A model generated the notes under the pieces. The model saw only the letters and a program-made list of their open reading frames with translations, searched no databases and was not told where the DNA came from. Below are positions 1 through 64,000 of a stretch of DNA of 64,000 nt, piece by piece. The stretch comes from Haloplasma contractile SSD-17B (GTDB lineage: Bacteria; Bacillota_I; Bacilli_A; Haloplasmatales; Haloplasmataceae), in contig NZ_AFNU02000004.1 in the NCBI RefSeq assembly GCF_000215935.2, positions 248,001 to 312,000 of the forward strand, in the 5' to 3' direction. Both the position numbers and the translations under genes were made by a program. How positions within the stretch are numbered: position 1 is the stretch's first letter; every line of letters starts with the position of its first letter.

Positions 1-305
1 TTTGGGATATAATCGTCAACTTTTAAGGAATATCCTTTTAAGGCATCTTGGTCACTAGAGAGTGCTGTTAACATTACAATAGGAACATCAGATTCTTCTC
101 TAATTTGTTTTACAACTTCCCAACCATCTAATTTAGGCATCATGACATCTACACATATACAATTATATTGATTTATTTTGAATAGGTTAATGCCTTCTAG
201 GCCATCATATGCGTTGTCAACATTAAAACCTTCTTTTTTAAAATAAGCAGTTACTACATTTTGTAATTGTTTTTCATCTTCTATAATTAGTACTTTATAT
301 GACAA
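1..305 (-). CDS. Response regulator, receiver domain (partial, cut by window edge)
   Basis: Two-component response regulator; only the first ~101 residues lie in the window, so the output domain and the target genes are unknown. Reading the complement gives the acidic pocket LIIEDE at residues 6-11, the phosphoacceptor Asp53 in VDVMMP, Thr80 in MLTA and the DDYIP segment just before the conserved Lys. This is the pattern of the OmpR/PhoB type, but that subclass cannot be confirmed without the C-terminus. The TTG at 305 has GGTGA five to six bases upstream; an in-frame GTG at 314 is the alternative start. It is divergent from the ywiB-argS operon. The receiver call is firm, the start is not. 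Confidence 0.85.
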   Translation of the reverse strand, partial: MSYKVLIIEDEKQLQNVVTAYFKKEGFNVDNAYDGLEGINLFKINQYNCICVDVMMPKLDGWEVVKQIREESDVPIVMLTALSSDQDALKGYSLKVDDYIP

Positions 306-554
306 AGTATTCACCAACTTTCAAACTTTTTTAAATTTTTAAGGTGGAAATATTGTTCTTATGTATATAATATCATATTAATTTATATTTGATTAACGAT
401 TTATCTTTATTTTTTAAATAAATAACTTGAAATTATCATAATCTTTTATATAATTTAAGATAATTGCTTAATATAAATATAAGAAAAAACACTTTATTAT
501 TGTGTCCATTATGTTATAATTAATTAGAAATTGATACCAAGGATTGGTGAGTAG

Positions 555-971
555 ATGATTAAAGATATAGGTATAACATTTAAAATGAAAATTAGTCAAA
601 ATGGTGATACCGAAGAAATTAACTTTGATGCAAATGCCAAGTTATTAAAAAAGAGAGATACATACTATTTAAAATTTAAAGAACCAGTGATTGATGGGCC
701 AGGATATAATGATACATTATTTATAATGACACAAGATTCTATTACAATCGAACGTCAAGGTCAGGTTAAGATGAGTCAAGACTATAAAATAAATCAACAT
801 TGTATTGGTACCTACAAAAACAATTACATAGAAACTCCCATAACAACTTACACAAATGCTTATCTGTTTAATAAACGAAGACTTTATCTAAACTATAACA
901 TGATTATTAATAAAGAAAATGTAGGACAGTATGAGATGGAAGTAAACTTTAAAGGAGACGATCAGATATGA
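555..971 (+). CDS. ywiB: DUF1934 family protein, YwiB-like
   Basis: Small beta-rich protein of 138 residues resembling YwiB (DUF1934, predicted calycin-like barrel); its biochemical role is unknown. The assignment rests on length, the alternating polar/hydrophobic strand pattern (for example residues 96-130) and position: in Bacillus ywiB sits directly by argS. The start follows GGTGAGTAG. Its TGA stop overlaps the argS ATG (ATGA), so the two are translationally coupled and probably one transcript. No signal peptide or membrane segment is seen. A TATAAT at 515-520 is a plausible -10 element for the operon, but no good -35 was found. Confidence 0.75.
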   Translation: MIKDIGITFKMKISQNGDTEEINFDANAKLLKKRDTYYLKFKEPVIDGPGYNDTLFIMTQDSITIERQGQVKMSQDYKINQHCIGTYKNNYIETPITTYTNAYLFNKRRLYLNYNMIINKENVGQYEMEVNFKGDDQI

Positions 972-2629
972 ACTCAGTGTTAGAACTACAAGGTCATATT
1001 AAGAATCATATTAAAGAGATTCTAATTGACTATGGATATGTAGGAGAAGACTTTGAAGTAGTACTTGAAGAACCAAGTAATAAAGAGAATGGAGACTACT
1101 CTACCAATTGTGCAATGCAACTAGCAAAAGTAGCCAGAAAAGCGCCAAGAAAAATAGCAGAAGAAATTGTTGAAAAATTTAATAAAGAAAATTATTTTGT
1201 TTATAATATAGATATTGCAGGGCCTGGTTTTATTAACTTCTATCTTAATCAAACTATTTTAACTACTATTATAAAAGAAGTATTAAATAATGAAAAGACA
1301 TATGGAAGAAGTTTTTTTGGAAAGGGAGAAAAAATAAATATTGAGTTTGTCTCTGCTAATCCAACTGGAGATTTACACTTAGGACATGCAAGAGGAGCTG
1401 CTATTGGTGATACGTTAAGTAGAATACTAGATGCTGCAGGATATGACGTTACTCGTGAGTATTACATTAATGACGCAGGAAAACAAATTCACAACTTAGC
1501 ATTATCAACAATTGCAAGATATTTACAACAATTAGGCAAAGAGGCTGAGATGCCAGAAGATGGTTACCATGGACAAGATATTATTGATATCGCGAATAAC
1601 TTAGTAAGACAGTTTGGTGAAAAGTATATAGAAGAATCTGAAGAACGATATGATTTATTTAAAAACTATGCATTAACATATGAACTTGAGAAAATAAAAC
1701 ATGATTTAGCTAAATTTGCCGTTCATTTTGATGTGTGGTCAAGTGAACAAGCCTTATACGAGCAAAATAAAATACCTCTAGCAATTGAAAAACTCGAGAA
1801 TAAAGGCTATCTATATGAAGAAGATGGTGCTTTATGGTTTAAATCAACAGCCTTTAAAGATGATAAAGATCGAGTTTTAAGAAAAAGTGATGGGTCTTTA
1901 ACATATTTCACACCTGATATTGCATATCATATTGATAAGTTAGAGCGTGGATTTAGTAAATTAATAAACGTATTAGGTGCTGATCACCATGGATATGTTC
2001 CTAGATTAAAATCAGCAATAGAATGCTTAACGGGTGACTCTGAAAAATTAGAGGTAACCATTATACAGATGGTTAGACTGATGAAAAATGGGAAAGAATA
2101 TAAAATGTCTAAGCGTTCTGGAAATGCATTAACAATAAGAGATATAGTAGAAGAAGTAGGAACAGATGCCGTGAGATATTTCTTTGCAATGAGAAGTTCC
2201 GATTCACAAATGGATTTTGATGTTGACTTAGCAACTAAAAAGTCGAATGAAAATCCTGTTTATTATGCTCAATATGCACATGCAAGAATATCAAGTATTT
2301 TAAGTCAGGCAAAAGAACAAGGTCTCACTGTTACATCAAAAGATCAGTATAGCCTAATCACATCAGATAAAGCTTACGATGTTTTGAAGAAAGTAGCAGA
2401 ATTTCCTAGAGTTGTTCAAGACTCCGCATGTAAGAGACTACCGCATAGAATAACAAATTATATTAATGAACTAGCTTCTCTTTTCCATAGTTTCTACAAC
2501 GCAGAAAAAGTAATAGATTTAGAACAGGTTGAGAAGTCTGAAGAATTACTTGCTTTAATAAAATCAACGCAAATTACAATTAAGAACTCACTAGCATTAA
2601 TTGGTGTTAGTGCACCTTATAAAATGTAA
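968..2629 (+). CDS. argS: Arginyl-tRNA synthetase
   Basis: Class I aminoacyl-tRNA synthetase that charges tRNA-Arg in the cytoplasm. At 553 residues it has the normal bacterial length. The N-terminal ~110 residues form the Add-1 domain that recognises the tRNA D-loop. The catalytic Rossmann domain opens with SANPTGDLHLGHARGA, containing the HIGH-type signature HLGH. The KMSKS loop is present as KMSKRSG, followed by the all-helical anticodon-binding domain up to the usual C-terminal PYKM-type end. Translation is coupled to ywiB through an ATGA overlap and rpoE follows 17 bases later, as in a Bacillus-like operon. Confidence 0.98.
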   Translation: MNSVLELQGHIKNHIKEILIDYGYVGEDFEVVLEEPSNKENGDYSTNCAMQLAKVARKAPRKIAEEIVEKFNKENYFVYNIDIAGPGFINFYLNQTILTTIIKEVLNNEKTYGRSFFGKGEKINIEFVSANPTGDLHLGHARGAAIGDTLSRILDAAGYDVTREYYINDAGKQIHNLALSTIARYLQQLGKEAEMPEDGYHGQDIIDIANNLVRQFGEKYIEESEERYDLFKNYALTYELEKIKHDLAKFAVHFDVWSSEQALYEQNKIPLAIEKLENKGYLYEEDGALWFKSTAFKDDKDRVLRKSDGSLTYFTPDIAYHIDKLERGFSKLINVLGADHHGYVPRLKSAIECLTGDSEKLEVTIIQMVRLMKNGKEYKMSKRSGNALTIRDIVEEVGTDAVRYFFAMRSSDSQMDFDVDLATKKSNENPVYYAQYAHARISSILSQAKEQGLTVTSKDQYSLITSDKAYDVLKKVAEFPRVVQDSACKRLPHRITNYINELASLFHSFYNAEKVIDLEQVEKSEELLALIKSTQITIKNSLALIGVSAPYKM

Positions 2630-2646
2630 TAGCCAGGAGGATTATG

Positions 2647-2976
2647 ATGAAACAGAAGAATTATGATAACAAGTCAATGATCGAGGTAGCTGAACTTTTG
2701 ATGCAAAGAAAGAAAACACCACAAAAATTTGATAAGATTGCACAAGAGGTAAGCGAACTAATGGGACTTAGTAGTGAAGAGTTTGTAGCAAGAAAATCAC
2801 GACTTTATGCAGATATAACACTAAGTGGTAAGTTTGTTAGTGTAGGAAGTGGAACGTGGGATCTTAAGAACCGTCAGAAATTTGAGTTAGGAGACTATCA
2901 CTTAGCAATAGAAGACGATGATGAAGAAGAAGAAGAGGATTACGATTATGATGATGACAGCGAAGACGATAATTAA
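2647..2976 (+). CDS. rpoE: DNA-directed RNA polymerase delta subunit
   Basis: Delta subunit of Gram-positive RNA polymerase, which reduces non-specific nucleic-acid binding and speeds enzyme recycling and the response to initiating NTP levels. Residues 1-75 form the folded HARE-HTH domain (WDLKNRQKF at its end). The tail is an extremely acidic, disordered run of Glu and Asp with interspersed Tyr. At ~109 residues it is shorter than the ~173 aa of B. subtilis, mainly in the acidic tail. AGGAGG at 2635-2640 favours the second ATG (2647) over the one at 2644. It lies between argS and pyrG, as in Bacillus. Confidence 0.93.
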   Translation: MKQKNYDNKSMIEVAELLMQRKKTPQKFDKIAQEVSELMGLSSEEFVARKSRLYADITLSGKFVSVGSGTWDLKNRQKFELGDYHLAIEDDDEEEEEDYDYDDDSEDDN

Positions 2977-3014
2977 TAGATAAAATTTCGATTTTACAAA
3001 ACATAAAAAAATAG

Positions 3015-3050
3015 TTGTAACTTTTTGTAAAATCTGATAGTATATTTAAG
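3015..3050 (+). promoter_or_regulatory. pyrG promoter with GGGC initial transcribed sequence
   Basis: TTGTAA (3015-3020), 17-base spacer, TAGTAT (3038-3043), with predicted +1 at G3050, so the transcript begins GGGCAC. In B. subtilis and relatives a pyrG transcript starting GGGC undergoes reiterative G addition when CTP is scarce. The promoter and start match that mechanism closely; the +1 is inferred from spacing. Confidence 0.75.
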
Positions 3051-3070
3051 GGCACTCAAAAAATAATATA

Positions 3071-3104
3071 GCTCTCCCATTATAAAAGGGAGGGCATTTT
3101 TTTT
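3071..3104 (+). terminator. pyrG leader attenuator (CTP-sensitive)
   Basis: GCTCTCCC (3071-3078) pairs with GGGAGGGC (3088-3095) and is followed by eight T: a strong intrinsic terminator only ~20 nt into the predicted pyrG transcript. The C/U-rich 5' arm is what a poly-G-extended 5' end (GGGG...C) would bind, forming the antiterminator. It can also end the ywiB-argS-rpoE transcript. Confidence 0.85.
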
Positions 3105-3156
3105 GTAATAATGTATTAAATATATAGGAAATGTTAAAATTAACAGCGAATATTAA

Positions 3157-4776
<1,620 letters not shown>

Positions 4777-4877
4777 TGAATCATATTTTAGATTCAATCA
4801 TCTCAGATACCCCTCATGGTAATTTTTCACATGATAAAAATACCGTTTACAAAATACATAAACTTTGAGATAATATT

Positions 4878-4920
4878 AAAGGTTTAAGTTTAAGATGGAT
4901 CTTAAGCTTGAACCTTTTAT
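4878..4920 (+). terminator. Long hairpin downstream of pyrG, probable terminator
   Basis: A 17-base 5' arm (4878-4894) pairs with 4901-4918 through two wobbles around the hexaloop ATGGAT, ending in CCTTTTAT. The U-tract is short, so termination is likely but not certain. Confidence 0.7.
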
Positions 4921-5092
4921 AAACATGAGTAGAGATTATAAGATTTTCCCCCTTTTATAAGAATACTATAGCAAACTAACGTTAATGTAGTATAATATAG
5001 TATAAGTATATTCAGAGACTTTTTCTAAATTTTTACATATAATAAGTATAGACTAAAAAATAAAATAGTAGTAATTGTGGTGGTGAGAGGTA

Positions 5093-5602
5093 ATGGGGAT
5101 ATTTAAAACAATAAAAAAATATGATCCAAGCATAAAACGAAACATTGAGATTTTATTATATCCGGGTATATACGCACTATTTTTTCATCGTATAGCACAT
5201 TTTTTATATAAAATAAAATTTTATTTTCTTGCTCGTCTTATTTCAACTATATCGCGGTTCTTAACAGCAATTGAGATTCACCCTGGAGCAAGAGTTGGAA
5301 AAGGTGTTTTTATAGATCATGGTATGGGAGTGGTAATAGGTGAAGAATCAATAATTGGGAATAATTGCCTTATTTATCAAGGGGTAACAATAGGTGGTTC
5401 TGGTAAAGGCGGAATTAAAAGGCGTCATCCTATTATTGGTGATAATGTTATTATAGGATCTGGGGCTAAAGTTCTTGGAGAAATCGAGATTAGCAACCAT
5501 GTAGTTATTGGTGCAAATAGTGTGGTAGTAAAAAACGTTGAACCTCATGTAACGGTAGCTGGGGTACCTGCAAAAGTAATTAACCAAAATCATATAAACT
5601 AG
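5093..5602 (+). CDS. cysE: Serine O-acetyltransferase
   Basis: Makes O-acetylserine from serine and acetyl-CoA, the first step of cysteine synthesis. 169 residues: a short helical N-terminus, then a left-handed beta-helix built of hexapeptide repeats, with the active-site motif [10 protein letters not shown] (His of the Asp-His pair) and the GGSGKGG...RHP loop. The end AGVPAK is typical. It is shorter than E. coli CysE (273 aa) and B. subtilis CysE (217 aa), lacking most of the N-terminal helical domain and the C-terminal tail that binds CysK, as in several clostridial forms. GGTGGTGAGAGG precedes the ATG. It converges on cysK, with a shared bidirectional terminator between them. Confidence 0.93.
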
Positions 5603-5615
5603 TTTTAAATAGAAG

Positions 5616-5654
5616 AAAAAGCGATCAACTTGATATGAGTTAATCGCTTTTTTT
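5616..5654. terminator. Bidirectional terminator between cysE and cysK
   Basis: AAAAAGCGATCAACT (5616-5630) pairs with AGTTAATCGCTTTTT with one mismatch. Poly-A on the left and poly-T on the right make it serve both convergent genes. Confidence 0.88.
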
Positions 5655-5666
5655 ATATACAATAAA

Positions 5667-6584
5667 TTATTGATCTCCAAACATTGTTGTTGATAAATAA
5701 CGTTCTCCGGTGTCACATATAATTGTTAATACTTTTTTTCCTTTTCCTAACTTTTTAGCAACTTCTATAGCAGCAAATACATTAGCTCCTGAAGAGATAC
5801 CTGATAGTATTCCCTCTTTATATGCTAAATCCCTTGAAGTACCGAAGGCAATATCGTTATCTACTCGGATTACGTCATCATAAATATCAGTATTTAATAT
5901 GCTTGGAACAAATCCAGCACCAATACCTTGAATTTTATGTGGTCCAGGTCCTTCGCCTGATAACACAGCAGAATCATTTGGTTCAACAGCATATACCTTT
6001 ATATCATTAAAATGATTTTTAAGTGTTTCACCTGTTCCTGTAATCGTTCCACCAGTACCAATTCCCGCAACAAACGCATCTAAAGAATCAAAATCGTTTA
6101 TAATCTCTTGTCCAGTTGTATTACGATGAATTAAAGGATTTGCTGGATTATCAAACTGATGTAGTGGTATATAATTCTCATTTTGCTCTACTAATTCATT
6201 TGTTTTATCAACAGCGCCCTTCATTCCCTTGGCACCTTCTGTTAAAACTAATTCTGTTCCAAAAGCTTTTAAAATTTTACGCCTTTCAATACTCATTGTA
6301 TCTGGCATCACTAATACACACTTGTACCCCTTTGCCGCAGCAACCATTGCCACTCCAATCCCAGTATTCCCACTTGTTGGTTCAATAATAACTGAATCTT
6401 TAGTTAAATCACCATTTTCTTCAGCTCGTTCAATCATTGCTTTAGCTATACGATCTTTTACACTGGATGTAGGATTGAAAAATTCTATTTTAACATAAAC
6501 ATCTGCCATATCCCCTGAAACAAGATGATTAAGTTTTACAATTGGTGTATTTCCAATTGTATCAATAATATTACTATAAATCAT
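5667..6584 (-). CDS. cysK: Cysteine synthase (O-acetylserine sulfhydrylase)
   Basis: PLP-dependent fold type II enzyme that replaces the acetyl group of O-acetylserine with sulfide to give cysteine. The PLP lysine is Lys43 in PTSSVKDR; the substrate loop EPTSGNTG and the phosphate-binding GTGGTITG are both present. 305 residues from the ATG at 6584, which has AAGGAG (6593-6598) eight bases upstream; an in-frame GTG at 6593 overlaps that site and is rejected. It is paired with cysE, so the two steps from serine to cysteine lie together, transcribed convergently rather than as an operon. Confidence 0.96.
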
Positions 6585-6749
6585 AATACTCACTCCTTCT
6601 CTTTTATTATTAACAGTTACTGTAAAATAATGAGACTATTAATATTATAGTAATAAATGTAAATTTTTACAAATAATATGATAATAGTTGGTAAAAATAA
6701 AAAAAAGTGGTATTATATTAATGAAATTTAAATAGGAGGTCGTTTAGTT

Positions 6750-7619
6750 ATGCCATTAGTTAATATGTCAGTAATGCTTAACAAAGCAAAACAAGGAAAA
6801 TACGCAGTAGGACAATTCAATATTAATAACTTAGAGTGGACACAGGCTATCTTAGAGGCAGCTGAGGAGAAACAATCGCCAGTGATCCTAGGAGTATCTG
6901 AAGGTGCAGCACGTTACATGGGTGGATTCTATACAATAGTTAATATTGTTGAAGGTCTTCTAGTAGATATGAACATTACAGTTCCTGTTGCTATTCATTT
7001 AGATCATGGTTCAAGCTATGAAAAATGTGTTGAAGCAATAGAGGGTGGATTCACATCTGTTATGATAGATGCATCTCATGATCCTGTTGAGCAAAACATT
7101 GAAACAACAAGTAAAGTTGTAGAATATGCACATTCTCATGGTGTATCAGTTGAAGCTGAACTTGGTACAGTTGGTGGACAAGAAGACGACGTAATTGGAG
7201 ACGTTATGTATGCTGATAAGGATGAGTGTGTTGAATTAGTTAAGCAGACAGGTATCGATTGCTTAGCCCCTGCATTAGGTTCAGTACACGGACCTTACAA
7301 AGGTGAACCTAACTTAGGGTTTAAAGAAATGGAAGAAATCAAAAATGCTACAAATACTCCATTAGTACTTCATGGTGGTACAGGTATTCCAGATGAGCAA
7401 ATTAAGCGTGCTATTGATTGTGGAACATGTAAAATTAATGTTAACACAGAAAATCAAATTGAATGGACTAAAGTGACTCGTCAGGTATTAGAAAATGATA
7501 AAGATGTTTATGATCCAAGAAAAGTTATCGGGCCAGGTAAGAAGGCAATTACAGAAGTTGTTAAAACGAAAATTGAAGTATTCGGTTCTGCAGGAAAAGC
7601 AAACGATTTTCTTCACTAA
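6750..7619 (+). CDS. fbaA: Fructose-1,6-bisphosphate aldolase, class II
   Basis: Zinc-dependent glycolytic aldolase that interconverts fructose-1,6-bisphosphate with DHAP and glyceraldehyde-3-phosphate. 289 residues; it begins [24 protein letters not shown]. The family signatures are present: HLDHGSS (Asp catalyst and zinc His), [21 protein letters not shown] and the zinc-binding HGPYKG region. GGAGG lies ten bases before the ATG. In Bacillus fbaA also follows pyrG (with spo0F between); here cysE/cysK occupy that position and spo0F is absent. Confidence 0.98.
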
Positions 7620-7630
7620 TAGATAAATTA

Positions 7631-7670
7631 GAAGTTCTCCAGGTTTTATAGCCTGTGAGAGCTTTTTTTT
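7631..7670 (+). terminator. fbaA terminator
   Basis: AGTTCTCCAGG pairs with CCTGTGAGAGCT (one bulge, one wobble) around TTTTATAG, followed by an eight-T run. Confidence 0.85.
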
Positions 7671-7788
7671 GAATTAGTATATTGATGTTTTTTAAATTTT
7701 ATTTTTAACAATCGTGTATATAGTGTTCGTATCTAAATAATAGTCTCATAGATTTTTATCAAAAATGTAAATTAATGTAGTAATGCAC

Positions 7789-7817
7789 TTTAAAAAAATC
7801 CGGATATGCTATATAAT
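7789..7817 (+). promoter_or_regulatory. Candidate promoter of the FAD gene-purA unit
   Basis: TTTAAA (7789-7794), 17-base spacer, TATAAT (7812-7817). The predicted start near 7824 leaves a ~160-nt leader before the CDS. Confidence 0.55.
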
Positions 7818-7823
7818 AACTAT

Positions 7824-7930
7824 GTCAAAAAATAAATAATCTTTAATTGTTAAGTGTATGCCAATGTGTAATCATCACCTAACACATTAATAGGATTTCT
7901 GCACCTAATGGGTGCTTTTATTTTTTTTCA
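7824..7930 (+). promoter_or_regulatory. Structured leader with terminator, unassigned cis-regulatory RNA candidate
   Basis: A perfect 7-bp stem AATGTGT/ACACATT (7863-7869 with 7882-7888) encloses a 12-base loop containing CACCTAA. A terminator hairpin GCACC/GGTGC (7901-7915) with a T-rich tail follows. CACCTAA recurs in the terminator arm, so GGTG could pair with either copy, giving two alternative folds. It matches no riboswitch class I recognise; a small independent RNA is the alternative. Confidence 0.4.
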
Positions 7931-7987
7931 CTAAGGATGATTGAGAATACTTTAAAGTTTTCATATATAATCTAAGGAGTGGTGAAT

Positions 7988-9400
7988 GTGATATACGATG
8001 TTATTGTTGTAGGAGCAGGTCCAGCTGGAATTTTTACGTGTTATGAATTGATGTTGAAAAATCCAAATTTAAATGTAGTTTTAATTGATAAGGGATTAGA
8101 CATTTACAAACGTAGATGCCCAATACTTGAAAAAAAGATTGAAAAGTGCCCTGTAAATAAAGAAGGTATAGCAGGTTGTTTCCCTGCCTGTTCTATAACA
8201 AATGGTTTTGGTGGGGCAGGAGCATATTCTGATGGTAAATTTAATATTACACACGAGTTCGGTGGTTGGATGACAGAATATTTACCTGAAGATGACGTTT
8301 GGGATCTCATTCGCTATGTTGACAGTATTAATTTAAAACATGGAGCCACTGAAGATATTACAGACCCTTATACAGAGCAAGTTAAAAATATAGAAAGACG
8401 TGGATATGCAGTAGGATTAAAACTTCTACGTGCTAAATTACGTCACCTAGGTACAGAGCAAAATTTAGAGATATTAAAGAGTATATTTGAAGAAATGAAA
8501 GACCATATAACGTATATGTTTAAAACAGAGGTAGAAGACTTAATAATAGATCAACATACAATTAAAGGTGTATCTTTGAAAAATGGAGAAAAAATTAAGG
8601 CAGAAAAGGTAGTAATCGTACCAGGACGTGATGGTTCAAGTTGGTTAACAAAATTAATGAAAAAAAATAATGTTCCAATGACGAACAACCAAGTGGACAT
8701 TGGTGTTCGAGTTGAAACCAATGACATTATAATGGATGAAATTAATGAACATTTATATGAAGGTAAATTTATGTTTAGAACGAGTGTTGGCACGACGGTT
8801 AGGACATTCTGTTCGAATCCATCAGGTCACGTAGTAGTTGAAAACCATTCAGGAACAATGCTTGCAAATGGGCATGCATATAAGGACCCTAAGTTAGGAA
8901 GTCAAAACACTAACTTTGCACTTTTAGTATCTCATACATTTGAAGAACCATTTGATAAACCAAATGAATATGCGCATGAGGTATCTCAACTTGCAAATAA
9001 GTTATCAAATGGATCCATTATTGTTCAAAAATATGGTGATATTTTAATGGGAAGACGTACTACAGAGAAGAGATTGAAGGAAGGATTTGTCTCACCTACA
9101 CTAAAAGAAGCAGTACCCGGTGATTTGGGATTAGTTCTTCCGTATAATACAATGAAATCACTAATTGAAATGACAGATGCACTAGACCATGTAACACCTG
9201 GTATTGCATCAGAACACACTTTGTTTTATGGAGTAGAAGCAAAATTTTATTCAGCAAGACCAAAAGTCACGAATCAATTTGAAACAACAATAAAAGGACT
9301 ATATGTTGGTGGCGATGGAGCCGGTATTACTCGTGGATTGGCACAGGCAGGTGCTAATGGTGTTTGTATAGCACGAGACATTATTTTGCAAACAAGCTAA
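7988..9400 (+). CDS. FAD-dependent dehydrogenase (COG2509-like)
   Basis: Flavoprotein of 470 residues with an N-terminal Rossmann FAD-binding motif VVGAGPAG (residue ~7 on), a cysteine-rich loop ([23 protein letters not shown] spans it), the [10 protein letters not shown] segment and a C-terminal [18 protein letters not shown] that closes the FAD site. This is the uncharacterised FAD-dependent dehydrogenase family seen in many Firmicutes; substrate unknown. The GTG at 7988 lies 8 bases after AAGGAG (7974-7979), preferred over GTG at 7979 and 7982, which are too close. purA starts 38 bases after the stop with no terminator between, so the pair is probably co-transcribed. The structured leader may control both. 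Confidence 0.85.
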
Positions 9401-9438
9401 ATATTTATAGTAAACGATATAAAATGGAGGTTTTAAAA

Positions 9439-10719
9439 GTGGCAAAATCAGTAGTAGTAGTAGGAACGCAATGGGGAGATGAAGGAAAGGGTAAAATCAC
9501 AGAATTCTTATCTGAAAAAGCAGATTACGTCGTCCGATACCAAGGTGGTAATAATGCAGGTCATACAATTGAATTTAATAATGAACAATTCAAATTAAGA
9601 CTAATTCCATCTGGTATTTTTAGAGCTGAAAAAGTTATCTTAGGTAATGGTATGGTAATTAACCCTGAATCATTAATTGAAGAAATGAGTTACCTAAATG
9701 AAAGAGGAATTAACACAGATCACATTAGAATTTCTAATCGAGCCCATGTGATCCTACCTTATCATATCGAAATGGATGGATTACAAGAAGAGCTAAAAAA
9801 AGATAAGAAAGTTGGAACAACTAAAAGGGGAATAGGTCCTTGCTATACAGATAAGTATGCTAGAGTCGGTATTCGTATAGGAGAACTAATTAACAAAAAA
9901 ATATTTAAAACAAAACTTGAAGCGACTTTAACCGAAAAAAATGAAATTTTAAGTAAATACAACAAACCAACGTTTGATTTAGATGAACTATATACTAAGT
10001 ACTGTAAACTAGCGGATCAGATTCGCCCATTTGTATCAGATACATCATACGAACTAGATCTCGCTTATAATAATGGAAAACGAGTTTTATTTGAAGGTGC
10101 TCAAGGTGTAATGTTAGATATTGACCATGGAACTTATCCATATGTAACGTCTTCAAATCCTAGTGCAGGCGCAGTCACAGTAGGTGCTGGTGTAGGTCCT
10201 ACAAAGATTGGTGAAGTTATAGGGGTAGTTAAGGCTTACTCTACACGTGTAGGAGAAGGTGCATTTCCTACCGAGTTTACAGGTGAGGTTTCAGAACAAA
10301 TTCGAACAGTTGGTCGCGAATATGGTACCGTTACAGGACGACCTCGTCGTATCGGATGGTTTGACGGAGTAATCGTATCCCATACACGTCGTGTAAGTGG
10401 ATTGACGGGTCTATCAATAAACTTACTTGACGTCTTATCTGAGATTGATACACTTAAAGTATGTACAGCCTATGAATTAAATGGAGAAAAAATTGCGTAT
10501 GTACCATCTACTGTTGAGGAATTTGAGTCTTGTGTTCCAGTCTATGAAGAACTTCCGGGTTGGGATGAAGATTTAACATCTGTAAGACGCTATGATGACC
10601 TCCCTGAAAATGCAAAACGCTATATTAAGAAAATAGAGGAAGTAACAAGTGTACCAGTTAAAATAATAAGTGTAGGTCCAGATCGAGAACAGACTATTAT
10701 ATTAGAGGAAATTTTATAA
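9439..10719 (+). CDS. purA: Adenylosuccinate synthetase
   Basis: GTP-dependent ligation of IMP with aspartate, the first committed step to AMP. The protein starts [19 protein letters not shown] with the GDEGKGK P-loop, then has the GNNAGHT loop, the R...KRGIGPCY segment and the C-terminal GPDREQT guanine-contact region; 426 residues. The GTG at 9439 follows GGAGG (9427-9431 area) by eight bases; ATG codons further upstream would place the ribosome site inside the gene. It supplies the product that purB (18.8 kb) cleaves. Confidence 0.97.
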
Positions 10720-10727
10720 TAATAAAT

Positions 10728-10770
10728 AAGCATATAATTCAATTATGAATTATATGCTTCTCTTCTTTTA
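10728..10770 (+). terminator. purA terminator
   Basis: AAGCATATAATTC pairs perfectly with GAATTATATGCTT around AATTAT, followed by CTCTTCTTTT. Confidence 0.8.
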
Positions 10771-11085
10771 GGGTCTATTATTAAACGTACCATGAGTAAT
10801 TATAAATAATTCTAAATTAGATTATATAGATTAATCACTTCTTTACTCAAGATATAAAAGGTTGTTATTAATGACAATCTCTTTGAGTGTTTCATAGGCA
10901 GTGTAGGAGAGGTTGTTTCCATAATCGCTTACTCCATATGACAGATATCTGTTCTGTCACGCCTTAAACTATTGTCTACTAATTGTTCATAATTTTGCAC
11001 AAAATATACTTATGCATAAAGAGGTTTTGATATAGTCTAAGCGTCTTAATTTAAGAAAACAAGTCATATCTTTAAAATATCTAAA

Positions 11086-11099
11086 TGAAAACGATTTAA
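11086..11099 (+). promoter_or_regulatory. Candidate cre (CcpA) site
   Basis: TGAAAACGATTTAA agrees with the cre consensus TGWAARCGYTWNCW at all but two constrained positions. CcpA control of pfl is known in Gram-positives. No ccpA gene is in the window. Confidence 0.45.
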
Positions 11100-11153
11100 T
11101 TATTATATTAATTGCTAAAAAGAGAAAAATGTTATAAAATAAATGTGGAAATT

Positions 11154-11171
11154 TTGTAAAAAAAATAACAA
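11154..11171 (+). promoter_or_regulatory. Candidate Rex (NADH-sensing repressor) site
   Basis: TTGTAAAAAAAATAACAA matches 11 of 14 fixed positions of TTGTGAANNNNTTCACAA. Rex represses fermentative genes including pfl in other Firmicutes. The AT-rich background makes chance matches likely. Confidence 0.35.
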
Positions 11172-11492
11172 ACTTAAAAGTGAACTTTTATAAATAAATA
11201 CACCTTCTGTTACCTAATGGTTTTATTTTGTAAATTCCTATAAAAAGGTTGAATGAAGCTGTTCAATTAGGTGAAGTGATTTTTTTAGGTTTTCATACTT
11301 TTATACGAATAGTCATGGTAGGGATTAATAATATGAATCAGTATGACTACGTGACTAACTAAGTGTGTATAGGGTTCTATATTTAATACAAACTATCAAT
11401 AAAAGGTAGTTGTAGAAGAATCTTAATAAATGCTGTTCACATAAATAGAGAGTCAGATATAAACTATAAAACTCAATAAGGATGGTGTTAAC

Positions 11493-13493
11493 ATGAGTAA
11501 CAATTGGGAAAACTTTAATGGACATTTATGGAAAAAGGAAGTTAACGTTAGAGACTTCATTCAACAAAATTATAAACCTTATGAAGGTGATGGTACATTT
11601 TTAGCAGAACCAACAGAGCGTACTAGGCAACTATGGGATCAAGTGATGAACTTATATGAAGAAGAAAATAATAAAGGTGTTATCGATATGGATACAAATA
11701 TCGTATCGACTATTACTTCTCATAATCCAGGATATATAATTGAAGGCTTAGAAGAAATTGTTGGTATTCAAACTGATAAACCTTTAAAGCGTTCGTTCCA
11801 ACCATATGGTGGAATACGTGTGGCTTATAATGCTGCTAAAGAATATGGTTATGAAATAGATAAAGATGTAACTGAAATTTTCACAAAATACCGCAAAACA
11901 CATAATCAAGGTGTATTTGATGCTTATACAAAAGATATGCGTTTAGCAAGAAAAGCTGGTATTATTACTGGTTTACCAGATGCATATGGTCGAGGTCGAA
12001 TCATCGGTGATTATAGACGTATAGCTCTATATGGAATTGATTTCTTAATAGAAGATAAAAAAGAGCAAAAAGAAACCTTTAGTGGTGCAATGACAGAAGA
12101 TGTCATTCGTCTACGTGAAGAGATTTCTGAACAGATTAATGCATTAAAAGAGATCAAAGAGATGGCAGCTAGTTATGGACATGACATATCAGTTCCTGCT
12201 AAAAACTCTAAAGAAGCAATCCAGTGGACCTACTTTGGATATTTAGCTGCAATTAAAGAACAAAATGGTGCAGCTATGTCAATTGGTCGTATTTCTACTT
12301 TCTTAGACATATTTATTGAACGAGATTTAGAGAACGGTACATTTACAGAGAAAGAAGTTCAAGAATTTGTTGATCATTTTATTATGAAATTAAGACTAGT
12401 TCGATTTGCTAGAACTGAATCATACAATGAACTATTTACAGGTGACCCTACTTGGGTTACAGAAGCAATAGGTGGAATGGGTGTAGACGGTAGAACGTTA
12501 GTAACTAAAAACTCATTTAGATTTTTACACACACTTTATAACTTAGGACCTGCTCCAGAACCAAACTTAACAGTTCTTTGGTCAACGAAATTGCCAGATA
12601 ACTTTAAGAAATACTGTGCTAAAGTTTCGATTAAAACGAGTTCAATTCAATATGAAAATGATGACATAATGAGACAGTTAAATGGTGATGACTATGGAAT
12701 TGCGTGTTGTGTATCTGCTATGCGTATTGGAAAGGATATGCAATTCTTTGGTGCACGAGCTAACTTGGCTAAGGCATTATTGTATGCGATTAATGGTGGT
12801 GTTGATGAAAAACTAGGAATGCAAGTATCGCCTAAGTTTGACACTATTAAATCTGAATACTTAGATTATGATGAAGTCATTGAAAAATATGATCAAGTAA
12901 CGGATTGGTTAGCTGAGCTATATGTAAACACATTAAATGTTATTCACTATATGCATGATAAATATAGTTATGAGAGAAGCCAAATGGCTTTACATGATAA
13001 AGAAGTAAGACGATATTTTGCGACAGGAATGGCTGGTTTATCAGTAGTTGCTGATGCTCTAAGTGCAATTAAACATGCGAAAGTTAAAGTCATTCGTGAT
13101 CCTGAGACTAAACTTGCAGTAGATTATGAAATAGAAGGTGAATACCCAAGTTTCGGTAATAATAACGATGATGTAGATCAAATTGCACATGATTTAGTGG
13201 TTAAGTTTATGAATAAAATTCGTAAGCATAAAACATACAGAGATTCAATTCCAACTATGTCAATTCTAACAATCACTTCAAATGTTGTATATGGTAAGAA
13301 AACAGGAAGTACACCTGATGGAAGAAAGTCAGGAGAACCATTTGCTCCAGGAGCTAACCCAATGCATGGTAGAGACAGAAATGGTGCCTTAGCTTCATTA
13401 TCATCAGTTGCAAAACTTCCTTATGAACATGCTCAAGATGGTATTTCATATACATTCTCAATTGTTCCTGAAGCACTAGGGAAAGACGAGTAA
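11493..13493 (+). CDS. pflB: Pyruvate formate-lyase body, lacking glycyl-radical domain (split PFL)
   Basis: Catalytic body of formate acetyltransferase (pyruvate + CoA to acetyl-CoA + formate). It aligns with E. coli PflB from the N-terminus through the adjacent cysteine pair Cys405-Cys406 in GIACCVSAM and the [19 protein letters not shown] loop, ending at [11 protein letters not shown]. Full-length PFL has ~80 further residues carrying the radical glycine. Those residues are encoded by the next gene, so this is a clean split at the linker, not a truncation. No frameshift can rejoin the parts: 92 non-coding bases with a hairpin and a new ribosome site separate them. Start: ATG at 11493 after AAGGATGGTG. 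Confidence 0.93.
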
Positions 13494-13506
13494 TTAGAGC
13501 GACTAG

Positions 13507-13540
13507 AGTTTAGTGGAGGTAAGTTATCTTCTACTAAACC
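13507..13540 (+). other. Stem-loop between the two PFL genes
   Basis: GTTTAGTGGAGG pairs over 12 positions (with wobbles) with CTTCTACTAAAC around GTAAGTTAT. No T-tract follows, so it is unlikely to be a strong terminator. It could stabilise or process the mRNA and set the ratio of the two subunits. Confidence 0.55.
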
Positions 13541-13585
13541 TTAATTCAGAGATTTACTAATATAAAGATGAGAAAGGTGATTTAA

Positions 13586-13825
13586 ATGGCAGATCAAAAT
13601 CGTGTAGATAATTTAGTAACGTTAATAGATGGTTACATCGCTCAAGGTGGGCACCATATTAACGTTAACGTATTTAATAGAGATTTATTGTTAGATGCAA
13701 TGGACCATCCAGAAAAATATCCTCAATTAACAATACGAGTATCAGGATATGCGGTTAACTTTGTTAAATTAACAAGAGAACAACAATTGGATGTTATTAA
13801 TCGTACAATATTTGAAGTTGTCTAA
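13586..13825 (+). CDS. Stand-alone glycyl-radical subunit of pyruvate formate-lyase
   Basis: 79-residue protein corresponding exactly to the C-terminal domain of PFL: GQHLNVNV-like [36 protein letters not shown] with the radical Gly54, and the DVINRTIF end. It resembles GrcA (YfiD), which in E. coli repairs cleaved PFL. Here it is the only radical-domain copy seen, and the preceding gene stops where it begins, so it is expected to be an obligate subunit. It has its own ribosome site (AAAGGTGA) and lies 92 bases after the body gene and 21 bases before pflA. Confidence 0.92.
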
Positions 13826-13846
13826 CTTGATAGTAGTGAATACACT

Positions 13847-14581
13847 ATGATAAAAGACAATAAATGTGCAAGAATACATTCAATTGAATCGTTTGGTACT
13901 GTAGATGGACCCGGAGTAAGATACGTTATATTTCTTAAGGGATGTCCTTTAAGGTGTCAATACTGTCACAATCCAGATACATGGATCATGACGGATGAAA
14001 ATGTAAAGACAGTAGATGAGCTCATCCAGGATATAAAAAAATATTCAGTATTTATAAAACCAAAGGGCGGAGTAACCGTCAGTGGTGGAGAACCATTTCT
14101 TCAAATTGATTTCTTGATCGAATTGTTTAAAGAATTAAAGAAACAGGATATTCATACCGCAGTCGATACATCTGGAATTACATTTAAAGAAAATGAATCG
14201 AATGAAAAAATAGATGAATTAATGAAATATACAGATCTTGTACTATTAGATATAAAACAAATAAACGATTTAAAACATCAGACATTGACCGGTCATACTA
14301 ATAAGAATATACTTGCATTTGCTAGATACTTAAGCAATAAGAATATACCAGTATGGATTCGTCATGTATTAGTTCCTGGTATCACAACAGATAAAGAAGA
14401 TTTACAGGAATTAAGAACCTTCTTAGATACGTTGAATAACATTCATAAAATAGAAGTTATTCCTTATCATACATTAGGTACATATAAATGGGAAAATATA
14501 GGATTAAAATACCCACTCGAACAAACAAACCCTCCATCTAAAGAACAACTTACACTTGCAAAAACTATCCTTTGCGAGTAA
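13847..14581 (+). CDS. pflA: Pyruvate formate-lyase activating enzyme (radical SAM)
   Basis: Installs the glycyl radical using S-adenosylmethionine and a [4Fe-4S] cluster. The CxxxCxxC cluster motif is in GCPLRCQYCHNPDTW, followed by VSGGEPF (SAM contact). 244 residues is the usual size. The ribosome site before the ATG is weak, and the gene starts 21 bases after the radical-subunit stop, suggesting translational coupling. Its substrate is most likely the stand-alone radical subunit next to it rather than a full-length PFL. Confidence 0.96.
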   Translation: MIKDNKCARIHSIESFGTVDGPGVRYVIFLKGCPLRCQYCHNPDTWIMTDENVKTVDELIQDIKKYSVFIKPKGGVTVSGGEPFLQIDFLIELFKELKKQDIHTAVDTSGITFKENESNEKIDELMKYTDLVLLDIKQINDLKHQTLTGHTNKNILAFARYLSNKNIPVWIRHVLVPGITTDKEDLQELRTFLDTLNNIHKIEVIPYHTLGTYKWENIGLKYPLEQTNPPSKEQLTLAKTILCE

Positions 14582-14640
14582 AATAGAAGTAACAACATGA
14601 TGGAAATAATAGTTATATTGTTTTTCCAATCAACGACCTA

Positions 14641-14680
14641 AAAGACATTAGTAGTTTTATTCTTACTAATGTCTTTTTTT
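14641..14680 (+). terminator. Terminator of pfl operon
   Basis: AAAGACATTAGTA pairs perfectly with TACTAATGTCTTT, followed by a long T run. Confidence 0.92.
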
Positions 14681-14825
14681 AAAGAATTACAATGATTCTA
14701 AAAGGGAATCAAATCTAGTTATATTACTAACAAGACAGCCTACTGTTATTAAATTTCATATGGTATCATATACATAAACTATGTGGATTTAATAGATCAC
14801 AAATTAAGAGGGGAGAGTTTTATTC

Positions 14826-16502
14826 ATGAAACTAACAGATTTAGAAATTGCACAGCAAACAGAACTAACACACATTAAAGAAATTGCAAAAATGGTTAAT
14901 CTTAAAGAAGGGGAATATGAGCCTTACGGAAATTATAAGGCAAAGTTACCTATTGATCTAGTGGAGAGATTAAAAGATGAAAAAGATGGAAAGGTAATTT
15001 TAGTTACTGCAATTAATCCTACACCGGCAGGGGAAGGTAAGTCGACTACGACAATAGGATTAGGACAAGCACTTCACAAGATTAATAAAAATGCAATTAT
15101 AGCATTAAGAGAGCCGTCATTAGGACCTGTTATGGGAGTAAAAGGTGGAGCAGCAGGTGGTGGTTATTCACAAGTATTACCTATGGAGGATATAAATCTG
15201 CATTTTACAGGGGATATACATGCAATCACAACTGCTAATAATACGTTGTCTGCTATAATCGATAATCATATTCATAGGGGAAATGAATTAAATATTGATC
15301 AAAGAAGAATTGTTTGGAAACGTTGTGTAGATATCAACGACCGAGCGCTAAGGAATGTAAATATTGGTTTAGGTGGAAAAGCCCATGGTATCCCGAGAGA
15401 GGACGGATTTAACATAACAGTGGCTTCAGAAATTATGGCTGTATTATGTTTATCAAATAACCTCAAGGATTTAAAAAATCGTCTAAGTAAGATGTTAGTT
15501 GCGTATACACATAATGGGGATCCTGTATATGTTAATGACTTAAATGCTGAGGGGGCCTTAACACTATTATTAAAAGATGCCATTAAGCCAAATTTAGTTC
15601 AAACCATAGAAAAAACACCAGTATTAATTCATGGAGGACCATTTGCAAACATTGCACATGGATGTAACTCAAATGTGGCTACAAAGCTTGCTAGTAAATT
15701 AGGAGACTATGTCGTTACAGAGGCAGGTTTTGGGGCTGACTTAGGTGCTGAGAAGTTTTTAAATATAAAGTGTCGCTTTGCAGACATTAACCCAAGTGCC
15801 GTTGTAATTGTGGCTACAGTTAGAGCACTTAAGATGCATGGTGGAGTTCCAAAAGACCAGTTAAAAGAAGAGAATGTAGAAGCATTATTAAAAGGTGTGG
15901 AAAATTTACAAAAGCATACAGAAACAATTAGTAGCTTTGGATTACCATACGTCGTTGCAATCAATCGTTTTATGCATGATACGGAAGCTGAATTAGAAGC
16001 ATTAGATAACTGGTGTAAAGAAAACAACCACCCTGTTGAATTAGCAGAAGTATGGGAACACGGTGGAAATGGTGGAATTAACTTAGCAAAACGAGTTGTG
16101 GGTCTCATTGACGATAATGAACCCAATAATTATGCTCCACTATATACACTTGATCAATCAATAGAGGAGAAAATAGAAACTATTGCAAAAACGGTTTATG
16201 GAGCAGATGGAGTCGATTTTACGAAAGATGCACTAAAGGATCTAAAAGAAATTAACGATAAAGGTTGGGACAAATTAGCAGTGTGTATGGCGAAAACTCA
16301 GAATTCGTTATCTGATGACGCTACTAAGAAGGGAAGACCTAGAGACTTTAGAATAACCGTTAGACAGTTAAGACCTAGTTTAGGTGCAGGATTTATAGTA
16401 GCCTTAACAGGAAATGTGTTAACAATGCCTGGACTACCTAAAGTTCCTGCTGCCATGAATATGGATGTTGATGAAAATGGTAACGCAAAAGGTTTATTCT
16501 AA
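14826..16502 (+). CDS. fhs: Formate-tetrahydrofolate ligase
   Basis: ATP-dependent formation of 10-formyl-tetrahydrofolate from formate and THF. 558 residues. The nucleotide loop [19 protein letters not shown] is diagnostic; [10 protein letters not shown], the [11 protein letters not shown] loop and the C-terminal GKVPA-like GLPKVPAA region follow. Directly after the formate-producing PFL genes, it channels formate into one-carbon units for purine synthesis, with folD (17.9 kb) completing the interconversion. AGAGGGGAGAG precedes the ATG. Confidence 0.98.
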
Positions 16503-16536
16503 TTACTAATTAATATAAACATAGGGAAAAACTAGA

Positions 16537-16575
16537 TATAGACCATTGTTTAATTACAGTGGTCTATTATTTAAT
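16537..16575 (+). terminator. fhs terminator
   Basis: ATAGACCATTG pairs with CAGTGGTCTAT (one wobble) around TTTAATTA, followed by TATTTAAT. The T-tract is interrupted. Confidence 0.65.
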
Positions 16576-16687
16576 AAATTGAGAAACTTTAATAGCAATC
16601 ATATAGTTGTCATAATAGATAAAAATAGGTATAGTACACACACTATTACATAGATGATGTATGCAAGCGTGAAAGGAGTTTAATAAA

Positions 16688-17770
16688 ATGAAACATAAGA
16701 AACAACTATTTACACCAGGACCATCGAATGTTCCTGATCCTATACTAGAAGAATTATCAAAGGATGTTATTCATCATAGAATGGGTGACTATAAAAAGAT
16801 TCTCGAAGATGTAACAGGTAAATTAAAATCTGTATTTAAAACATCAGAAGATGTATTGATTTTAACATCGTCTGGTACAGGTGCAATGGAATCAAGTATT
16901 GTCAATTTATTTTCAAAAGGTGATCATGTACTTGTAATCAATACAGGAAATTTTGGAGATCGATATATAGAGATAGCGGAAGTATTTGGTCTTAAAGTCA
17001 GTTCATTAAAATATGAGTGGGGTAACACATATTCACTAGCTGAGGTTAAACAATTTTTAGCTGATAACACTGATGTTAAGGGTATCTTAATGACATACCA
17101 TGAGACATCAACGGGTGTTCTTAATGATGTGAAACGTATAGGAGAGTTAACAAAGGATACAGATACGCTTCTTATTACGGATTGTATTAGTGGAATGATT
17201 GTACATCCATTTGAATTTGACCAATGGAATGTAGACTGTGCAGTAGCATCCAGTCAAAAAGGATTTTTATTACCACCTGGTATTTCTTTTGTCTCAATTA
17301 GTAAAAAAGCACAAAAACAAATGGAGCGTTCAAATTTGCCTAAATATTATTGGGATTATAAAAAATACTATGACTATTTAAAAAAGGGTCAACCCCCATT
17401 TACACCTGCAATCCAACTTATTGTAGGTTTAAACAAAGCATTAACATATATTCTTGAAAAAGGAGTAACAACGATCAACACTGAAAAGCAAGAATTAAGA
17501 ACTTATACAGAAGAACGATTTAAGGAAATTGGATTTACTCTATTTATCGAAGACGAATCAATTCGGGGCAATGTTTTAGTACCAGTAGTCCCAACTAATA
17601 AAGACTTAGATATAAAGAAACTAACGAAGATATTAGATGAAACCTATGACCTTTCTGTATCTAAGGGGCAAGGACAGTATGTGACTAAGATGTTAAGGAT
17701 CGGAATCTTATCTGAGATTGGTAAGGATGATATTGATGATTTAATAGGTAAGATCAAGGCGATTGTATAA
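16688..17770 (+). CDS. Class V aminotransferase (alanine/serine-glyoxylate aminotransferase family)
   Basis: PLP enzyme of 360 residues: N-terminal FTPGPSNVP, the PLP phosphate loop SSGTGAMES, TDCISGM with the PLP-nitrogen Asp, and the Schiff-base Lys in ASSQKGFLLPPG. The family includes serine-pyruvate, alanine-glyoxylate and related transaminases; the exact substrate is not readable from sequence. Its position between fhs and folD suggests serine/glycine-linked one-carbon metabolism, which is inference. AAAGGAG precedes the ATG. SerC-type phosphoserine aminotransferase is less likely given the PGPSNVP start. Confidence 0.88.
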   Translation: MKHKKQLFTPGPSNVPDPILEELSKDVIHHRMGDYKKILEDVTGKLKSVFKTSEDVLILTSSGTGAMESSIVNLFSKGDHVLVINTGNFGDRYIEIAEVFGLKVSSLKYEWGNTYSLAEVKQFLADNTDVKGILMTYHETSTGVLNDVKRIGELTKDTDTLLITDCISGMIVHPFEFDQWNVDCAVASSQKGFLLPPGISFVSISKKAQKQMERSNLPKYYWDYKKYYDYLKKGQPPFTPAIQLIVGLNKALTYILEKGVTTINTEKQELRTYTEERFKEIGFTLFIEDESIRGNVLVPVVPTNKDLDIKKLTKILDETYDLSVSKGQGQYVTKMLRIGILSEIGKDDIDDLIGKIKAIV

Positions 17771-17911
17771 ATATATAATATCCTATATAAGTAAATAATA
17801 ATTTGTAAATAAAATTTACTATTGTGTGTATTTTTAATAACTAATCTCTATTCAATAGGTTCTACTTTATTAGAACTGTATTTAATAGAAAAATAGAAAG
17901 GGTGACTAAGG

Positions 17912-18769
17912 ATGAGTTCATCTATTATAAGTGGTAAAGAATTAGCTAAAAAGACTCGATTAGAGCTGAAAGACTCTGTAACTGAATTTACTTCTTCTAC
18001 AGATATAACACCCCATTTAACAGTAATACTAGTAGGAGATAACCCAGCTTCTTTATCTTATATTAAAGGAAAACAAAAGGGCTGTAAAGAAGTCGGGATT
18101 TCTTCGGATCTTATTCATTTACAAGAAGATACGACTGAAGAGAAGTTGCTATCTATTATTGAACAGTTAAATAACAACAAGAAGGTGCATGGAATCTTGG
18201 TTCAACTGCCTTTACCAACTCATATCGATGAAGATCAAGTAATTAATAAAATATCGACTCTGAAAGATGTCGATGGTTTTCATCCTAAAAATGTAGGAAA
18301 AATGATGATTGGCCAAAAAACGCTATTACCATGTACGCCTGCGGGGATTATTAAGTTAATTAAAGAAGCTGGTGAAGAAATTAGTGGTAAGCACGCTGTG
18401 ATTGTAGGAAGAAGTAATATTGTGGGTAAGCCGGTAGCACAGTTATTATTACAAGAAAATGCTACAGTAACAATTTGTCACTCAAGAACTAAAGATTTAA
18501 AAATGATGACAAAACAGGCTGACATATTAGTTGCTGCAGTAGGAAAAGCAAATTATATTACAGCGGATATGATTAAAGATGGAGCAGTGGTCATTGATGT
18601 TGGAGTAAATCGTTTGGAGAACAATAAATTATGTGGTGATGTTGAATTTAACTCAGCAGCTGATGTAGCGAAAGCAATTACACCAGTTCCAGGCGGTGTA
18701 GGTCCAATGACAATTACAATGTTATTAGTTAATACGCTTGAAGCAGCAAAAATGATTCATAACAAATAA
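17912..18769 (+). CDS. folD: Methylenetetrahydrofolate dehydrogenase / methenyltetrahydrofolate cyclohydrolase
   Basis: Bifunctional enzyme interconverting 5,10-methylene-, methenyl- and 10-formyl-THF. Family marks: [15 protein letters not shown] with the catalytic Lys, [37 protein letters not shown] (NAD(P) site) and PGGVGPMT near the C-terminus. 285 residues. It is the second folate step after fhs. A hairpin GTTCTA/TAGAAC occurs in the 140-base region upstream. purB starts 38 bases after the stop, so folD-purB are probably one unit. Confidence 0.97.
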
Positions 18770-18807
18770 AAAAACAGATTATTTACACTCAGGAGGTACA
18801 GCAGCAC

Positions 18808-20103
18808 ATGATTAACAGATATAGTCGAGAACAAATGAGAGACATTTGGAGTATTAACAATAAATATAAGGCCTGGTTAGAGGTAGAACTATTGGCTTGT
18901 GAGGCTTGGTCAGAAATTGGTCACATCCCGAAAGAGGATGTTAAAAAGTTGAGGGAAAATGCTTCCTTTAATGTTAACCGCATTGTAGAAATTGAAAAAG
19001 AAACACGACATGATGTAGTAGCTTTTACGAGAGCGGTTAGTGAAACATTAGGAGAAGAGCGTAAATGGGTTCACTATGGGTTAACCTCGACAGATGTTGT
19101 TGATACAGCATATGGTTATTTAATGAAACAAGCAAATGACCTAATAAAAGAGGGTCTAATGAATTTTAGGAAGGTATTAAGAGAGAAAGCAATAAAGCAT
19201 AAACATACAGTTCAGATGGGAAGAACGCACGGTGTACATGCTGAAATTACTACCTTCGGACTAAAATTAGCACTATGGTATGAAGAAATGAACCGTAATA
19301 TAGAACGGTTTAATCAAGCTGCAAAAGGGATTGAGGCAGGTAAAATTTCTGGAGCGGTTGGAACACATGCCAATATTCCGATAAGTGTAGAGGAATATAT
19401 TTGTGAAAGATTAGGGTTAACTGCTTCAAAAATATCAACACAAACACTTCAACGTGATCGTCATGCGCACTATATAAGTACATTAGCGATTATTGCTTCC
19501 TCATTAGAAAAAATGGCAGTTGAAATTAGACACTTGCAACGAACTGAAGTACGAGAGGTAGAAGAATTTTTTAGAAAAGGACAAAAAGGATCTTCTGCAA
19601 TGCCCCATAAACGAAATCCGATAGGATCAGAAAATATAACGGGTTGTTCGCGCGTTATGCGTGGATATATGGTATCAGCATTTGAAAATGTACCACTCTG
19701 GCATGAACGAGATATCTCTCATTCATCAGCAGAACGTATTATTATTCCGGACGCAACAATGTTACTCGACTATATGTTAAATCGATTTAGCAGAATTGTG
19801 GATCAGTTAACAGTATTTAGTGATCATATGAAGGAAAACATTAATATGACCTATGGTGTAATATTCTCACAAAGGGTAATGCTTAGTTTAGTTGAAAAAG
19901 GGTTATCACGAGAAGAAGCTTATGATCTGATACAACCTAAAGCAATGCATGCATGGGAACAGAGAGTTTCCTTCAGAGAATGTTTACAACAAGATGATCT
20001 CGTGATGCGTTTACTTAGTATAAAAGACTTAGATGACTGTTTCGATGATACTTATCACTTAAAGTCAATTGATGATATATTTGCAAGATTAGGTTTAGAG
20101 TAG
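18808..20103 (+). CDS. purB: Adenylosuccinate lyase
   Basis: Cleaves SAICAR and adenylosuccinate, releasing fumarate, in de novo purine synthesis and AMP formation. 431 residues of the fumarase/aspartase superfamily with the three conserved regions: [18 protein letters not shown] (catalytic His) and the signature loop [11 protein letters not shown] (catalytic Ser). AGGAGG precedes the ATG. It works with purA earlier in the window and with the 10-formyl-THF supply from fhs/folD. Confidence 0.98.
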
Positions 20104-20149
20104 TATAATTAAAAGAATGACATGATTATTGGTAATCATTTATATAGAA

Positions 20150-20205
20150 AAGGAACTTTTAAAACAACTTCAAAGTAAGCGTTATAAAAAGTTCCTTTTC
20201 TTTGT
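20150..20205 (+). terminator. purB terminator
   Basis: AGAAAAGGAACTTTT pairs with AAAAGTTCCTTTTCT around a ~25-base loop, followed by TTTG. It lies inside a spurious 77-codon ORF, which is therefore not annotated. Confidence 0.75.
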
Positions 20206-20291
20206 ATCTTATATCATGTTTATATTAATAAACCAACTAAAAGTTGGTTACAATAAATATACTATAGATTCTAATAGGAGGTTTTTAAAAA

Positions 20292-20621
20292 ATGGACAAT
20301 ATGGCATGGATATATATACTTATTATTATCTTTATATTTGTTATAATATATTCTGTTATTAAACACAGAGAAGCTTCACGTTATACAATCGAAGAAGAAA
20401 TACGTAATCTAAAAAACAGAAGAAACGACGCTCAAAACAGCAGGGTTAATCAGTTAAACAATGATGAACGCTATAAAACTAATAAACCTAAAAATGACAT
20501 ATACTCCAAGCAAGATTATAATAGAATGGTAAAAAATATTAAGTCTATGTATAAACAAGGTATTATTTCAGAAGGTGAATATAAAGAACAATTAGGTAAA
20601 ATAAAAGAAGGTAATTTTTAA
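20292..20621 (+). CDS. Small membrane protein with SHOCT-like tail
   Basis: 109 residues: a single N-terminal transmembrane helix (residues ~5-24, very rich in Ile), a charged linker with many Asn, and a C-terminal SHOCT-like helical motif (IKSMYKQGIISEGEYKEQ) of the kind found at protein termini in many bacteria. AGGAGG eight to nine bases before the ATG makes it a confident gene. Function unknown; it stands alone between purB and a convergent acetyltransferase. Confidence 0.8.
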   Translation: MDNMAWIYILIIIFIFVIIYSVIKHREASRYTIEEEIRNLKNRRNDAQNSRVNQLNNDERYKTNKPKNDIYSKQDYNRMVKNIKSMYKQGIISEGEYKEQLGKIKEGNF

Positions 20622-20652
20622 AAAACTCACATTGAATGTGAGTTTTTTTTTA
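20621..20652 (+). terminator. Terminator of the SHOCT-like gene
   Basis: AAAACTCACATT pairs with AATGTGAGTTTT around a minimal loop, followed by a T run; the A tract on the left may serve the convergent gene. Confidence 0.85.
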
Positions 20653-20697
20653 TTTAATAGTAACAATAACGAAATAGTAAAAATAATCCAATTATAA

Positions 20698-21123
20698 TTA
20701 AATCAATTTTTTCATACTCTTGTGTTCAATGTTAGCATCTAAAAACAAATCACCAAACTCTTGATACCCTAATCGTCTATAAAAGTCTAATGCGGTGCAT
20801 TGTGAATTCAGGATGAGCTCGTTGACATCAGCATGTAATTTTATATGATTCTCCATACTATTCATCAGAAGTCGACCTACACCTTTTTTACGATACTCTT
20901 TCAGTATACATACTCGCTCAATTTTTCCTCTTTTTTTAACGATTCGATATCGTGCTGCTCCTACTGGTTTTTCCCCATCGTACACGATAAATTGTATCGC
21001 ATCAGAATCATAAACATCATACTCCTCCTCAATAGGTACTTTCTGTTCAATAATAAATACTTCTTTTCTAACTCGAACTTGATCATAAAAATGTTTTTGC
21101 TCACTGCATACTAGACAGTTCAT
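20698..21123 (-). CDS. GNAT-family N-acetyltransferase
   Basis: 141-residue acetyl-CoA-dependent transferase. N-terminal VRVRKEVFIIEQKVP is the common GNAT substrate-side motif; the acetyl-CoA pyrophosphate loop is RKKGVGRLL (Q/RxxGxG/A), with ALDFYRRLGYQEFGD as motif B. It resembles YjcF/ElaA-type proteins; substrate unknown. AGAGGTG lies eight bases before the ATG at 21123, preferred over ATG/GTG at 21129/21132. It is convergent with the gene on its right-hand (lower coordinate) side. Confidence 0.88.
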   Translation of the reverse strand: MNCLVCSEQKHFYDQVRVRKEVFIIEQKVPIEEEYDVYDSDAIQFIVYDGEKPVGAARYRIVKKRGKIERVCILKEYRKKGVGRLLMNSMENHIKLHADVNELILNSQCTALDFYRRLGYQEFGDLFLDANIEHKSMKKLI

Positions 21124-21417
21124 TTCCATCACCTCTTATACTTATTTTATAATATTTAATAAAATAATCAATAAAAAACACGGATATAAGTAAGGTTTTA
21201 TCTTGCTCTTAGGAAATATCTATAAGATTTATATATATTGTAAACTATATATAAGATTTAATTACTAATACATGTATCACAGGTATAAAGAAACAAATTA
21301 CATGATAAGGGTATTAATTAATAAATAGTGAGAGATATGCACTTGTTATATAAGGCTAATCCTTAATATAATAAATTGAAAACAACTTACGGTTATTAGA
21401 CTTAGGGGGTGATGAAG

Positions 21418-22314
21418 TTGAATAAAAAAAGAGCAGATATTTATACGTCCAGCTGTTATGTGCGTAAATATAACTTATTTTGTTACACATATTACATTTA
21501 TGGATTAGAAAAAGATATAATTAAACGTTCAAATTATTTAGTAGATACATTTAACAAAGATTTAAATAAGAAAACATTTAAATTTTTGCCTATTATAGAA
21601 GTGTTAGAGGATATAAAGGATTATGACATGAAAGATATCAACATTAATATCCACTTAGAACGACATGAAACCTATAACTTTATAAAAACTCTATTAAAAA
21701 AGGATTACACTGATGAAAACCCATATGTAAAAAAACTATATTCATTACTTGAAAATACGTCTAGCGATTTAAGATTTAAGTATAATCTAGAGTTAAATTA
21801 CGATCGTGAGGTAATAAAAGAAAATCAACAATTTATGGAACAGCTTAAACGAGATCGCGATATTATTCTCTTGTATACAGATGGATCATTTAAAATTAAT
21901 CAAAAAGTGGGGACATGGAGTTATACGTATTACTATAAAAATGGAGAGAAGTCCTATGGTCCTGTTGGTGATTATCTTGAGACTGATTTTGATAACAATT
22001 ATTTTGAACTACATGCGGTTATCGAAGGTCTAAAACAGATATATAAAAATATCTATACATATAATAAAAACGTATGTATAATACTAAAAACAGATAGTAA
22101 ATTTGTAATTGAGTCATTGAAAGAGGCTAAACATAAAAAGATGAAGTTTGGAAAAAAAGATTATTTAAATGACATAAAGAGTGAATTTCAAACAGTGTTT
22201 AATCAATTCAAATGTCCTATTATTGTTCGTCATGTTCAGTCACATTCAGATAACATTAGAAATATATTGGTGGATAAAAAATGCAAATCCCTTTACCCTA
22301 GTACCATAATATAA
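21418..22314 (+). CDS. RNase H-like protein with duplicated, inactivated N-terminal copy
   Basis: 298 residues from TTG 21418 (GGGGG at 21405-21409, 8 bases upstream). The C-terminal half carries RNase HI catalytic residues: Asp155 (LYTDGS), Glu197 (YFELHAV), Asp226 (LKTDSK), His272 (RHVQSH) and Asp286 (LVDKKC). The N-terminal half repeats the fold without them: IYTSSCYVRKYN...CYTYYIYG parallels LYTDGSFKINQ...SYTYYYKNG, and INIHLERHETYNFI parallels IILKTDSKFVIESL. So it appears to be a tandem RNase H with a dead first copy. Cleavage of RNA-DNA hybrids is expected but unproven. The next gene starts 48 bases later. Confidence 0.75.
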   Translation: MNKKRADIYTSSCYVRKYNLFCYTYYIYGLEKDIIKRSNYLVDTFNKDLNKKTFKFLPIIEVLEDIKDYDMKDININIHLERHETYNFIKTLLKKDYTDENPYVKKLYSLLENTSSDLRFKYNLELNYDREVIKENQQFMEQLKRDRDIILLYTDGSFKINQKVGTWSYTYYYKNGEKSYGPVGDYLETDFDNNYFELHAVIEGLKQIYKNIYTYNKNVCIILKTDSKFVIESLKEAKHKKMKFGKKDYLNDIKSEFQTVFNQFKCPIIVRHVQSHSDNIRNILVDKKCKSLYPSTII

Positions 22315-22362
22315 TATATAAAATTAAACCTTAATGATTATATACAGTAGGAGTGAATAAAG

Positions 22363-22770
22363 TTGAAACGAACAGGAGAAAAAACCTTAGCATTTATTAG
22401 TGGAATATTAGGAACTATTTTATCATTAATCGGAATTGTTACAATGGTTCTATACACAATGATTTCAAACGACGCAACCATTATAAACGCTCCTGAGTTT
22501 GATGAATACCGAGAAACACTTTTAACACAAGTTGAGGGTCTAACAGCTTATACTTATATAGCCGCTATTTCTATGTTAGTTGCATCTATACTATCTCTAA
22601 TTGCTGGTATCAGGCTAACAAATAAAAATAATAAAAAAATGGGATTATTTTTATTAATTGCAGCGTTTCTATTTTTAATCGCTCAATCCTGGGTCTTTCT
22701 GTTATTGACGTTAATTGCAGGAATTATGGCAGTTAAAAGGGAAGAACAGTATGATGAGTTTATTAAATAG
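22363..22770 (+). CDS. DUF4064-like four-helix membrane protein
   Basis: 135 residues with three to four hydrophobic helices (~8-35, 60-84, 92-125) separated by short polar loops, an N-terminal KRTGEKTLAFISGILG and a C-terminal AGIMAVKRE. This is the pattern of DUF4064 proteins of Firmicutes; function unknown. It starts at TTG 22363 with TAGGAG nine bases before. A terminator follows the stop. Confidence 0.72.
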   Translation: MKRTGEKTLAFISGILGTILSLIGIVTMVLYTMISNDATIINAPEFDEYRETLLTQVEGLTAYTYIAAISMLVASILSLIAGIRLTNKNNKKMGLFLLIAAFLFLIAQSWVFLLLTLIAGIMAVKREEQYDEFIK

Positions 22771-22792
22771 GTATTACTATCAATAGAAAACG

Positions 22793-22819
22793 AGCAAGTG
22801 TATAATCACTTGCTTTTTT
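22793..22819 (+). terminator. Terminator after DUF4064-like gene
   Basis: AGCAAGTG pairs with CACTTGCT around TATAAT, followed by T6. Confidence 0.9.
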
Positions 22820-23026
22820 AATTTGTATCAATTATATAAATAAGTATAAAAAAATAAAATTGTTAATTTTTAAAAGGTAACAATATTACTACTTATAGTT
22901 CATGAAAAAATTAACTATTGTATTCTATTAAACAAACTAGAAATTATTGTAAATATGAGTTAAAATAATAGAAAAAGATATATATGTTTAATATACGAAT
23001 ATATTTAGTATGAGGGGGCGAGAGTA

Positions 23027-23962
23027 TTGACTAATGCGGAATATTATCTAATAATAGCTATTACCCTATTTTTTATATTTGTGTTGGTTGTTGGAATAGG
23101 GTATTATTTTAATCATATTATTGTACATCCTAAGGCAATTCCACATAAAAGATGTCAGGAATTAGAAATTGAATTGAACAATATAAAATATAAAGATTTA
23201 AAACAATTTGATGAAGGTTTAGTAAAAAGGAATATTAAATTAAAATCTATTTATGGCTATGACCTGCATGGTGTTTATATCCCAAACAATCACTCTAAGA
23301 AAATCATAATCCTAGCTCATGGTATTACCGTATCATTATATTGTTCGTTAAAGTATCTAAATATCTTTTTAGATAATGGATTTGGAGTGATTCTCTATGA
23401 TCATCGTAACCATGGATTAAGTGGAGGAAAAAACACATCATTTGGTTACTACGAGAAATTTGATTTAAAAAGCATTACAGATTGGGCTTATAAACACATA
23501 GGTAATCATATTACGATTGGCGTACATGGTGAATCAATGGGAGCTGCAACTGTGCTACAGTATTTAGCAATAGATGATCGTGTATCGTTTGCTATAGAGG
23601 ATTGTGGATATTCTAATCTAAATGACCTATATGAACATAGATTAAAAGAAGATTATAAGATAAAGAGTAGGCTTTTAATAAAAATTGCAGACATCATTAC
23701 AAAAACATTATATGGTTGGAATTTTAAACAAGCATCACCAGATCAATATATTCAAATGATTACAACACCAGTGCTATTTATTCATGGAGAAAATGATCAA
23801 TATGTTCCAACTAATATGGGAAAGGATCTTTTTAACTTGAAACCTGGTATAAAAAAGCTATACATTGCAAAAAATGCAGGACATGCCGAGGCGTATACAA
23901 ATAATAAAAAAGAATATCAGAAGCAAATAGAATCCTTCCTAGAGTCAATAAACATCATTTAA
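23027..23962 (+). CDS. Alpha/beta hydrolase, membrane anchored
   Basis: 311 residues. An N-terminal transmembrane helix (~5-28) tethers the catalytic domain. Alpha/beta-hydrolase marks: oxyanion HG in LAHGIT, nucleophile Ser in HGESMGA, acid Asp in HGENDQYVP and His in NAGHAEAY. It resembles the YqkD/serine aminopeptidase-like group (esterase or peptidase); substrate unknown. Starts at TTG 23027 with GGGGG eight bases upstream. Monocistronic, ending at a bidirectional terminator. Confidence 0.85.
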   Translation: MTNAEYYLIIAITLFFIFVLVVGIGYYFNHIIVHPKAIPHKRCQELEIELNNIKYKDLKQFDEGLVKRNIKLKSIYGYDLHGVYIPNNHSKKIIILAHGITVSLYCSLKYLNIFLDNGFGVILYDHRNHGLSGGKNTSFGYYEKFDLKSITDWAYKHIGNHITIGVHGESMGAATVLQYLAIDDRVSFAIEDCGYSNLNDLYEHRLKEDYKIKSRLLIKIADIITKTLYGWNFKQASPDQYIQMITTPVLFIHGENDQYVPTNMGKDLFNLKPGIKKLYIAKNAGHAEAYTNNKKEYQKQIESFLESINII

Positions 23963-23966
23963 ATGA

Positions 23967-24012
23967 AAAAACTGTCTAATCCCTTTTATCAGGGTTAAGA
24001 CAGCTTTTTATA
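23967..24012. terminator. Bidirectional terminator between hydrolase and symporter genes
   Basis: AAACTGTCTAATCCC pairs with the CAGGGTTAAGACAGC side, with A tract left and T tract right. Confidence 0.85.
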
Positions 24013-24098
24013 TAGGAAAACTATGAACAAAATGTTATGATAAATTTTTTGTAAGCAAGAATTCTTTCCCAAACTCTATATTTAAATCGAATGAATAG

Positions 24099-25457
24099 TT
24101 ATAAATCAGATTCTGTTATACTAAGAATACGCTTTTCATTGTAAAATAAGAAAATCAAGAATGAGAGCATTGCAATCCCTACACAGAAAAATGCAGCAAA
24201 GCGTATACCCGTAGGGTTATCTGATGAGTTACCTAGAGTAAGGAATGATGTAAGAGCAAACATGGCAATCATCTGCCCTAATTTACTCATAAAGGTACGG
24301 GTTCCAAAGAACATCGCTTCTTTACTTACGTTTGTCTTTATATGGTCATACTCTGCAATATCTGCAATTATAGCATTTGGTAGTATTCCAAAAATAGCAA
24401 GTGCGATTCCAATCGATATAACAACTAATCCAATTTGGGCGAAATCAGATAGTGGAATTAACCCTAAAGACCCACATAGACTATACCCAATTATTAGAGG
24501 TATAAATGCAAATCCTAGAATGATTTTTTTTCCAAATCGTTTGGCAACAATATTAACAACTGGATATAAGAAAAATGAAAAAAGACCAGCAGAAGCTGTT
24601 ACTAGAAAGACAGCATCTTCTTTATAGTCTAGTAAAACTGTTGCAAAGTATACTGTTCCTGTTTGAAACATTGTCATTGAAATCCAATAGGCTAAATCGG
24701 AGATAGTAAATATAATAAAGTCTTTATTCCTAAACGTTGCAATTAAGGCTTTAACCATATTTATATTAGCGGGCGTACTTTTAACATATCGCTTTTCATC
24801 AATTGTCACAACAGGTATGAGTAGGAAAATTAATGCAACAAATGACAAGATACTAATCGTAATACGTATTGAGCTAATCTTCGAGAATCCATAATCTTCA
24901 AATATTGCCCAAATATAGGGAGCACCTGATGCAATAATGGTACCGAAAAAAAATGTAAAGGAAATAAAAGTAGAAAGATCTAACTTATCCTTAGCTGAAG
25001 TTCCTAATTCAGATAATAATGCAAAGTATGGCGTAACATAGATTGTAAATGCAATATAAAATGAGAATAGAGCTAAAGCTAACCATAACACATTAAATAT
25101 ACTAATTGTTTCGACAGGCATTATAAATACTAATACCGTGAATAATGCAAAGGGAATTGAACCTCGTTTCATAAATGTTATTCTACGTCCAAGTTTACCA
25201 CTATAGCGATCACTCAAATTAGCAATCAACGGATCTGTAATAGCATCAATCAATCTTGATAATGCTGTAATAATTCCAATAATACTAAGGGACCATATTA
25301 TCGTTTTCTGTGGAATATAGAGAATGGAAATTCCTGACTCCTCAGGAGGCATATAAAACCAGACTAACCAGGTTGCTATTAAACCACTAAGTAATGACCA
25401 TCCTAATTGCCCGAGTGAATAATAAATCTTAATCCTAAATGGTATACTATTTTTCAT
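24099..25457 (-). CDS. GPH-family (MFS_2) sugar:cation symporter-like transporter
   Basis: 452-residue polytopic protein with ~12 transmembrane helices. The N-terminal YSLGQLGW...and LIDAITDPLIANLSDRYSGKLGRR are the hallmark of glycoside-pentoside-hexuronide:cation symporters (MelB, XynB type). Substrate not deducible; no catabolic genes adjoin. The ATG at 25457 has no ribosome site of its own; a six-codon mini-ORF with a strong site overlaps it (ATGA), implying translational coupling. Ends at the shared bidirectional terminator. Confidence 0.88.
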   Translation of the reverse strand: MKNSIPFRIKIYYSLGQLGWSLLSGLIATWLVWFYMPPEESGISILYIPQKTIIWSLSIIGIITALSRLIDAITDPLIANLSDRYSGKLGRRITFMKRGSIPFALFTVLVFIMPVETISIFNVLWLALALFSFYIAFTIYVTPYFALLSELGTSAKDKLDLSTFISFTFFFGTIIASGAPYIWAIFEDYGFSKISSIRITISILSFVALIFLLIPVVTIDEKRYVKSTPANINMVKALIATFRNKDFIIFTISDLAYWISMTMFQTGTVYFATVLLDYKEDAVFLVTASAGLFSFFLYPVVNIVAKRFGKKIILGFAFIPLIIGYSLCGSLGLIPLSDFAQIGLVVISIGIALAIFGILPNAIIADIAEYDHIKTNVSKEAMFFGTRTFMSKLGQMIAMFALTSFLTLGNSSDNPTGIRFAAFFCVGIAMLSFLIFLFYNEKRILSITESDL

Positions 25458-25474
25458 ACGATTGCCAACAACAT
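25454..25474 (-). CDS. Mini-ORF MLLAIV coupled to symporter start
   Basis: ATG at 25474, six codons, TGA overlapping the symporter ATG. GGGAGGGG (25484-25493) sits nine bases before its start, the only good ribosome site here. It probably loads ribosomes for the downstream gene; could be a chance overlap. Confidence 0.45.
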   Translation of the reverse strand: MLLAIV

Positions 25475-25571
25475 AAGTGTTAGCTCCCCTCCCTACACTA
25501 GATATAATTCAATAGATAACTAAATTTTACCATATACTTACCATGAAAGTAATAACTATTTGGCGAACATA

Positions 25572-25620
25572 AAAAAACGTTAGATTAAGTAATTACAACT
25601 TAATCTAACGTCGTTTTTAT
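25572..25620. terminator. Terminator of FNR-like gene
   Basis: A 14-bp perfect stem, AACGTTAGATTAAG with CTTAATCTAACGTT-type partner (one insertion), flanked by A7 on the left, read as T7 on the minus strand. It follows the stop by a few bases. Confidence 0.9.
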
Positions 25621-25622
25621 TA

Positions 25623-26345
25623 TTAGTGACAGCATTCATTATACATTAGTTCTTCTAGTTTATTTATATTATGGATTGTTACATTCTTACCTTTAATATC
25701 TATAAAAGATAGTTTTTTAAAGTAGTTTAAACGTCTACTAACGGTTTCCCTTGTTAAACCTAATAAGTCAGCTATTTCATCTCGATTTAAAGAAATTTTG
25801 AATTGAATTGTACCATCATCTTTGGGGACAACTTTTTTAGCGTTACTGACTAAATAGGCAGCTAATCGTTGGCCTGCAGTATGGAAGGTGAGAGTGTTGA
25901 CTAGGAGTTCAAGATCCTCTATCTTATTACTAAGGTACCTAATCAAGTCAATCGATAAGTTATTATTATTTTTTACTATGGATTTAAACTCATTTTTATT
26001 AATTAAGAAAAACTCACATTCTGTTGTAGTTTCTACATAATACTCATATACTTCAGAATCAAAGATATGAGCATCACCTAACAAATCACCAACATTTAAA
26101 AGTCTTAGGATTTGTTTTTCACCAGTATGGTCAACTCGATATATTCTAGCTTTACCATTGTTTAGAATGTAAATATTATCTAATTCATCGTTTGGTTTTA
26201 ATAGAATATGATTTTCAGGGAATGTAATATACTGAGAACAATCTTCTGAAGCTTTAACTGTCGTTCGAGTTAAAATTTTAATCATCAGATCTTTCTTAAT
26301 ACAATAATCCTCATTGCACACATTACATTTATCAAACGTACTCAT
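25623..26345 (-). CDS. Crp/Fnr-family transcriptional regulator, FNR-like
   Basis: 240 residues from ATG 26345 (GAAAGGG nine bases upstream). The cyclic-nucleotide-like beta-roll spans ~30-150, followed by a dimer helix and a C-terminal HTH with RDEIADLLGLTRETVSRRL; the E..SR recognition helix is that of FNR proteins that read TTGAT half-sites. The N-terminus has CNVCNEDYC (Cys7, Cys10, Cys15) and the C-terminus ends ECCH, so an oxygen-sensitive Fe-S cluster is plausible. The anaerobic genes around (pfl, electron-transfer locus) are logical targets, but I did not find convincing FNR boxes. Confidence 0.87.
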   Translation of the reverse strand: MSTFDKCNVCNEDYCIKKDLMIKILTRTTVKASEDCSQYITFPENHILLKPNDELDNIYILNNGKARIYRVDHTGEKQILRLLNVGDLLGDAHIFDSEVYEYYVETTTECEFFLINKNEFKSIVKNNNNLSIDLIRYLSNKIEDLELLVNTLTFHTAGQRLAAYLVSNAKKVVPKDDGTIQFKISLNRDEIADLLGLTRETVSRRLNYFKKLSFIDIKGKNVTIHNINKLEELMYNECCH

Positions 26346-26550
26346 ATTATCAGACCCTTTCATCAAAAACGCATTATAAACAGTTAGTTTTAGTTTAAAA
26401 AGCGTGTGATTAATAATAAAACTAATTCATCTATATTATAGCATAAGAAGTGTTAAAAAAAAACGAATAAGATTTTTAATGTATAGACACTTCAAATTTA
26501 TATTAAAGTTTAATAGTTTTTCTTATTAAACTAAAGCTTAGTTAATATAA

Positions 26551-26564
26551 CGATAACGTTTTCA
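26551..26564 (-). promoter_or_regulatory. Candidate cre (CcpA) site
   Basis: On the minus strand TGAAAACGTTATCG matches the cre consensus TGWAARCGYTWNCW at every constrained position but the last. It lies between the divergent FNR-like and 21-codon/ANTAR genes, ~85 bases before the 21-codon ORF. Confidence 0.5.
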
Positions 26565-26635
26565 AGTAGCGGTTTTGTGTTTTCAGTAATAAATATAAAT
26601 TAGAACTCATACGTTTTTTGTGAAGGAGATGATTT

Positions 26636-26701
26636 ATGGTTGGTTGGCTATTTAGATTAATGTTCTTTGATTTAGTATTCAGGATATTATATAATGGGTA
26701 G
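26636..26701 (+). CDS. 21-residue hydrophobic peptide
   Basis: MVGWLFRLMFFDLVFRILYNG is one residue above quotation length only if extended; it has aromatic and aliphatic residues with two Arg spaced eight apart, forming a potential amphipathic or membrane helix. GAAGGAG lies seven to eight bases before the ATG, a strong ribosome site that is hard to explain otherwise. It ends 46 bases before the ANTAR gene. It could be a small membrane protein, a toxin-like or surfactant peptide, or a leader peptide. Confidence 0.5.
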   Translation: MVGWLFRLMFFDLVFRILYNG

Positions 26702-26747
26702 TATAACATATAAGAAATATTATAGAATATAAGATAAAGGTGAAAAC

Positions 26748-27314
26748 ATGAAACGAATCATAGTCGCAACAGGCAACCCATTTACTGCAAAAAAAATAGA
26801 AGATCAATTAGATATAACTAAAATAGAAGTTGTTTCATTTACCTTAGAAACTGAACAATTACTAGAAGAACTTAATGCACATAAACCAGATTTATGTTTA
26901 ATTGACTATGAATTACTTGAATCAAGATCAGACTATACTACTATTCTATCAATTTATAGAATTCCTATTCTGATGATATCTAGTCAGATAGATCAAGACC
27001 ATATTTATGATAATCATCCCTTGTTAAACATAATTGAACAAGAGCATATTGATACACTCTATTTACACAATCTCATTAACTATATGATTAAGGTTAGTCA
27101 ACATATTGAGACATTAGAAGTTGAACAAATGAATTTGAAAAAAGAGGTACAGTCTATTAAATTATTAAATGAAGCAAAACGATTATTAATGAGATATGAA
27201 GGGTATAGTGAAATGCAGGCACATAAATATATGATCAACAAAAGCATGCAAAAACGAATATCGAGAGAAAAATTTAGTGAAAACGTTATTAATAAATATA
27301 AATCGTTTTCATAA
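26748..27314 (+). CDS. ANTAR-domain RNA-binding antiterminator regulator
   Basis: 188 residues: a degenerate receiver-like N-terminal domain (~1-115; LIDYELL in place of the usual phosphoacceptor turn), a coiled-coil linker (~118-140) and an ANTAR domain (~140-185) with NEAKRLLMRYEGYSEMQAHKYM. ANTAR proteins bind paired hexaloop hairpins in leader RNAs and stop terminator formation, commonly for nitrogen genes. The neighbouring leader of type III glutamine synthetase has a terminator overlapped by a hexaloop hairpin, so this is its likely regulator, comparable to the NitR/glnA pairs of clostridia. Confidence 0.87.
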   Translation: MKRIIVATGNPFTAKKIEDQLDITKIEVVSFTLETEQLLEELNAHKPDLCLIDYELLESRSDYTTILSIYRIPILMISSQIDQDHIYDNHPLLNIIEQEHIDTLYLHNLINYMIKVSQHIETLEVEQMNLKKEVQSIKLLNEAKRLLMRYEGYSEMQAHKYMINKSMQKRISREKFSENVINKYKSFS

Positions 27315-27317
27315 TGT

Positions 27318-27353
27318 TGATTGTATACTTCTTGTTTGTTAAACTATAATAGA
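27318..27353 (+). promoter_or_regulatory. Candidate glnA promoter
   Basis: TTGTAT, 18-base spacer, TATAAT near 27346-27351. The +1 falls near 27358, giving a ~125-nt leader that contains the attenuator. Confidence 0.5.
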
Positions 27354-27357
27354 GTGA

Positions 27358-27452
27358 CAACGGTGTTGCTTTTATTAAAAACTAATTGCTATATAAACTA
27401 TGTTTAGTGAACAAGGGTGTTCTCATATTTGAGTTCGCCCTTTTTTTATTAA
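27358..27452 (+). promoter_or_regulatory. ANTAR-type antiterminator/terminator leader of glnA
   Basis: A hairpin GAAC-AAGGGT-GTTC (27409-27422) has a hexaloop with A at position 1 and G at position 4, the ANTAR recognition pattern. Its loop and 3' arm overlap the terminator stem formed by AAGGGTGTTCTCA and TGAGTTCGCCCTT with T7 after. The two are mutually exclusive. The upstream partner hairpin is less clear; the CAACGGTGTTG region near 27360 is a weak candidate. Confidence 0.6.
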
Positions 27453-27484
27453 ACGAAAAAATTTGAGGAGGAATTAAGTAATTT

Positions 27485-29584
27485 ATGTTAAAAATTACTG
27501 ATGTATTCGGATCTAATGTATTTAACGAAAAAGTTATGAGGGAACGTTTACCAAAGGATATTTTTTACAAATTACAGCGAACAGTTAAGGAAGGTGAAAA
27601 GTTAGAAAAGGATGTTGCCAATGTTGTTGCTAACGCAATGAAGGATTGGGCGGTTGAAAAAGGAGCTACACACTTTACACACTGGTTCCAACCAATGACT
27701 GGAAAAACAGCGGAAAAACACGATGCCTTTTTAAACTTTACAAAAGAAGGAGATGCAATTGAGGACTTATCAGGAAAAAATCTAATCATGGGTGAACCTG
27801 ATGCATCATCATTTCCTAATGGGGGACTTCGGTCAACGTTTGAAGCAAGAGGATACACAACTTGGGATGCTACATCACCTGCGTTTTTAAAGGAAACGGA
27901 TGGTGTATTAACCTTATGCATACCTACAGCCTTTTGTTCGTACATTGGTGATGCGCTTGATACAAAGACACCACTATTACGTTCAATGGAAGCATTAGAT
28001 TTAGCAACAAGACGTGTTTTAAGATTATTTGGACACTATCCAAAGCGAACCTATCCTGTTGTAGGAGCAGAACAAGAGTATTTTCTAATTGATAAGCGCC
28101 TATACCAAGACCGTAAGGATCTTATTTATACGGGAAGAACGTTATTTGGAGCTCAGGCACCTAAAGGTCAAGAGTTGGATGACCACTATTTTGGGAGTAT
28201 AAAACAAAAAATTACATCGTTTATGAAGGATATAGATATAGAATTATGGAAATTAGGTATTTCTGCAAAAACAAAACATAATGAGGTAGCACCCGCACAG
28301 CATGAATTTGCATCGATTTTTACAATTACAAATATTGCAACTGATCAAAATCAATTGCTGATGGAGACATTAGAAAAAGTTGCTAATCGCTATGACTTAG
28401 TTTGCTTACTTCATGAAAAGCCTTTTGCTGAAGTAAATGGGTCAGGTAAACATAATAACTGGTCAATAGCAACAAGCGAAGGGTTTAATCTGTTTGAACC
28501 TGGAGATAATCCACATTCAAATACTCAATTCTTAGTCTTTTTATCAGCAGTTATAAAGGCTGTTGATCAATACCCTGAGTTACTAAGAATGTCTAGTTCA
28601 GTATACAGCAATGACTTTAGACTAGGAGGACATGAGGCTCCGCCCGCAATCATATCGATTTTCTTAGGCGAACAGCTTGAGGATATTTTAAGACAAATCG
28701 AACAAGGGGAATTGTCTCATAGTAAGACAGCTGAACGTCTAGATACTGGAGTTATTACATTACCGCTTCTTAAAAAAGATGTTACAGACAGAAACAGAAC
28801 ATCTCCATTTGCATTTACAGGAAATAAATTTGAATTCCGTATGGTAGGAAGTTCTCAAACAATTGCAGATGCAAATATAGTATTAAATTCAATAACTGCT
28901 GATGTTTTAAATCAGTTTGCAGATACACTAGAACAATCCGAAAACCTATCGCAATCTATTATAGAATTAGTTAGTCAAACAATAAAAGACCATCGTCGAG
29001 TAATTTTTAATGGTGACGGATACTCAGATGAGTGGGTAGAAGAAGCTGAAAAACGAGGACTCCCTAATATAACATCTACTGTTGATGCAATTCCACATAT
29101 GATTTCAAAAAAATCGATTGATGTGTTTAGCCGAACCAATGTATTTAGTGAGGAAGAATTACGTTCACGTTATGAAATAAAATTAGAAGCGTATTCCAAA
29201 GTTGCTAATATTGAAGCGCGAACTATGGTTCATATGGTTAGAAAAGAAATTATTCCGAGTGTAATTAACTATACACGAACACTAGCAGAGTCGATTTTAA
29301 AGGTGGAACAAGTGTTAGAGTATGATGCAACTCATACTCAAAAATCGTTACTATCTGATATCTCATTATTGATTGAGGAAACACATCATACACTTAATCA
29401 ACTTGAGTCTTCATTAGAGCGTGCTCAAAAAGAAAACGGGATATTAGAAAAAGCTAAGCTGTATCGTAATGAAGTGTTAAATGATATGAAGCGCCTAAGA
29501 GAACCATCTGATAAACTTGAATTATTAGTTGGAAAAGATTACTGGCCATTCCCAACGTATGGAGACTTATTATTTAGAATCTAA
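27485..29584 (+). CDS. glnN: Glutamine synthetase type III
   Basis: ATP-dependent amidation of glutamate, the entry point of ammonium. At 699 residues it is the GSIII class (dodecamer), far longer than GSI (~450). N-terminal FGSNVFNEKVMRERLPKDIF and THWFQPMTGKTAEKHDAF, the metal/ATP motif GAEQEYFLID and VNGSGKHNNWS are characteristic. The GGEAPP-like GHEAPPAIIS loop follows. AGGAGG-like GGAGGA precedes the ATG. The leader and the adjacent ANTAR gene suggest control by transcription antitermination. Confidence 0.97.
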   Translation: MLKITDVFGSNVFNEKVMRERLPKDIFYKLQRTVKEGEKLEKDVANVVANAMKDWAVEKGATHFTHWFQPMTGKTAEKHDAFLNFTKEGDAIEDLSGKNLIMGEPDASSFPNGGLRSTFEARGYTTWDATSPAFLKETDGVLTLCIPTAFCSYIGDALDTKTPLLRSMEALDLATRRVLRLFGHYPKRTYPVVGAEQEYFLIDKRLYQDRKDLIYTGRTLFGAQAPKGQELDDHYFGSIKQKITSFMKDIDIELWKLGISAKTKHNEVAPAQHEFASIFTITNIATDQNQLLMETLEKVANRYDLVCLLHEKPFAEVNGSGKHNNWSIATSEGFNLFEPGDNPHSNTQFLVFLSAVIKAVDQYPELLRMSSSVYSNDFRLGGHEAPPAIISIFLGEQLEDILRQIEQGELSHSKTAERLDTGVITLPLLKKDVTDRNRTSPFAFTGNKFEFRMVGSSQTIADANIVLNSITADVLNQFADTLEQSENLSQSIIELVSQTIKDHRRVIFNGDGYSDEWVEEAEKRGLPNITSTVDAIPHMISKKSIDVFSRTNVFSEEELRSRYEIKLEAYSKVANIEARTMVHMVRKEIIPSVINYTRTLAESILKVEQVLEYDATHTQKSLLSDISLLIEETHHTLNQLESSLERAQKENGILEKAKLYRNEVLNDMKRLREPSDKLELLVGKDYWPFPTYGDLLFRI

Positions 29585-29598
29585 TCAAAATAATATAA

Positions 29599-29629
29599 GG
29601 AGCACAGAGTATATGTGCTTCTTTTTTAT
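29599..29629 (+). terminator. glnN terminator
   Basis: GGAGCACA pairs with TGTGCTTC (one wobble) and is followed by T6. Confidence 0.85.
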
Positions 29630-29744
29630 TGCTAATTCATATAAATTATCTAAAGGGATATATTCGTATTTTTAAACAAGATTATAATAATCTTTGTGAT
29701 ATATATAATTAGCATTAAATAAAACGTTTTCACCTATCAATTCT

Positions 29745-29773
29745 TTGACATTTACACATAAAGTGACTATAAT
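29745..29773 (+). promoter_or_regulatory. Perfect consensus sigma-A promoter of sRNA candidate
   Basis: TTGACA (29745-29750), 17-base spacer, TATAAT (29768-29773): an exact consensus match, found elsewhere in this window only at the tRNA gene. A cre-like ATAAAACGTTTTCA (29719-29732) lies just upstream of the -35. Confidence 0.85.
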
Positions 29774-29779
29774 ATTATT

Positions 29780-29889
29780 AAGTTTGGAACTCCAAACAAA
29801 ATCTTATTATGGCGATCTAGTCATCCTAAGATGATCTCTGGGGAGAGATTAACTGTATGGAAACGGACACCATTTGGTGTCCGTTTTTT
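29780..29889 (+). ncRNA. Orphan structured sRNA candidate (~110 nt)
   Basis: Begins after a perfect consensus promoter and ends in a perfect intrinsic terminator (AAACGGACACC/GGTGTCCGTTT plus T6). Between them are hairpins GTTTGG-AACT-CCAAAC (29782-29797), TCATC-CTAA-GATGA (29821-29834) and ATCTCT-GGGG-AGAGAT (29834-29849), the last with an exposed G4 loop. There is no ORF with a ribosome site. It is not SRP RNA, 6S, tmRNA or RNase P. The next gene has its own preQ1 leader further down, so this is probably a separate RNA; a leader is the alternative. Confidence 0.65.
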
Positions 29890-29985
29890 ATATTCTCAGA
29901 AATAATCTATGAGTTTACACGCGGGTATGATATAATACCAATGTACTTTTATAAACTTCATTACACACAACTGGATAAAACCCAC

Positions 29986-30026
29986 ATGCAGTTCGCTAAA
30001 GACTCCTGCATTATCAAAAACTAGGT
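29986..30026 (+). promoter_or_regulatory. PreQ1-I riboswitch aptamer
   Basis: Stem TGCAG/CTGCA (29987-29991 with 30006-30010) encloses a TTCGCTAAAGACTC loop, followed by an A-rich tail TATCAAAAACTAGG that makes the preQ1-I pseudoknot. This is the class I preQ1 layout. The downstream gene is a queuosine precursor transporter, which supports it. TATAAT near 29932 with an extended TG is a probable -10. Confidence 0.82.
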
Positions 30027-30068
30027 GGTATGAAAACTTACTTTTTTCTTGTATGTAAGATTTCCGTT

Positions 30069-30104
30069 TTAGTATGCAATTTGGAGTATGTATACTAATT
30101 TTTT
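30069..30104 (+). terminator. Expression-platform terminator of preQ1 riboswitch
   Basis: TTAGTATGCA pairs with TGTATACTAA (one wobble), followed by T6, between aptamer and gene: transcriptional OFF control is likely. Confidence 0.8.
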
Positions 30105-30189
30105 AAACCCTACCTATATATTTAGTAGGTTTTTTATTTTTTTCAATAAAAATAATAAATATAAAGAAGTGAAAGGTTGGCGATTAAAT

Positions 30190-30945
30190 ATGCCTGTACA
30201 ATTATTTGAAATTTTATCACCCTTACCCAATGAAGTTATGTGGCTCATATTTGTACTTATAAATTTTGGTGCAATTACAGTATTCTATAAATTGTTTGGT
30301 AAAACTGGTCTACTTGTTTGGATTGGATTTGGTACTGTTATTGCTAACATACAAGTTACAAAAACAATTGAAATATTTGGCTTAACTGCTACACTAGGAA
30401 ACATTATGTATGGGACATTATTCTTGGTTACTGACGCTTTAGGAGAGAAATACGGCTATAAAGCTGCAAGAAAAGCAGTGTATCTAGGGTTTTTAACTTT
30501 GATTGCAACTGTAATAATTATGCAATACGCACTTGTTTTTAGTCCACTAAATGAAGGTTGGGCTTTGCCTGCGCATGAAGCATTAAAGGTTACATTTGGG
30601 TTTTTACCAAGAATTGCACTTGGTAGTTTAATTGCTTATATAATAAGTCAATTATTAGACGTTCATATATTTGCAAGAATCAAACGTCAATTCAATTCTA
30701 ATCAAAAGAATCAACTAATAAATGAAGGTCCTGTTAAAGGATTATGGATTCGAAATAACATTAGTACATTAATAAGTCAGTTTGTTGATTCAATCATCTT
30801 TGTTTCAATTGCCTTCTTAGGTGATATGCCATTTGATATATGGATTGAAATTTTAATAACCACGTACTTTATTAAGGTAATAGTAGCTGCACTCGATACA
30901 CCATTTGTTTACTGGATTCGAAATATTAAACCAATTGAAGACTAA
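30190..30945 (+). CDS. Queuosine precursor transporter (YhhQ family)
   Basis: Vitamin-uptake-type membrane transporter (COG1738, YhhQ/QPTR) that imports preQ1/preQ0 for queuosine tRNA modification. 251 residues with about six transmembrane helices; family signs are LTATLGNIMYGTLFLVTDALGEKYG, and IASLIAY-like ALGSLIAYIISQLLDVHIF and the C-terminal ALDTPFVYW. The ATG at 30190 is used because the longer frame runs back through the riboswitch terminator; the ribosome site is weak (GTGAAAGG, 13 bases). Regulated by the preQ1 riboswitch. Confidence 0.9.
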   Translation: MPVQLFEILSPLPNEVMWLIFVLINFGAITVFYKLFGKTGLLVWIGFGTVIANIQVTKTIEIFGLTATLGNIMYGTLFLVTDALGEKYGYKAARKAVYLGFLTLIATVIIMQYALVFSPLNEGWALPAHEALKVTFGFLPRIALGSLIAYIISQLLDVHIFARIKRQFNSNQKNQLINEGPVKGLWIRNNISTLISQFVDSIIFVSIAFLGDMPFDIWIEILITTYFIKVIVAALDTPFVYWIRNIKPIED

Positions 30946-31034
30946 TAAAGTGAATTTTAATGCAGATAGGAAAGTAAAATAACCAAATTATGTTATAATA
31001 ATAAGAAAGATTATAACAATGAGGTGTGTAAGTA

Positions 31035-31835
31035 ATGAAATACGAACAAGAATTATATGTAGCTAAACAAGCCGCTATACTAGCTGGTACAGAGATCATG
31101 AAAATTTATAATACAGAGTTTGATGTAGAAATGAAGGAGGATGAATCTCCTGTAACAAACGCAGATATTGCAGCGAATGAAATCATATTATCGAAGTTAA
31201 AAGAAAAATTCCCTAACTATGCTTACCTTTCTGAAGAAAGTGTAGATGATGTGTCTAGAATTGATGAGGATTTATGTTTTATAATAGATCCTATCGATGG
31301 TACAAAGGAATTCGTAAATCGTAATGGTGAATTCACCGTTAATATCGCACTAGCGTATAAAGGAGAAGTCGTTGTCGGTGTAATCTATGCACCTGTATTA
31401 GAAGAATTATACTATGCATCAAAAGAAAACGGTGCTTATAAAGTCAAAGAACGGGAAATCACGCAATTAAAGGTTTCTGATCGTGATAAAGATTTAAGAA
31501 TAGCGAAAAGTCGGTCACATGGTTCAGAATTAGTTGAGCAATTATTAAATGAAAATCGTAATAAAATATCAAAGGAATTTACTGTTGGATCTTCTCTTAA
31601 AGGCTGCTTCTTAGCGGCGGGTATAGTTGATAGCTTTTATCGCTTTGGAATGGGAACCAAAGAATGGGATGTCGCTGCAATGTCGATTATAGTTTTAGAA
31701 GCAGGTGGAGTATTTAAGGATTTAAATGGAGACTCTTTCAAATATAACAAAGAAGATGTTTATAATCGCAATGGCTATTATATACTAAATAAAGAAGAAA
31801 ATTTATTTGATTACAAGCACTTATTAAACAATTAA
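31035..31835 (+). CDS. cysQ: 3'(2'),5'-bisphosphate nucleotidase, CysQ-like
   Basis: Li+-sensitive phosphatase of the inositol monophosphatase superfamily, which converts PAP to AMP. 266 residues. Metal motifs: SEE in YLSEES, DPIDGTKEFVNRNGEFTVNIAL (CysQ-specific, versus WPLDGT in IMPases) and WDVAAMSIIVLEAGG. GAGGTG precedes the ATG. It sits between two riboswitch-controlled transporters and has no sulfate-assimilation genes next to it, although cysE/cysK are in the window. Confidence 0.92.
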   Translation: MKYEQELYVAKQAAILAGTEIMKIYNTEFDVEMKEDESPVTNADIAANEIILSKLKEKFPNYAYLSEESVDDVSRIDEDLCFIIDPIDGTKEFVNRNGEFTVNIALAYKGEVVVGVIYAPVLEELYYASKENGAYKVKEREITQLKVSDRDKDLRIAKSRSHGSELVEQLLNENRNKISKEFTVGSSLKGCFLAAGIVDSFYRFGMGTKEWDVAAMSIIVLEAGGVFKDLNGDSFKYNKEDVYNRNGYYILNKEENLFDYKHLLNN

Positions 31836-31870
31836 AAAAACGCTTTTAAAGATTAATATAAAAAAATATG

Positions 31871-31899
31871 TTGCATTACTTAATACTTTCCCTTATAAT
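31871..31899 (+). promoter_or_regulatory. Promoter of guanine riboswitch transcript
   Basis: TTGCAT (31871-31876), 17-base spacer, TATAAT (31894-31899). Confidence 0.8.
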
Positions 31900-31925
31900 T
31901 AGGGTGTCAATTGAATAATTGCATT

Positions 31926-31996
31926 AAAGTCGTATAACGTCGGTAATATGGTCCGAAAGTCTCTACCTACCAACCGTAAATTGGTAGACTACGCTT
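31926..31996 (+). promoter_or_regulatory. Purine (guanine-class) riboswitch aptamer
   Basis: P1 AAAGTCGTA/TACGCTTT, J1/2 TATAAC, P2 TCGG/CCGA with loop TAATATGG, J2/3 TCTCTACC, P3 TACCA/TGGTA with loop CCGTAAAT, and J3/1 GACTA. Cytosine at the position equivalent to C74 of xpt marks guanine/hypoxanthine rather than adenine specificity. It precedes a purine permease. Confidence 0.95.
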
Positions 31997-32079
31997 TGTG
32001 TTTGTATAAATACTTGTTTTTATGCGTTCTTTTATTTTTATTATTAGAACAAGAGACAAGTTCAACACTACTAGTAGTA

Positions 32080-32118
32080 AGGCTTTCGGAGAATGTATGT
32101 TCTTCGGGAGCCTTTTTT
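32080..32118 (+). terminator. Guanine riboswitch terminator
   Basis: AAGGCTTTCGGAGAA pairs (with wobbles) with TTCTTCGGGAGCCTT, followed by T7. Guanine binding should favour it. Confidence 0.9.
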
Positions 32119-32170
32119 TGATTTTAATGATGATTATTCCCAATAATAAAATTAAAGGGAGGATTTAGTT

Positions 32171-33532
32171 ATGTTTAAACTAAAAGAGAGAGGAACCACA
32201 ATAAAGCGAGAATTTATTGCTGGTTTAACAACATTTTTATCAATGGCTTATATTTTAGGTGTAAACCCTGGTATGTTATCAAACACAGGGATGGATTTTG
32301 GTAGAGTATTTACTGCTACTGCCATTGCAGCTATTTTTGGTACTTTAGTAATGGCATTAGTAGCTAACTATCCTGTAGCATTAGCTCCTGGTATGGGGAT
32401 GAACGCTTTTTTCACATTCACAATCTGTGTTAGTATGAATATTCCATGGCAACAAGCGTTAGCAGGAATATTTGTGTCAGGGATAATTTTTATGATCTTA
32501 TCGCTATCAGGTATAAGAGAGCAGGTTATAAATGCAATTCCACAAAATCTGAAATATGCTGTAGGGGCAGGTATTGGTCTTTTCATTGCATTTATTGGAT
32601 TTCAAGGTGCAGATATAATAGTAGGTGACGGGGCAACTTTAGTTAGATTAGGAGATTTAACTAATCCTGCGACGCTACTTGCAATCACAGGATTAGTTAT
32701 AACAATTATCTTATATGTGCTTCGTGTACCTGCTTCAATATTTATAGGGTTAGTAACCACGTCAATTATAGGGCTTATTACAGGACATATTGAGTTTCCT
32801 GAAACGGTTATTTCAGGTATTAAAGCACCGCACTTCTTTGAATTTATCAATGGATTTAGGCATGGTGAAGTGTTTTCAAATACACTATTCAAAGGAACAC
32901 CTGATGAATTCGTGGCCGTTCAAACGGTATTCTGGGATTTTAAATTTTACATTGTAATCTTCACTTTATTATTTATTGACTTCTTTGATACTGCAGGAAC
33001 ATTAGTTACAGTTGGTGAACGTGCAGGATTAATGAATAAAGATGGTAAATTAGATGATTCAGGAAGAGCTTTACTTGCGGATTCAACTGCTACTGTAGCT
33101 GGTGCAGTTGTTGGAACTTCATCAACAACATCATACATGGAATCCTTAGCTGGTATTGAAGCAGGAGGACGAACAGGGTTAACGTCTTTATTTACAGCAC
33201 TATTTTTCTTTATTGCTCTATTCTTCGCACCATTATTTGGTATTGTAACGTCAGCAGTTACTGCACCTGCATTAATAATGGTCGGGATTTTAATGACAAC
33301 ACAATTATCAAAGATTGAATGGGATGATTCTGCTGTCGCAATTTCAGCATTCTTAACAATCATCACGATGCCACTTGCATATTCGATAGCAGAAGGTATT
33401 GCAGTTGGATTCTTATTCTATCCAATTACGATGATTGCAACAAAGCGTGGTAAAGATGTAAGTATCCTAATGTATGTATTGTCAGTTGTGTTCTTGCTAT
33501 ACTTTATTTTATCAAATACAGTTTTAGCTTAA
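32171..33532 (+). CDS. pbuG: Guanine/hypoxanthine permease (AzgA/PbuG family)
   Basis: Purine base importer of 453 residues with ~12-14 membrane helices. It opens with REFIAGLTTFLSMAYILGVNPGML and has ALAPGMGMNAFFTFT and FIDFFDTAGTLVTVG, all hallmarks of the AzgA/PbuG (NCS2-like) branch. GGGAGG precedes the ATG. The guanine riboswitch in its leader agrees with guanine/hypoxanthine as substrate. A terminator follows the stop. Confidence 0.94.
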   Translation: MFKLKERGTTIKREFIAGLTTFLSMAYILGVNPGMLSNTGMDFGRVFTATAIAAIFGTLVMALVANYPVALAPGMGMNAFFTFTICVSMNIPWQQALAGIFVSGIIFMILSLSGIREQVINAIPQNLKYAVGAGIGLFIAFIGFQGADIIVGDGATLVRLGDLTNPATLLAITGLVITIILYVLRVPASIFIGLVTTSIIGLITGHIEFPETVISGIKAPHFFEFINGFRHGEVFSNTLFKGTPDEFVAVQTVFWDFKFYIVIFTLLFIDFFDTAGTLVTVGERAGLMNKDGKLDDSGRALLADSTATVAGAVVGTSSTTSYMESLAGIEAGGRTGLTSLFTALFFFIALFFAPLFGIVTSAVTAPALIMVGILMTTQLSKIEWDDSAVAISAFLTIITMPLAYSIAEGIAVGFLFYPITMIATKRGKDVSILMYVLSVVFLLYFILSNTVLA

Positions 33533-33552
33533 AGGGATAAGTAATTATATAT

Positions 33553-33586
33553 AACTCCTACATCTTAAAGGTGTGGGAGTTTTTTA
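33553..33586 (+). terminator. pbuG terminator
   Basis: AACTCCTACA pairs with TGTGGGAGTT (one bulge/wobble), followed by T5. Confidence 0.85.
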
Positions 33587-33611
33587 TATTTAATATTCTA
33601 TGTTCTAACAA

Positions 33612-33652
33612 AGAAAAAAGCGATCGATTATTAAAGTGAACGATCGCCTTTC
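33612..33652 (-). terminator. Terminator of helicase-nuclease gene
   Basis: GCGATCG (33619 on) and CGATCGC are perfect partners; on the minus strand the stem is followed by T6. Confidence 0.88.
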
Positions 33653-33698
33653 TTATGTTATTAAAATTAATGTAATTAAGAGCTAGCATATGTAAGCA

Positions 33699-36600
33699 CT
33701 ATTTGAGTAACTTGATAATTATACCTACTTCTTTTTCTTTATTAAGAAGCCAATTATAGTTCCATAAGCGGTAAATATTCCATTCTCGTTGTTGTAAGTA
33801 TTTATAGGAATCATAATCATACTCTACAATCTTTAAGTCTTGATTTGGTTCAATCTCATTACATTCAATAACGAGTTTATACACATTTTCATAAGTATCA
33901 TATATACCAATATCGACCCTGAAACTACCAACTCTCAGATTAGGAATCACTTTATATCGATCTTTATTAATTGCTGAACTCAAAGAGTTGATTATGTCAT
34001 TCTTTAACGCTGAATAATTTACGTCCGTTACCCTTGTATCCTTTATAGTCTGTTCCTCGTCAGAAGACAGTGAATTTAGAAGGGTCATAATTTGCTCATC
34101 TTGCTCCCCGGATGTATTTAAACATTCAACATATTTTACATATTTTTTGAATAAATAAGGCCCACGATTATCCTCGTTGATATTAAAATCACTTGCCATA
34201 CAAGATTTTACTACATATATTTTTCGCTTTGCTCTTGTAATTGCAACATTTAATCGGTTTTCACCACCAGCTTGAGAGAGTGACCCAAATTGGTTAACCA
34301 TTTTACCTTTTTTATTTTTAGCATAACCAATCGAGAATACGATAATGTCACGTTCATCTCCTTGTACGTTTTCAATGTTTTTTACAAATAAACTTTCATC
34401 TCTCTCGTCTTCTTCATTCCGTCTATCTAACTCATCTTTTAATACTGGATTATCACTTGATTTTTCAATGATTAGCTCTTCAATTAAGTCTTTCTGTTTT
34501 TTGTTAAAGGTAATAATACCAATACTTTCGTTATATTTTCGTTTAATTAAAACTGATTCTACAAGTGCAACTACTTCTAGAGCTTCTTCTTTATTTTGTT
34601 GGTTAGCCCATGTCCCCGTAGTTTGAATTAATTCAATAGGGAGTTCTAATTGTTTATTCATAGATGCGAACTTTAGTTTTCCGTTGTAGTAAGCGTGACT
34701 TGAATAATCAATTAATTCCTTATATAAAGAACGATAATGACTATCAAGCATAATATTTCGATATTTTCCTTTTGATGCATCTAATAGACTTTCGGCAATT
34801 AAGTTTTCTTCTGCTTCAATATACTCGTCATCATCCTCATCAAAGTCAATATACCGCTTACTAAAACTATGGAATGGTTTAAGTTGATGCTCGTCACCGG
34901 CAACAATCATAGATTTTGCGCGGTAAATAGAAGGAATTGACTTTTCAACAAATAACTGGGATGCCTCATCAAATATAACTAAATCAAACTGATTCTCTTT
35001 AATAGGTAATACTGACGACACGACATCCGGTGTCATTAGCATAACAGGATAAATTTGTTTAAGTAGTTCGAAATGTCGATTAAACATAACCCGAATTTGT
35101 TTATGACGTTTTAAATTGGCTTCATGATTTAATTTTAATATTTCTTTGTCAAACTCAGTATTAACTTGTTTAATTCGTTCATAGTAACTATTTATGATTA
35201 TATTAATACTATGAGTTGTTTTCTCGTTGAAAGATTGTTCAACATTATTAACCATTTGATCATGAGTGTTAATGAAGTCAAAGATGGAACTAAATTGTTG
35301 CCTGAATTTTTCAGAAAAAATAGTTTCAAACGTAAACATTAAAACCTTATAGGATACCTTGTTTTCAATGATATAATTTATAAGTCTTTCTAAATCTGAC
35401 TTATTATATAAAAGGTCAGTATTAATCTTCTCAACATTAATTTCCTGATTATAATTTAAAAGGTCATTTAAATAAAGTTCTTCTTCTTCGCTTAATTTTG
35501 ACTTATAAATATGAGACGTATATTTCCTAGTGATGAAATTTAATTTCTGTACTTTATTTCTGTAGTATGCATTCTCAAATATATAATGCTTTTGTTCTTT
35601 TGTATAGTCACTCGATTTAAGAAGCGTCAGTAACTTTTTGAGATTTTTATAATTGTCATCATATTTTAAATACTCTTTGTAGAATTTATATAAGTAAGGG
35701 GTTCTATGAAGTTCCATATATTGCAATTCATAATCATTCATCTCATCATATAAAGTTGATAGCGACTTTGTGATTAAATGGTATAATTCCTCATTATAGT
35801 TAAGATTATCAGAAGAATTACAGGTATTCGCTTCAATATATCGAGAGAGTAAAACTTTCCCATCCTTCTTCATTAATTCTGCATTACTATAGTCTTTTAT
35901 ACTTCTTAATAAAAACTGATAGAACTTACCTACTCCGTTATCAAAAGCTAATAATTCTTTTTCTTTATTAAAGAAATCAAGAATGGTATTGTTAACCTGT
36001 TCAAGTGAGCTATTACCATAATACCCAGTATTATTTTCACCATTAGAAGACCTATTCCCATAATAATTATGATACAAATGTGTTTTATTATGGTTATTGT
36101 ATAAGGTCTTTAAGAAAGCAAATGTATTTAAGATTTGATTGAAGAACCCTCTCTTGTCTGCTAAATCACTGACTAGCATCGCCATAGGGGAAAGTGTACC
36201 TAGCCGGTTTATAATGACATCAATGGCTGCTCTTTTTTCTGATACAACTAAAACCGATTTATTCTGATTAATGGCATTTGCTATGATATTTGATATTACC
36301 TGTGACTTACCCGTTCCTGGTGGTCCTTGAATTACTAGGTTTTTATCAAGTGAGTTACGCACTACTATACTTTGGGTAAAATCTAAATCATTTATTTTAA
36401 GAATATCATCTTCTTTATACCCACTTATTAAATCGTAATTGTTACTTCCGGTAAATAAGTTAACACCATCACCAAGGAGCATCTTGTGAAGGAGGCCTTC
36501 TTCATCTACAGATAGATTTGTGATAATATTTTGATAGTCATTGTAAATATGTAAATTTGTAATAGGGAAAATTGCTAAAATTGGATATCCCTTTACTTTA

Positions 36601-37706
36601 TAGTTATTATTAGATACTGTCTGATCAAATTCAACTTTGCTGATTGGTAGACAAGGTTCTAACTTCATCTCCTGGTCTAATTTCAACGCCAGTCCAAGAT
36701 TATTTAATAACCGATCACACTCGATTATTTGACCGGACATTGTTTTTGTTGACAATTCAAAATTAAACCCATTTAGATTTAGGTCATGATATGCGATATA
36801 AAGCATAATGATCATAGGGTTTATAATGGCATCTTCACGTTTCAGGTGAATTTCTAATGTATGTTTCTTTGTTTCAACGATTTCAACGGGAGTCATAATT
36901 AAGGGTGCCCTTACAGAATCCTTATCTCCTATTTTACCTTCTACAAATGGAAAACCAAAAAATAGTTCATTTTTGCCTGACTCTCTTATAATTGCGCGTT
37001 GTTCCTGTCTAATCAATAAGAAGTTTCGGTAACTCTTTTCTCTTTGGTTGTTATATTTTTCAACAAGAGAGAATAAAAGTTCGTGTATATCGCTAAAATT
37101 TTTGATTAACATTGTATTTGAGAGAATATATTCAAGGTTTGTTAATAATTCCTCACTCATTAACTCCTTATACTTCGATTCCCATATAAAATCACCTTGG
37201 TTCACATCGTCTTTTAGACCAGAGAATAAGTGATTTAAAACGTTAAGACTAAGACCAAAACTTTTTGTGATGAAATGAATAAAAGGATTTAGTTTTTTCA
37301 GGTAAGGATGTTTTTCAATATTAATCCCATCATCGATACTATTATTCGTAAAGGGTTCATTCTTCTTTAGTTCTGCAGTTATATTACCAATTTTACATAA
37401 TAAATCAATTCGACGTTCGTCGTCGGTATCAAGTTCCGGAATCATGTCTAAGGTTTCACTTATCAGTCCATTACGAACTAGATCTTTTATATCGTCTAGG
37501 TCTATATAGTTCAACTCTAACTTAATTTTATCATGTTCTTTTATAAAATCGTCGAGACTTGTGTCTGTATAAAAATTACTAATTTCTGTAAACAAGTCAA
37601 TCGCACGTCGTCTACTAGTTCTACCTAAAAAAAGTGTTCGCAATCGAGAGTTCACATTTAGTAATCGTTTCTTATAGTTTTCTAAAACAAATTTAGTTTG
37701 GTCCAT
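33699..37706 (-). CDS. Large SF1 helicase with DUF4011-like N-terminus and Vsr/PD-(D/E)XK-like nuclease tail
   Basis: 1335 residues. The N-terminal ~330 residues are DUF4011-like (RAPLIMTPVEI, NELFFGFPF). Upf1/Dna2-type SF1 helicase: Walker A GPPGTGKS at 461-468, Walker B LVIFDEAS near 910, then NVQGDERDIIVFS and GGENRLNVAITRAKR (motifs V/VI). A long insertion (~550-850) of Asn/Tyr-rich sequence splits the motor. The last ~80 residues look like a Vsr/MTES_1575 nuclease: FRVDIGIYD, VIECNE, YDYDSYKYL, EWNIYRLWNYNW. Such helicase-nuclease proteins are defence candidates. It is a single gene with a strong GGGAGG site and its own terminator; no toxin, methylase or other defence gene is adjacent. 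Confidence 0.85.
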   Translation of the reverse strand: MDQTKFVLENYKKRLLNVNSRLRTLFLGRTSRRRAIDLFTEISNFYTDTSLDDFIKEHDKIKLELNYIDLDDIKDLVRNGLISETLDMIPELDTDDERRIDLLCKIGNITAELKKNEPFTNNSIDDGINIEKHPYLKKLNPFIHFITKSFGLSLNVLNHLFSGLKDDVNQGDFIWESKYKELMSEELLTNLEYILSNTMLIKNFSDIHELLFSLVEKYNNQREKSYRNFLLIRQEQRAIIRESGKNELFFGFPFVEGKIGDKDSVRAPLIMTPVEIVETKKHTLEIHLKREDAIINPMIIMLYIAYHDLNLNGFNFELSTKTMSGQIIECDRLLNNLGLALKLDQEMKLEPCLPISKVEFDQTVSNNNYKVKGYPILAIFPITNLHIYNDYQNIITNLSVDEEGLLHKMLLGDGVNLFTGSNNYDLISGYKEDDILKINDLDFTQSIVVRNSLDKNLVIQGPPGTGKSQVISNIIANAINQNKSVLVVSEKRAAIDVIINRLGTLSPMAMLVSDLADKRGFFNQILNTFAFLKTLYNNHNKTHLYHNYYGNRSSNGENNTGYYGNSSLEQVNNTILDFFNKEKELLAFDNGVGKFYQFLLRSIKDYSNAELMKKDGKVLLSRYIEANTCNSSDNLNYNEELYHLITKSLSTLYDEMNDYELQYMELHRTPYLYKFYKEYLKYDDNYKNLKKLLTLLKSSDYTKEQKHYIFENAYYRNKVQKLNFITRKYTSHIYKSKLSEEEELYLNDLLNYNQEINVEKINTDLLYNKSDLERLINYIIENKVSYKVLMFTFETIFSEKFRQQFSSIFDFINTHDQMVNNVEQSFNEKTTHSINIIINSYYERIKQVNTEFDKEILKLNHEANLKRHKQIRVMFNRHFELLKQIYPVMLMTPDVVSSVLPIKENQFDLVIFDEASQLFVEKSIPSIYRAKSMIVAGDEHQLKPFHSFSKRYIDFDEDDDEYIEAEENLIAESLLDASKGKYRNIMLDSHYRSLYKELIDYSSHAYYNGKLKFASMNKQLELPIELIQTTGTWANQQNKEEALEVVALVESVLIKRKYNESIGIITFNKKQKDLIEELIIEKSSDNPVLKDELDRRNEEDERDESLFVKNIENVQGDERDIIVFSIGYAKNKKGKMVNQFGSLSQAGGENRLNVAITRAKRKIYVVKSCMASDFNINEDNRGPYLFKKYVKYVECLNTSGEQDEQIMTLLNSLSSDEEQTIKDTRVTDVNYSALKNDIINSLSSAINKDRYKVIPNLRVGSFRVDIGIYDTYENVYKLVIECNEIEPNQDLKIVEYDYDSYKYLQQREWNIYRLWNYNWLLNKEKEVGIIIKLLK

Positions 37707-38111
37707 ATTCTTACCTCCCTGTATATCCCTAAAAAAATAATGTAATAACGTAATGATTTCACATAAAAAAGTTATTCCTTAGACCATTTATTCTTTATTA
37801 TAAAGCTATATAGCTAATCTGTTAAAAGTAGTCTATATTCATTATATAAGAGTTTGCTAATATTTACCACAAATGATTTAAAATAACATAATAATACACT
37901 ATATAATATTATAGAAAAAATGTAGTGTATACTTTGTCTAAAAAAGTAAGTTAGCGAAAAGAATATAATTTATAATCAATCTATCCATTAACTATAATCC
38001 TTATACTAAAAGAGCTGTAGATTACTGAAGTAACAGTACTAAAGCGATTAGCAATTTATGACTTTAAGTAAAAAGAAAAGCAGACGTTAGATTGTCCACT
38101 TCATAATTTCT
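37707..38111. other. Intergenic region upstream of helicase gene
   Basis: No gene seen. An inverted repeat ATACACTA (37894-37901) / TAGTGTAT (37923-37930) flanks a TATAAT-like sequence, a possible operator over a promoter. Otherwise plain AT-rich sequence. Confidence 0.4.
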
Positions 38112-38957
38112 CTATGCAACTTCCTGAATAGATTGATGTTGTCTTGAGACTTTATTTTTAACTATATGCTTTTCCTTGTAGTACCAAGGAAGAAAGGCTA
38201 GTAAAAAGAATACTAACGCTACTGTCTCGAATGTAATTAATGTTAGAATATCTTGCTTTGGAAAGAAGGTTATTCCAGTCTTGTCGGGATCAACTAAAAA
38301 CAAATAATTCGAACCAAGAGCATAATTAATGAATAGTGTTGATATTGCAAAAACATTTAACCACAGGAATGAACGGATTAAAGATTGTTTATTAATTTTA
38401 TGACCGAGTACAACGATCATGTACATGATTATTAATACAATTCCTATATGGCCTATAAAAAATTGATAGTATCTAAAACGAGTCGGTCCAAAATCATAAT
38501 CATAGTTTGAAACTTTCAGAGCACTAGGTAAGAACAATGCAAGAGAAGAACCACAAAAAACCCAAAAATAAAGAACATCGAATAGTTTTTTGCTATTAAT
38601 AAATAACATAATACCTGCTAATACCATTGCAATTCCGCAAAGACTTAGTGGCAGGTCTTTTTGTATACTTGCCTGAATAGGGGCCTGTACTTTGTTTAAT
38701 GACTCTCTCATTTGCTCCCCTATATACGCATTATTCCATCCGTAGGACATTTGAGTAAGAATTATAACTGCAGCTATAACATATCGAACTATCTTTTCAT
38801 GTTTGTATTGTTGAATTTTCATTCTATATTTATATAAAATAAGTATAATGATCAACATAATAATTAAAGGAACTAAATGATCTAAACTGTAGTACTTAAA
38901 CGTGTAACCATCCTCAGGGTAACTAAAAAAGTTTGATAGTATATAGACCACATCCAT
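38112..38957 (-). CDS. TIGR02206/YwaF-like integral membrane protein
   Basis: 281 residues with about seven membrane helices. The N-terminal FKYYSLDHLVPLIIM, central DLPLSLCGIAMVLAG and RYYQFFIGHIGIVL match the TIGR02206 (YwaF) family pattern of unknown function, including the conserved Leu-Cys/His region. It is transcribed in the same direction as the helicase gene but 405 bases upstream, so linkage is doubtful. The start is followed by no strong ribosome site, so the first ATG is tentative. Confidence 0.8.
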   Translation of the reverse strand: MDVVYILSNFFSYPEDGYTFKYYSLDHLVPLIIMLIIILILYKYRMKIQQYKHEKIVRYVIAAVIILTQMSYGWNNAYIGEQMRESLNKVQAPIQASIQKDLPLSLCGIAMVLAGIMLFINSKKLFDVLYFWVFCGSSLALFLPSALKVSNYDYDFGPTRFRYYQFFIGHIGIVLIIMYMIVVLGHKINKQSLIRSFLWLNVFAISTLFINYALGSNYLFLVDPDKTGITFFPKQDILTLITFETVALVFFLLAFLPWYYKEKHIVKNKVSRQHQSIQEVA

Positions 38958-39157
38958 CCACCGCCCATTCTATTAGATTCGTCTAAATTTTAACTGTAGT
39001 TATTAATTTATATCTGTATACTAGCTTAGATTTAACCTATACTTATCATTGTATTCATACTAGAATTATAACTAAAAAATAAAAGAAAAGCAATTTTATA
39101 TAGAGTGTTAACAGAAACTTAAAGATTAGTTTCATAGTTTAAGAAAGAATATAACTA

Positions 39158-39186
39158 TTGACTTATAGTAAATTTTAGTGTAAGAT
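39158..39186 (+). promoter_or_regulatory. Uracil permease promoter
   Basis: TTGACT (39158-39163), 17-base spacer, TAAGAT (39181-39186); +1 near 39193. Confidence 0.75.
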
Positions 39187-39192
39187 ACTAAA

Positions 39193-39410
39193 TGGAACTT
39201 TTAATTCAGTCCAGAGAGGCTGAGAAGGATCGCGGTGAACGGATGTTCACAATTTATTGAGATATTAAACACTAATCTTTACTAAATATATTAGAAGGAT
39301 TAGTATATATCATAAATAATACACGTGTATCCTCTTATGCTTCTTGCTTGAGAGTTTTTTTATTGCCAAAATTGGTATAAAAAGCCTTCAAGCAGAAACT
39401 AAACTAAAAT
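39193..39410 (+). promoter_or_regulatory. PyrR-binding attenuator leader
   Basis: CAGTCCAGAGAGGCTG (39207-39222) is the PyrR-binding loop (TCCAGAGAGGCT) in a short stem, ~15 nt from the predicted start. Downstream CTCTTA/TGAGAG with T7 (39330-39361) can end transcription, and TGCTTGA (39345 area) can instead pair with TCAAGCA (39388-39394). UMP-bound PyrR should favour termination. Confidence 0.85.
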
Positions 39411-39430
39411 CATAGGGAGGATTTTTTATT

Positions 39431-40867
39431 ATGACTAAACCAACTTTAGTGTACGATGTACACGAACAACCAACATTAGGAAAATGGATTATTCTAAGTT
39501 TGCAACATGTGTTAGCAATGTTTGGATCTACAGTATTAGTACCTGCTATAACAGGACTACCAGTAAGTGTTACACTAGTATCGGCAGGACTTGGGACACT
39601 TCTATATATTATTCTTACAAACGGTAAATCACCAGTATTCCTAGGATCATCTTTCGCCTATATATCACCAATTTTGACAGCAATGACAATCGGTGTTGCA
39701 ACTGAAGGTGGAAAAAACCCTGGTGCAGTAGCTGCTGGATTGATGACAGTTGGAATTATTTATCTGATTATAGCATTAATAATTAAATTCTTAGGGACAG
39801 GCTGGCTAAATCATATTCTACCTCCAATTGTTATAGGACCTACAATTATTGTAATTGGACTCGGGCTTGCGCCTGTAGCAATTAATATGGCTCAGACAAA
39901 TGGTACAGGAACGTTCGATCCGAAATATCTAGCTGTCGCTTTAATCACTTTATTTACAGCAATCATTATATCAAACTTTACAAAAGGTCTGATACAACTA
40001 ATTCCAATAATGATTGGAATTGCAGTCGGATATATATCCGCTATTATGTTTGGAATCGTTAACTTTGATATCTTATCGCAACATAACATTATTGAAATGC
40101 CTGAATTCTTATTCTTAGATGGGTGGCCTCAATTTAGCTTTGAAGTAATCGCAATTATGGCACCTGTTGCACTTGTAACGATTTCGGAACATATCGGTGA
40201 TCACTTAGTGTTAAGTTCAATTATAGGAAAAGACCTTACTAAAAATCCAGGTTTAGCAAGAACAATTGCAGGAGATGGGTTAGCGACATTAACTGCAGGG
40301 TTCTTAGGAGGACCTGCTAATACAACGTATGGTGAAAATACAGGGGTAGTAGGAATTACGAAGGTTGCTTCTGTATGGGTAATCGGAGGTGCAGCTGTAA
40401 TTGCATTCTTCCTTGGATTTATAGGTAAATTCACTGCATTAATTACTACTATACCGGCAGCGGTAATGGGTGGAGTATCTATTCTGTTATTCGGAGTCAT
40501 CGCGTCAAGTGGGGCAAGAGTATTAATTAATAATAAAATAGACTTTTCAAAACAACGTAACTTAATCATTGCTGCAGTAATTCTGGTTACAGGTATAGGT
40601 GGAATGACGATTAAAATTGGAAATGTAGAATTTGCTGGAATGGCGTTAGCTGCTATAACAGGGATTGTCCTTCATTTAATTCTACCGAACAAAGATGACT
40701 CTTATGGATCAAAAGAAGATGTTATAAAACATATTGTTGTCGATGGTGAACTTCTTGTTGAGGAAATTAACAACAATAAGAAAATGGTTATTACAGTAGA
40801 CGGTACATCTGATGAAAAAGGTGTTGCAAAAAATATCACTAGTGTCAATGTAGTAGATAAAAAATAG
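39431..40867 (+). CDS. pyrP: Uracil permease (NCS2 family)
   Basis: Uracil:proton symporter of 478 residues with ~14 helices. Family signs: LQHVLAMFGSTVLVPAITGLP at the N-terminus, GSSFAYISP and the core PVALVTISEHIGDH plus GGPANTTYGENTGVVGIT. GGGAGG precedes the ATG. The C-terminal ~60 residues after the last helix are a hydrophilic tail (IVVDGELLVEEINNNKK...) longer than in typical UraA. Control by PyrR is indicated by the leader. Confidence 0.96.
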   Translation: MTKPTLVYDVHEQPTLGKWIILSLQHVLAMFGSTVLVPAITGLPVSVTLVSAGLGTLLYIILTNGKSPVFLGSSFAYISPILTAMTIGVATEGGKNPGAVAAGLMTVGIIYLIIALIIKFLGTGWLNHILPPIVIGPTIIVIGLGLAPVAINMAQTNGTGTFDPKYLAVALITLFTAIIISNFTKGLIQLIPIMIGIAVGYISAIMFGIVNFDILSQHNIIEMPEFLFLDGWPQFSFEVIAIMAPVALVTISEHIGDHLVLSSIIGKDLTKNPGLARTIAGDGLATLTAGFLGGPANTTYGENTGVVGITKVASVWVIGGAAVIAFFLGFIGKFTALITTIPAAVMGGVSILLFGVIASSGARVLINNKIDFSKQRNLIIAAVILVTGIGGMTIKIGNVEFAGMALAAITGIVLHLILPNKDDSYGSKEDVIKHIVVDGELLVEEINNNKKMVITVDGTSDEKGVAKNITSVNVVDKK

Positions 40868-40884
40868 ATTTAATATAATAATAG

Positions 40885-40923
40885 AGAGAGTTCATTTGAT
40901 TAATCAGATGAACTCTTTTTTTC
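40885..40923 (+). terminator. pyrP terminator
   Basis: AGAGTTCATTTGATT pairs with AATCAGATGAACTCT (one mismatch), followed by T7. Confidence 0.92.
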
Positions 40924-41549
40924 TTTATAGATATAATTTAAGTTTTAAGAAAGTGTATTTTGCACTACTTTAGGCATCAACCATTCAAAAAACATTAGAA
41001 TAAAAATAAGTTAGAAAATTAATATAAGTAAGTTAAGTTAATGTCTACTCAACTTTCTAGATTTTAAAATAAAATTTTTTAGATAGTTACTGTTAATAAT
41101 CATCATAAAGTATAGCAGCTAATTATAAATAAACGAACACTATTAAAAGAGATAGTCTAATAGAACGCAAAATTAATCGAAGTTTCAGGTTTTAAGATTA
41201 TAAACATAAAATGGACTAGTTTTTTTTGAATGTAATAAAAATTTTTGCAAAAAAACACACAAATTTGACGTATGACACATATAAGCTTTTAATTATATAG
41301 TAGTGTATAAACGTAAATAGAGTAAAAGACACATTAGCATATACTTGTTTGGTATTACAGTTTAGGATAGGAAAGAATTACCGCTCTTATTACTTTATAT
41401 AATATCTGACATAGATAATAATAAAAAATGAGATAAAATAATTATTTTACAGTAATTTATAAAAAAAATCACAATTTAAATCTTCAATTACATCTGCTTA
41501 TGTGTTAAAATAAGATGAAAAACTATTTTTTCTGAGGAGGAAGTTTAGA
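40924..41549. other. Long intergenic region upstream of NDH-2 fusion gene
   Basis: No gene or known RNA seen. Very AT-rich. Contains TTGACG at ~41265 and a weak Rex-like TTGCAAAAAAACACACAA (41246 area, 10 of 14). The last bases hold the GAGGAGG ribosome site. Confidence 0.4.
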
Positions 41550-43610
41550 ATGAAGAGAATTATTGTTCTAGGTGGTGGATACGGTGGTATTCTCACAGCT
41601 AAGAAATTAGCTAAGAAATTAAAAAAACAAGATGTAAAAATCACCTTAATAGACAAAAATCCTTATCATACAATGTTAACAGAGTTACATGAAGTTGCTG
41701 CGGGACGTGTTCATGAAGATTCAATAAAAATTTACTTTGATCAAGTATTTGCAGGACGCAATGTTGACGTTGAGATGGATGAAATAACGAACATTGATTT
41801 TAGCAACAATATATTAACATCAGAAACAACAGAATATCCTTATGACTACTTAGTGGTGGGAACAGGATGTAAGCCAACATTCTTCGGAAACGATCAGATT
41901 AAAGAGAATGTATTTACATTATGGTCTTTAGAAGATGCAAATATTCTAAAAGAACAAATTCATACCATGTTTAAAGAAGCTGCAAAAACAAAAGATGAAG
42001 CATTACGTAAAGAATTATTATCATTTGTTGTTGTTGGTGCAGGCTTTACTGGTGTTGAAATGGCTGGAGAATTAGCTGAACAAGTTCCAGAATTATGCCA
42101 TGACTATCGTATTAATCAAGAAGAAGTTACAGTTAAACTATTAGATATGGCACCACGCGTATTACCTGTATTTCCAGAAAAACTATCTGCAAATGCAGAT
42201 AAGAAGCTACGTAAATTAGGTGTTGAAATTCATACTGGAGAACCTTGTGGAGAAATCACAAAGGAATCAATTAAGTATGGAGAACAGGTATTTAAATCAC
42301 GTACAGTGGTTTGGGTAACTGGTGTTGAAGGATCAGAGCTTATGGACAACATCGAAGGTGTAGAAACAAAAGCTCGTGGCCGTATTGCATGTAATCAATA
42401 TTTACAGGCAGAAGGTAAAGAGAATGTTTACGTTGTTGGAGATAACATTTTCTATATTCCTGAAGGTGAAGAACGTCCTGTTCCGCAAATGGTCGAAAAT
42501 GCTGAACATTCAGCTGGAACAGTTGCTAAAAATATCGCAAGCGAATTCAAAGGAAAAGAAAAAGAATCATATAATCCTAGTTTCCACGGAGCTATGGTAT
42601 GTATCGGTGGACGTAAAGGTCTAGCGCAAGTTGGATCTGGAAATATGATGTTTAACATAAAAAATAGCTTCATCGCTTTATTTATCAAGCACTTTATTAA
42701 TATCGTTTATTTCTTCCAAGTGTTAGGATGGACAAAAGTTTGGTCATACATCAAGCATGAATTCTTTAATGTTCCTAATGACCGTTCAATGGTTGGAGGA
42801 TTATTATCACGTAAGACACCGAATATCTGGACTGTACCATTACGAATATGGTTAGGGATTAGTTGGTTCTTACAAGGTCTACCAAAACTAACTGAAAAGT
42901 TAACTGGAGGATGGGCTGACTATTGTACGTTAGGTGAATTCCCACGTGATTTTGAGAATAAAGGTTTATTATGTCAGATTCAGGGTGAAGTAGTGAATGA
43001 ATATCAAACAGATGTTTCTATCGCTGCACCTGAGGATCCAGTTATAGTTGAACATAATTATGAAGATCTACATGGTTTTGAACTAGTCATGACATACATT
43101 ACAGATTTCTTTAAAGGGTTTGCACCTACAAATTATGGATGGTATGGTTCAGAGCATGATATTCCTTATATATTAGAATATTTCCAACAGTATAAATGGA
43201 TTGGTTGGCTATTCTGGTTAATCGAATGGGCATATGACTTATTCATTGTAATTGCTGATTGGTCTATGAATACGATTGTTGCTTACTTTGCTCCATTATT
43301 TGAATTAGTATTAGCAGTTGGAGAAACTGGTGTCGGAATTTTATTAATTATCGGTTTATTCACTTCAGTTGCTGCTCTAGGTTCACTAGTGCTGACAATA
43401 ATGGTACTAGTAGGAAGTTCGTTAGCATATGATGGAATTGTTTTAACGGAACTATTCTGGTACTTAGTAGGAAGTATTGCACTTCTTAACTTTGGTGGTA
43501 GTGGAAATGTTGTGTCAGTAGATTACTACATTATGCCTAAAGTTAGAGCATTCTGGCAAAAAATACCGCTTGTTAAAAAGTGGTATACTTATGGAGAAAA
43601 AATTCAGTAA
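41550..43610 (+). CDS. NDH-2 type NADH:quinone dehydrogenase fused to membrane domain (Ndh2, EET-like)
   Basis: Residues ~1-385 are a type II NADH dehydrogenase: FAD motif VLGGGYGGILTA, NADH motif VVVGAGFTGVEMAGELAE, and VYVVGDN closing the FAD site. Residues ~390-686 form an unusual membrane region: IWTVPLRIWLGISWFLQGLPK (DoxX-like), a soluble insert, and three to four C-terminal helices (LLIIGLFTSVAAL and following). Listeria Ndh2 of the flavin-based electron transfer locus has the same NDH-plus-membrane architecture. It passes NADH electrons to quinone. It is followed by a lipoprotein gene 31 bases later. GAGGAGG eight bases before the ATG. Confidence 0.88.
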   Translation: MKRIIVLGGGYGGILTAKKLAKKLKKQDVKITLIDKNPYHTMLTELHEVAAGRVHEDSIKIYFDQVFAGRNVDVEMDEITNIDFSNNILTSETTEYPYDYLVVGTGCKPTFFGNDQIKENVFTLWSLEDANILKEQIHTMFKEAAKTKDEALRKELLSFVVVGAGFTGVEMAGELAEQVPELCHDYRINQEEVTVKLLDMAPRVLPVFPEKLSANADKKLRKLGVEIHTGEPCGEITKESIKYGEQVFKSRTVVWVTGVEGSELMDNIEGVETKARGRIACNQYLQAEGKENVYVVGDNIFYIPEGEERPVPQMVENAEHSAGTVAKNIASEFKGKEKESYNPSFHGAMVCIGGRKGLAQVGSGNMMFNIKNSFIALFIKHFINIVYFFQVLGWTKVWSYIKHEFFNVPNDRSMVGGLLSRKTPNIWTVPLRIWLGISWFLQGLPKLTEKLTGGWADYCTLGEFPRDFENKGLLCQIQGEVVNEYQTDVSIAAPEDPVIVEHNYEDLHGFELVMTYITDFFKGFAPTNYGWYGSEHDIPYILEYFQQYKWIGWLFWLIEWAYDLFIVIADWSMNTIVAYFAPLFELVLAVGETGVGILLIIGLFTSVAALGSLVLTIMVLVGSSLAYDGIVLTELFWYLVGSIALLNFGGSGNVVSVDYYIMPKVRAFWQKIPLVKKWYTYGEKIQ

Positions 43611-43641
43611 TAGACTGAAAAATAGATTGGAGGCAAATAAA

Positions 43642-44619
43642 GTGAAAAAGATAATGATAATGATGTTTATTTTAATAACAGCTGTAGCCTTAACTGGGTG
43701 TGACTTCCAAAACACAACTTATTTTACAGCTCCTACACAAGAGGCTACTTATATAGATAATAGTGAGATCACATTTGATCCATATGAAGTATTAGAATTA
43801 AACTATCCTAAAGCAGGCAAACATTTTGAAGAACCATTAGAAACACCGATGTCAATTAGTGAATTCTTATTCTCTCAAGATATATTAACTGCTGATGAAA
43901 TCGATACATTTAGAGAAAATTATATTGTAGAATTAGAATACCGTTTTAATCACCATGGAGAGACGTTTGAAACTTACGAATTTACTGGTGAAGACTATAT
44001 CGCTAAATTCGAAGATCCATTTAATACATTCGGTGACACAGAAGGTGTTAAAGAATTTGAATATCGTGTTCATTTCATAGATAAAGAAACGTTGGATCGT
44101 TCAGAAATGATTAATGTAACAGGTATCATTGAATTAGAGCCAGCTCCGATTGGAGTAGTTGAGAACACCATTACAGTGGATCGCTTTGAACCGTATGATG
44201 TATTAAACAATCTATACATGCCATTTCCTGTTCCAGTACCTGAAGAAGATACTGATACTGAAGGAGAATATTATGCTTTAGAAGATTTATATACATTTGA
44301 ATTCTTAGTGAATGGCAAAGAAGATGAACAAGAATTTGTTTCGGGAGTTAAAGGTATTCATACAATTACTATATTAGCTACTGAGATTCTTAATGAATCT
44401 GATCAAGGTGCTGATGAAGACGAAGGTACCGATGATGAATCAGGCGCAAGTGATGATTCGGATTGGACATTTAACCAAGATGATAGTGGAATTACATTCT
44501 TAGGAAATACTACGAATGAAACTTCATTCGTAAAATTAGCTAATGAAGCAACATCTACTGAAGAAGAAACAGTAGCTGGTGAAACATATACAATTACATT
44601 CACAATAACAGTAAAATAA
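43642..44619 (+). CDS. Lipoprotein of unknown function, co-transcribed with NDH-2
   Basis: 325 residues from GTG 43642 (GGAGG 8 bases before). Signal peptide with lipobox ALTGC (Cys ~23), so surface-exposed and lipid-anchored. The mature part is acidic and beta-rich, with two similar segments (ITFDPYEVLELNYP and ITVDRFEPYDVLNNLY), then an Asp/Ser-rich linker (~270-290) and a beta C-terminus. No FMN_bind, haem or metal motif seen. Its operon with ndh2 suggests a role in surface electron transfer, or in anchoring; homologues not recognised. Listeria EetA/EetB do not obviously resemble it. Confidence 0.8.
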   Translation: MKKIMIMMFILITAVALTGCDFQNTTYFTAPTQEATYIDNSEITFDPYEVLELNYPKAGKHFEEPLETPMSISEFLFSQDILTADEIDTFRENYIVELEYRFNHHGETFETYEFTGEDYIAKFEDPFNTFGDTEGVKEFEYRVHFIDKETLDRSEMINVTGIIELEPAPIGVVENTITVDRFEPYDVLNNLYMPFPVPVPEEDTDTEGEYYALEDLYTFEFLVNGKEDEQEFVSGVKGIHTITILATEILNESDQGADEDEGTDDESGASDDSDWTFNQDDSGITFLGNTTNETSFVKLANEATSTEEETVAGETYTITFTITVK

Positions 44620-44626
44620 GATATAA

Positions 44627-44665
44627 AAAAGATCGTTCAATAGTTAATATTGAACGATCTTTTTA
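44627..44665. terminator. Terminator after the ndh2-lipoprotein operon
   Basis: AAAGATCGTTCAATA pairs perfectly with TATTGAACGATCTTT around GTTAA, with A and T tracts at both ends. Confidence 0.93.
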
Positions 44666-44692
44666 TATTGTCTACTAAAAATTAGGTTTTTT

Positions 44693-44716
44693 AAAAAAAA
44701 GACACAATAAGTGTCC
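44693..44716 (-). terminator. hepT terminator
   Basis: On the minus strand GGACAC pairs with TGTGTC around TTAT, followed by T8. Confidence 0.88.
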
Positions 44717-44724
44717 TTTATATA

Positions 44725-45681
44725 TCATGATGAGCGTTTTTCTAGTTGTAAAAGTAATTCTTTTAATATTTTAGTGTCAGGATGCTTGATTTTTCTTAAT
44801 GCTCTCTTGGCCTTTTGTTGGTACTTTTTATTTAGTTTCTTACTTCTATCTAAGGCCTTACTATCTTGAATAAGATCAATACACGATTTAAACTCGGATT
44901 CTGATGAATTTTCCGATAGTTCTCTAATTTTAGAACTTATTTTTTTATTTTTTAATGCATAGATAACTGGCAGTGTAATATTACCATTAAGTAAGTCCTG
45001 ACCAGCTGGCTTACCTAGTTCGCTCTCACCCTGTGTAAAGTCTAGTATGTCATCTATTATTTGAAAAGATATACCTAAATTAATTGAGTAATGATATAAA
45101 TGTTTAAGAGTTCTCTTATCTGCACCGGCAATACTGGCACCACTAATTAAAGATGCTGCTATCAGTAATGCGGTCTTATTTTTAGTCTTTTCTATATATT
45201 CTTTTAGAGAAACATCAAAGTTATATAAAAAGTCTTGTTGCATTATTTCTGAGTGACAAAGATCGGTTAATGACATATATGAATAATAATCTTCTTCAAT
45301 ATTGTATTTTGAGATTAACTCTGCACACATACTCATCACGTAGTTTCCTAACATGATTGCAGTGTATTTATCTGTTGTTATATGGAGTGACGGTATACCT
45401 CTTCTTGTTTCTGCATGATCTATTACATCATCATGTATTAATGTAGCAGTATGAACAAGCTCAAATATTGAAGCATACTTGTATATATGTGCTACTTCCT
45501 TATTACCAAAGTAACTTCCAATAATCGTAAATAAAGGGCGTAATTTTTTACCTTGGTTTATGGTTAAATCAAGAATAAATTGTTTCTGATCGTACGAAAG
45601 CAGCTCATCTTCAGTAATTATATTATATATTTCGTCATCTATTACTTGTTTATTAACATTTGCTATTTCAAATAAATCCAT
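44725..45681 (-). CDS. hepT: Polyprenyl diphosphate synthase, HepT/DmkB-like
   Basis: Trans-prenyltransferase making the long isoprenoid chain of menaquinone or demethylmenaquinone. 318 residues. First Asp-rich motif DDVIDHAETRRG, second DDILDF, GKPAGQDLLNGNITLPV, and GKKLRP substrate loop, all present. ATG 45681 chosen over GTG 45690 because AGG is eight bases upstream. Directly downstream of a HepS-like gene (28 bases). In the Listeria electron transfer locus the DmkB protein has this role. Chain length cannot be read. Confidence 0.94.
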   Translation of the reverse strand: MDLFEIANVNKQVIDDEIYNIITEDELLSYDQKQFILDLTINQGKKLRPLFTIIGSYFGNKEVAHIYKYASIFELVHTATLIHDDVIDHAETRRGIPSLHITTDKYTAIMLGNYVMSMCAELISKYNIEEDYYSYMSLTDLCHSEIMQQDFLYNFDVSLKEYIEKTKNKTALLIAASLISGASIAGADKRTLKHLYHYSINLGISFQIIDDILDFTQGESELGKPAGQDLLNGNITLPVIYALKNKKISSKIRELSENSSESEFKSCIDLIQDSKALDRSKKLNKKYQQKAKRALRKIKHPDTKILKELLLQLEKRSS

Positions 45682-45709
45682 TTTATTCACCTAACTCATA
45701 ATAGCTATA

Positions 45710-46111
45710 TTAAATCGTATTCATTAGCGCCTTTAATAAATGGTCAGTATGCTTTTGATTTAATCGATTAAATATAACTTTTTTTGTATTTTGAGTAAAA
45801 ACGTCTAAAAGTTCGAACTTTTTATTTTTATATAATATTTCAGTGCAATAACTACTAATGTAATCTCCTAATAAGATATAATACTGTAAATCGCTACTAT
45901 CATATTTCGCCATTTTATGACAATCAAGGGCTGTATAAAACAATGTGTAGATTGCAGCGATTATTTCCTTATAATGATCGGAAATGTGCTTAGAATTTAA
46001 ATGGTGACAAACCTCATGATATTTTGCTATATTAATTTGAATTTCAACAGGTGTGTACTGTTTTGTGTACTGGATAATCATATTTATATATTTATTATCG
46101 TGAGAAATCAT
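45710..46111 (-). CDS. hepS: Heptaprenyl diphosphate synthase component I-like (HepS), short
   Basis: 133 residues, about half the size of B. subtilis HepS (~251). The region ALDCHKMAKYDSSDLQYYILLGDYISS parallels the HepS signature (LDTHD..., LAGDYYS). It lies directly before hepT, as hepS does in Bacillus (with menG between), and should be the non-catalytic subunit that sets chain length. The identification rests on this short motif, size of the helical bundle, and position. AAGGAG precedes ATG 46111 by eight bases. Confidence 0.62.
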   Translation of the reverse strand: MISHDNKYINMIIQYTKQYTPVEIQINIAKYHEVCHHLNSKHISDHYKEIIAAIYTLFYTALDCHKMAKYDSSDLQYYILLGDYISSYCTEILYKNKKFELLDVFTQNTKKVIFNRLNQKHTDHLLKALMNTI

Positions 46112-46347
46112 GATAAATACTCCTTATTTAATATAGTAATATAGTAATTTTCACACAATTAATTATAATTGTCAAATGTTATATTTTCCTGCTATCAAAA
46201 TGTATAATCGACAGCAAAATACACATAATAACAGTTTGTGAATTTTTTTCGAAAATGTATTGAGTTTTGTGAAAAATTGAGTTATAATAAATTTGCAACG
46301 AAAGATATAAGCACACTTTGCAATAAAAAATAAAGGGAGGACTAAGA
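46112..46347. promoter_or_regulatory. Divergent control region, pplA-like promoter
   Basis: TTGAGT (46260-46265), 17-base spacer, TATAAT (46283-46288) is a good promoter for the pplA-like gene. Two TTGTGAA Rex half-sites (46236-46242 and 46267-46273), one inside the spacer, lie 31 bases apart. Redox control is suggested but half-sites alone are weak evidence. Confidence 0.5.
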
Positions 46348-48039
46348 ATGAAAAAGTTATTATCAATTTTCGCAATAGCTATGTTATCATTAGCATTAGC
46401 CGCTTGTGGTGACAATACTGATGAAACAACAGAAGCTACAGAAGCAACTGAGGCAACAACTGATACATCAGACTCAGGAGATACAACTGAGGCTGGAGAC
46501 TTCGAAAACATCGCAGATGGATATTACTTCGCTGCTGACGATCGTCAAACTGAAACTGGTGAGACTTACAGATATTGGGTAACTGCCGAGGTTAAAGACG
46601 GTGAGTTAACTGACCTTACATGGGATGCATACCACATTGATGGTGGAGTAAGCAAACTTAAGGGTCAAAGTAAGTTCGTAGGATCTTATAATGGTCTTTA
46701 TGGTATGGATAAATATGGAAATGAATATGGTAAATGGTACGTTCAAGCATCACGTGCAATTAACTATATTTTAGAAAACCAAGATATGGATCTTACTTTT
46801 GATGCAGATGGATATTCAGATGAGATAGGTGGAATCACAATTCATTATGTTGAATTAATTGACTTATTATCAGAAGCATTATCAAATGATGCAGTTGAAA
46901 AAGGAATCTACAACGATGGATACTACTATGTTGAAGAAGGAACAACAATGTTAACAACTGTTGTAGTAAACGGTAGAATTGTATTAGCCGACTTTAATGC
47001 AATTAATGCTAAAGAGTATACAAATGCTGATGGAGAAACAGAAATTGGATTAACTAAAGATTCTTTATTAGAGAATTATGGAATGACTCCAACTAACCCT
47101 TGGTACGTTCAAGCTCAACAAATCGAGAATTATGTAATGGAAAATCAAAATCTTGATGTTGTACTTAAAGACGATACAAGAACTGACGATATATCAGATA
47201 TATCAATCAAGATGCCAGGATTTATAGGAGCTTTTGATGCATTCATCGAAGAAAGTTCAGACTATGCTCAATATGTTGACGGTAAATATTTTGCTGCTGC
47301 TGAAGAGTTTGGTAATGGATATAAGTATTATGTAATACTTGAAATCGAAGACGGACTATTAGTTGATGCTGAATTAAATGCTTATGCTCAAGACGGAGAT
47401 AAAAATAAATGTTTAGGTGAAACTAAGTATGACTGTTCACTAGCAGGGAACTATGGAATGAATACAGACAATCCTTGGTATGAACAAGCAGACGCTATTA
47501 CAGCGTACGCAATTAAAACTCAAAAAGCTGACATAAATTATAACGATGATAACGGACATACAGATGAAATTGCTGATGTTACAATTCACGTTAATGAATT
47601 CTTTGAATTAGCTAAAAAAGCATTAAAAGCTGGTCCAGTAATGGCACCACGTGGAGCTGAATTAGTTGATGGATTCTACTTCGTTACTGATGAAGATACT
47701 GATGCAGACAAATATAACATGGGTACATTCATTGTTGTTGACAATGCAATTGTATTAGCTGATTTAAATGCTGCTCATCCAAAAACAGTTGATGGAACTG
47801 ACTATGTTACTAAGGATGCAATGGGTGCTGGATATGGAATGAATCCGGACAATCCATGGTTCGAGCAAGTACAAAAAATCGAACAAGAAATCTTAGATAC
47901 ACAAGCTAGCTTCACATTAAATACAACTGACGCTGATGGACATCAAGATACTTTATCTGATGTTTCAATCAAGGTTAATGGTCAACTTGGAATATTTGAC
48001 TTATTTATAACAGAAGCAACACCAACACCAGCTAGCTAA
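46348..48039 (+). CDS. pplA: Four-repeat PplA-like FMN-binding lipoprotein
   Basis: 563 residues with lipobox ALAAC (Cys20) and a Thr/Glu-rich spacer. Four tandem repeats of ~125 residues follow (about 52-178, 186-303, 305-428, 436-555). Each has a DG.YF.. strand, a YGM...NPW(Y/F).Q motif (from ~118, 244, 369, 496) and a final D-x-(I/L)-x-x-(I/V)-(T/S)-I motif at D158-T164, D280-S286, D406-T412 and D534-S540, which align with the DxxSGAT(S/T) flavinylation site of FMN_bind domains. Repeats 1 and 3 have Thr, 2 and 4 Ser. It likely shuttles electrons outside the cell, with an ApbE gene nearby. Confidence 0.78.
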   Translation: MKKLLSIFAIAMLSLALAACGDNTDETTEATEATEATTDTSDSGDTTEAGDFENIADGYYFAADDRQTETGETYRYWVTAEVKDGELTDLTWDAYHIDGGVSKLKGQSKFVGSYNGLYGMDKYGNEYGKWYVQASRAINYILENQDMDLTFDADGYSDEIGGITIHYVELIDLLSEALSNDAVEKGIYNDGYYYVEEGTTMLTTVVVNGRIVLADFNAINAKEYTNADGETEIGLTKDSLLENYGMTPTNPWYVQAQQIENYVMENQNLDVVLKDDTRTDDISDISIKMPGFIGAFDAFIEESSDYAQYVDGKYFAAAEEFGNGYKYYVILEIEDGLLVDAELNAYAQDGDKNKCLGETKYDCSLAGNYGMNTDNPWYEQADAITAYAIKTQKADINYNDDNGHTDEIADVTIHVNEFFELAKKALKAGPVMAPRGAELVDGFYFVTDEDTDADKYNMGTFIVVDNAIVLADLNAAHPKTVDGTDYVTKDAMGAGYGMNPDNPWFEQVQKIEQEILDTQASFTLNTTDADGHQDTLSDVSIKVNGQLGIFDLFITEATPTPAS

Positions 48040-48049
48040 TATTAAAATT

Positions 48050-48090
48050 AAAATAACCTATCTGACATGTTCAGATAGGTTATTTTTTTA
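48050..48090 (+). terminator. pplA-like terminator
   Basis: AATAACCTATCTGA pairs with TTCAGATAGGTTATT around CATG, followed by T7. Confidence 0.95.
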
Positions 48091-48832
48091 TGTTAAGATT
48101 TCTTATAATCAGAGGGGAGGTACTAAAATATAGTACTCCTCAATTTATATATTTATTATAGTATTTTATTAGGGACCATTTATAATAATTTTTAACGTAG
48201 TTTTCACTTATGAAACCTGAGTTGATAAAGTCATATTTTTAACTAAAAATAGATTTAATTTCATTATATATTCTGTGGTATTTTTAACACTATTACTGAA
48301 TAAACCATAAAAATACTTTGTTATTATTCATTATATATATAAACGTTGACTAGTATGAAAAGATTTTTTTTATAAAATAACCTAACTTAATATTCTAATT
48401 GGAGTAGACTCATCTCTAAAATAAGGTAATTGATATTAACAATTATATTTCTAAGTTGAATGCTTTATAAACTATTTATTCTGTGAGCACAAATTATTAG
48501 CAAGTATTAGAGGGACCATGGCTTTAATTTATAGTCATTTTATTAACTCATTTGTGTTGCTTCTACTTTATTATCTTAACGTGATTCGTCTGGTGATATA
48601 ACTCTACCATCTTTATAAAATCTTTTCCAACTCGCTATACATTGAATTAAAGCTATGATCTATAAGTATTTATCATGGTATTTTCAATCATGATATTCTT
48701 ACATAAAGTTTATATCTAAATCTAAGGTATATGTTTGTACGATTACACTTGGATTATTTTTTCTAATTTTGTAAATACCTTTTACTTATCTCATTTTTCT
48801 CTTATTACTTAATATAACTATCTCTAAACATA
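48091..48832. other. Gene-poor stretch, possible decayed coding DNA
   Basis: About 740 bases with no supportable gene. On the minus strand, 48579-48655 reads as an open 27-codon fragment containing ASWKRFYKDGR and bounded by stops, resembling protein rather than noise, but no family could be named. TATTAGGGACCAT-like sequence occurs twice in the same orientation (near 48168 and 48505). No inverted repeats or target duplications of an insertion sequence. Confidence 0.35.
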
Positions 48833-48874
48833 GAAAAATACCCTATAGTCTATAGTTATCATTTTTAGGGTATC
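48833..48874 (-). terminator. apbE terminator
   Basis: On the minus strand ATACCCTA pairs with TAGGGTAT around a 20-base loop, followed by TTTTCT. Confidence 0.6.
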
Positions 48875-48951
48875 CAGACTATAAGGTATATTTTAAACTA
48901 CAATTATAGAATAGTTTTTGTATTTATATATGTTTATGATCTTATCAATTA

Positions 48952-50256
48952 TTAACCCTTTCTTTTCACGACAATGAACCCGACTGACCCAGCAGCAATT
49001 ACACCAACTAATATAGAAGTAATAATTGTAAAGTTATACGATTCCTCATCACTCTTTTCTTCTTGTTCATCAGGATTTTCAATTTCTCCGTTATCGTCAT
49101 TGTCGTTGTCTATAACATTTCCATCTTTATCATAAAGTTTAAAATCATTATTAGTTATGTCTAATTTATACTTATCAATCATTCCCGAGGAAACATAAAC
49201 CTCGTTATCATACGTTACAAAAGCTGCTTCAACATCGTCCAATGATTCTACTAACTCTAGACCATCCCTGAGACCTAGCGCTAAAACTGATGTTGATAGT
49301 CCATCTGCTGCCATTGAATTATCAGTAATGATTGAAACAAGTTCAACCTCATTATCAACAGGAAAACCGGTGTATGGGTTAAGTATATGGTGATATACAT
49401 TCCCTGTATCAGGGTCTGTTAAGCAACTCCCACCCCAGTCCTTCCAACACCGTTCATAAGTACCAGAGCTCACAATTGTTTTATCAGAAACATATACATC
49501 TGCATAGGATGAAGATGCTTCAGGATTTAACCACATATCATACTCAGGATTTTTTAGACCTATGATCCATTCATCAGAACCTGTGTAATTTGCTTTATAA
49601 CGGTCCCCTAATAGTAGGAGATTCCCACCTAAATTAATGATACCGTGTTCATATCCTTTTGATTTTAGATATTCAGTCAATTTGTCTGCGGCAAATCCTT
49701 TTGCAATTGCGCCTAAATCAATAATCATACCTTCCTTAGGTAGATATACTTCATTTGTTTCTTCATCCATTTCTATAAGTCTATAATCAATTAATGGCTT
49801 GATAGTTTGTAACTGAGCCTCAGTAGGAACAGATGGTTCTTCATATGATCCCCAGGTTTCAATCAAAGGACCTATTGTTGGTTCAAACATACCATCTGTC
49901 ATTTTGGCATATTCAATCGCTTCCCTAATTACATTAAAGAGATCCTCAGATACCACCACGGGCTCTATCCCAGCTTTTTGATTGAGTAGATAGAGTTCAC
50001 TAGAACTTTCAGAACGACTAAACGTATCTTCAATGTCTATAATAATGCTTTCTATATCACTCCATACATCTTCAGGAACGCTCTTGTCATCCCAAATTTT
50101 AAACGTTAAATATGTATCGAAATAATAAAAGTCACGATTTGATTTGACTAGGTCATCACTACTATTGTTAGCTTCTATTTTTGTGGGAGATACAATAAGT
50201 AATAGTGTTCCAGTTATTAATACGATAAACATTAGAAATAGTTGTCTTTTTACCAT
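48952..50256 (-). CDS. apbE: ApbE: FAD:protein FMN transferase, membrane anchored (FmnB-like)
   Basis: Mg-dependent enzyme that attaches FMN to Thr/Ser of target flavoproteins, here probably the pplA-like lipoprotein. 434 residues. ApbE motifs: DLGAIAKGFAADKL, GIINLGGNLLLLG and ADGLSTSVLALG. N-terminal signal peptide or anchor (~8-25) without a lipobox, then an acidic linker (~385-405) and a C-terminal helix (ILVGVIAAGSVGFIVV) with a basic tail. Most family members lack a C-terminal anchor; this one is tethered outside, near its substrate. GGAGG precedes ATG 50256. Confidence 0.93.
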   Translation of the reverse strand: MVKRQLFLMFIVLITGTLLLIVSPTKIEANNSSDDLVKSNRDFYYFDTYLTFKIWDDKSVPEDVWSDIESIIIDIEDTFSRSESSSELYLLNQKAGIEPVVVSEDLFNVIREAIEYAKMTDGMFEPTIGPLIETWGSYEEPSVPTEAQLQTIKPLIDYRLIEMDEETNEVYLPKEGMIIDLGAIAKGFAADKLTEYLKSKGYEHGIINLGGNLLLLGDRYKANYTGSDEWIIGLKNPEYDMWLNPEASSSYADVYVSDKTIVSSGTYERCWKDWGGSCLTDPDTGNVYHHILNPYTGFPVDNEVELVSIITDNSMAADGLSTSVLALGLRDGLELVESLDDVEAAFVTYDNEVYVSSGMIDKYKLDITNNDFKLYDKDGNVIDNDNDDNGEIENPDEQEEKSDEESYNFTIITSILVGVIAAGSVGFIVVKRKG

Positions 50257-50338
50257 CTTTAAACCTCCGCTTATGCATATTCATAGTTTATATTTATACA
50301 GGTTCATTATACTACAAATTAGTGAAAAAATAAACGAT

Positions 50339-50377
50339 AAAAAAAGGGATAAACACTACAAAGTGTTTATCCCTGTC
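50339..50377 (-). terminator. aspA terminator
   Basis: GGGATAAACACT pairs perfectly with AGTGTTTATCCC; read on the minus strand it ends in T7. Confidence 0.93.
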
Positions 50378-50403
50378 TAAATTTGATTATATAGTATTAT
50401 TAA

Positions 50404-51861
50404 TTATCCTTGACTCGCTTCCACCTTTTTATTCCTTGTTCGTTTAAGTAAGATCTCTTCCCCGGATATTCCAGGTGATGTCATGTTATTAATATTTAAG
50501 ATAACCTCAATCTCTTCACTAGATAAAATATTTTCATCTACTAATAGCTCTCTAACGCCTCTATTCTGTTTGATTGCTTCTTTTGCTAGATCTGAAGCGC
50601 GCTTGTATCCAATGTGCGGTGCTAATGCTGTAACGATTCCTGCACTACGCTCTACATATGAGATACAACGTTCTTTATTAACGGTAATTCCTACGACTGC
50701 ACGTTTACAGAATGTTTTAATACCACGGCGTAAAACGTCTAATGATTGGAATAGATTTGCTAATAAAACGGGTTCAAACACATTAAGTTCTAACTGTCCT
50801 GCTTCTGCAGCTTTTGTAATCGTCAAATCATTCCCCATAACTTGGAATGAAACTTGGTTAACAACCTCTGGTATAACAGGGTTTACCTTACCAGGCATAA
50901 TCGAAGAACCGGGTTGCATTTGAGGTAATGTAATCTCATTGAAACCACTTACTGGTCCTGATGCCATTAAGCGTAAATCATTAGCCGTTTTAGATAAACT
51001 AACTGCTAATGTCTTTAAAGCAGATGAAAGCCAAACAAATGGATCAAGATTACGTGTTGCATCGACTAAGTCATCAGCTTGTTTAAAGTTAATATTAGTA
51101 AGGTCAGATACAATGGAAACAATGTTTTTTACATAATCTTTGTTAGCATTTAAACCTGTACCTACTGCTGTTGCACCCATATTTAAGACTTTTAAATCTT
51201 CAATGGCACTTTCTACACGTCTAATATCCCTCTCAAGTGCAGTAGCAAATGCATTGAACTCCTGTCCTACGCGAATAGGAACAGCATCCTGAAGGTGAGT
51301 ACGGCCCATCTTAATAACGCCACCAAACTCATTTGCCTTATCAAGGTAAGCTTTATGTAATCGTCTCATCTCTTTCAATAAAGATTGAGTTAATTTGATT
51401 GTTGCAATTTTAGCACCGGTCGGAATAATATCATTTGTTGATTGTCCAAAGTTACAATGATCATTTGGATGTACTAGATCATAAGTTCCTTTAGTTCCAC
51501 CAAGTATTTCTTGGGCACGATTTGCAATAACTTCATTTGCATTCATGTTAATTGAAGTACCGGCCCCACCTTGAATCATATCTGTGATGAATTGACTAAG
51601 AAATTTACCAGACATAATTTCTTCACAGGCTTTTACTATGGACTTATATACGTTCTCATCTAACATACCTGCACGATAATTGGCAGTTGCTGCAGCCTTT
51701 TTAGTTACAGCTACACCTTTAATCATTTCACGATGTACTTTTTGTTTTGAAATTTGAAAGTTTTCCTTTGCACGTAGTGATTGAATGCCATAATAAGCAT
51801 CAATTGGTACTAACTTTTCACCTAAAGAGTCTACTTCTATGCGATATCTACTATTGTCCAT
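50404..51861 (-). CDS. aspA: Aspartate ammonia-lyase
   Basis: Reversible deamination of aspartate to fumarate. 485 residues of the fumarase/aspartase superfamily: TSINMNANEVIANRA, SQSTND-like GQSTNDIIPT, GRTHLQDAVP and the catalytic loop GSSIMPGKVNPV. The first residues (RIEVDSLGEKLVP) favour aspartase over FumC. GGAGAA precedes the ATG. It lies 80 bases after the malic enzyme gene with no terminator, so fumA-fumB-malic enzyme-aspA is probably one operon. Confidence 0.95.
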   Translation of the reverse strand: MDNSRYRIEVDSLGEKLVPIDAYYGIQSLRAKENFQISKQKVHREMIKGVAVTKKAAATANYRAGMLDENVYKSIVKACEEIMSGKFLSQFITDMIQGGAGTSINMNANEVIANRAQEILGGTKGTYDLVHPNDHCNFGQSTNDIIPTGAKIATIKLTQSLLKEMRRLHKAYLDKANEFGGVIKMGRTHLQDAVPIRVGQEFNAFATALERDIRRVESAIEDLKVLNMGATAVGTGLNANKDYVKNIVSIVSDLTNINFKQADDLVDATRNLDPFVWLSSALKTLAVSLSKTANDLRLMASGPVSGFNEITLPQMQPGSSIMPGKVNPVIPEVVNQVSFQVMGNDLTITKAAEAGQLELNVFEPVLLANLFQSLDVLRRGIKTFCKRAVVGITVNKERCISYVERSAGIVTALAPHIGYKRASDLAKEAIKQNRGVRELLVDENILSSEEIEVILNINNMTSPGISGEEILLKRTRNKKVEASQG

Positions 51862-51941
51862 ACAACATTCTCCTTAATTACCTTTTCAATGATTTAGTCT
51901 ATGATTTTAAATTAATTATATCCTACTCTATATACGTTATA

Positions 51942-53135
51942 TTACTTAATCCTTGCAACGCCAGTATTGATTGCAGCCTTTACGACAGCTTCACTAACAG
52001 CTTTTGCAACACGGTTATCAAATGGTGATGGAATAATGTAGTCTGACTCTAACTCATCGTCTTCGAGTAAGTATGCAATTGCTTTTGCAGCAGCTAATTT
52101 CATTTCCTCATTAATCGCTTTTGCGTGACAATCTAAAGCACCTCTAAATATACCAGGAAAAGCTAATACATTATTAATTTGATTTGGATAGTCAGAACGA
52201 CCTGTACCGATAATTGTAGCACCAGCCTCTATAGCATCCTCTGGCATAATTTCTGGAATTGGGTTAGCCATAGCAAATATGAATGGATTATCATTCATTT
52301 TCATAACCATTTCTTTAGTTACTAGGCCAGCAATCGACACACCGACAAATACATCAGCACCTTCTAATGCATATTCTAGCGTATCTTCGCCTAATTTATC
52401 GCCTTTGTTTACAATTTCTAATAATTCATGTGTTAAGAAATTATACTTCTCTCTTTTAGACTCATGAACAATACCCTTACTATTTGTAGGAATAATATCT
52501 TTAACACCTAAATCATTGAGCATTTTTATAATTGAACTACCTGCAGCACCAGTACCACTCACTACAACGACTAAATCCTCAATTTTCTTACCAGTTAAAC
52601 GGCATGCATTGATTAATGCTGCAGTTGTGACAATAGCAGTTCCATGTTGATCATCATGAAATACTGGTATATCTAATTCCTCTTTCAAGCGCCTTTCGAT
52701 TTCAACACACTTTGGCGCTTTTATATCTTCTAAATTAATACCACCAAGAGATGGTGCGAGTAGTTTACATGTATTAATTATTTCTTCAGTATCTTGAGTA
52801 TCTAAACACAGTGGAAAAGAATCAACATTAGCAAATTCCTTAAGAAGAATAGACTTACCTTCCATTACTGGTAAAGAAGCCTCTGGCCCGATATTTCCTA
52901 GACCTAATACAGCTGATCCATCAGTAATAACTGCTACCATATTCCCCTTGCTTGTGTATTTATATACATCTTCTTTATTTTCCTGGATCTTTCTACAAGG
53001 TTCTGCAACACCTGGAGAGTATGCAAGACTAAGCTCCTCTTTATTCGTAACAGATACCTTTGACTGAATCGATAGTTTCCCTTTGTTATCTTCATGCAGC
53101 TTCAATGCTTCTTCATAAACTTTTTCTTTACCCAT
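51942..53135 (-). CDS. Malic enzyme (NAD(P)-dependent malate decarboxylase, oxaloacetate-independent short form)
   Basis: Malate to pyruvate plus CO2 with NAD(P). 397 residues, like the short bacterial MaeA/YtsJ forms. N-terminal LSLAYSPGVAEPC with the catalytic Tyr, KGNMVAVITDGSAVLGLGN, metal-binding HDDQHGTAIV, cofactor site VSGTGAAGSS and FAMANPIPEIMPEDA. Start ATG 53135, 11 bases after GGAGG, preferred over an upstream ATG that precedes the ribosome site. Its first bases overlap the fumB stop. Confidence 0.94.
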   Translation of the reverse strand: MGKEKVYEEALKLHEDNKGKLSIQSKVSVTNKEELSLAYSPGVAEPCRKIQENKEDVYKYTSKGNMVAVITDGSAVLGLGNIGPEASLPVMEGKSILLKEFANVDSFPLCLDTQDTEEIINTCKLLAPSLGGINLEDIKAPKCVEIERRLKEELDIPVFHDDQHGTAIVTTAALINACRLTGKKIEDLVVVVSGTGAAGSSIIKMLNDLGVKDIIPTNSKGIVHESKREKYNFLTHELLEIVNKGDKLGEDTLEYALEGADVFVGVSIAGLVTKEMVMKMNDNPFIFAMANPIPEIMPEDAIEAGATIIGTGRSDYPNQINNVLAFPGIFRGALDCHAKAINEEMKLAAAKAIAYLLEDDELESDYIIPSPFDNRVAKAVSEAVVKAAINTGVARIK

Positions 53136-53694
53136 CTGTATTACGACCTCCATTTATATTATATTTTTTAATATTTTCTTCCATTAAATCATTTCCATAG
53201 CAATCATTAATTACAATCGCAGGAAAGTCCTTTACCTCTAGTTTACGAATTGCTTCTGCACCTAAATCGTCATAAGCAATGATTTCAGAGCGTTTAACAC
53301 ATTTAGAAATGAGTGCAGCCGCCCCACCAACCGCTGCAAAATAAACGGCATTATTTTTTTCTAAAGCATCTTTGATTTCTTGATTTCTAGGCCCCTTACC
53401 AATCATACCATTTAAACCTTTTTCAAGAAGCGGTTCCGTATATGGGTCCATTCGATAACTTGTTGTAGGTCCAGACGAACCAATTACTTGACCTGGTTTT
53501 GATGGAGTAGGTCCTACATAGTATATTATTTGTCCGTCAACATCAAACGGTAATTTTTTACCTTTTTTTATTAATTCAACTAAACGTTTATGTGCTGCAT
53601 CTCGAGCGGTGTAAATAATACCAGAAATTTTTACCTTTTCACCGGCTTTAAGTTGTTTTACTACCTCATCCGTTAAAGGAGTAGTAATATCCAT
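53128..53694 (-). CDS. fumB: Fumarate hydratase class I, beta subunit
   Basis: 188 residues matching the C-terminal half of class I fumarases: ISGIIYTARDAAHKR, YYVGPTPSKPGQVIGSSGPTTSYRMD, and FAAVGGAAAL. It needs the alpha subunit encoded 17 bases upstream. AGGGGG precedes the ATG. The gene ends overlapping the malic enzyme start by 8 bases. Together they convert fumarate to malate to pyruvate. The related L(+)-tartrate dehydratase beta subunit is the alternative. Confidence 0.92.
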   Translation of the reverse strand: MDITTPLTDEVVKQLKAGEKVKISGIIYTARDAAHKRLVELIKKGKKLPFDVDGQIIYYVGPTPSKPGQVIGSSGPTTSYRMDPYTEPLLEKGLNGMIGKGPRNQEIKDALEKNNAVYFAAVGGAAALISKCVKRSEIIAYDDLGAEAIRKLEVKDFPAIVINDCYGNDLMEENIKKYNINGGRNTDG

Positions 53695-53711
53695 ATTAAT
53701 ATTCCCCCTTT

Positions 53712-54551
53712 TTAAATTACTTTGGACTTATGACGTGCTGCATGACATTGAATATTAATTGCAACTGGTAAAGATGCGATATGACATGGAAATGTATTGA
53801 CTTTAACAGCTAATGCAGTTTGAGTACCACCAAATCCCATTGGCCCTACCCCAAGTTGATTAATTTCCTCTAATAACTCCCGTTCTAACTTTGCAGCAAT
53901 GGGGTCAGAAGATTCATCATCTAAGTCACGCATCAGTGATTCTTTAGCGATGATCGCGGCCTTTTCTAAATCGCCACCAATACCTAGTCCTACAATTATA
54001 GGAGGGCACGGTTTGCCCTTTGCATCAAAGACTGTATCAAGTACTAACTTCTTAACACCATCATACCCCTCAGCTGGTGTTAACATTTTAACAGTGCTCA
54101 TATTTTCGCTACCTGCACCTTTTGCAGCAACCGTTATTTTAACTTGTTCACCTTGTGTTATTTTTGTATGAATAATTGCTGGTGTATTATCCTGTGTATT
54201 TACTCGATCAAATGGATGTTTAACTACAGATTTTCTTAGATAGGCGTTATTGTAAGCATTATGAACACCGAGGTTAATGGCATCATAAACATTCCCATCA
54301 AGGAATACCTCATTACCAACTTCTAAGAACACAACGACAATACCGGTGTCTTGACACATAGGAACATTTTCAGTAGTTGCAATCCAATCATTTTCAATGA
54401 TTTGTTCAAGTACCTCTTTACCAATTTCTGATTCTTCGTTCTCTTTAGCCTTTTTAATGGCATCATAAACATCATCACAAATATGGTAGTTCGCTTCAAC
54501 AAGTAATAACTCAACAGCCTCTGTAATTTGCTCTGGGTTAATTGTTCTCAT
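53712..54551 (-). CDS. fumA: Fumarate hydratase class I, alpha subunit
   Basis: 279 residues carrying the [4Fe-4S] cluster that hydrates fumarate: VPMCQDTGIV (first cluster Cys), PCPPIIVGLGIGGDLEKAA (second), and SLPVAINIQCHAARH (third). This is the two-subunit form of class I fumarase; tartrate dehydratase alpha is the alternative, but malic enzyme and aspartase next to it favour fumarase. GGAGG precedes ATG 54551. It is the first gene of the fumA-fumB-malic enzyme-aspA unit. Confidence 0.94.
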   Translation of the reverse strand: MRTINPEQITEAVELLLVEANYHICDDVYDAIKKAKENEESEIGKEVLEQIIENDWIATTENVPMCQDTGIVVVFLEVGNEVFLDGNVYDAINLGVHNAYNNAYLRKSVVKHPFDRVNTQDNTPAIIHTKITQGEQVKITVAAKGAGSENMSTVKMLTPAEGYDGVKKLVLDTVFDAKGKPCPPIIVGLGIGGDLEKAAIIAKESLMRDLDDESSDPIAAKLERELLEEINQLGVGPMGFGGTQTALAVKVNTFPCHIASLPVAINIQCHAARHKSKVI

Positions 54552-55025
54552 ATCAAAACCTCCATAATAATCTACCTATATTATAACGTACTTCATATAA
54601 AATGAAAGTGATTTTACACATAAATTTTAGAAAGTTTTAAATAGGGAAAGTGTCCCTATTTAAATATATGTATGCGCTTTCTATAATTAAGTAATATTAC
54701 ATGATTTTTTAATTAATTATAACAACATATAAATAGCTCAACAGAAAAAATTAATGTCAAATAGATAGGAAACTGAATATCGTAATATAGAGTGTATACT
54801 ATGTGTATTTTTAAATGGGAATTAAATAATAAAGTATACTAAGTGCTATTCAGTATAGAGAAATTGGGTCAGTAAATAACTTGTATGTACTTTGTTAGGG
54901 AAAGCAGAATATTTACACCATATAGAAAATACACTTATATTGTAGAAGAATAAATTATTATAGCGAATAGGCGGTATACAATACCATTTGTTCTTGATAT
55001 AATTTAATTTGATAGGGTGATATAA
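54552..55025. other. Divergent intergenic region fumA/murA
   Basis: No gene seen. AAATAGGGA (54639-54647) / TCCCTATTT (54653-54661) is a perfect 9-bp inverted repeat with a 5-base spacer and no T-tract, positioned ~90 bases before fumA: an operator candidate. TTGATATAAT-like sequence near 54995 may be the murA -10 region. Confidence 0.5.
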
Positions 55026-56294
55026 ATGACTGAAAAAAATAACTATGATACGATTAAAGTTATCGGTGGAAAAAAGTTAAACGGAGAAGTAAAGGTTGCT
55101 AGTTCTAAAAATAGTACCGTTGCCTTAATACCGGCGACACTATTATCGGGTGAAGAAGTTATTTTGGAGAATCTTCCAAATATATCAGATGCAACTGTAC
55201 AGCTTGAACTATTAGAAGAATTAGGATGCACGGTAGAGCGTGATGATGCGTGTGTAAAAATAAATACTAAAGAAATTAAGAGTAAACCATTAGTAGGTGA
55301 GAATGTAACAAAATTACGCGCATCCTATTATTATATTGGTGCATTACTAACAAGGTTTAAAGAAGTTGAGATTTTAATGCCTGGTGGGTGTTATTTAGGA
55401 CCTCGTCCCATAGATTTACATATAAAAGGCTTTGAAAAATTGGGAGCAAAGGTAGATATTTCTCAAGGGCTTGTGAAGGTTAAAGCAGAGAAATTGAAAG
55501 GGTCGAATATTTATTTAGACATTGCCAGTGTAGGTGCAACAATTAATATTATGTTAGCTGCAGTTATGGCAGAAGGGCGAACTGTAATTGAAAATGCAGC
55601 CAAAGAACCTGAGATTATAGATGTTGCTAATTTAATTAATAGTATGGGCGGTAAAGTAAGAGGGGCCGGTACAAGTAAAATTAAGATAGACGGTGTAACG
55701 AAATTAGGTAGTACTCGTCATGAGATTATTCCTGATCGAATAGAAGCAGGAACATATTTAATCTACGCTGCTGCATTAGCAGAGGAAATAAAAATCACAA
55801 ATATTATTCCAATGCATCTAGAATCTTTGATATCAAAATTAGAGGAAATGGGTGTTAATCTAGAAGTTTATAAAGATTCAATATTAGTAAAAGAAAGTAA
55901 AAATTTAAAACAAATTAATATACGAACTGCAGTATATCCAGGATTCCCGACTGACCTTCAACAAATTATGGTTCCTCTATTAACGACTAAAGCAAATGGA
56001 GTCAGTATTATAACAGAAACAATCTATTCGTCTCGCTTTAAGAATTGCCATGAGTTGAATAAAATGGGAGCCAACATTCGAGTTGAAAATAACTCAGCTA
56101 TTATTGTTGCTCCTAAGCAGTTATATGGTACACTTGTAGATGCGCCAGATTTAAGAGGCGGTGCATCACTAATATTAGCTGGATTACTAGCGGAAGGCGA
56201 AACGACTATTAATAATGTAGAACATATATATAGAGGATATGGAGATATAATCGAAAAATTAACTGCATTGGGAGCGACTATTACAAAAGCATAG
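55026..56294 (+). CDS. murA: UDP-N-acetylglucosamine 1-carboxyvinyltransferase
   Basis: First committed step of peptidoglycan synthesis (transfer of enolpyruvyl from PEP to UDP-GlcNAc). 422 residues with duplicated inside-out barrel; substrate Lys in ASSKNSTVALIP, and active-site Cys122 in MPGGCYLGPRPIDLH (fosfomycin target). The position before rpmE-tdk matches MurZ/MurAB (second MurA copy) in Bacillus. GATAGGGTGA precedes the ATG. Presence implies a walled cell. Confidence 0.97.
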   Translation: MTEKNNYDTIKVIGGKKLNGEVKVASSKNSTVALIPATLLSGEEVILENLPNISDATVQLELLEELGCTVERDDACVKINTKEIKSKPLVGENVTKLRASYYYIGALLTRFKEVEILMPGGCYLGPRPIDLHIKGFEKLGAKVDISQGLVKVKAEKLKGSNIYLDIASVGATINIMLAAVMAEGRTVIENAAKEPEIIDVANLINSMGGKVRGAGTSKIKIDGVTKLGSTRHEIIPDRIEAGTYLIYAAALAEEIKITNIIPMHLESLISKLEEMGVNLEVYKDSILVKESKNLKQINIRTAVYPGFPTDLQQIMVPLLTTKANGVSIITETIYSSRFKNCHELNKMGANIRVENNSAIIVAPKQLYGTLVDAPDLRGGASLILAGLLAEGETTINNVEHIYRGYGDIIEKLTALGATITKA

Positions 56295-56477
56295 TATGTC
56301 TTATATGTAGAGAGCGTTAATAATAAACGTTCTTTATATATATTTACATAACTTACAAACTTTAATACTTATTTTTATAGTTAATTATGTATGATTCATT
56401 TAATTACGACTATACTAGAAGTTAGTAAATTAGTAAAAGTTGACTCAATATAAGGATTAAAACTAAGAAAAAACATA

Positions 56478-56555
56478 TTGCAAATTCAAAATAATATGAT
56501 ATAATTATTAGGTGCAACTTACTCTGGGTTGAAATAACATTCAGGGCGGAAGGAG
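56478..56555 (+). promoter_or_regulatory. rpmE promoter and leader
   Basis: TTGCAA (56478-56483), 16-base spacer, TATAAT (56500-56505), giving a ~50-nt leader containing GGTGCAACTTACTCTGGG and CATTCAGGGC. A ribosomal-protein leader motif (autoregulation by L31) is possible but not verified. Confidence 0.55.
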
Positions 56556-56563
56556 TGAATATA

Positions 56564-56785
56564 ATGAAACCAGCAATTCATCCAAAATATGAAACAGTAA
56601 CTGTGCACTGTACAACGTGTGGAAATGATTTTGAAACAGGATCAACTAAAGACGAATTACGTGTTGATACTTGTTCACAATGTCATCCATTCTATACAGG
56701 TAAGCAGAAGTTTGCTCAAGCAGATGGACGTATTGAGCGATTCAATAAAAAATACGGTTTCAAGAACCAAAACGACGAAGAATAA
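56564..56785 (+). CDS. rpmE: 50S ribosomal protein L31, zinc-binding form
   Basis: 73 residues: [16 protein letters not shown], then CTTCG and [14 protein letters not shown]. The four Cys (CxxC pairs) are those of the zinc (C+) form of L31. AAGGAG eight bases before the ATG at 56564 decides the start; an ATG 9 bases upstream overlaps the ribosome site. In Bacillus it is likewise between rho and tdk; rho and glpX are missing here. Confidence 0.97.
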
Positions 56786-56790
56786 TAACA

Positions 56791-56821
56791 AAAAAACAAG
56801 TCATCCGACTTGTTTTTTTTT
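56791..56821 (+). terminator. rpmE terminator
   Basis: ACAAGTC pairs with GACTTGT around ATCC, followed by a T9-10 run. Confidence 0.92.
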
Positions 56822-56992
56822 CGATAATATATACTATTTTAAAGTTAAATATATGATCCTTATGAAACATAAAAATTATTTAATTAACAAATTAGAGTAA
56901 GAGAATTTTTTGTTAGAAATTGATAGTAAATGTTGATAATAGTAGTTGTAAATAGTAGAATATAAGAAGTGATAGGAAGGGAAGTGCAACCA

Positions 56993-57583
56993 ATGTATTA
57001 TACTGGTAAGGATGGATGGATCGAAGTTATTAGTGGAAGTATGTTTGCAGGAAAAACAGAGGAACTTATAAGACGAATTAAGCGATTAGAATATGCTAAA
57101 AAAAATATATTAGTATTTAAACCTGAGATTGATAATCGATATAGTGATGAAGATGTTGTGTCACATAATGGAACGTCTATTAAATCAATAGTGATTAAGT
57201 GTGCAAAAGAAATCATTAATTATATAGATGATCATACTGACGTAGTAGCAATTGATGAAGTACAATTTTTCGATGAATCGGTTGTACAAGTAGTTGATTA
57301 TTTAGCTGATCACGGTATTCGAGTAGTTGTAGCTGGTTTAGATCGTGACTTCAGAGGTGAATCTTTTGGAACCATGCCAGAACTTCTTACAAAAGCTGAA
57401 TTTGTAACAAAATTAACTGCAATATGTACAAAGTGTGGTGCGCCTGCAACTAGAACACAACGATTAGTAAATCATACCCCTGCATCATACTATGATCCTA
57501 TTGTATTAGTAGGCGCAAAAGAGAGTTATGAACCTCGTTGTCGTCACTGCCATATTGTAACCAACAAGCCAACTATTAAATAA
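56993..57583 (+). CDS. tdk: Thymidine kinase
   Basis: Salvage of thymidine with ATP. 196 residues. P-loop [17 protein letters not shown]-box [10 protein letters not shown], substrate loop [11 protein letters not shown], and the zinc ribbon [14 protein letters not shown]...CRHCH. ATG 56993 is preferred for matching the usual N-terminus, though the ribosome site GGAAGGGAAG is somewhat distant. It closes the murA-rpmE-tdk group. Confidence 0.96.
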
Positions 57584-57609
57584 TGGAAAGAAAATAATTC
57601 ATTTAGATG

Positions 57610-57638
57610 TTGACAAATCGTTCTAAAAAATCTATAAT
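57610..57638 (+). promoter_or_regulatory. tRNA-Ser promoter
   Basis: TTGACA (57610-57615), 17-base spacer, TATAAT (57633-57638): exact consensus. Confidence 0.92.
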
Positions 57639-57653
57639 ATAATCTGTCAGCAA

Positions 57654-57746
57654 GGAGGAATACCCAAGTCCGGCTGAAGGGATCGGTCTTGAAAACCGAC
57701 AGGGCGTGCGAGCGCCGCGGGGGTTCGAATCCCTCTTCCTCCGCCA
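57654..57746 (+). tRNA. tRNA-Ser (anticodon UGA)
   Basis: 93 bases with acceptor GGAGGAA/TTCCTCC, a discriminator G and an encoded CCA. The anticodon arm CGGTCTTGAAAACCG has anticodon TGA. The long variable arm (AGGGCGTGCGAGCGCC) marks a class II tRNA. T arm GGGGG-TTCGAAT-CCC. The serine tRNA-tadA-SRP RNA order is the same as near dnaX in Bacillus. Confidence 0.97.
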
Positions 57747-57748
57747 TA

Positions 57749-57783
57749 AAAAAATCTAGGAATGACTCCTAGATTTTTTTTAT
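57749..57783 (+). terminator. tRNA-Ser terminator
   Basis: AAATCTAGGA pairs with TCCTAGATTT around ATGAC, followed by T8. Confidence 0.95.
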
Positions 57784-57852
57784 GCTCTATTTTAGATTAT
57801 AATAAATCAATCTCTTTACTTCATAGTAGCAAAAACTACATAAAAATATAAA

Positions 57853-57897
57853 AAAAGCTTATTCCAATAAGGGGAAGGGTAATTGGAATAAGCTTTT
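57853..57897. repeat. 16-bp perfect inverted repeat with SD-like purine loop
   Basis: AAAAGCTTATTCCAAT (57853-57868) pairs exactly with ATTGGAATAAGCTTTT (57882-57897); the 13-base loop AAGGGGAAGGGTA is pure purine but one. Similar GGGGAA motifs recur downstream at 57902 and 57995. Not a usual terminator, as the T tract is short. Could be a small RNA, regulatory hairpin or processing site. Confidence 0.6.
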
Positions 57898-58133
57898 ATA
57901 AGGGGAATGTTAAAATAATATAGATCTTAATAAAAAATATTAAGAGGGTGGTTGAAATAAGGAGAAAATTATTCTAACATTATATAAATAATACGGGGAA
58001 AGATATGAAATAGTTTACGCTTTGTATTATACAAATAGAATCAAAAATAATCAACAAAAATTCACAATATAACGTTTTCAGTAAACGCTTTATTTGAGTG
58101 GAGTTAAAAAACGATATGAAAAAGGTGATTGTA

Positions 58134-58634
58134 GTGAGTAATAGTATCGATTCAAAGGATCCTATTTATTATATGAAAGAGGCAATAAAAGAGGCACATA
58201 AGGCAGAAGAAATATTAGAGGTACCAATTGGTGCTGTCATAGTAAAGAATGGAACGATCATAGCAAGGGCACATAATTTACGAGAGACTACAAATCACTC
58301 GACGCATCACGCTGAGATATTAGCAATTAATAAAGCGTGCGATATCTTAGGGACTTGGCGTTTAGAAGACTGTAATTTATACGTAACACTAGAACCATGT
58401 CCAATGTGTGCAGGCGCATTAATATTGTCTAGAGTTAATAAAGTATACTTTGGTGCATATGATCTAAAAGGAGGGGCAGTTAATTCTGTAACCAACCTTT
58501 TAGACGTTGATGAGTTTAATCACAGGGTTAAGTATGAAGGTGGAATTATGAAAGATGAATGTGGTCAACTATTAAGTCGTTTTTTTCAAGAAATTAGAAA
58601 AAGAAAAAAGAATAAAAGAGTTGAAAAAAATTAA
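58134..58634 (+). CDS. tadA: tRNA-specific adenosine deaminase
   Basis: Deaminates A34 to inosine in the wobble position of tRNA-Arg(ACG). 166 residues with zinc-deaminase motifs HAE (HHAEILAI) and PCPMCAGA. Starts YYMKEAIKEAHKAEEI as in other TadA. GTG 58134 with AAGGTGA upstream is preferred over earlier codons. Adjacent to tRNA-Ser and the SRP RNA, as in Bacillus. Confidence 0.93.
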   Translation: MSNSIDSKDPIYYMKEAIKEAHKAEEILEVPIGAVIVKNGTIIARAHNLRETTNHSTHHAEILAINKACDILGTWRLEDCNLYVTLEPCPMCAGALILSRVNKVYFGAYDLKGGAVNSVTNLLDVDEFNHRVKYEGGIMKDECGQLLSRFFQEIRKRKKNKRVEKN

Positions 58635-58732
58635 CTGTTCCGTTATAATATAAAATTGTGTAATCAGTTATCTAAGTAATTATCAAATAAAAAAATTTCA
58701 AGAAATTAGAAATTAAAAAAATGCAGAAAAGG

Positions 58733-58761
58733 TTGATAATTCAATCTATGTTGTGTATAAT
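58733..58761 (+). promoter_or_regulatory. SRP RNA promoter
   Basis: TTGATA (58733-58738), 17-base spacer, TATAAT (58756-58761). Confidence 0.8.
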
Positions 58762-58786
58762 AATAGATGCAATAAGAAGAGAGAAA

Positions 58787-58893
58787 CTCTCTTTAAGAAC
58801 CTTCATCCAATGGATGGACGTGAACCAGGTCAGGTCCGGAAGGAAGCAGCCTTAAGCGTTTCTGTTCATGTGGGTGAGGGGTCTTAAGGGGAG
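58787..58893 (+). ncRNA. ffs: Signal recognition particle RNA (small, 4.5S-type)
   Basis: The SRP54-binding apical hairpin CAGGTCAGGTCCGGAAGGAAGCAGCC is diagnostic (its central GGAAGCAG loop is intact). The ends CTCTCTTTAAGA and TCTTAAGGGGAG pair, giving one ~107-nt rod, so it is the small form without an Alu domain, unlike the long RNA of Bacillus. T7 (58894-58900) ends it. dnaX does not follow, as it would in Bacillus. Confidence 0.95.
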
Positions 58894-59025
58894 TTTTTTT
58901 AATTTTGTGTTAAGTTACTGATAAATAAAGTTTAATAAATTTACATTAGCTATAATATTATGTAAAATATAATTGAAACTATTATATAGAACAGTTACAA
59001 CTAATATTTGTATTGGAGTGATAGT

Positions 59026-59697
59026 ATGGCTAAGATTTTAATTATAGAAGACGAACAATCAATACAAAAACTACTATCTTATGATTTAAACCAAGCTGGC
59101 TATGATGTAGAAGTTGCTAGTAATGGTAAAGATGGATATAAAAAAGCGAAAAATGGTAACTTTGATTTGATTGTATTAGATCTAATGTTACCGTTAATGG
59201 ACGGAGTAGAGGTATGTAAGAAACTTCGTGATGAAGGTAATGATGTTTATGTAATTATGTTAACGGCAAGAGACGATGAAATAGATAAAATCACTGGTCT
59301 TGATTCCGGTGCGGATGATTATATGACCAAGCCTTTCTCTCCTAGAGAAGTCATTGCAAGGATCAAGGCTGGATTACGACGACAAAATAAAAAAGTAAAT
59401 AAGGAAGTTATCTCACTAAAAGATATTACGTTAGATCTAAAAAGGCATGAATTATATTTAAACGATCAGCTAGTGACCCTGACCCATAAAGAATTTGAAT
59501 TATTACACTTTCTATTAAAGAATAAAGGGATTGCACTATCGAGAGACAGACTTCTTGAAACACTTTGGGGATTTGAATACGATGGTGATACACGAATCGT
59601 TGATGTCCATATTTTTAAATTACGTGAAAAACTAACAACCAGCGAAATATCGATTAAAACAAAACGTGGTGTTGGTTATATGTTAGAGGATGAATAG
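59026..59697 (+). CDS. phoP: Response regulator, OmpR/PhoB family (PhoP-like)
   Basis: 223 residues: receiver domain with LIIEDE, phosphoacceptor Asp in VLDLMLP, LTA and K of TKPFSPRE; then a winged-helix output domain (LTHKEFELLHFLLKNKG... TRIVDVHIFKLREKL). ATG 59026, GGAG seven bases upstream. Pairs with the kinase gene three bases on. With pstS/pstC and a phosphate symporter nearby, phosphate control is the likely role; YycF is the alternative. Confidence 0.9.
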   Translation: MAKILIIEDEQSIQKLLSYDLNQAGYDVEVASNGKDGYKKAKNGNFDLIVLDLMLPLMDGVEVCKKLRDEGNDVYVIMLTARDDEIDKITGLDSGADDYMTKPFSPREVIARIKAGLRRQNKKVNKEVISLKDITLDLKRHELYLNDQLVTLTHKEFELLHFLLKNKGIALSRDRLLETLWGFEYDGDTRIVDVHIFKLREKLTTSEISIKTKRGVGYMLEDE

Positions 59698-59699
59698 AG

Positions 59700-61049
59700 A
59701 TGAGAAAATCAAGTTTTATTATTTTTATTGTTGTTCTCTATTCACTACTTGTATTCAACTTATATTACTACGATGTAATTGAAATCCCAATTGCTTTATT
59801 ATTTGAAACTGTTTTTATCATCCTTATGTATTCTCTTTATGATCATATAAAAAAGATGACATCTGAAATCGAGAATGCAAATAAAACATTAAAAAAGATC
59901 ATTAGTGGTGATGTAGATGTTAGGATGTTATCAAATGATTTGAAGGAAAACTTTACTGTTGGACCTAATGTAAACCGTTTAGCCAGACAAATTGATGCAT
60001 TATTAACAAAAAAAGAAGAAGATGAACAAACAATCGACATACTCACTAATAATATATTAAGTCCAATTATCTATATTGATATTGATGGACAAATTCGCTA
60101 CGTAAATGAACAGTTTCATATACAGTTCAAGATTAATGTAAAAAAAGATGATAACTATGAATTGATTCGAAATCGTGATTCTAAACTTTTTAAGCTTATT
60201 GATGATGCATTTATATTAGAGACAGATCAAAATCTAAAGTTTAAATATAAATCATACGTATACCATACATTAGCAACACCAATTAATAACAGCTCATTGA
60301 AATTTGTAGGTATATTGTTCATTTTTCATGATATTACTGAATTAACTAAGTATGAAAAACTACAAAAAGATTTTTTAGCAGACGTATCCCATGAATTAAA
60401 GACTCCAATCTCTGCAATTAAGGGAGCATCGGAGATTTTATTAAATGGTGCTAAGCATAATGAAGATACAATCATAGACTTCTTAAAAATGATTAAGAGT
60501 GAAAATGAACGTATGGAGTTAATGGTGCGAGATATTCTTCTAATCTCTAGACTAGAACACACTAAAGATCTTCTAAACAAGAAAAAAATGGATGTATCAA
60601 TGTTATTAAAAGAATGTACTAAAACACTATATATCAAGGCGAAACGAAAACAACAAGATATTATTACTGATATTGCAGAAAATCTGTATATAGAGGGAGA
60701 CTATGGTCGTTTAAAACATGTATTTTTAAACTTGATTGACAATGCAATTAATTATACAAGTGACAATCAAAATATCCATCTGTCTGCACACAGAGAAGAA
60801 GCAGATGTAATTGTTAGGGTAAAAGATAAAGGTGTAGGGATATCAGAAGAAACATTGCCATATATTTTTGAACGGTTCTATAGAGTTGACCGCGCTAGAG
60901 ACCGGAACACTGGCGGCTCTGGATTAGGTCTAGCAATTGCGAAATCTATTTTAGATAATCATGGAGCAAAAATTGGGGTTAAAAGTAAGGTTGGTGTAGG
61001 AACGGAATTTAAGATTACCTTTAAATTTTATCATTCAAAACTAGATTAA
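59700..61049 (+). CDS. phoR: Sensor histidine kinase, PhoR-like
   Basis: 449 residues: two N-terminal helices (~5-24, 28-46) with almost no extracellular loop, a HAMP-like/coiled linker, a PAS domain (~115-215), HisKA with phosphorylated His in SHELKTPISAIKG, and HATPase with N box (LKHVFLNLIDNAINYT), GVGI and SGLGLAIAK. The lack of a large external sensor domain fits cytoplasmic or PstSCAB-PhoU-mediated sensing. Two bases between the regulator stop and its ATG. Confidence 0.9.
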   Translation: MRKSSFIIFIVVLYSLLVFNLYYYDVIEIPIALLFETVFIILMYSLYDHIKKMTSEIENANKTLKKIISGDVDVRMLSNDLKENFTVGPNVNRLARQIDALLTKKEEDEQTIDILTNNILSPIIYIDIDGQIRYVNEQFHIQFKINVKKDDNYELIRNRDSKLFKLIDDAFILETDQNLKFKYKSYVYHTLATPINNSSLKFVGILFIFHDITELTKYEKLQKDFLADVSHELKTPISAIKGASEILLNGAKHNEDTIIDFLKMIKSENERMELMVRDILLISRLEHTKDLLNKKKMDVSMLLKECTKTLYIKAKRKQQDIITDIAENLYIEGDYGRLKHVFLNLIDNAINYTSDNQNIHLSAHREEADVIVRVKDKGVGISEETLPYIFERFYRVDRARDRNTGGSGLGLAIAKSILDNHGAKIGVKSKVGVGTEFKITFKFYHSKLD

Positions 61050-61084
61050 TAGATGATAAATGGAATAATCATATCATATAGTAG

Positions 61085-61117
61085 ACGTAAAGGTATTATG
61101 GCTTTACGTTTTTTTAT
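61085..61117 (+). terminator. Terminator of phoPR-like operon
   Basis: ACGTAAAG pairs with CTTTACGT around GTATTATGG, followed by T7. Confidence 0.9.
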
Positions 61118-61497
61118 TTGTGACGCTTAATCTAAAGAAAGAAGTACTTCAATTTGAAGTGCTTCTTTCTTTTAATCTCTTAGGACAATTAGTAAACGCT
61201 AATTGTCCCTTAGCGTCTAAATTATAATGATGATCATGTAACTAACATTCAGGAATATTGCAGATTGAACACCCATAGGCTCAAAGCCTTGTATGGTATC
61301 AATCTTTTTATTAATTACTTGAGAGTGTTTTTCTAAGAGTATTGCTGATCATAATTTAACTAATTATGTATTTTTTTAGCTAATGTATTAATAATCTGTT
61401 CTAATTGTAACGTGTTTTCTAATAACTTACCTTTTTTTTAAAAAACCTTATTGAATTTTTAAATAGTCAACTAGTAACTTTAGCTAAATGAATAATT
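61118..61497. other. Hairpin-rich intergenic stretch
   Basis: No gene. Contains AGAAAGAAGTACTTC/GAAGTGCTTCTTTCT (61134-61172, with T's on both sides, possibly bidirectional), GGACAATTAG/CTAATTGTCC (61182-61207) and a 43-base imperfect hairpin from AGATTGA (61263) to TCAATCT (61305) with an inner GGCT/AGCC, ending in T5. The symporter gene is convergent and may use one of them. Confidence 0.55.
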
Positions 61498-62565
61498 TTA
61501 AGAACCAACTAGTTCAATAACCTGATAATCATCTATAACACAATTGTTAAAGCCATAGCCATCATCATCCTTATCTTCACCCTTACCAGGTATAATGATT
61601 TTAACTAGCCGTACTATGTGGTTTACAAACCATACTAATAGAAATGTATTCGCAATATTAAAGAACATGTGTGCTAAGGCAATCGTTACATGAGGCTTTG
61701 AGGCAGCCTCTTCAACCATTCCATCTAAAAATTGTCCTTCAAAGAGTACAATGAATTGTACAATAGGTGTCTTAAATATAATAAAGAATGTTAAAAATAT
61801 AACTGTACCAATTAAGTTAAATAGCACATGGAAAGCTGATGCTCTTTTTGCAGCTAATGATCCACCTAAAGCAGCGATAACTGATGTAATGGTTGTACCA
61901 ATGTTATCACCAAATAATACGGGGATAGAAGCAGTTATATCGATTGCGTTCTGAGCATATAACTCTTCTAATAGTCCTACAGTAGCTGATGATGATTGAA
62001 CTAATACTGTTAACGCCGTACCCGCAAACACACCTAGAAGAGGATTATCGGATAAATCTATCATAAAATTTGCGAATGCTGGCAACCTTGATAATGGTTT
62101 AAGACCTGATCCCATCAATTTTAGTCCGTAGAATAGCATACCGAACCCTAAAATTGTACACCCAACTAAGTTCACTTTCAGCCTTTTAGCAAAAAAGGCT
62201 AAAAGTGCCCCGACAGTCATAATTGGTAAAGCATAGTTTTTGATGTTTAGACCTATTAAGAAGGCAGTTACAGTTGTACCGATGTTTGCACCCATAATAA
62301 TACCAACGCCCTGAGGTAGGGTCATCAGTCCTGAACGTATTAAACTAATTGTTAAGGCTGTTGTACCTGAAGAGGATTGAAGTATTACCGTAACAAAAAT
62401 CCCTACTAGAATCCCTTTGTACGTACTATTCGTTAATTTTTCTATAAGAGTCTTCATTTTAGAACCTGTCAACTTTTTCAATGAATTCGCCATTAAGTTT
62501 ATACCAATTAAAAAGATTCCCAACCCACCAAGTAGGTGAAACAATGTATAATGAATGTCGATCAT
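61498..62565 (-). CDS. Na/Pi-cotransporter family protein (NptA-like), without PhoU domain
   Basis: Sodium-dependent phosphate importer, PNaS family. 355 residues with the duplicated signatures VTVILQSSSGTTA and TVLVQSSSATVG and GANIGTT/GDNIGTT. Homologues often have a C-terminal PhoU-like domain (~540 residues total); this protein stops after the membrane part with a charged tail. AGGAGG precedes ATG 62565. Divergent from pstS with PhoP-like boxes between. Confidence 0.92.
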   Translation of the reverse strand: MIDIHYTLFHLLGGLGIFLIGINLMANSLKKLTGSKMKTLIEKLTNSTYKGILVGIFVTVILQSSSGTTALTISLIRSGLMTLPQGVGIIMGANIGTTVTAFLIGLNIKNYALPIMTVGALLAFFAKRLKVNLVGCTILGFGMLFYGLKLMGSGLKPLSRLPAFANFMIDLSDNPLLGVFAGTALTVLVQSSSATVGLLEELYAQNAIDITASIPVLFGDNIGTTITSVIAALGGSLAAKRASAFHVLFNLIGTVIFLTFFIIFKTPIVQFIVLFEGQFLDGMVEEAASKPHVTIALAHMFFNIANTFLLVWFVNHIVRLVKIIIPGKGEDKDDDGYGFNNCVIDDYQVIELVGS

Positions 62566-62651
62566 TATATTTAACCTCCTATTAACATATTAAAAACACA
62601 CCTATAGGAAAAACTATATTATTTGATAAAATAAAACAAAAATTAATATTA

Positions 62652-62698
62652 TTAACAGTAAATTAACAGACTAGCCAATTAAATTAACGAGATTAAAA
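62652..62698. promoter_or_regulatory. PhoP-box-like direct repeats
   Basis: TTAACA at 62652-62657 and 62663-62668 (11-base period), TTAACG at 62684-62689 and TTAAAA at 62693-62698, in the divergent region of the symporter and pstS. Gram-positive PhoP binds TT(A/T/C)ACA repeats at ~11-base spacing; the third repeat is degenerate. Confidence 0.6.
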
Positions 62699-62795
62699 TT
62701 TTTAATAAATAAAGAATTCATTAAGGTACGTTATCATTATAACTGCAAGAGAAATTGCACATACTAATAAAAAAATTCTGTAGGAGGAATTCTTA

Positions 62796-63698
62796 ATGAA
62801 AAAATTACTTGCTGTATTATCAGTATTTGTATTAAGTTTAACATTAGCTGCTTGTGGTGGTGCTGAAGAAACTGGAGAAGTATTAGTAGATGGATCAAGT
62901 ACAGTATTTCCAATCACTGAAGCCGTAGCAGAGGAATTTAGAGTTGATCATCCTGGTGTACGAGTTCCAATCGGTGTTTCTGGAACAGGTGGAGGATTTA
63001 CAAAGTTTTGTGCAGGTGAAACAGACATTAATAATGCCTCAAGACCAATTAAAGATAAAGAGAAAGCAAACTGTGAAGCAAACGGTATCGAAGTTATTGA
63101 ATTAACAGTAGCATTTGATGGGCTTACAGTCGTAATTAACAATGATAATGATTGGGCAACTGATATAACAGTAGATGAATTAAACCAAATATGGAAACCG
63201 GGTAGTACTGTATCTAAGTGGAGTGATGTAAGATCAGAATGGCCTGATAAAGAGATTAGTTTATATGGTCCTGGAAGTGCATCAGGAACATTTGATTATT
63301 TCACTGATGAGATTAACGGTGAATCAGGTGCAATTCGTACAGATTATACACCGAGTGAAGACGATGATGTTTTAGTTACTGGAGTAAAGAATGACCAATA
63401 TTCTATGGGATTCTTTGGCTATGCATACTATCTTGGTAACAAAGAATCTTTAAAATCTGTAGCAATAGATAATGGTTCGGGTGCGGTTAGTCCTACATTT
63501 GAAACAATTCAAGATGGAAGCTATGCTCCATTATCACGTCCACTATTCATTTACGTAAATAAAAGTTCGCTCGAAGAAGAGGCAGTTAGAAATTATGTAG
63601 AATTCTACTTAGGAGAGGGAACTGATTTTATTGAAGATGTTGGTTATGTGAAACTTAGCGATAGCCATTATGAATCAGAACTTAATAAATTAAATTAA
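62796..63698 (+). CDS. pstS: Phosphate-binding lipoprotein PstS
   Basis: Extracellular phosphate receptor of the Pst ABC transporter. 300 residues; signal peptide with lipobox LAAC (Cys20). VDGSSTVFPITEAVAEEF and SGTGGGFTKFCAGETDINNASRPI are the phosphate-binding motifs; GPGSASGTFDYF also contributes. AGGAGGA precedes the ATG. Followed by pstC; likely under PhoP control. Confidence 0.97.
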   Translation: MKKLLAVLSVFVLSLTLAACGGAEETGEVLVDGSSTVFPITEAVAEEFRVDHPGVRVPIGVSGTGGGFTKFCAGETDINNASRPIKDKEKANCEANGIEVIELTVAFDGLTVVINNDNDWATDITVDELNQIWKPGSTVSKWSDVRSEWPDKEISLYGPGSASGTFDYFTDEINGESGAIRTDYTPSEDDDVLVTGVKNDQYSMGFFGYAYYLGNKESLKSVAIDNGSGAVSPTFETIQDGSYAPLSRPLFIYVNKSSLEEEAVRNYVEFYLGEGTDFIEDVGYVKLSDSHYESELNKLN

Positions 63699-63720
63699 TT
63701 TAAACTTAAATATAGTAAAT

Positions 63721-63751
63721 AAAAGATGGTATATACGATGCCATCTTTTAT
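63721..63751 (+). terminator. Hairpin between pstS and pstC
   Basis: AAAAGATGG pairs with CCATCTTTT, followed by ATG. Partial termination here would explain higher PstS than PstC, a common arrangement. Confidence 0.7.
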
Positions 63752-63790
63752 GTGTTTTTTTAAAAACACTGGGTAAAGGAGAAGAATAAT

Positions 63791-64000
63791 ATGTCGACAA
63801 AAATAACAAGTAAAAATAAAGCCGAAAACATTGCCAAAACGATTATGTTTTTATTTGCTTTAGTATCCATTTTTACAACGATTGGAATTGTTGTAGCACT
63901 GTTTTCAAATTCAATTACATTCTTTAGAATGGTATCTGTAAGAGAATTTTTATTTAATACTAAATGGACACCATTATTTGCAGAAAAAAATTACGGCGTT
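63791..64000 (+). CDS. pstC: Phosphate ABC transporter permease PstC (partial, cut by window edge)
   Basis: First 70 codons. MSTKITSKNKAENIAKT..., then a hydrophobic helix (~18-45, MFLFALVSIFTTIGIVVALF) and VREFLFNTKWTPLF, the usual PstC beginning. AAAGGAG precedes the ATG. The rest, and pstA/pstB/phoU, should lie beyond the window. Confidence 0.93.
   Translation, partial: MSTKITSKNKAENIAKTIMFLFALVSIFTTIGIVVALFSNSITFFRMVSVREFLFNTKWTPLFAEKNYGV

What the first reader, a model, noticed from the sequence alone, without database searches (positions are those of the whole stretch)
41550..50256. Flavin-based extracellular electron transfer locus
Seen together: NDH-2 with a C-terminal membrane domain, surface lipoprotein, HepS/HepT, four-repeat PplA-like lipoprotein and ApbE. 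In Listeria, ndh2, dmkB, pplA and fmnB form a system carrying electrons from NADH through a quinone to external acceptors. eetA, eetB, fmnA and dmkA are not seen. The gene order is different and mixed in strand, so this would be a variant arrangement.
Basis: partly seen in the sequence, partly recalled or inferred. Interest (0 to 1): 0.85.

Follow-up and report, generated by a model that had tools for sequence, protein, structure and literature searches.

The report
Brine bacterium's flavin electron-export gene cluster
A bacterium from a deep-sea brine lake carries a rearranged version of the gene set that Listeria uses to push electrons out of the cell, plus an extra surface protein that looks like a previously unrecognised carrier for a covalently attached flavin.

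Summary
The genes exist as described. The window is Haloplasma contractile: 34 contigs with N50 347,868 published; our contig C4 is 347,868 bases. The block NDH2-lipoX / HepS-HepT / PplA-like / ApbE is conserved in order in eight of eight genomes of the family (lipoX absent in one; one contig ends before ApbE), beside aspA-malic enzyme-fumarase; Turicibacter has a four-gene version. ApbE's best solved relative is Listeria FmnB, catalytic residues kept. MenD and MqnC were not found, so the quinone headgroup is probably scavenged, as in L. plantarum. Two corrections matter. First, all four PplA-like repeats carry a degenerate ApbE motif, so its flavin content is uncertain. Second, the 'surface lipoprotein' (43642-44619), found only in this family, carries D-x-x-S-x-A-[S/T] in 7/7 orthologues, in a disordered hairpin loop of an Ig/cadherin-like scaffold, one to four copies per protein. 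It is the best candidate ApbE substrate here. Verdict: a real EET-type locus, a new variant of a known kind, with a probable new class of flavinylated lipoprotein. No activity has been measured.

The parts
41550..43610 (+). NDH-2 (type II NADH dehydrogenase) with C-terminal DoxX/DoxD-like membrane domain; first gene of the NDH2-lipoX unit
   Evidence: Pfam/NCBIfam; solved NDH-2 relatives (YjlD, SAOUHSC_00878), best hit 4nwz E 1.4e-66; 62-68% identical full-length orthologues in 7 family genomes, about 47% in Turicibacter
43642..44619 (+). lipoX: lipoprotein, two Ig/cadherin-like beta-sandwiches, probable new ApbE substrate
   Evidence: GTG start with GGAGG, lipobox LTGC; full-length only in this family (7 of 395 class genomes); AF2 of an orthologue pLDDT 81.7; Foldseek to cadherin EC1-2 and Ig domains
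44431..44451 (+). ApbE-type flavinylation motif DDESGAS in the low-complexity insert before the last strand of lipoX
   Evidence: D..S.A[ST] in 7/7 orthologues, strict D..SGA[ST] in 4/7
44626..44664 (.). bidirectional intrinsic-terminator-like hairpin between lipoX and hepT
   Evidence: 17-pair stem with T tail
44725..45690 (-). HepT/DmkB-like long-chain polyprenyl diphosphate synthase
   Evidence: polyprenyl_synt E 2.7e-58; DDxxD motifs conserved
45710..46111 (-). small HepS-like partner of HepT
   Evidence: orthologue within 19 bp of hepT or overlapping it in 8/8 genomes; weak 9kp1 hit
46348..48039 (+). four-repeat PplA-like lipoprotein
   Evidence: 2kzx E 1.6e-17; repeats aligned; the only copy of the family with four repeats (others about two)
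46819..46839 (+). repeat 1 motif position DEIGGIT (degenerate)
47185..47205 (+). repeat 2 motif position DDISDIS (degenerate)
47563..47583 (+). repeat 3 motif position DEIADVT (degenerate)
47947..47967 (+). repeat 4 motif position DTLSDVS (degenerate)
48050..48086 (.). terminator-like hairpin after the PplA-like gene
48952..50256 (-). ApbE/FmnB-like FAD:protein FMN transferase with signal peptide and C-terminal transmembrane segment
   Evidence: PF02424 E 3.4e-72; best solved relative Listeria FmnB 7esa E 9.8e-55, SGxYER, YHHIL and DGLST catalytic segments kept
50345..50374 (-). terminator-like hairpin between aspA and apbE
50404..54551 (-). aspA, malic enzyme and two-subunit fumarase, conserved flank; apbE is the adjacent next gene
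   Evidence: aspA-apbE gap -20 to +21 bp in five relatives

Best explanation
This is a Listeria-type flavin-based electron export module in Haloplasma contractile. NDH-2 oxidises NADH and reduces a (demethyl)menaquinone in the membrane. The quinone is made by prenylating DHNA with a tail from HepS/HepT, using the single DHNA polyprenyltransferase encoded elsewhere; because MenD and MqnC are missing, the DHNA is probably taken from the environment. FAD is exported by an ECF transporter with the EetB-like S component, and ApbE transfers FMN from it onto surface lipoproteins. The main flavin carrier is inferred to be lipoX, apparently co-transcribed with NDH-2: it has the ApbE motif in a flexible loop. 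The PplA-like four-repeat protein is a second carrier, fully or partly flavinylated. They pass electrons to external acceptors such as ferric iron or soluble flavins. Shown here: the gene content, synteny, motif conservation and missing quinone genes. Inferred: flavinylation, the electron path, the acceptor, and the tie to aspartate/malate oxidation suggested by the neighbouring genes.
For: Gene block conserved in 8/8 family genomes, beside aspA-malic enzyme-fumarase. ApbE closest to Listeria FmnB, catalytic segments conserved (catalytic residues from PMC8906456). EetB-like PF07456 119.7 bits, EetA-like PF07009 70.8 bits placed between rplQ and ecfA1-ecfA2-ecfT, single UbiA above the DHNA polyprenyltransferase cut-off. 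MenD and MqnC not found, the same pattern as the DHNA-dependent EET organism L. plantarum (PMC10746273). EetB is the FAD-export ECF-S in Listeria (PMC9973259). lipoX: D..S.A[ST] in 7/7 orthologues, only in the disordered insert; of 128 ORFs in six loci, seven contain the motif and five of these are lipoX; NDH2-lipoX gap 26-39 bp in all seven. ApbE modifies seven-residue tags at termini or, less fully, in surface loops (PMC12052999).
Against: No experiment. The PplA-like protein fails the strict motif in all four repeats and scores 32.8 bits against a 325 cut-off for Listeria PplA. lipoX tails are D/S/G-rich, so a motif arises in 0.6-6% of shuffles of a single tail, and the seven are related, not independent. 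Three of seven lipoX copies have S or D instead of G in the motif. lipoX is missing from the locus of one family genome (G062, 85% complete). The genome also holds Rnf and several FMN_bind proteins, so the ApbE could serve these. A dedicated FmnA was not identified.
Confidence: 0.72

Rival explanations
1. The NDH-2 and quinone genes feed an ordinary anaerobic respiratory enzyme (H. contractile is described as reducing nitrate), and the lipoproteins are a side branch or do something else.
For: H. contractile is described as nitrate/nitrite-reducing (PMC10113666); quinone and NDH-2 are general respiratory parts.
Against: NDH-2, quinone-tail genes, PplA-like, lipoX and ApbE stay together across the family and, without lipoX and HepS, in Turicibacter, with no terminal reductase in the block; the extra membrane domain on NDH-2 and the FmnB-like ApbE match the EET set.
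Confidence: 0.12
2. The locus is an EET module, but lipoX is only a structural or adhesive surface lipoprotein; the motif is a by-product of a D/S/G-rich linker, and PplA-like alone carries the flavin.
For: Ig/cadherin-like fold; low-complexity tail; shuffled tails give the motif in up to 6% of cases; A-to-V in the motif still allows about 50% flavinylation in another protein (PMC12052999), so PplA-like may be modified.
Against: Motif in 7/7 orthologues, of which the six relatives are only 21-30% identical to the window copy; none outside the tail; up to four copies in one protein; gene fixed next to ndh2.
Confidence: 0.35
3. The module is a surface ferric reductase for iron uptake rather than for energy or NADH balance.
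For: EET genes reduce ferric iron in Listeria and L. plantarum.
Against: No siderophore or iron transporter genes in the block; the fixed neighbours are aspartate/malate catabolism.
Confidence: 0.12

Closest known systems
Listeria monocytogenes flavin-based EET locus (ndh2, dmkA, dmkB, pplA, fmnB, eetA, eetB, fmnA)
   Same: NDH-2 with extra membrane domain, polyprenyl synthase, FmnB-like ApbE, PplA-like lipoprotein; EetA-, EetB- and DmkA-like genes in the genome
   Different: Split over the genome; adds a HepS-like gene and lipoX; PplA-like has four repeats with degenerate motifs; EetA sits in the ECF ATPase operon; MenD and MqnC not found
Lactiplantibacillus plantarum EET (DHNA-dependent)
   Same: DHNA polyprenyltransferase without a full menaquinone pathway
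   Different: PplA, EetA and EetB/DmkB lie in one FLEET locus there; no lipoX described in the papers read
Turicibacter HepT-NDH2 | PplA-ApbE cluster (L071; also L051, L053, L057)
   Same: The four core genes clustered, in a comparable divergent layout
   Different: No HepS-like gene and no lipoX in the cluster; PplA motifs SGVT or similar
[quoted passage not shown]
   Same: Short ApbE motif in a flexible tail or insert
   Different: lipoX is an Ig/cadherin-like scaffold with no recognisable flavin-binding fold and no Pfam family

Membership tests
Listeria-type flavin-based EET locus | NDH-2 with C-terminal membrane extension | tested here: met
Listeria-type flavin-based EET locus | FmnB-type ApbE, secreted, catalytic residues kept | tested here: met
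   best solved relative is Listeria FmnB; S, E-R, H and D of the active site conserved
Listeria-type flavin-based EET locus | DmkB and DmkA for demethylmenaquinone | tested here: met
   HepT in locus; DHNA polyprenyltransferase elsewhere, above cut-off
Listeria-type flavin-based EET locus | EetB FAD-export S component and EetA | tested here: met
   PF07456 and PF07009 matches over cut-off, outside the window
Listeria-type flavin-based EET locus | FmnA (dedicated ECF-T) | tested here: inconclusive
   an EcfT-like protein is present in the ecfA1-ecfA2 operon; a dedicated FmnA was not searched
Listeria-type flavin-based EET locus | PplA with two flavinylated Thr in [S/T]GA[S/T]-like sites | tested here: inconclusive
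   domain homologous, D and final S/T kept, but Ala replaced by I/V in 4/4 repeats
Listeria-type flavin-based EET locus | Extracellular electron transfer activity | not testable with these tools
   needs a culture
PplA (NCBIfam NF041941) | score over the 325-bit cut-off | tested here: not met
   32.8 bits; a homologue, not a member
ApbE substrate (lipoX) | D-x-x-[S/T]-G-A-[S/T] motif | tested here: met
   strict in the window copy (DDESGAS) and in 4/7 orthologues including it; relaxed D..S.A[ST] in 7/7
ApbE substrate (lipoX) | gene near apbE | tested here: met
   same block in all lipoX-bearing genomes whose contig reaches apbE
ApbE substrate (lipoX) | covalent FMN | not testable with these tools
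   needs co-expression and mass or fluorescence
FMN_bind domain (PF04205) | Pfam match of lipoX or PplA-like | tested here: not met
   no match for either

The most novel reading that the evidence does not exclude
lipoX is a new class of flavinylated electron carrier: an Ig/cadherin-like surface lipoprotein that holds one to four FMN groups on a disordered hairpin loop, a natural flavin-tag, taking electrons from the quinol pool next to NDH-2 and replacing or supplementing PplA, whose own flavin sites have decayed.
Probability: 0.5. Interest if true: 0.72.

Novelty: new variant of a known kind. Interest (0 to 1): 0.58.

Why it matters
It places flavin-based electron export in Haloplasma contractile, an isolate from a deep-sea brine-sediment interface that branches between Firmicutes and Mollicutes, and predicts that it depends on quinone precursors made by others. 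If lipoX is flavinylated, ApbE substrates need no flavin-binding fold: a motif on a flexible loop suffices in nature, which widens the search for hidden redox proteins.

Tried and rejected
A search with the Listeria PplA model in 395 genomes of the class found nothing, so the Listeria motif itself could not be compared directly. Rfam found no RNA element in the locus. AF2 on the window lipoX gave a poor model (pLDDT 52); the shorter orthologue gave a good one. Profile searches of lipoX and HepS against Pfam and PDB gave no reliable family. Class-wide lipoX hits outside the family are N-terminal lipoprotein-signal or short partial matches and were discarded. The idea that apbE is co-transcribed with aspA in the window itself was weakened by a terminator-like hairpin between them, though the genes abut or overlap in five relatives.

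Full report
What is there. Six genes at 41550-50256 form four transcription units by orientation and terminator-like hairpins: ndh2-lipoX (+), hepS-hepT (-), a PplA-like gene (+) and apbE (-). NDH-2 has the usual dinucleotide folds and a C-terminal DoxX/DoxD-like membrane part. ApbE is closest among solved structures to Listeria FmnB (7esa, E 9.8e-55); the segments with Ser257, Glu261-Arg262, His273 and Asp301 of FmnB are conserved (residue roles from PMC8906456). It has a C-terminal transmembrane-like segment (sequence).

Where it comes from. The genome has 34 contigs and the window lies on contig C4, 347,868 bases long. The published Haloplasma contractile assembly has 34 contigs and N50 347,868 (PMC3855842). 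I conclude that this is H. [quoted passage not shown]

Conservation. In seven other genomes of the family the same genes occur in the same order and relative strands (loci L043-L049); in G043 the contig ends before apbE. Named copies include Inordinaticella fortuita, a MAG labelled Haloplasma contractile B5_bin.1 and two Bacilli MAGs. The flanks are also fixed wherever the contig is long enough: aspA, malic enzyme, fumarase and EPSP synthase on one side, and uraA on the other in several. lipoX follows ndh2 by 26-39 bp in all seven genomes that have it. apbE overlaps or abuts aspA (-20 to +21 bp) in five relatives; in G053 and in the window the gap is 109 and 147 bp, and the window has a hairpin there. 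Turicibacter (L071, matching L053 and L057) has hepT-ndh2 and pplA-apbE only.

The missing genes. EetB, the FAD-export S component in Listeria (PMC9973259), has a homologue at C4:172956. An EetA-like gene lies between rplQ and ecfA1-ecfA2-ecfT, which ties it to the ECF machinery. One UbiA protein scores above the cut-off for DHNA polyprenyltransferase. MenD and MqnC have no match above cut-off. The organism therefore probably prenylates DHNA that it does not make, as L. plantarum does (PMC10746273). The genome is estimated 98.8% complete, so a missed gene is possible.

The PplA-like protein. Its four repeats match the solved domain 2kzx, which has DAISGAT. In the window the sites read DEIGGIT, DDISDIS, DEIADVT and DTLSDVS. 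Across the family the Asp and the final Ser/Thr are kept while Ala is mostly Val or Ile; second-repeat exceptions are DATTGAS, DANTGAT and DDVSEAT. An Ala-to-Val change halves flavinylation in another protein (PMC12052999). So partial flavinylation is plausible, not established. Listeria PplA is modified at Thr143 and Thr265 (PMC8906456), but I could not fetch its sequence.

lipoX. This protein has no reliable Pfam or PDB sequence relative and occurs full length only in this family: 7 of 395 genomes of the class, all of them family members. Every orthologue has D-x-x-S-x-A-[S/T] in the low-complexity insert before its last strand: DDESGAS in the window; DDNSGAS, DATSSAT and DGTSGAT in G019; DGTSGAS in G007; DGNSGAT, DAESGAS, DANSSAS and DGSSGAT in G071; DAVSSAS in G043; DGVSDAT in G031; DAVSSAS in G053. 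None lies outside the tail. Shuffling each tail gives the motif in 0.6-6% of cases; the seven are related, so these values must not be multiplied. The AF2 model of the L068 copy (pLDDT 81.7) has two beta-sandwiches; apart from the signal peptide the only low-confidence stretch is 222-235, which holds DAVSSAS at 224-230 between strands 208-218 and 240-250. Foldseek matches cadherin and Ig tandem domains by local score; the global TM-scores are low, about 0.2, so the domain type is supported and the domain arrangement is not. Short ApbE motifs at termini or in loops are flavinylated when engineered (PMC12052999). lipoX is therefore the most likely ApbE substrate of the locus on sequence grounds.

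Mechanism and limits. The proposed path is NADH to NDH-2 to (demethyl)menaquinol to lipoX and PplA-like to an external acceptor. The fixed neighbours suggest NADH from aspartate via fumarate, malate and malic enzyme; this is inference. Nothing here measures flavin or current. The Rnf complex and other FMN_bind proteins in the genome also need ApbE, and a second apbE exists.

Verdict. The class is known; the layout, the dispersed accessory genes and lipoX make it a new variant.

Noticed in passing
G000:C1 about 549.4-554.8 kb (L017:6452-11761): Complete Rnf operon (CDGEAB order) with RnfG motif DTISGAT, another ApbE client in the same genome.
   Followed up: partly
G000:C2:150764, C13:61800, C3:299018, C6:71319 and C2:89027: Five small secreted FMN_bind proteins; three are lipoproteins of about 140-165 aa with sites DIIAGAT, DAIQGAT and DYIAGAT; the C6 one (DVVSGAT) lies beside a flavodoxin-like gene.
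   Followed up: partly
L054 (G104) 3143-12125: An 829 aa protein with six PplA-like repeats directly downstream of an Rnf-like operon that also has an extra DSVSGAT protein; suggests Rnf feeding a PplA-like carrier.
   Followed up: no
L050, L055 and L056 (genus g39): PplA-like lipoproteins without NDH-2, ApbE or quinone genes beside them.
   Followed up: no
L070 (MAG labelled Robertmurraya): PplA-ApbE-EetA-EetB cluster followed by what look like an iron-sulfur subunit and an NrfD-like membrane subunit; no NDH-2 seen.
   Followed up: no
window 33699-37706 (-): 1335 aa DUF4011/AAA_11/AAA_12 helicase with C-terminal MTES_1575 nuclease domain, of the kind seen in defence islands.
   Followed up: no
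window 38112-38957 (-): TMEM164-type membrane acyltransferase next to uraA; members of this family recur near the block in two relatives (L043, L048).
   Followed up: no

What the first reader, a model, noticed from the sequence alone, without database searches (positions are those of the whole stretch)
46348..48039. Four-domain PplA with non-canonical flavin attachment motif
Four repeats pair as 1/3 (Thr acceptor) and 2/4 (Ser acceptor), suggesting a doubled two-domain ancestor. The usual DxxSGAT is replaced by DE(I)xx(I/V)(T/S)I. This could be a new ApbE target motif, or a domain that has lost flavin.
Basis: seen in the sequence. Interest (0 to 1): 0.65.

Follow-up and report, generated by a model that had tools for sequence, protein, structure and literature searches.

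The report
Four-flavin lipoprotein for extracellular electron transfer
This gene encodes a secreted lipoprotein with four flavin-carrying domains that probably passes electrons out of the cell; it is a four-domain member of a known protein kind, and its odd-looking flavin attachment sequence is mostly the normal form for its relatives.

Summary
The gene at 46348-48039 is real: a lipoprotein with four tandem repeats and candidate flavin acceptors exactly at Thr164, Ser286, Thr412 and Ser540. Repeats 1/3 and 2/4 do pair, so a doubled two-domain ancestor is supported; the 7 other genomes of the order have two-domain homologues at the same locus. The repeats miss Pfam FMN_bind, but profiles and structure comparison link them to it (2KZX, 3O6U, 8P2A, 8P2B), with the acceptor column aligned. 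The "non-canonical motif" is mostly not new. In related domains Val, not Ala, usually precedes the acceptor, and in this order the Gly two before it is often Ser, Asp, Glu or Thr. The Asp and the Ser/Thr acceptor are kept in all 17 readable motifs, which argues against loss of flavin. An FmnB-like apbE lies next door, as in the 6 relatives whose assembly reaches that far. Each relative has a single apbE and also ordinary GAT-type FMN_bind proteins, so one ApbE probably accepts both forms. Published work already describes proteins with 2 or 4 FMN-bind2 domains. Best reading: a four-FMN, PplA-like electron carrier. Flavinylation itself is untested. Asp at the Gly position is the one modest novelty.

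The parts
46348..48039 (+). PplA-like lipoprotein, four tandem flavin-binding (FMN_bind-like) domains
   Evidence: ORF; 2KZX match E=1.6e-17; domain profile hits four times
46348..46407 (+). lipoprotein signal peptide, lipobox LAAC, Cys20
   Evidence: sequence; lipoprotein-type N-terminal matches
46516..46890 (+). repeat 1 (first-type domain), motif DEIGGITI, acceptor Thr164 (codon 46837-46839)
46915..47256 (+). repeat 2 (second-type domain), motif DDISDISI, acceptor Ser286 (codon 47203-47205)
47278..47634 (+). repeat 3 (first-type domain), motif DEIADVTI, acceptor Thr412 (codon 47581-47583); predicted beta3-alpha2 topology
47668..48018 (+). repeat 4 (second-type domain), motif DTLSDVSI, acceptor Ser540 (codon 47965-47967)
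48050..48086 (.). intrinsic terminator-like hairpin, 16 pairs, after pplA
48952..50256 (-). ApbE (FAD:protein FMN transferase), FmnB-like, with an apparent C-terminal transmembrane segment; the FmnB catalytic residues Ser/Arg/His/Asp are present
   Evidence: PF02424 E=3.4e-72; best structure 7ESA, E=9.8e-55
41550..43610 (+). Ndh2-like NADH dehydrogenase with C-terminal membrane (DoxX-like) part
   Evidence: PF07992 E=2.1e-39; synteny
43570..44619 (+). lipoprotein of unknown fold next to ndh2 (likely start about 43648); homologue detected by tblastn in 5 of 7 relatives
44725..45690 (-). polyprenyl diphosphate synthase (HepT-like), quinone side-chain synthesis
   Evidence: PF00348 E=2.7e-58; TIGR02748 237.6 bits, below its 456.55 cut-off
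45710..46111 (-). small protein, conserved partner of the polyprenyl synthase in all 7 relatives (possible HepS-like subunit)
   Evidence: synteny; no family hit

Best explanation
A four-domain, PplA-like, membrane-anchored lipoprotein made by doubling a two-domain ancestor. The neighbouring FmnB-like ApbE most likely attaches one FMN to each of Thr164, Ser286, Thr412 and Ser540. Electrons from NADH pass through the Ndh2-like dehydrogenase and membrane quinone to these flavins and on to extracellular acceptors. The 'non-canonical' motif is the form this domain subfamily normally has (D-x-x-x-[G/S/D/..]-[V/I/A]-[S/T]), relaxed further at the Gly position in this order. Shown here: repeats, homology to FMN_bind, acceptor alignment and conservation, synteny. 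Inferred: flavin attachment, electron path, pairing into two pseudo-symmetric two-flavin units.
For: Solved relative 2KZX with DAISGATI, E=1.6e-17. Profile A2 hits 3O6U (FMN_bind) at E=1.5e-4 with the motif columns aligned. hhalign against this genome's own FMN_bind proteins 96.6 %, DEIADVTI over DYIAGATI. The top structure match is FMN_bind (3O6U, Z 10.6, 2.2 A over 96 residues); 8P2A, 2KZX and 8P2B are also in the top five. Asp and Ser/Thr kept in 17/17 motifs in the order. All 8 genomes of the order have the gene, with ndh2-hepT/S-pplA conserved in all 7 relatives and one apbE in each of the 7. The local ApbE is closest to 7ESA among solved structures, which I take to be Listeria FmnB (the PDB listing names it only FAD:protein FMN transferase). 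FmnB is reported to modify PplA at residues 143 and 265 (PMC8906456). Multi-FMN-bind2 proteins often have 2 or 4 domains (PMC10979944/PMC11334425).
Against: No Pfam FMN_bind hit at E<=1. The NCBIfam PplA model scores 32.8 against a cut-off of 325, over residues 2-100 only. The structure model is weak (pLDDT 55.9). Gly to Asp two before the acceptor was not among the tested changes in the papers read. No biochemistry exists for this protein.
Confidence: 0.74

Rival explanations
1. Partial occupancy: repeat 1 (GGIT, Gly kept) is flavinylated, while the Asp-bearing repeats 2-4 are poor substrates and serve partly as structural spacers.
For: In a tested substrate Gly-to-Ala and Ala-to-Val each lowered flavinylation to about 50 % (PMC12052999), and Asp is a harsher change. 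Acceptor loss does happen in this fold: domains of G058, G074 and G082 have Asp, His or Tyr there, and the second domain of G005 stops before the motif.
Against: All three Asp-bearing repeats keep both the leading Asp and the Ser/Thr, as do 17/17 in the order. Asp at this position also occurs with a kept acceptor in G118 and G097. Where domains degenerate in relatives, the acceptor itself is lost.
Confidence: 0.16
2. A new ApbE target motif with a matching specialised ApbE: the local enzyme has diverged to read the Asp-bearing motif, and the second genomic ApbE serves the standard FMN_bind proteins. (Compatible with four attached flavins.)
For: This genome has two apbE genes where each of 7 relatives has one. 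The local enzyme alone among the 13 aligned has an insert with two Cys (CWKDWGGSC) beside the active site. The genome's PF04205 proteins all keep Ala-Thr at the end of the motif.
Against: Relatives with one ApbE carry both DxxSSVS-type domains and DxxSGAT proteins, so one enzyme seems enough. The insert could be neutral.
Confidence: 0.13
3. The repeats have lost flavin and are a structural or binding scaffold.
For: Sequence too far from Pfam FMN_bind to be recognised.
Against: Acceptor and Asp kept in every readable domain of the order while neighbouring positions vary; conserved placement beside apbE and ndh2.
Confidence: 0.05

Closest known systems
Multi-FMN-bind2 proteins (mSystems 2024, PMC11334425)
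   Same: Flavinylated proteins with an even domain number (often 2 or 4), explained by pairing into two-flavin units; the modelled example is from an Erysipelotrichaceae bacterium.
   Different: Domains here are about 115-125 aa against about 160 aa quoted; motif relaxed at the Gly position; here linked to an Ndh2-type locus.
Listeria monocytogenes PplA (with FmnB, Ndh2)
   Same: Lipoprotein beside ndh2 and an FmnB-like apbE; two covalent FMN per PplA in Listeria.
   Different: Four domains instead of two; far below the NCBIfam PplA cut-off; the Listeria sequence itself was not aligned here.
2KZX, C. thermocellum A3DHT5 (NMR structure)
   Same: Closest solved sequence to repeat 3.
   Different: 131-residue solved chain with one domain and the standard DAISGATI.
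CbFMN4 / SaFMN3 (PMC10339131)
   Same: Four or three covalent FMN domains in one extracellular protein; structural match to 8P2A/8P2B.
   Different: Near-identical repeats (>80 %) with DxxxGAT motifs and flexible linkers; here repeats are 28-44 % identical and of two alternating types.

Membership tests
FMN_bind (Pfam PF04205 superfamily) | Match to the Pfam profile above its cut-off | tested here: not met
   No PF04205 hit at E<=1; relatives 2KZX, L021 and L024 do match above the cut-off
FMN_bind (Pfam PF04205 superfamily) | Homology by profile-profile comparison and fold | tested here: met
   hhalign 96.6 %; 3O6U E=1.5e-4; Z 10.6 to 3O6U, with a weak model
FMN_bind / ApbE substrate | Motif D-x-x-[S/T]-G-A-[S/T] | tested here: not met
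   All four have Asp and Ser/Thr, but none has G-A; repeat 1 keeps G
FMN_bind / ApbE substrate | Covalent FMN on the acceptor | not testable with these tools
   needs protein
PplA (NCBIfam NF041941) | Score over curated cut-off 325 | tested here: not met
   32.8 bits
Gram-positive flavin-based EET locus | ndh2, polyprenyl synthase, PplA-type lipoprotein and apbE together | tested here: met
   EetB-type (PF07456), NusG_II (PF07009) and UbiA (PF01040) genes lie elsewhere in the genome
FMN-bind2 multi-domain proteins | Even number of domains | tested here: met
   four domains of two alternating types
FMN-bind2 multi-domain proteins | About 160-aa domain with insertions beta1/beta2 and beta3/alpha1, face-to-face sheet pairing | tested here: inconclusive
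   Window domains 114-125 aa; second domains of six relatives about 165-190 aa; two-domain model failed (pLDDT 37.6)

The most novel reading that the evidence does not exclude
In this lineage ApbE recognition has shifted: the usually conserved Gly of the target motif can be Asp (or Ser, Glu, Thr), and a divergent local ApbE with a two-Cys insert near its active site has specialised on the four-flavin protein while a second ApbE serves the other targets.
Probability: 0.13. Interest if true: 0.5.

Novelty: new member of a known kind. Interest (0 to 1): 0.3.

Why it matters
It shows that searches for flavinylated electron carriers that rely on Pfam FMN_bind or on a strict SGAT motif miss members of this lineage, and it offers natural variants to test how loose ApbE recognition is. 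A four-flavin doubled unit is also a neat case for studying electron relay along a flavin chain.

Tried and rejected
The single protein and the broad alignment A2 gave no named relatives in genome contigs; A3 found only one genome, named Turicibacter sp. UBA7094. I first took the f11/g16 genomes for Listeria; and their NF041941 scores (at most 61.8 of 325) speak against that, so no true Listeria PplA was aligned here and its residues 143/265 rest on PMC8906456. NF041941 over 392 genomes found no member over the cut-off. Structure of the tandem pair failed (pLDDT 37.6), so domain packing is untested. Thr/Ser pairing as evidence of doubling was rejected, because relatives mix both. Whether the doubling is recent is unresolved: repeats 1 and 3 as sisters is neither shown nor rejected (p-AU 0.242). 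The minus-strand ORF at 46179-46511 overlaps the gene start and has no support. PHROGs hits cover only the N-terminal signal region.

Full report
What is there. The ORF 46348-48039 (563 aa) has a good ribosome-binding site, a lipoprotein signal (LAAC) and a terminator-like hairpin after it. A small seed profile finds four domains; their motifs are DEIGGITI, DDISDISI, DEIADVTI and DTLSDVSI, with acceptors T164, S286, T412 and S540. Pairwise scores against shuffled sequence give Z 24.4 (1/3) and 27.9 (2/4), against 6.2-17.6 for the other pairs.

Family. Pfam gives no FMN_bind hit and the NCBIfam PplA model stays far below its cut-off (32.8 of 325). But repeat 3 matches the solved C. thermocellum protein 2KZX at E=1.6e-17, whose domain does hit PF04205. 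A profile of the domain reaches the FMN_bind protein 3O6U at E=1.5e-4 with motif columns aligned, and profile-profile comparison with the genome's own FMN_bind proteins gives 96.6 % with DEIADVTI over DYIAGATI. A low-confidence model (pLDDT 55.9) has the order beta-beta-beta-alpha-alpha described for such domains (PMC10339131). Its best structural match is 3O6U (Z 10.6); 8P2A, 2KZX and 8P2B are also among the top five. Unrelated folds score Z 5-7 in the same list, so the 3O6U match carries the weight, together with the sequence evidence.

Relatives. All 8 genomes held for the order have the gene. The other seven have two-domain versions; only this genome has four. Domain trees put repeats 2 and 4 with relatives' second domains (100/98) and repeats 1 and 3 with first domains (89/92). 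Grouping repeats 1 and 2 is rejected (p-AU 0.001); whether 1 and 3 are sisters is open. So a doubled two-domain ancestor is supported, its date is not. A more distant genome (G104) has six domains in one 835-aa frame, again alternating.

The motif. Across the order 17 of 17 readable motifs keep the leading Asp and a Ser/Thr acceptor, while two before the acceptor there is Ser 8, Gly 4, Asp 3, Glu 1, Thr 1, and one before it Val 12, Ala 3, Ile 2. In 83 domains from the rest of the class Val is also the commonest residue before the acceptor (58), but Gly is usual two before (68). So Val/Ile is normal for this domain type, and the loosened Gly position is a feature of the order. Asp there recurs in G118 and G097. 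Where domains degenerate in other lineages the acceptor itself goes (G058, G074, G082), and in G005 the second domain ends before the motif. This pattern argues that the window's acceptors are under selection.

The enzyme. An FmnB-like ApbE lies convergent to the gene. Among relatives the same neighbour is seen in the 6 whose contig extends that far; in G001 the contig ends after pplA and its single apbE is on another contig. Each of the 7 relatives has one apbE, yet each carries at least one FMN_bind protein ending in GAT as well as the DxxSSVS-type domains, so one enzyme probably handles both. A few PF04205 proteins of the order are also loose at the Gly position (for example DAVSQAT in this genome). 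The window genome has two apbE genes, and the local one has an insert with two Cys between the conserved SGTYER and YHHIL that none of the 12 other aligned ApbEs has. The FmnB catalytic residues named in PMC8906456 (S257, R262, H273, D301) map by spacing onto residues present in the window enzyme (alignment with 7ESA; that 7ESA is FmnB is my own knowledge).

Setting and mechanism. ndh2, polyprenyl synthase with a small partner, pplA and (where assembled) apbE, then aspartase/fumarase-type lyase, malic enzyme and fumarase genes are kept in order. A gene for EetB-type PF07456, one for NusG_II (PF07009, which I recall as the EetA domain) and one for UbiA (PF01040) lie elsewhere in the genome (PF07456 as EetB from PMC9973259). 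By analogy with Listeria: FAD is exported, ApbE puts FMN on the four acceptors, and electrons go NADH - Ndh2 - quinone - flavins - outside acceptor. Flavin attachment and electron flow are inferred, not shown.

What is known. Multi-flavinylated proteins with up to 13 predicted sites are described (PMC8238504), and proteins with 2 or 4 FMN-bind2 domains forming two-flavin units are described (PMC10979944, PMC11334425). The window protein fits that kind by number and alternation of domains; domain size and packing were not settled. Mutational data on the motif (Gly-to-Ala and Ala-to-Val about 50 %, PMC12052999) do not cover Asp.

Verdict. A real and probably functional four-flavin PplA-like protein; a new member of a known kind, with a modest twist in the motif.

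Noticed in passing
L079:8618-11122 (G104): Six-domain version (835-aa frame, motifs DNVAGVTI/DNVANVSI alternating, last DNVTGVSI) directly after what looks like an RNF operon, suggesting an RNF-fed flavin chain.
   Followed up: partly
window 48952-50256: Local ApbE has a roughly 8-residue insert with two Cys (CWKDWGGSC) beside the active site, absent from the 12 other ApbEs aligned.
   Followed up: partly
L084, L085, L100 (G058, G082, G074): Two-domain homologues in which the acceptor Ser/Thr is replaced by Asp, His or Tyr in at least one domain; apparent loss of flavin.
   Followed up: partly
L075:9376-10233 (G005): Homologue whose second domain stops just before the flavin motif, followed by a hairpin and T-run; a one-flavin natural variant.
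   Followed up: yes
window 43570-44619: Lipoprotein with no family or structure match, detected after ndh2 in 5 of 7 relatives at 21-27 % identity; a possible extra electron-transfer component.
   Followed up: partly
window 33699-37706: 1335-aa helicase/nuclease-like protein (DUF4011, AAA_11/AAA_12, MTES_1575 endonuclease domain), possible defence gene; not tested against PADLOC.
   Followed up: no
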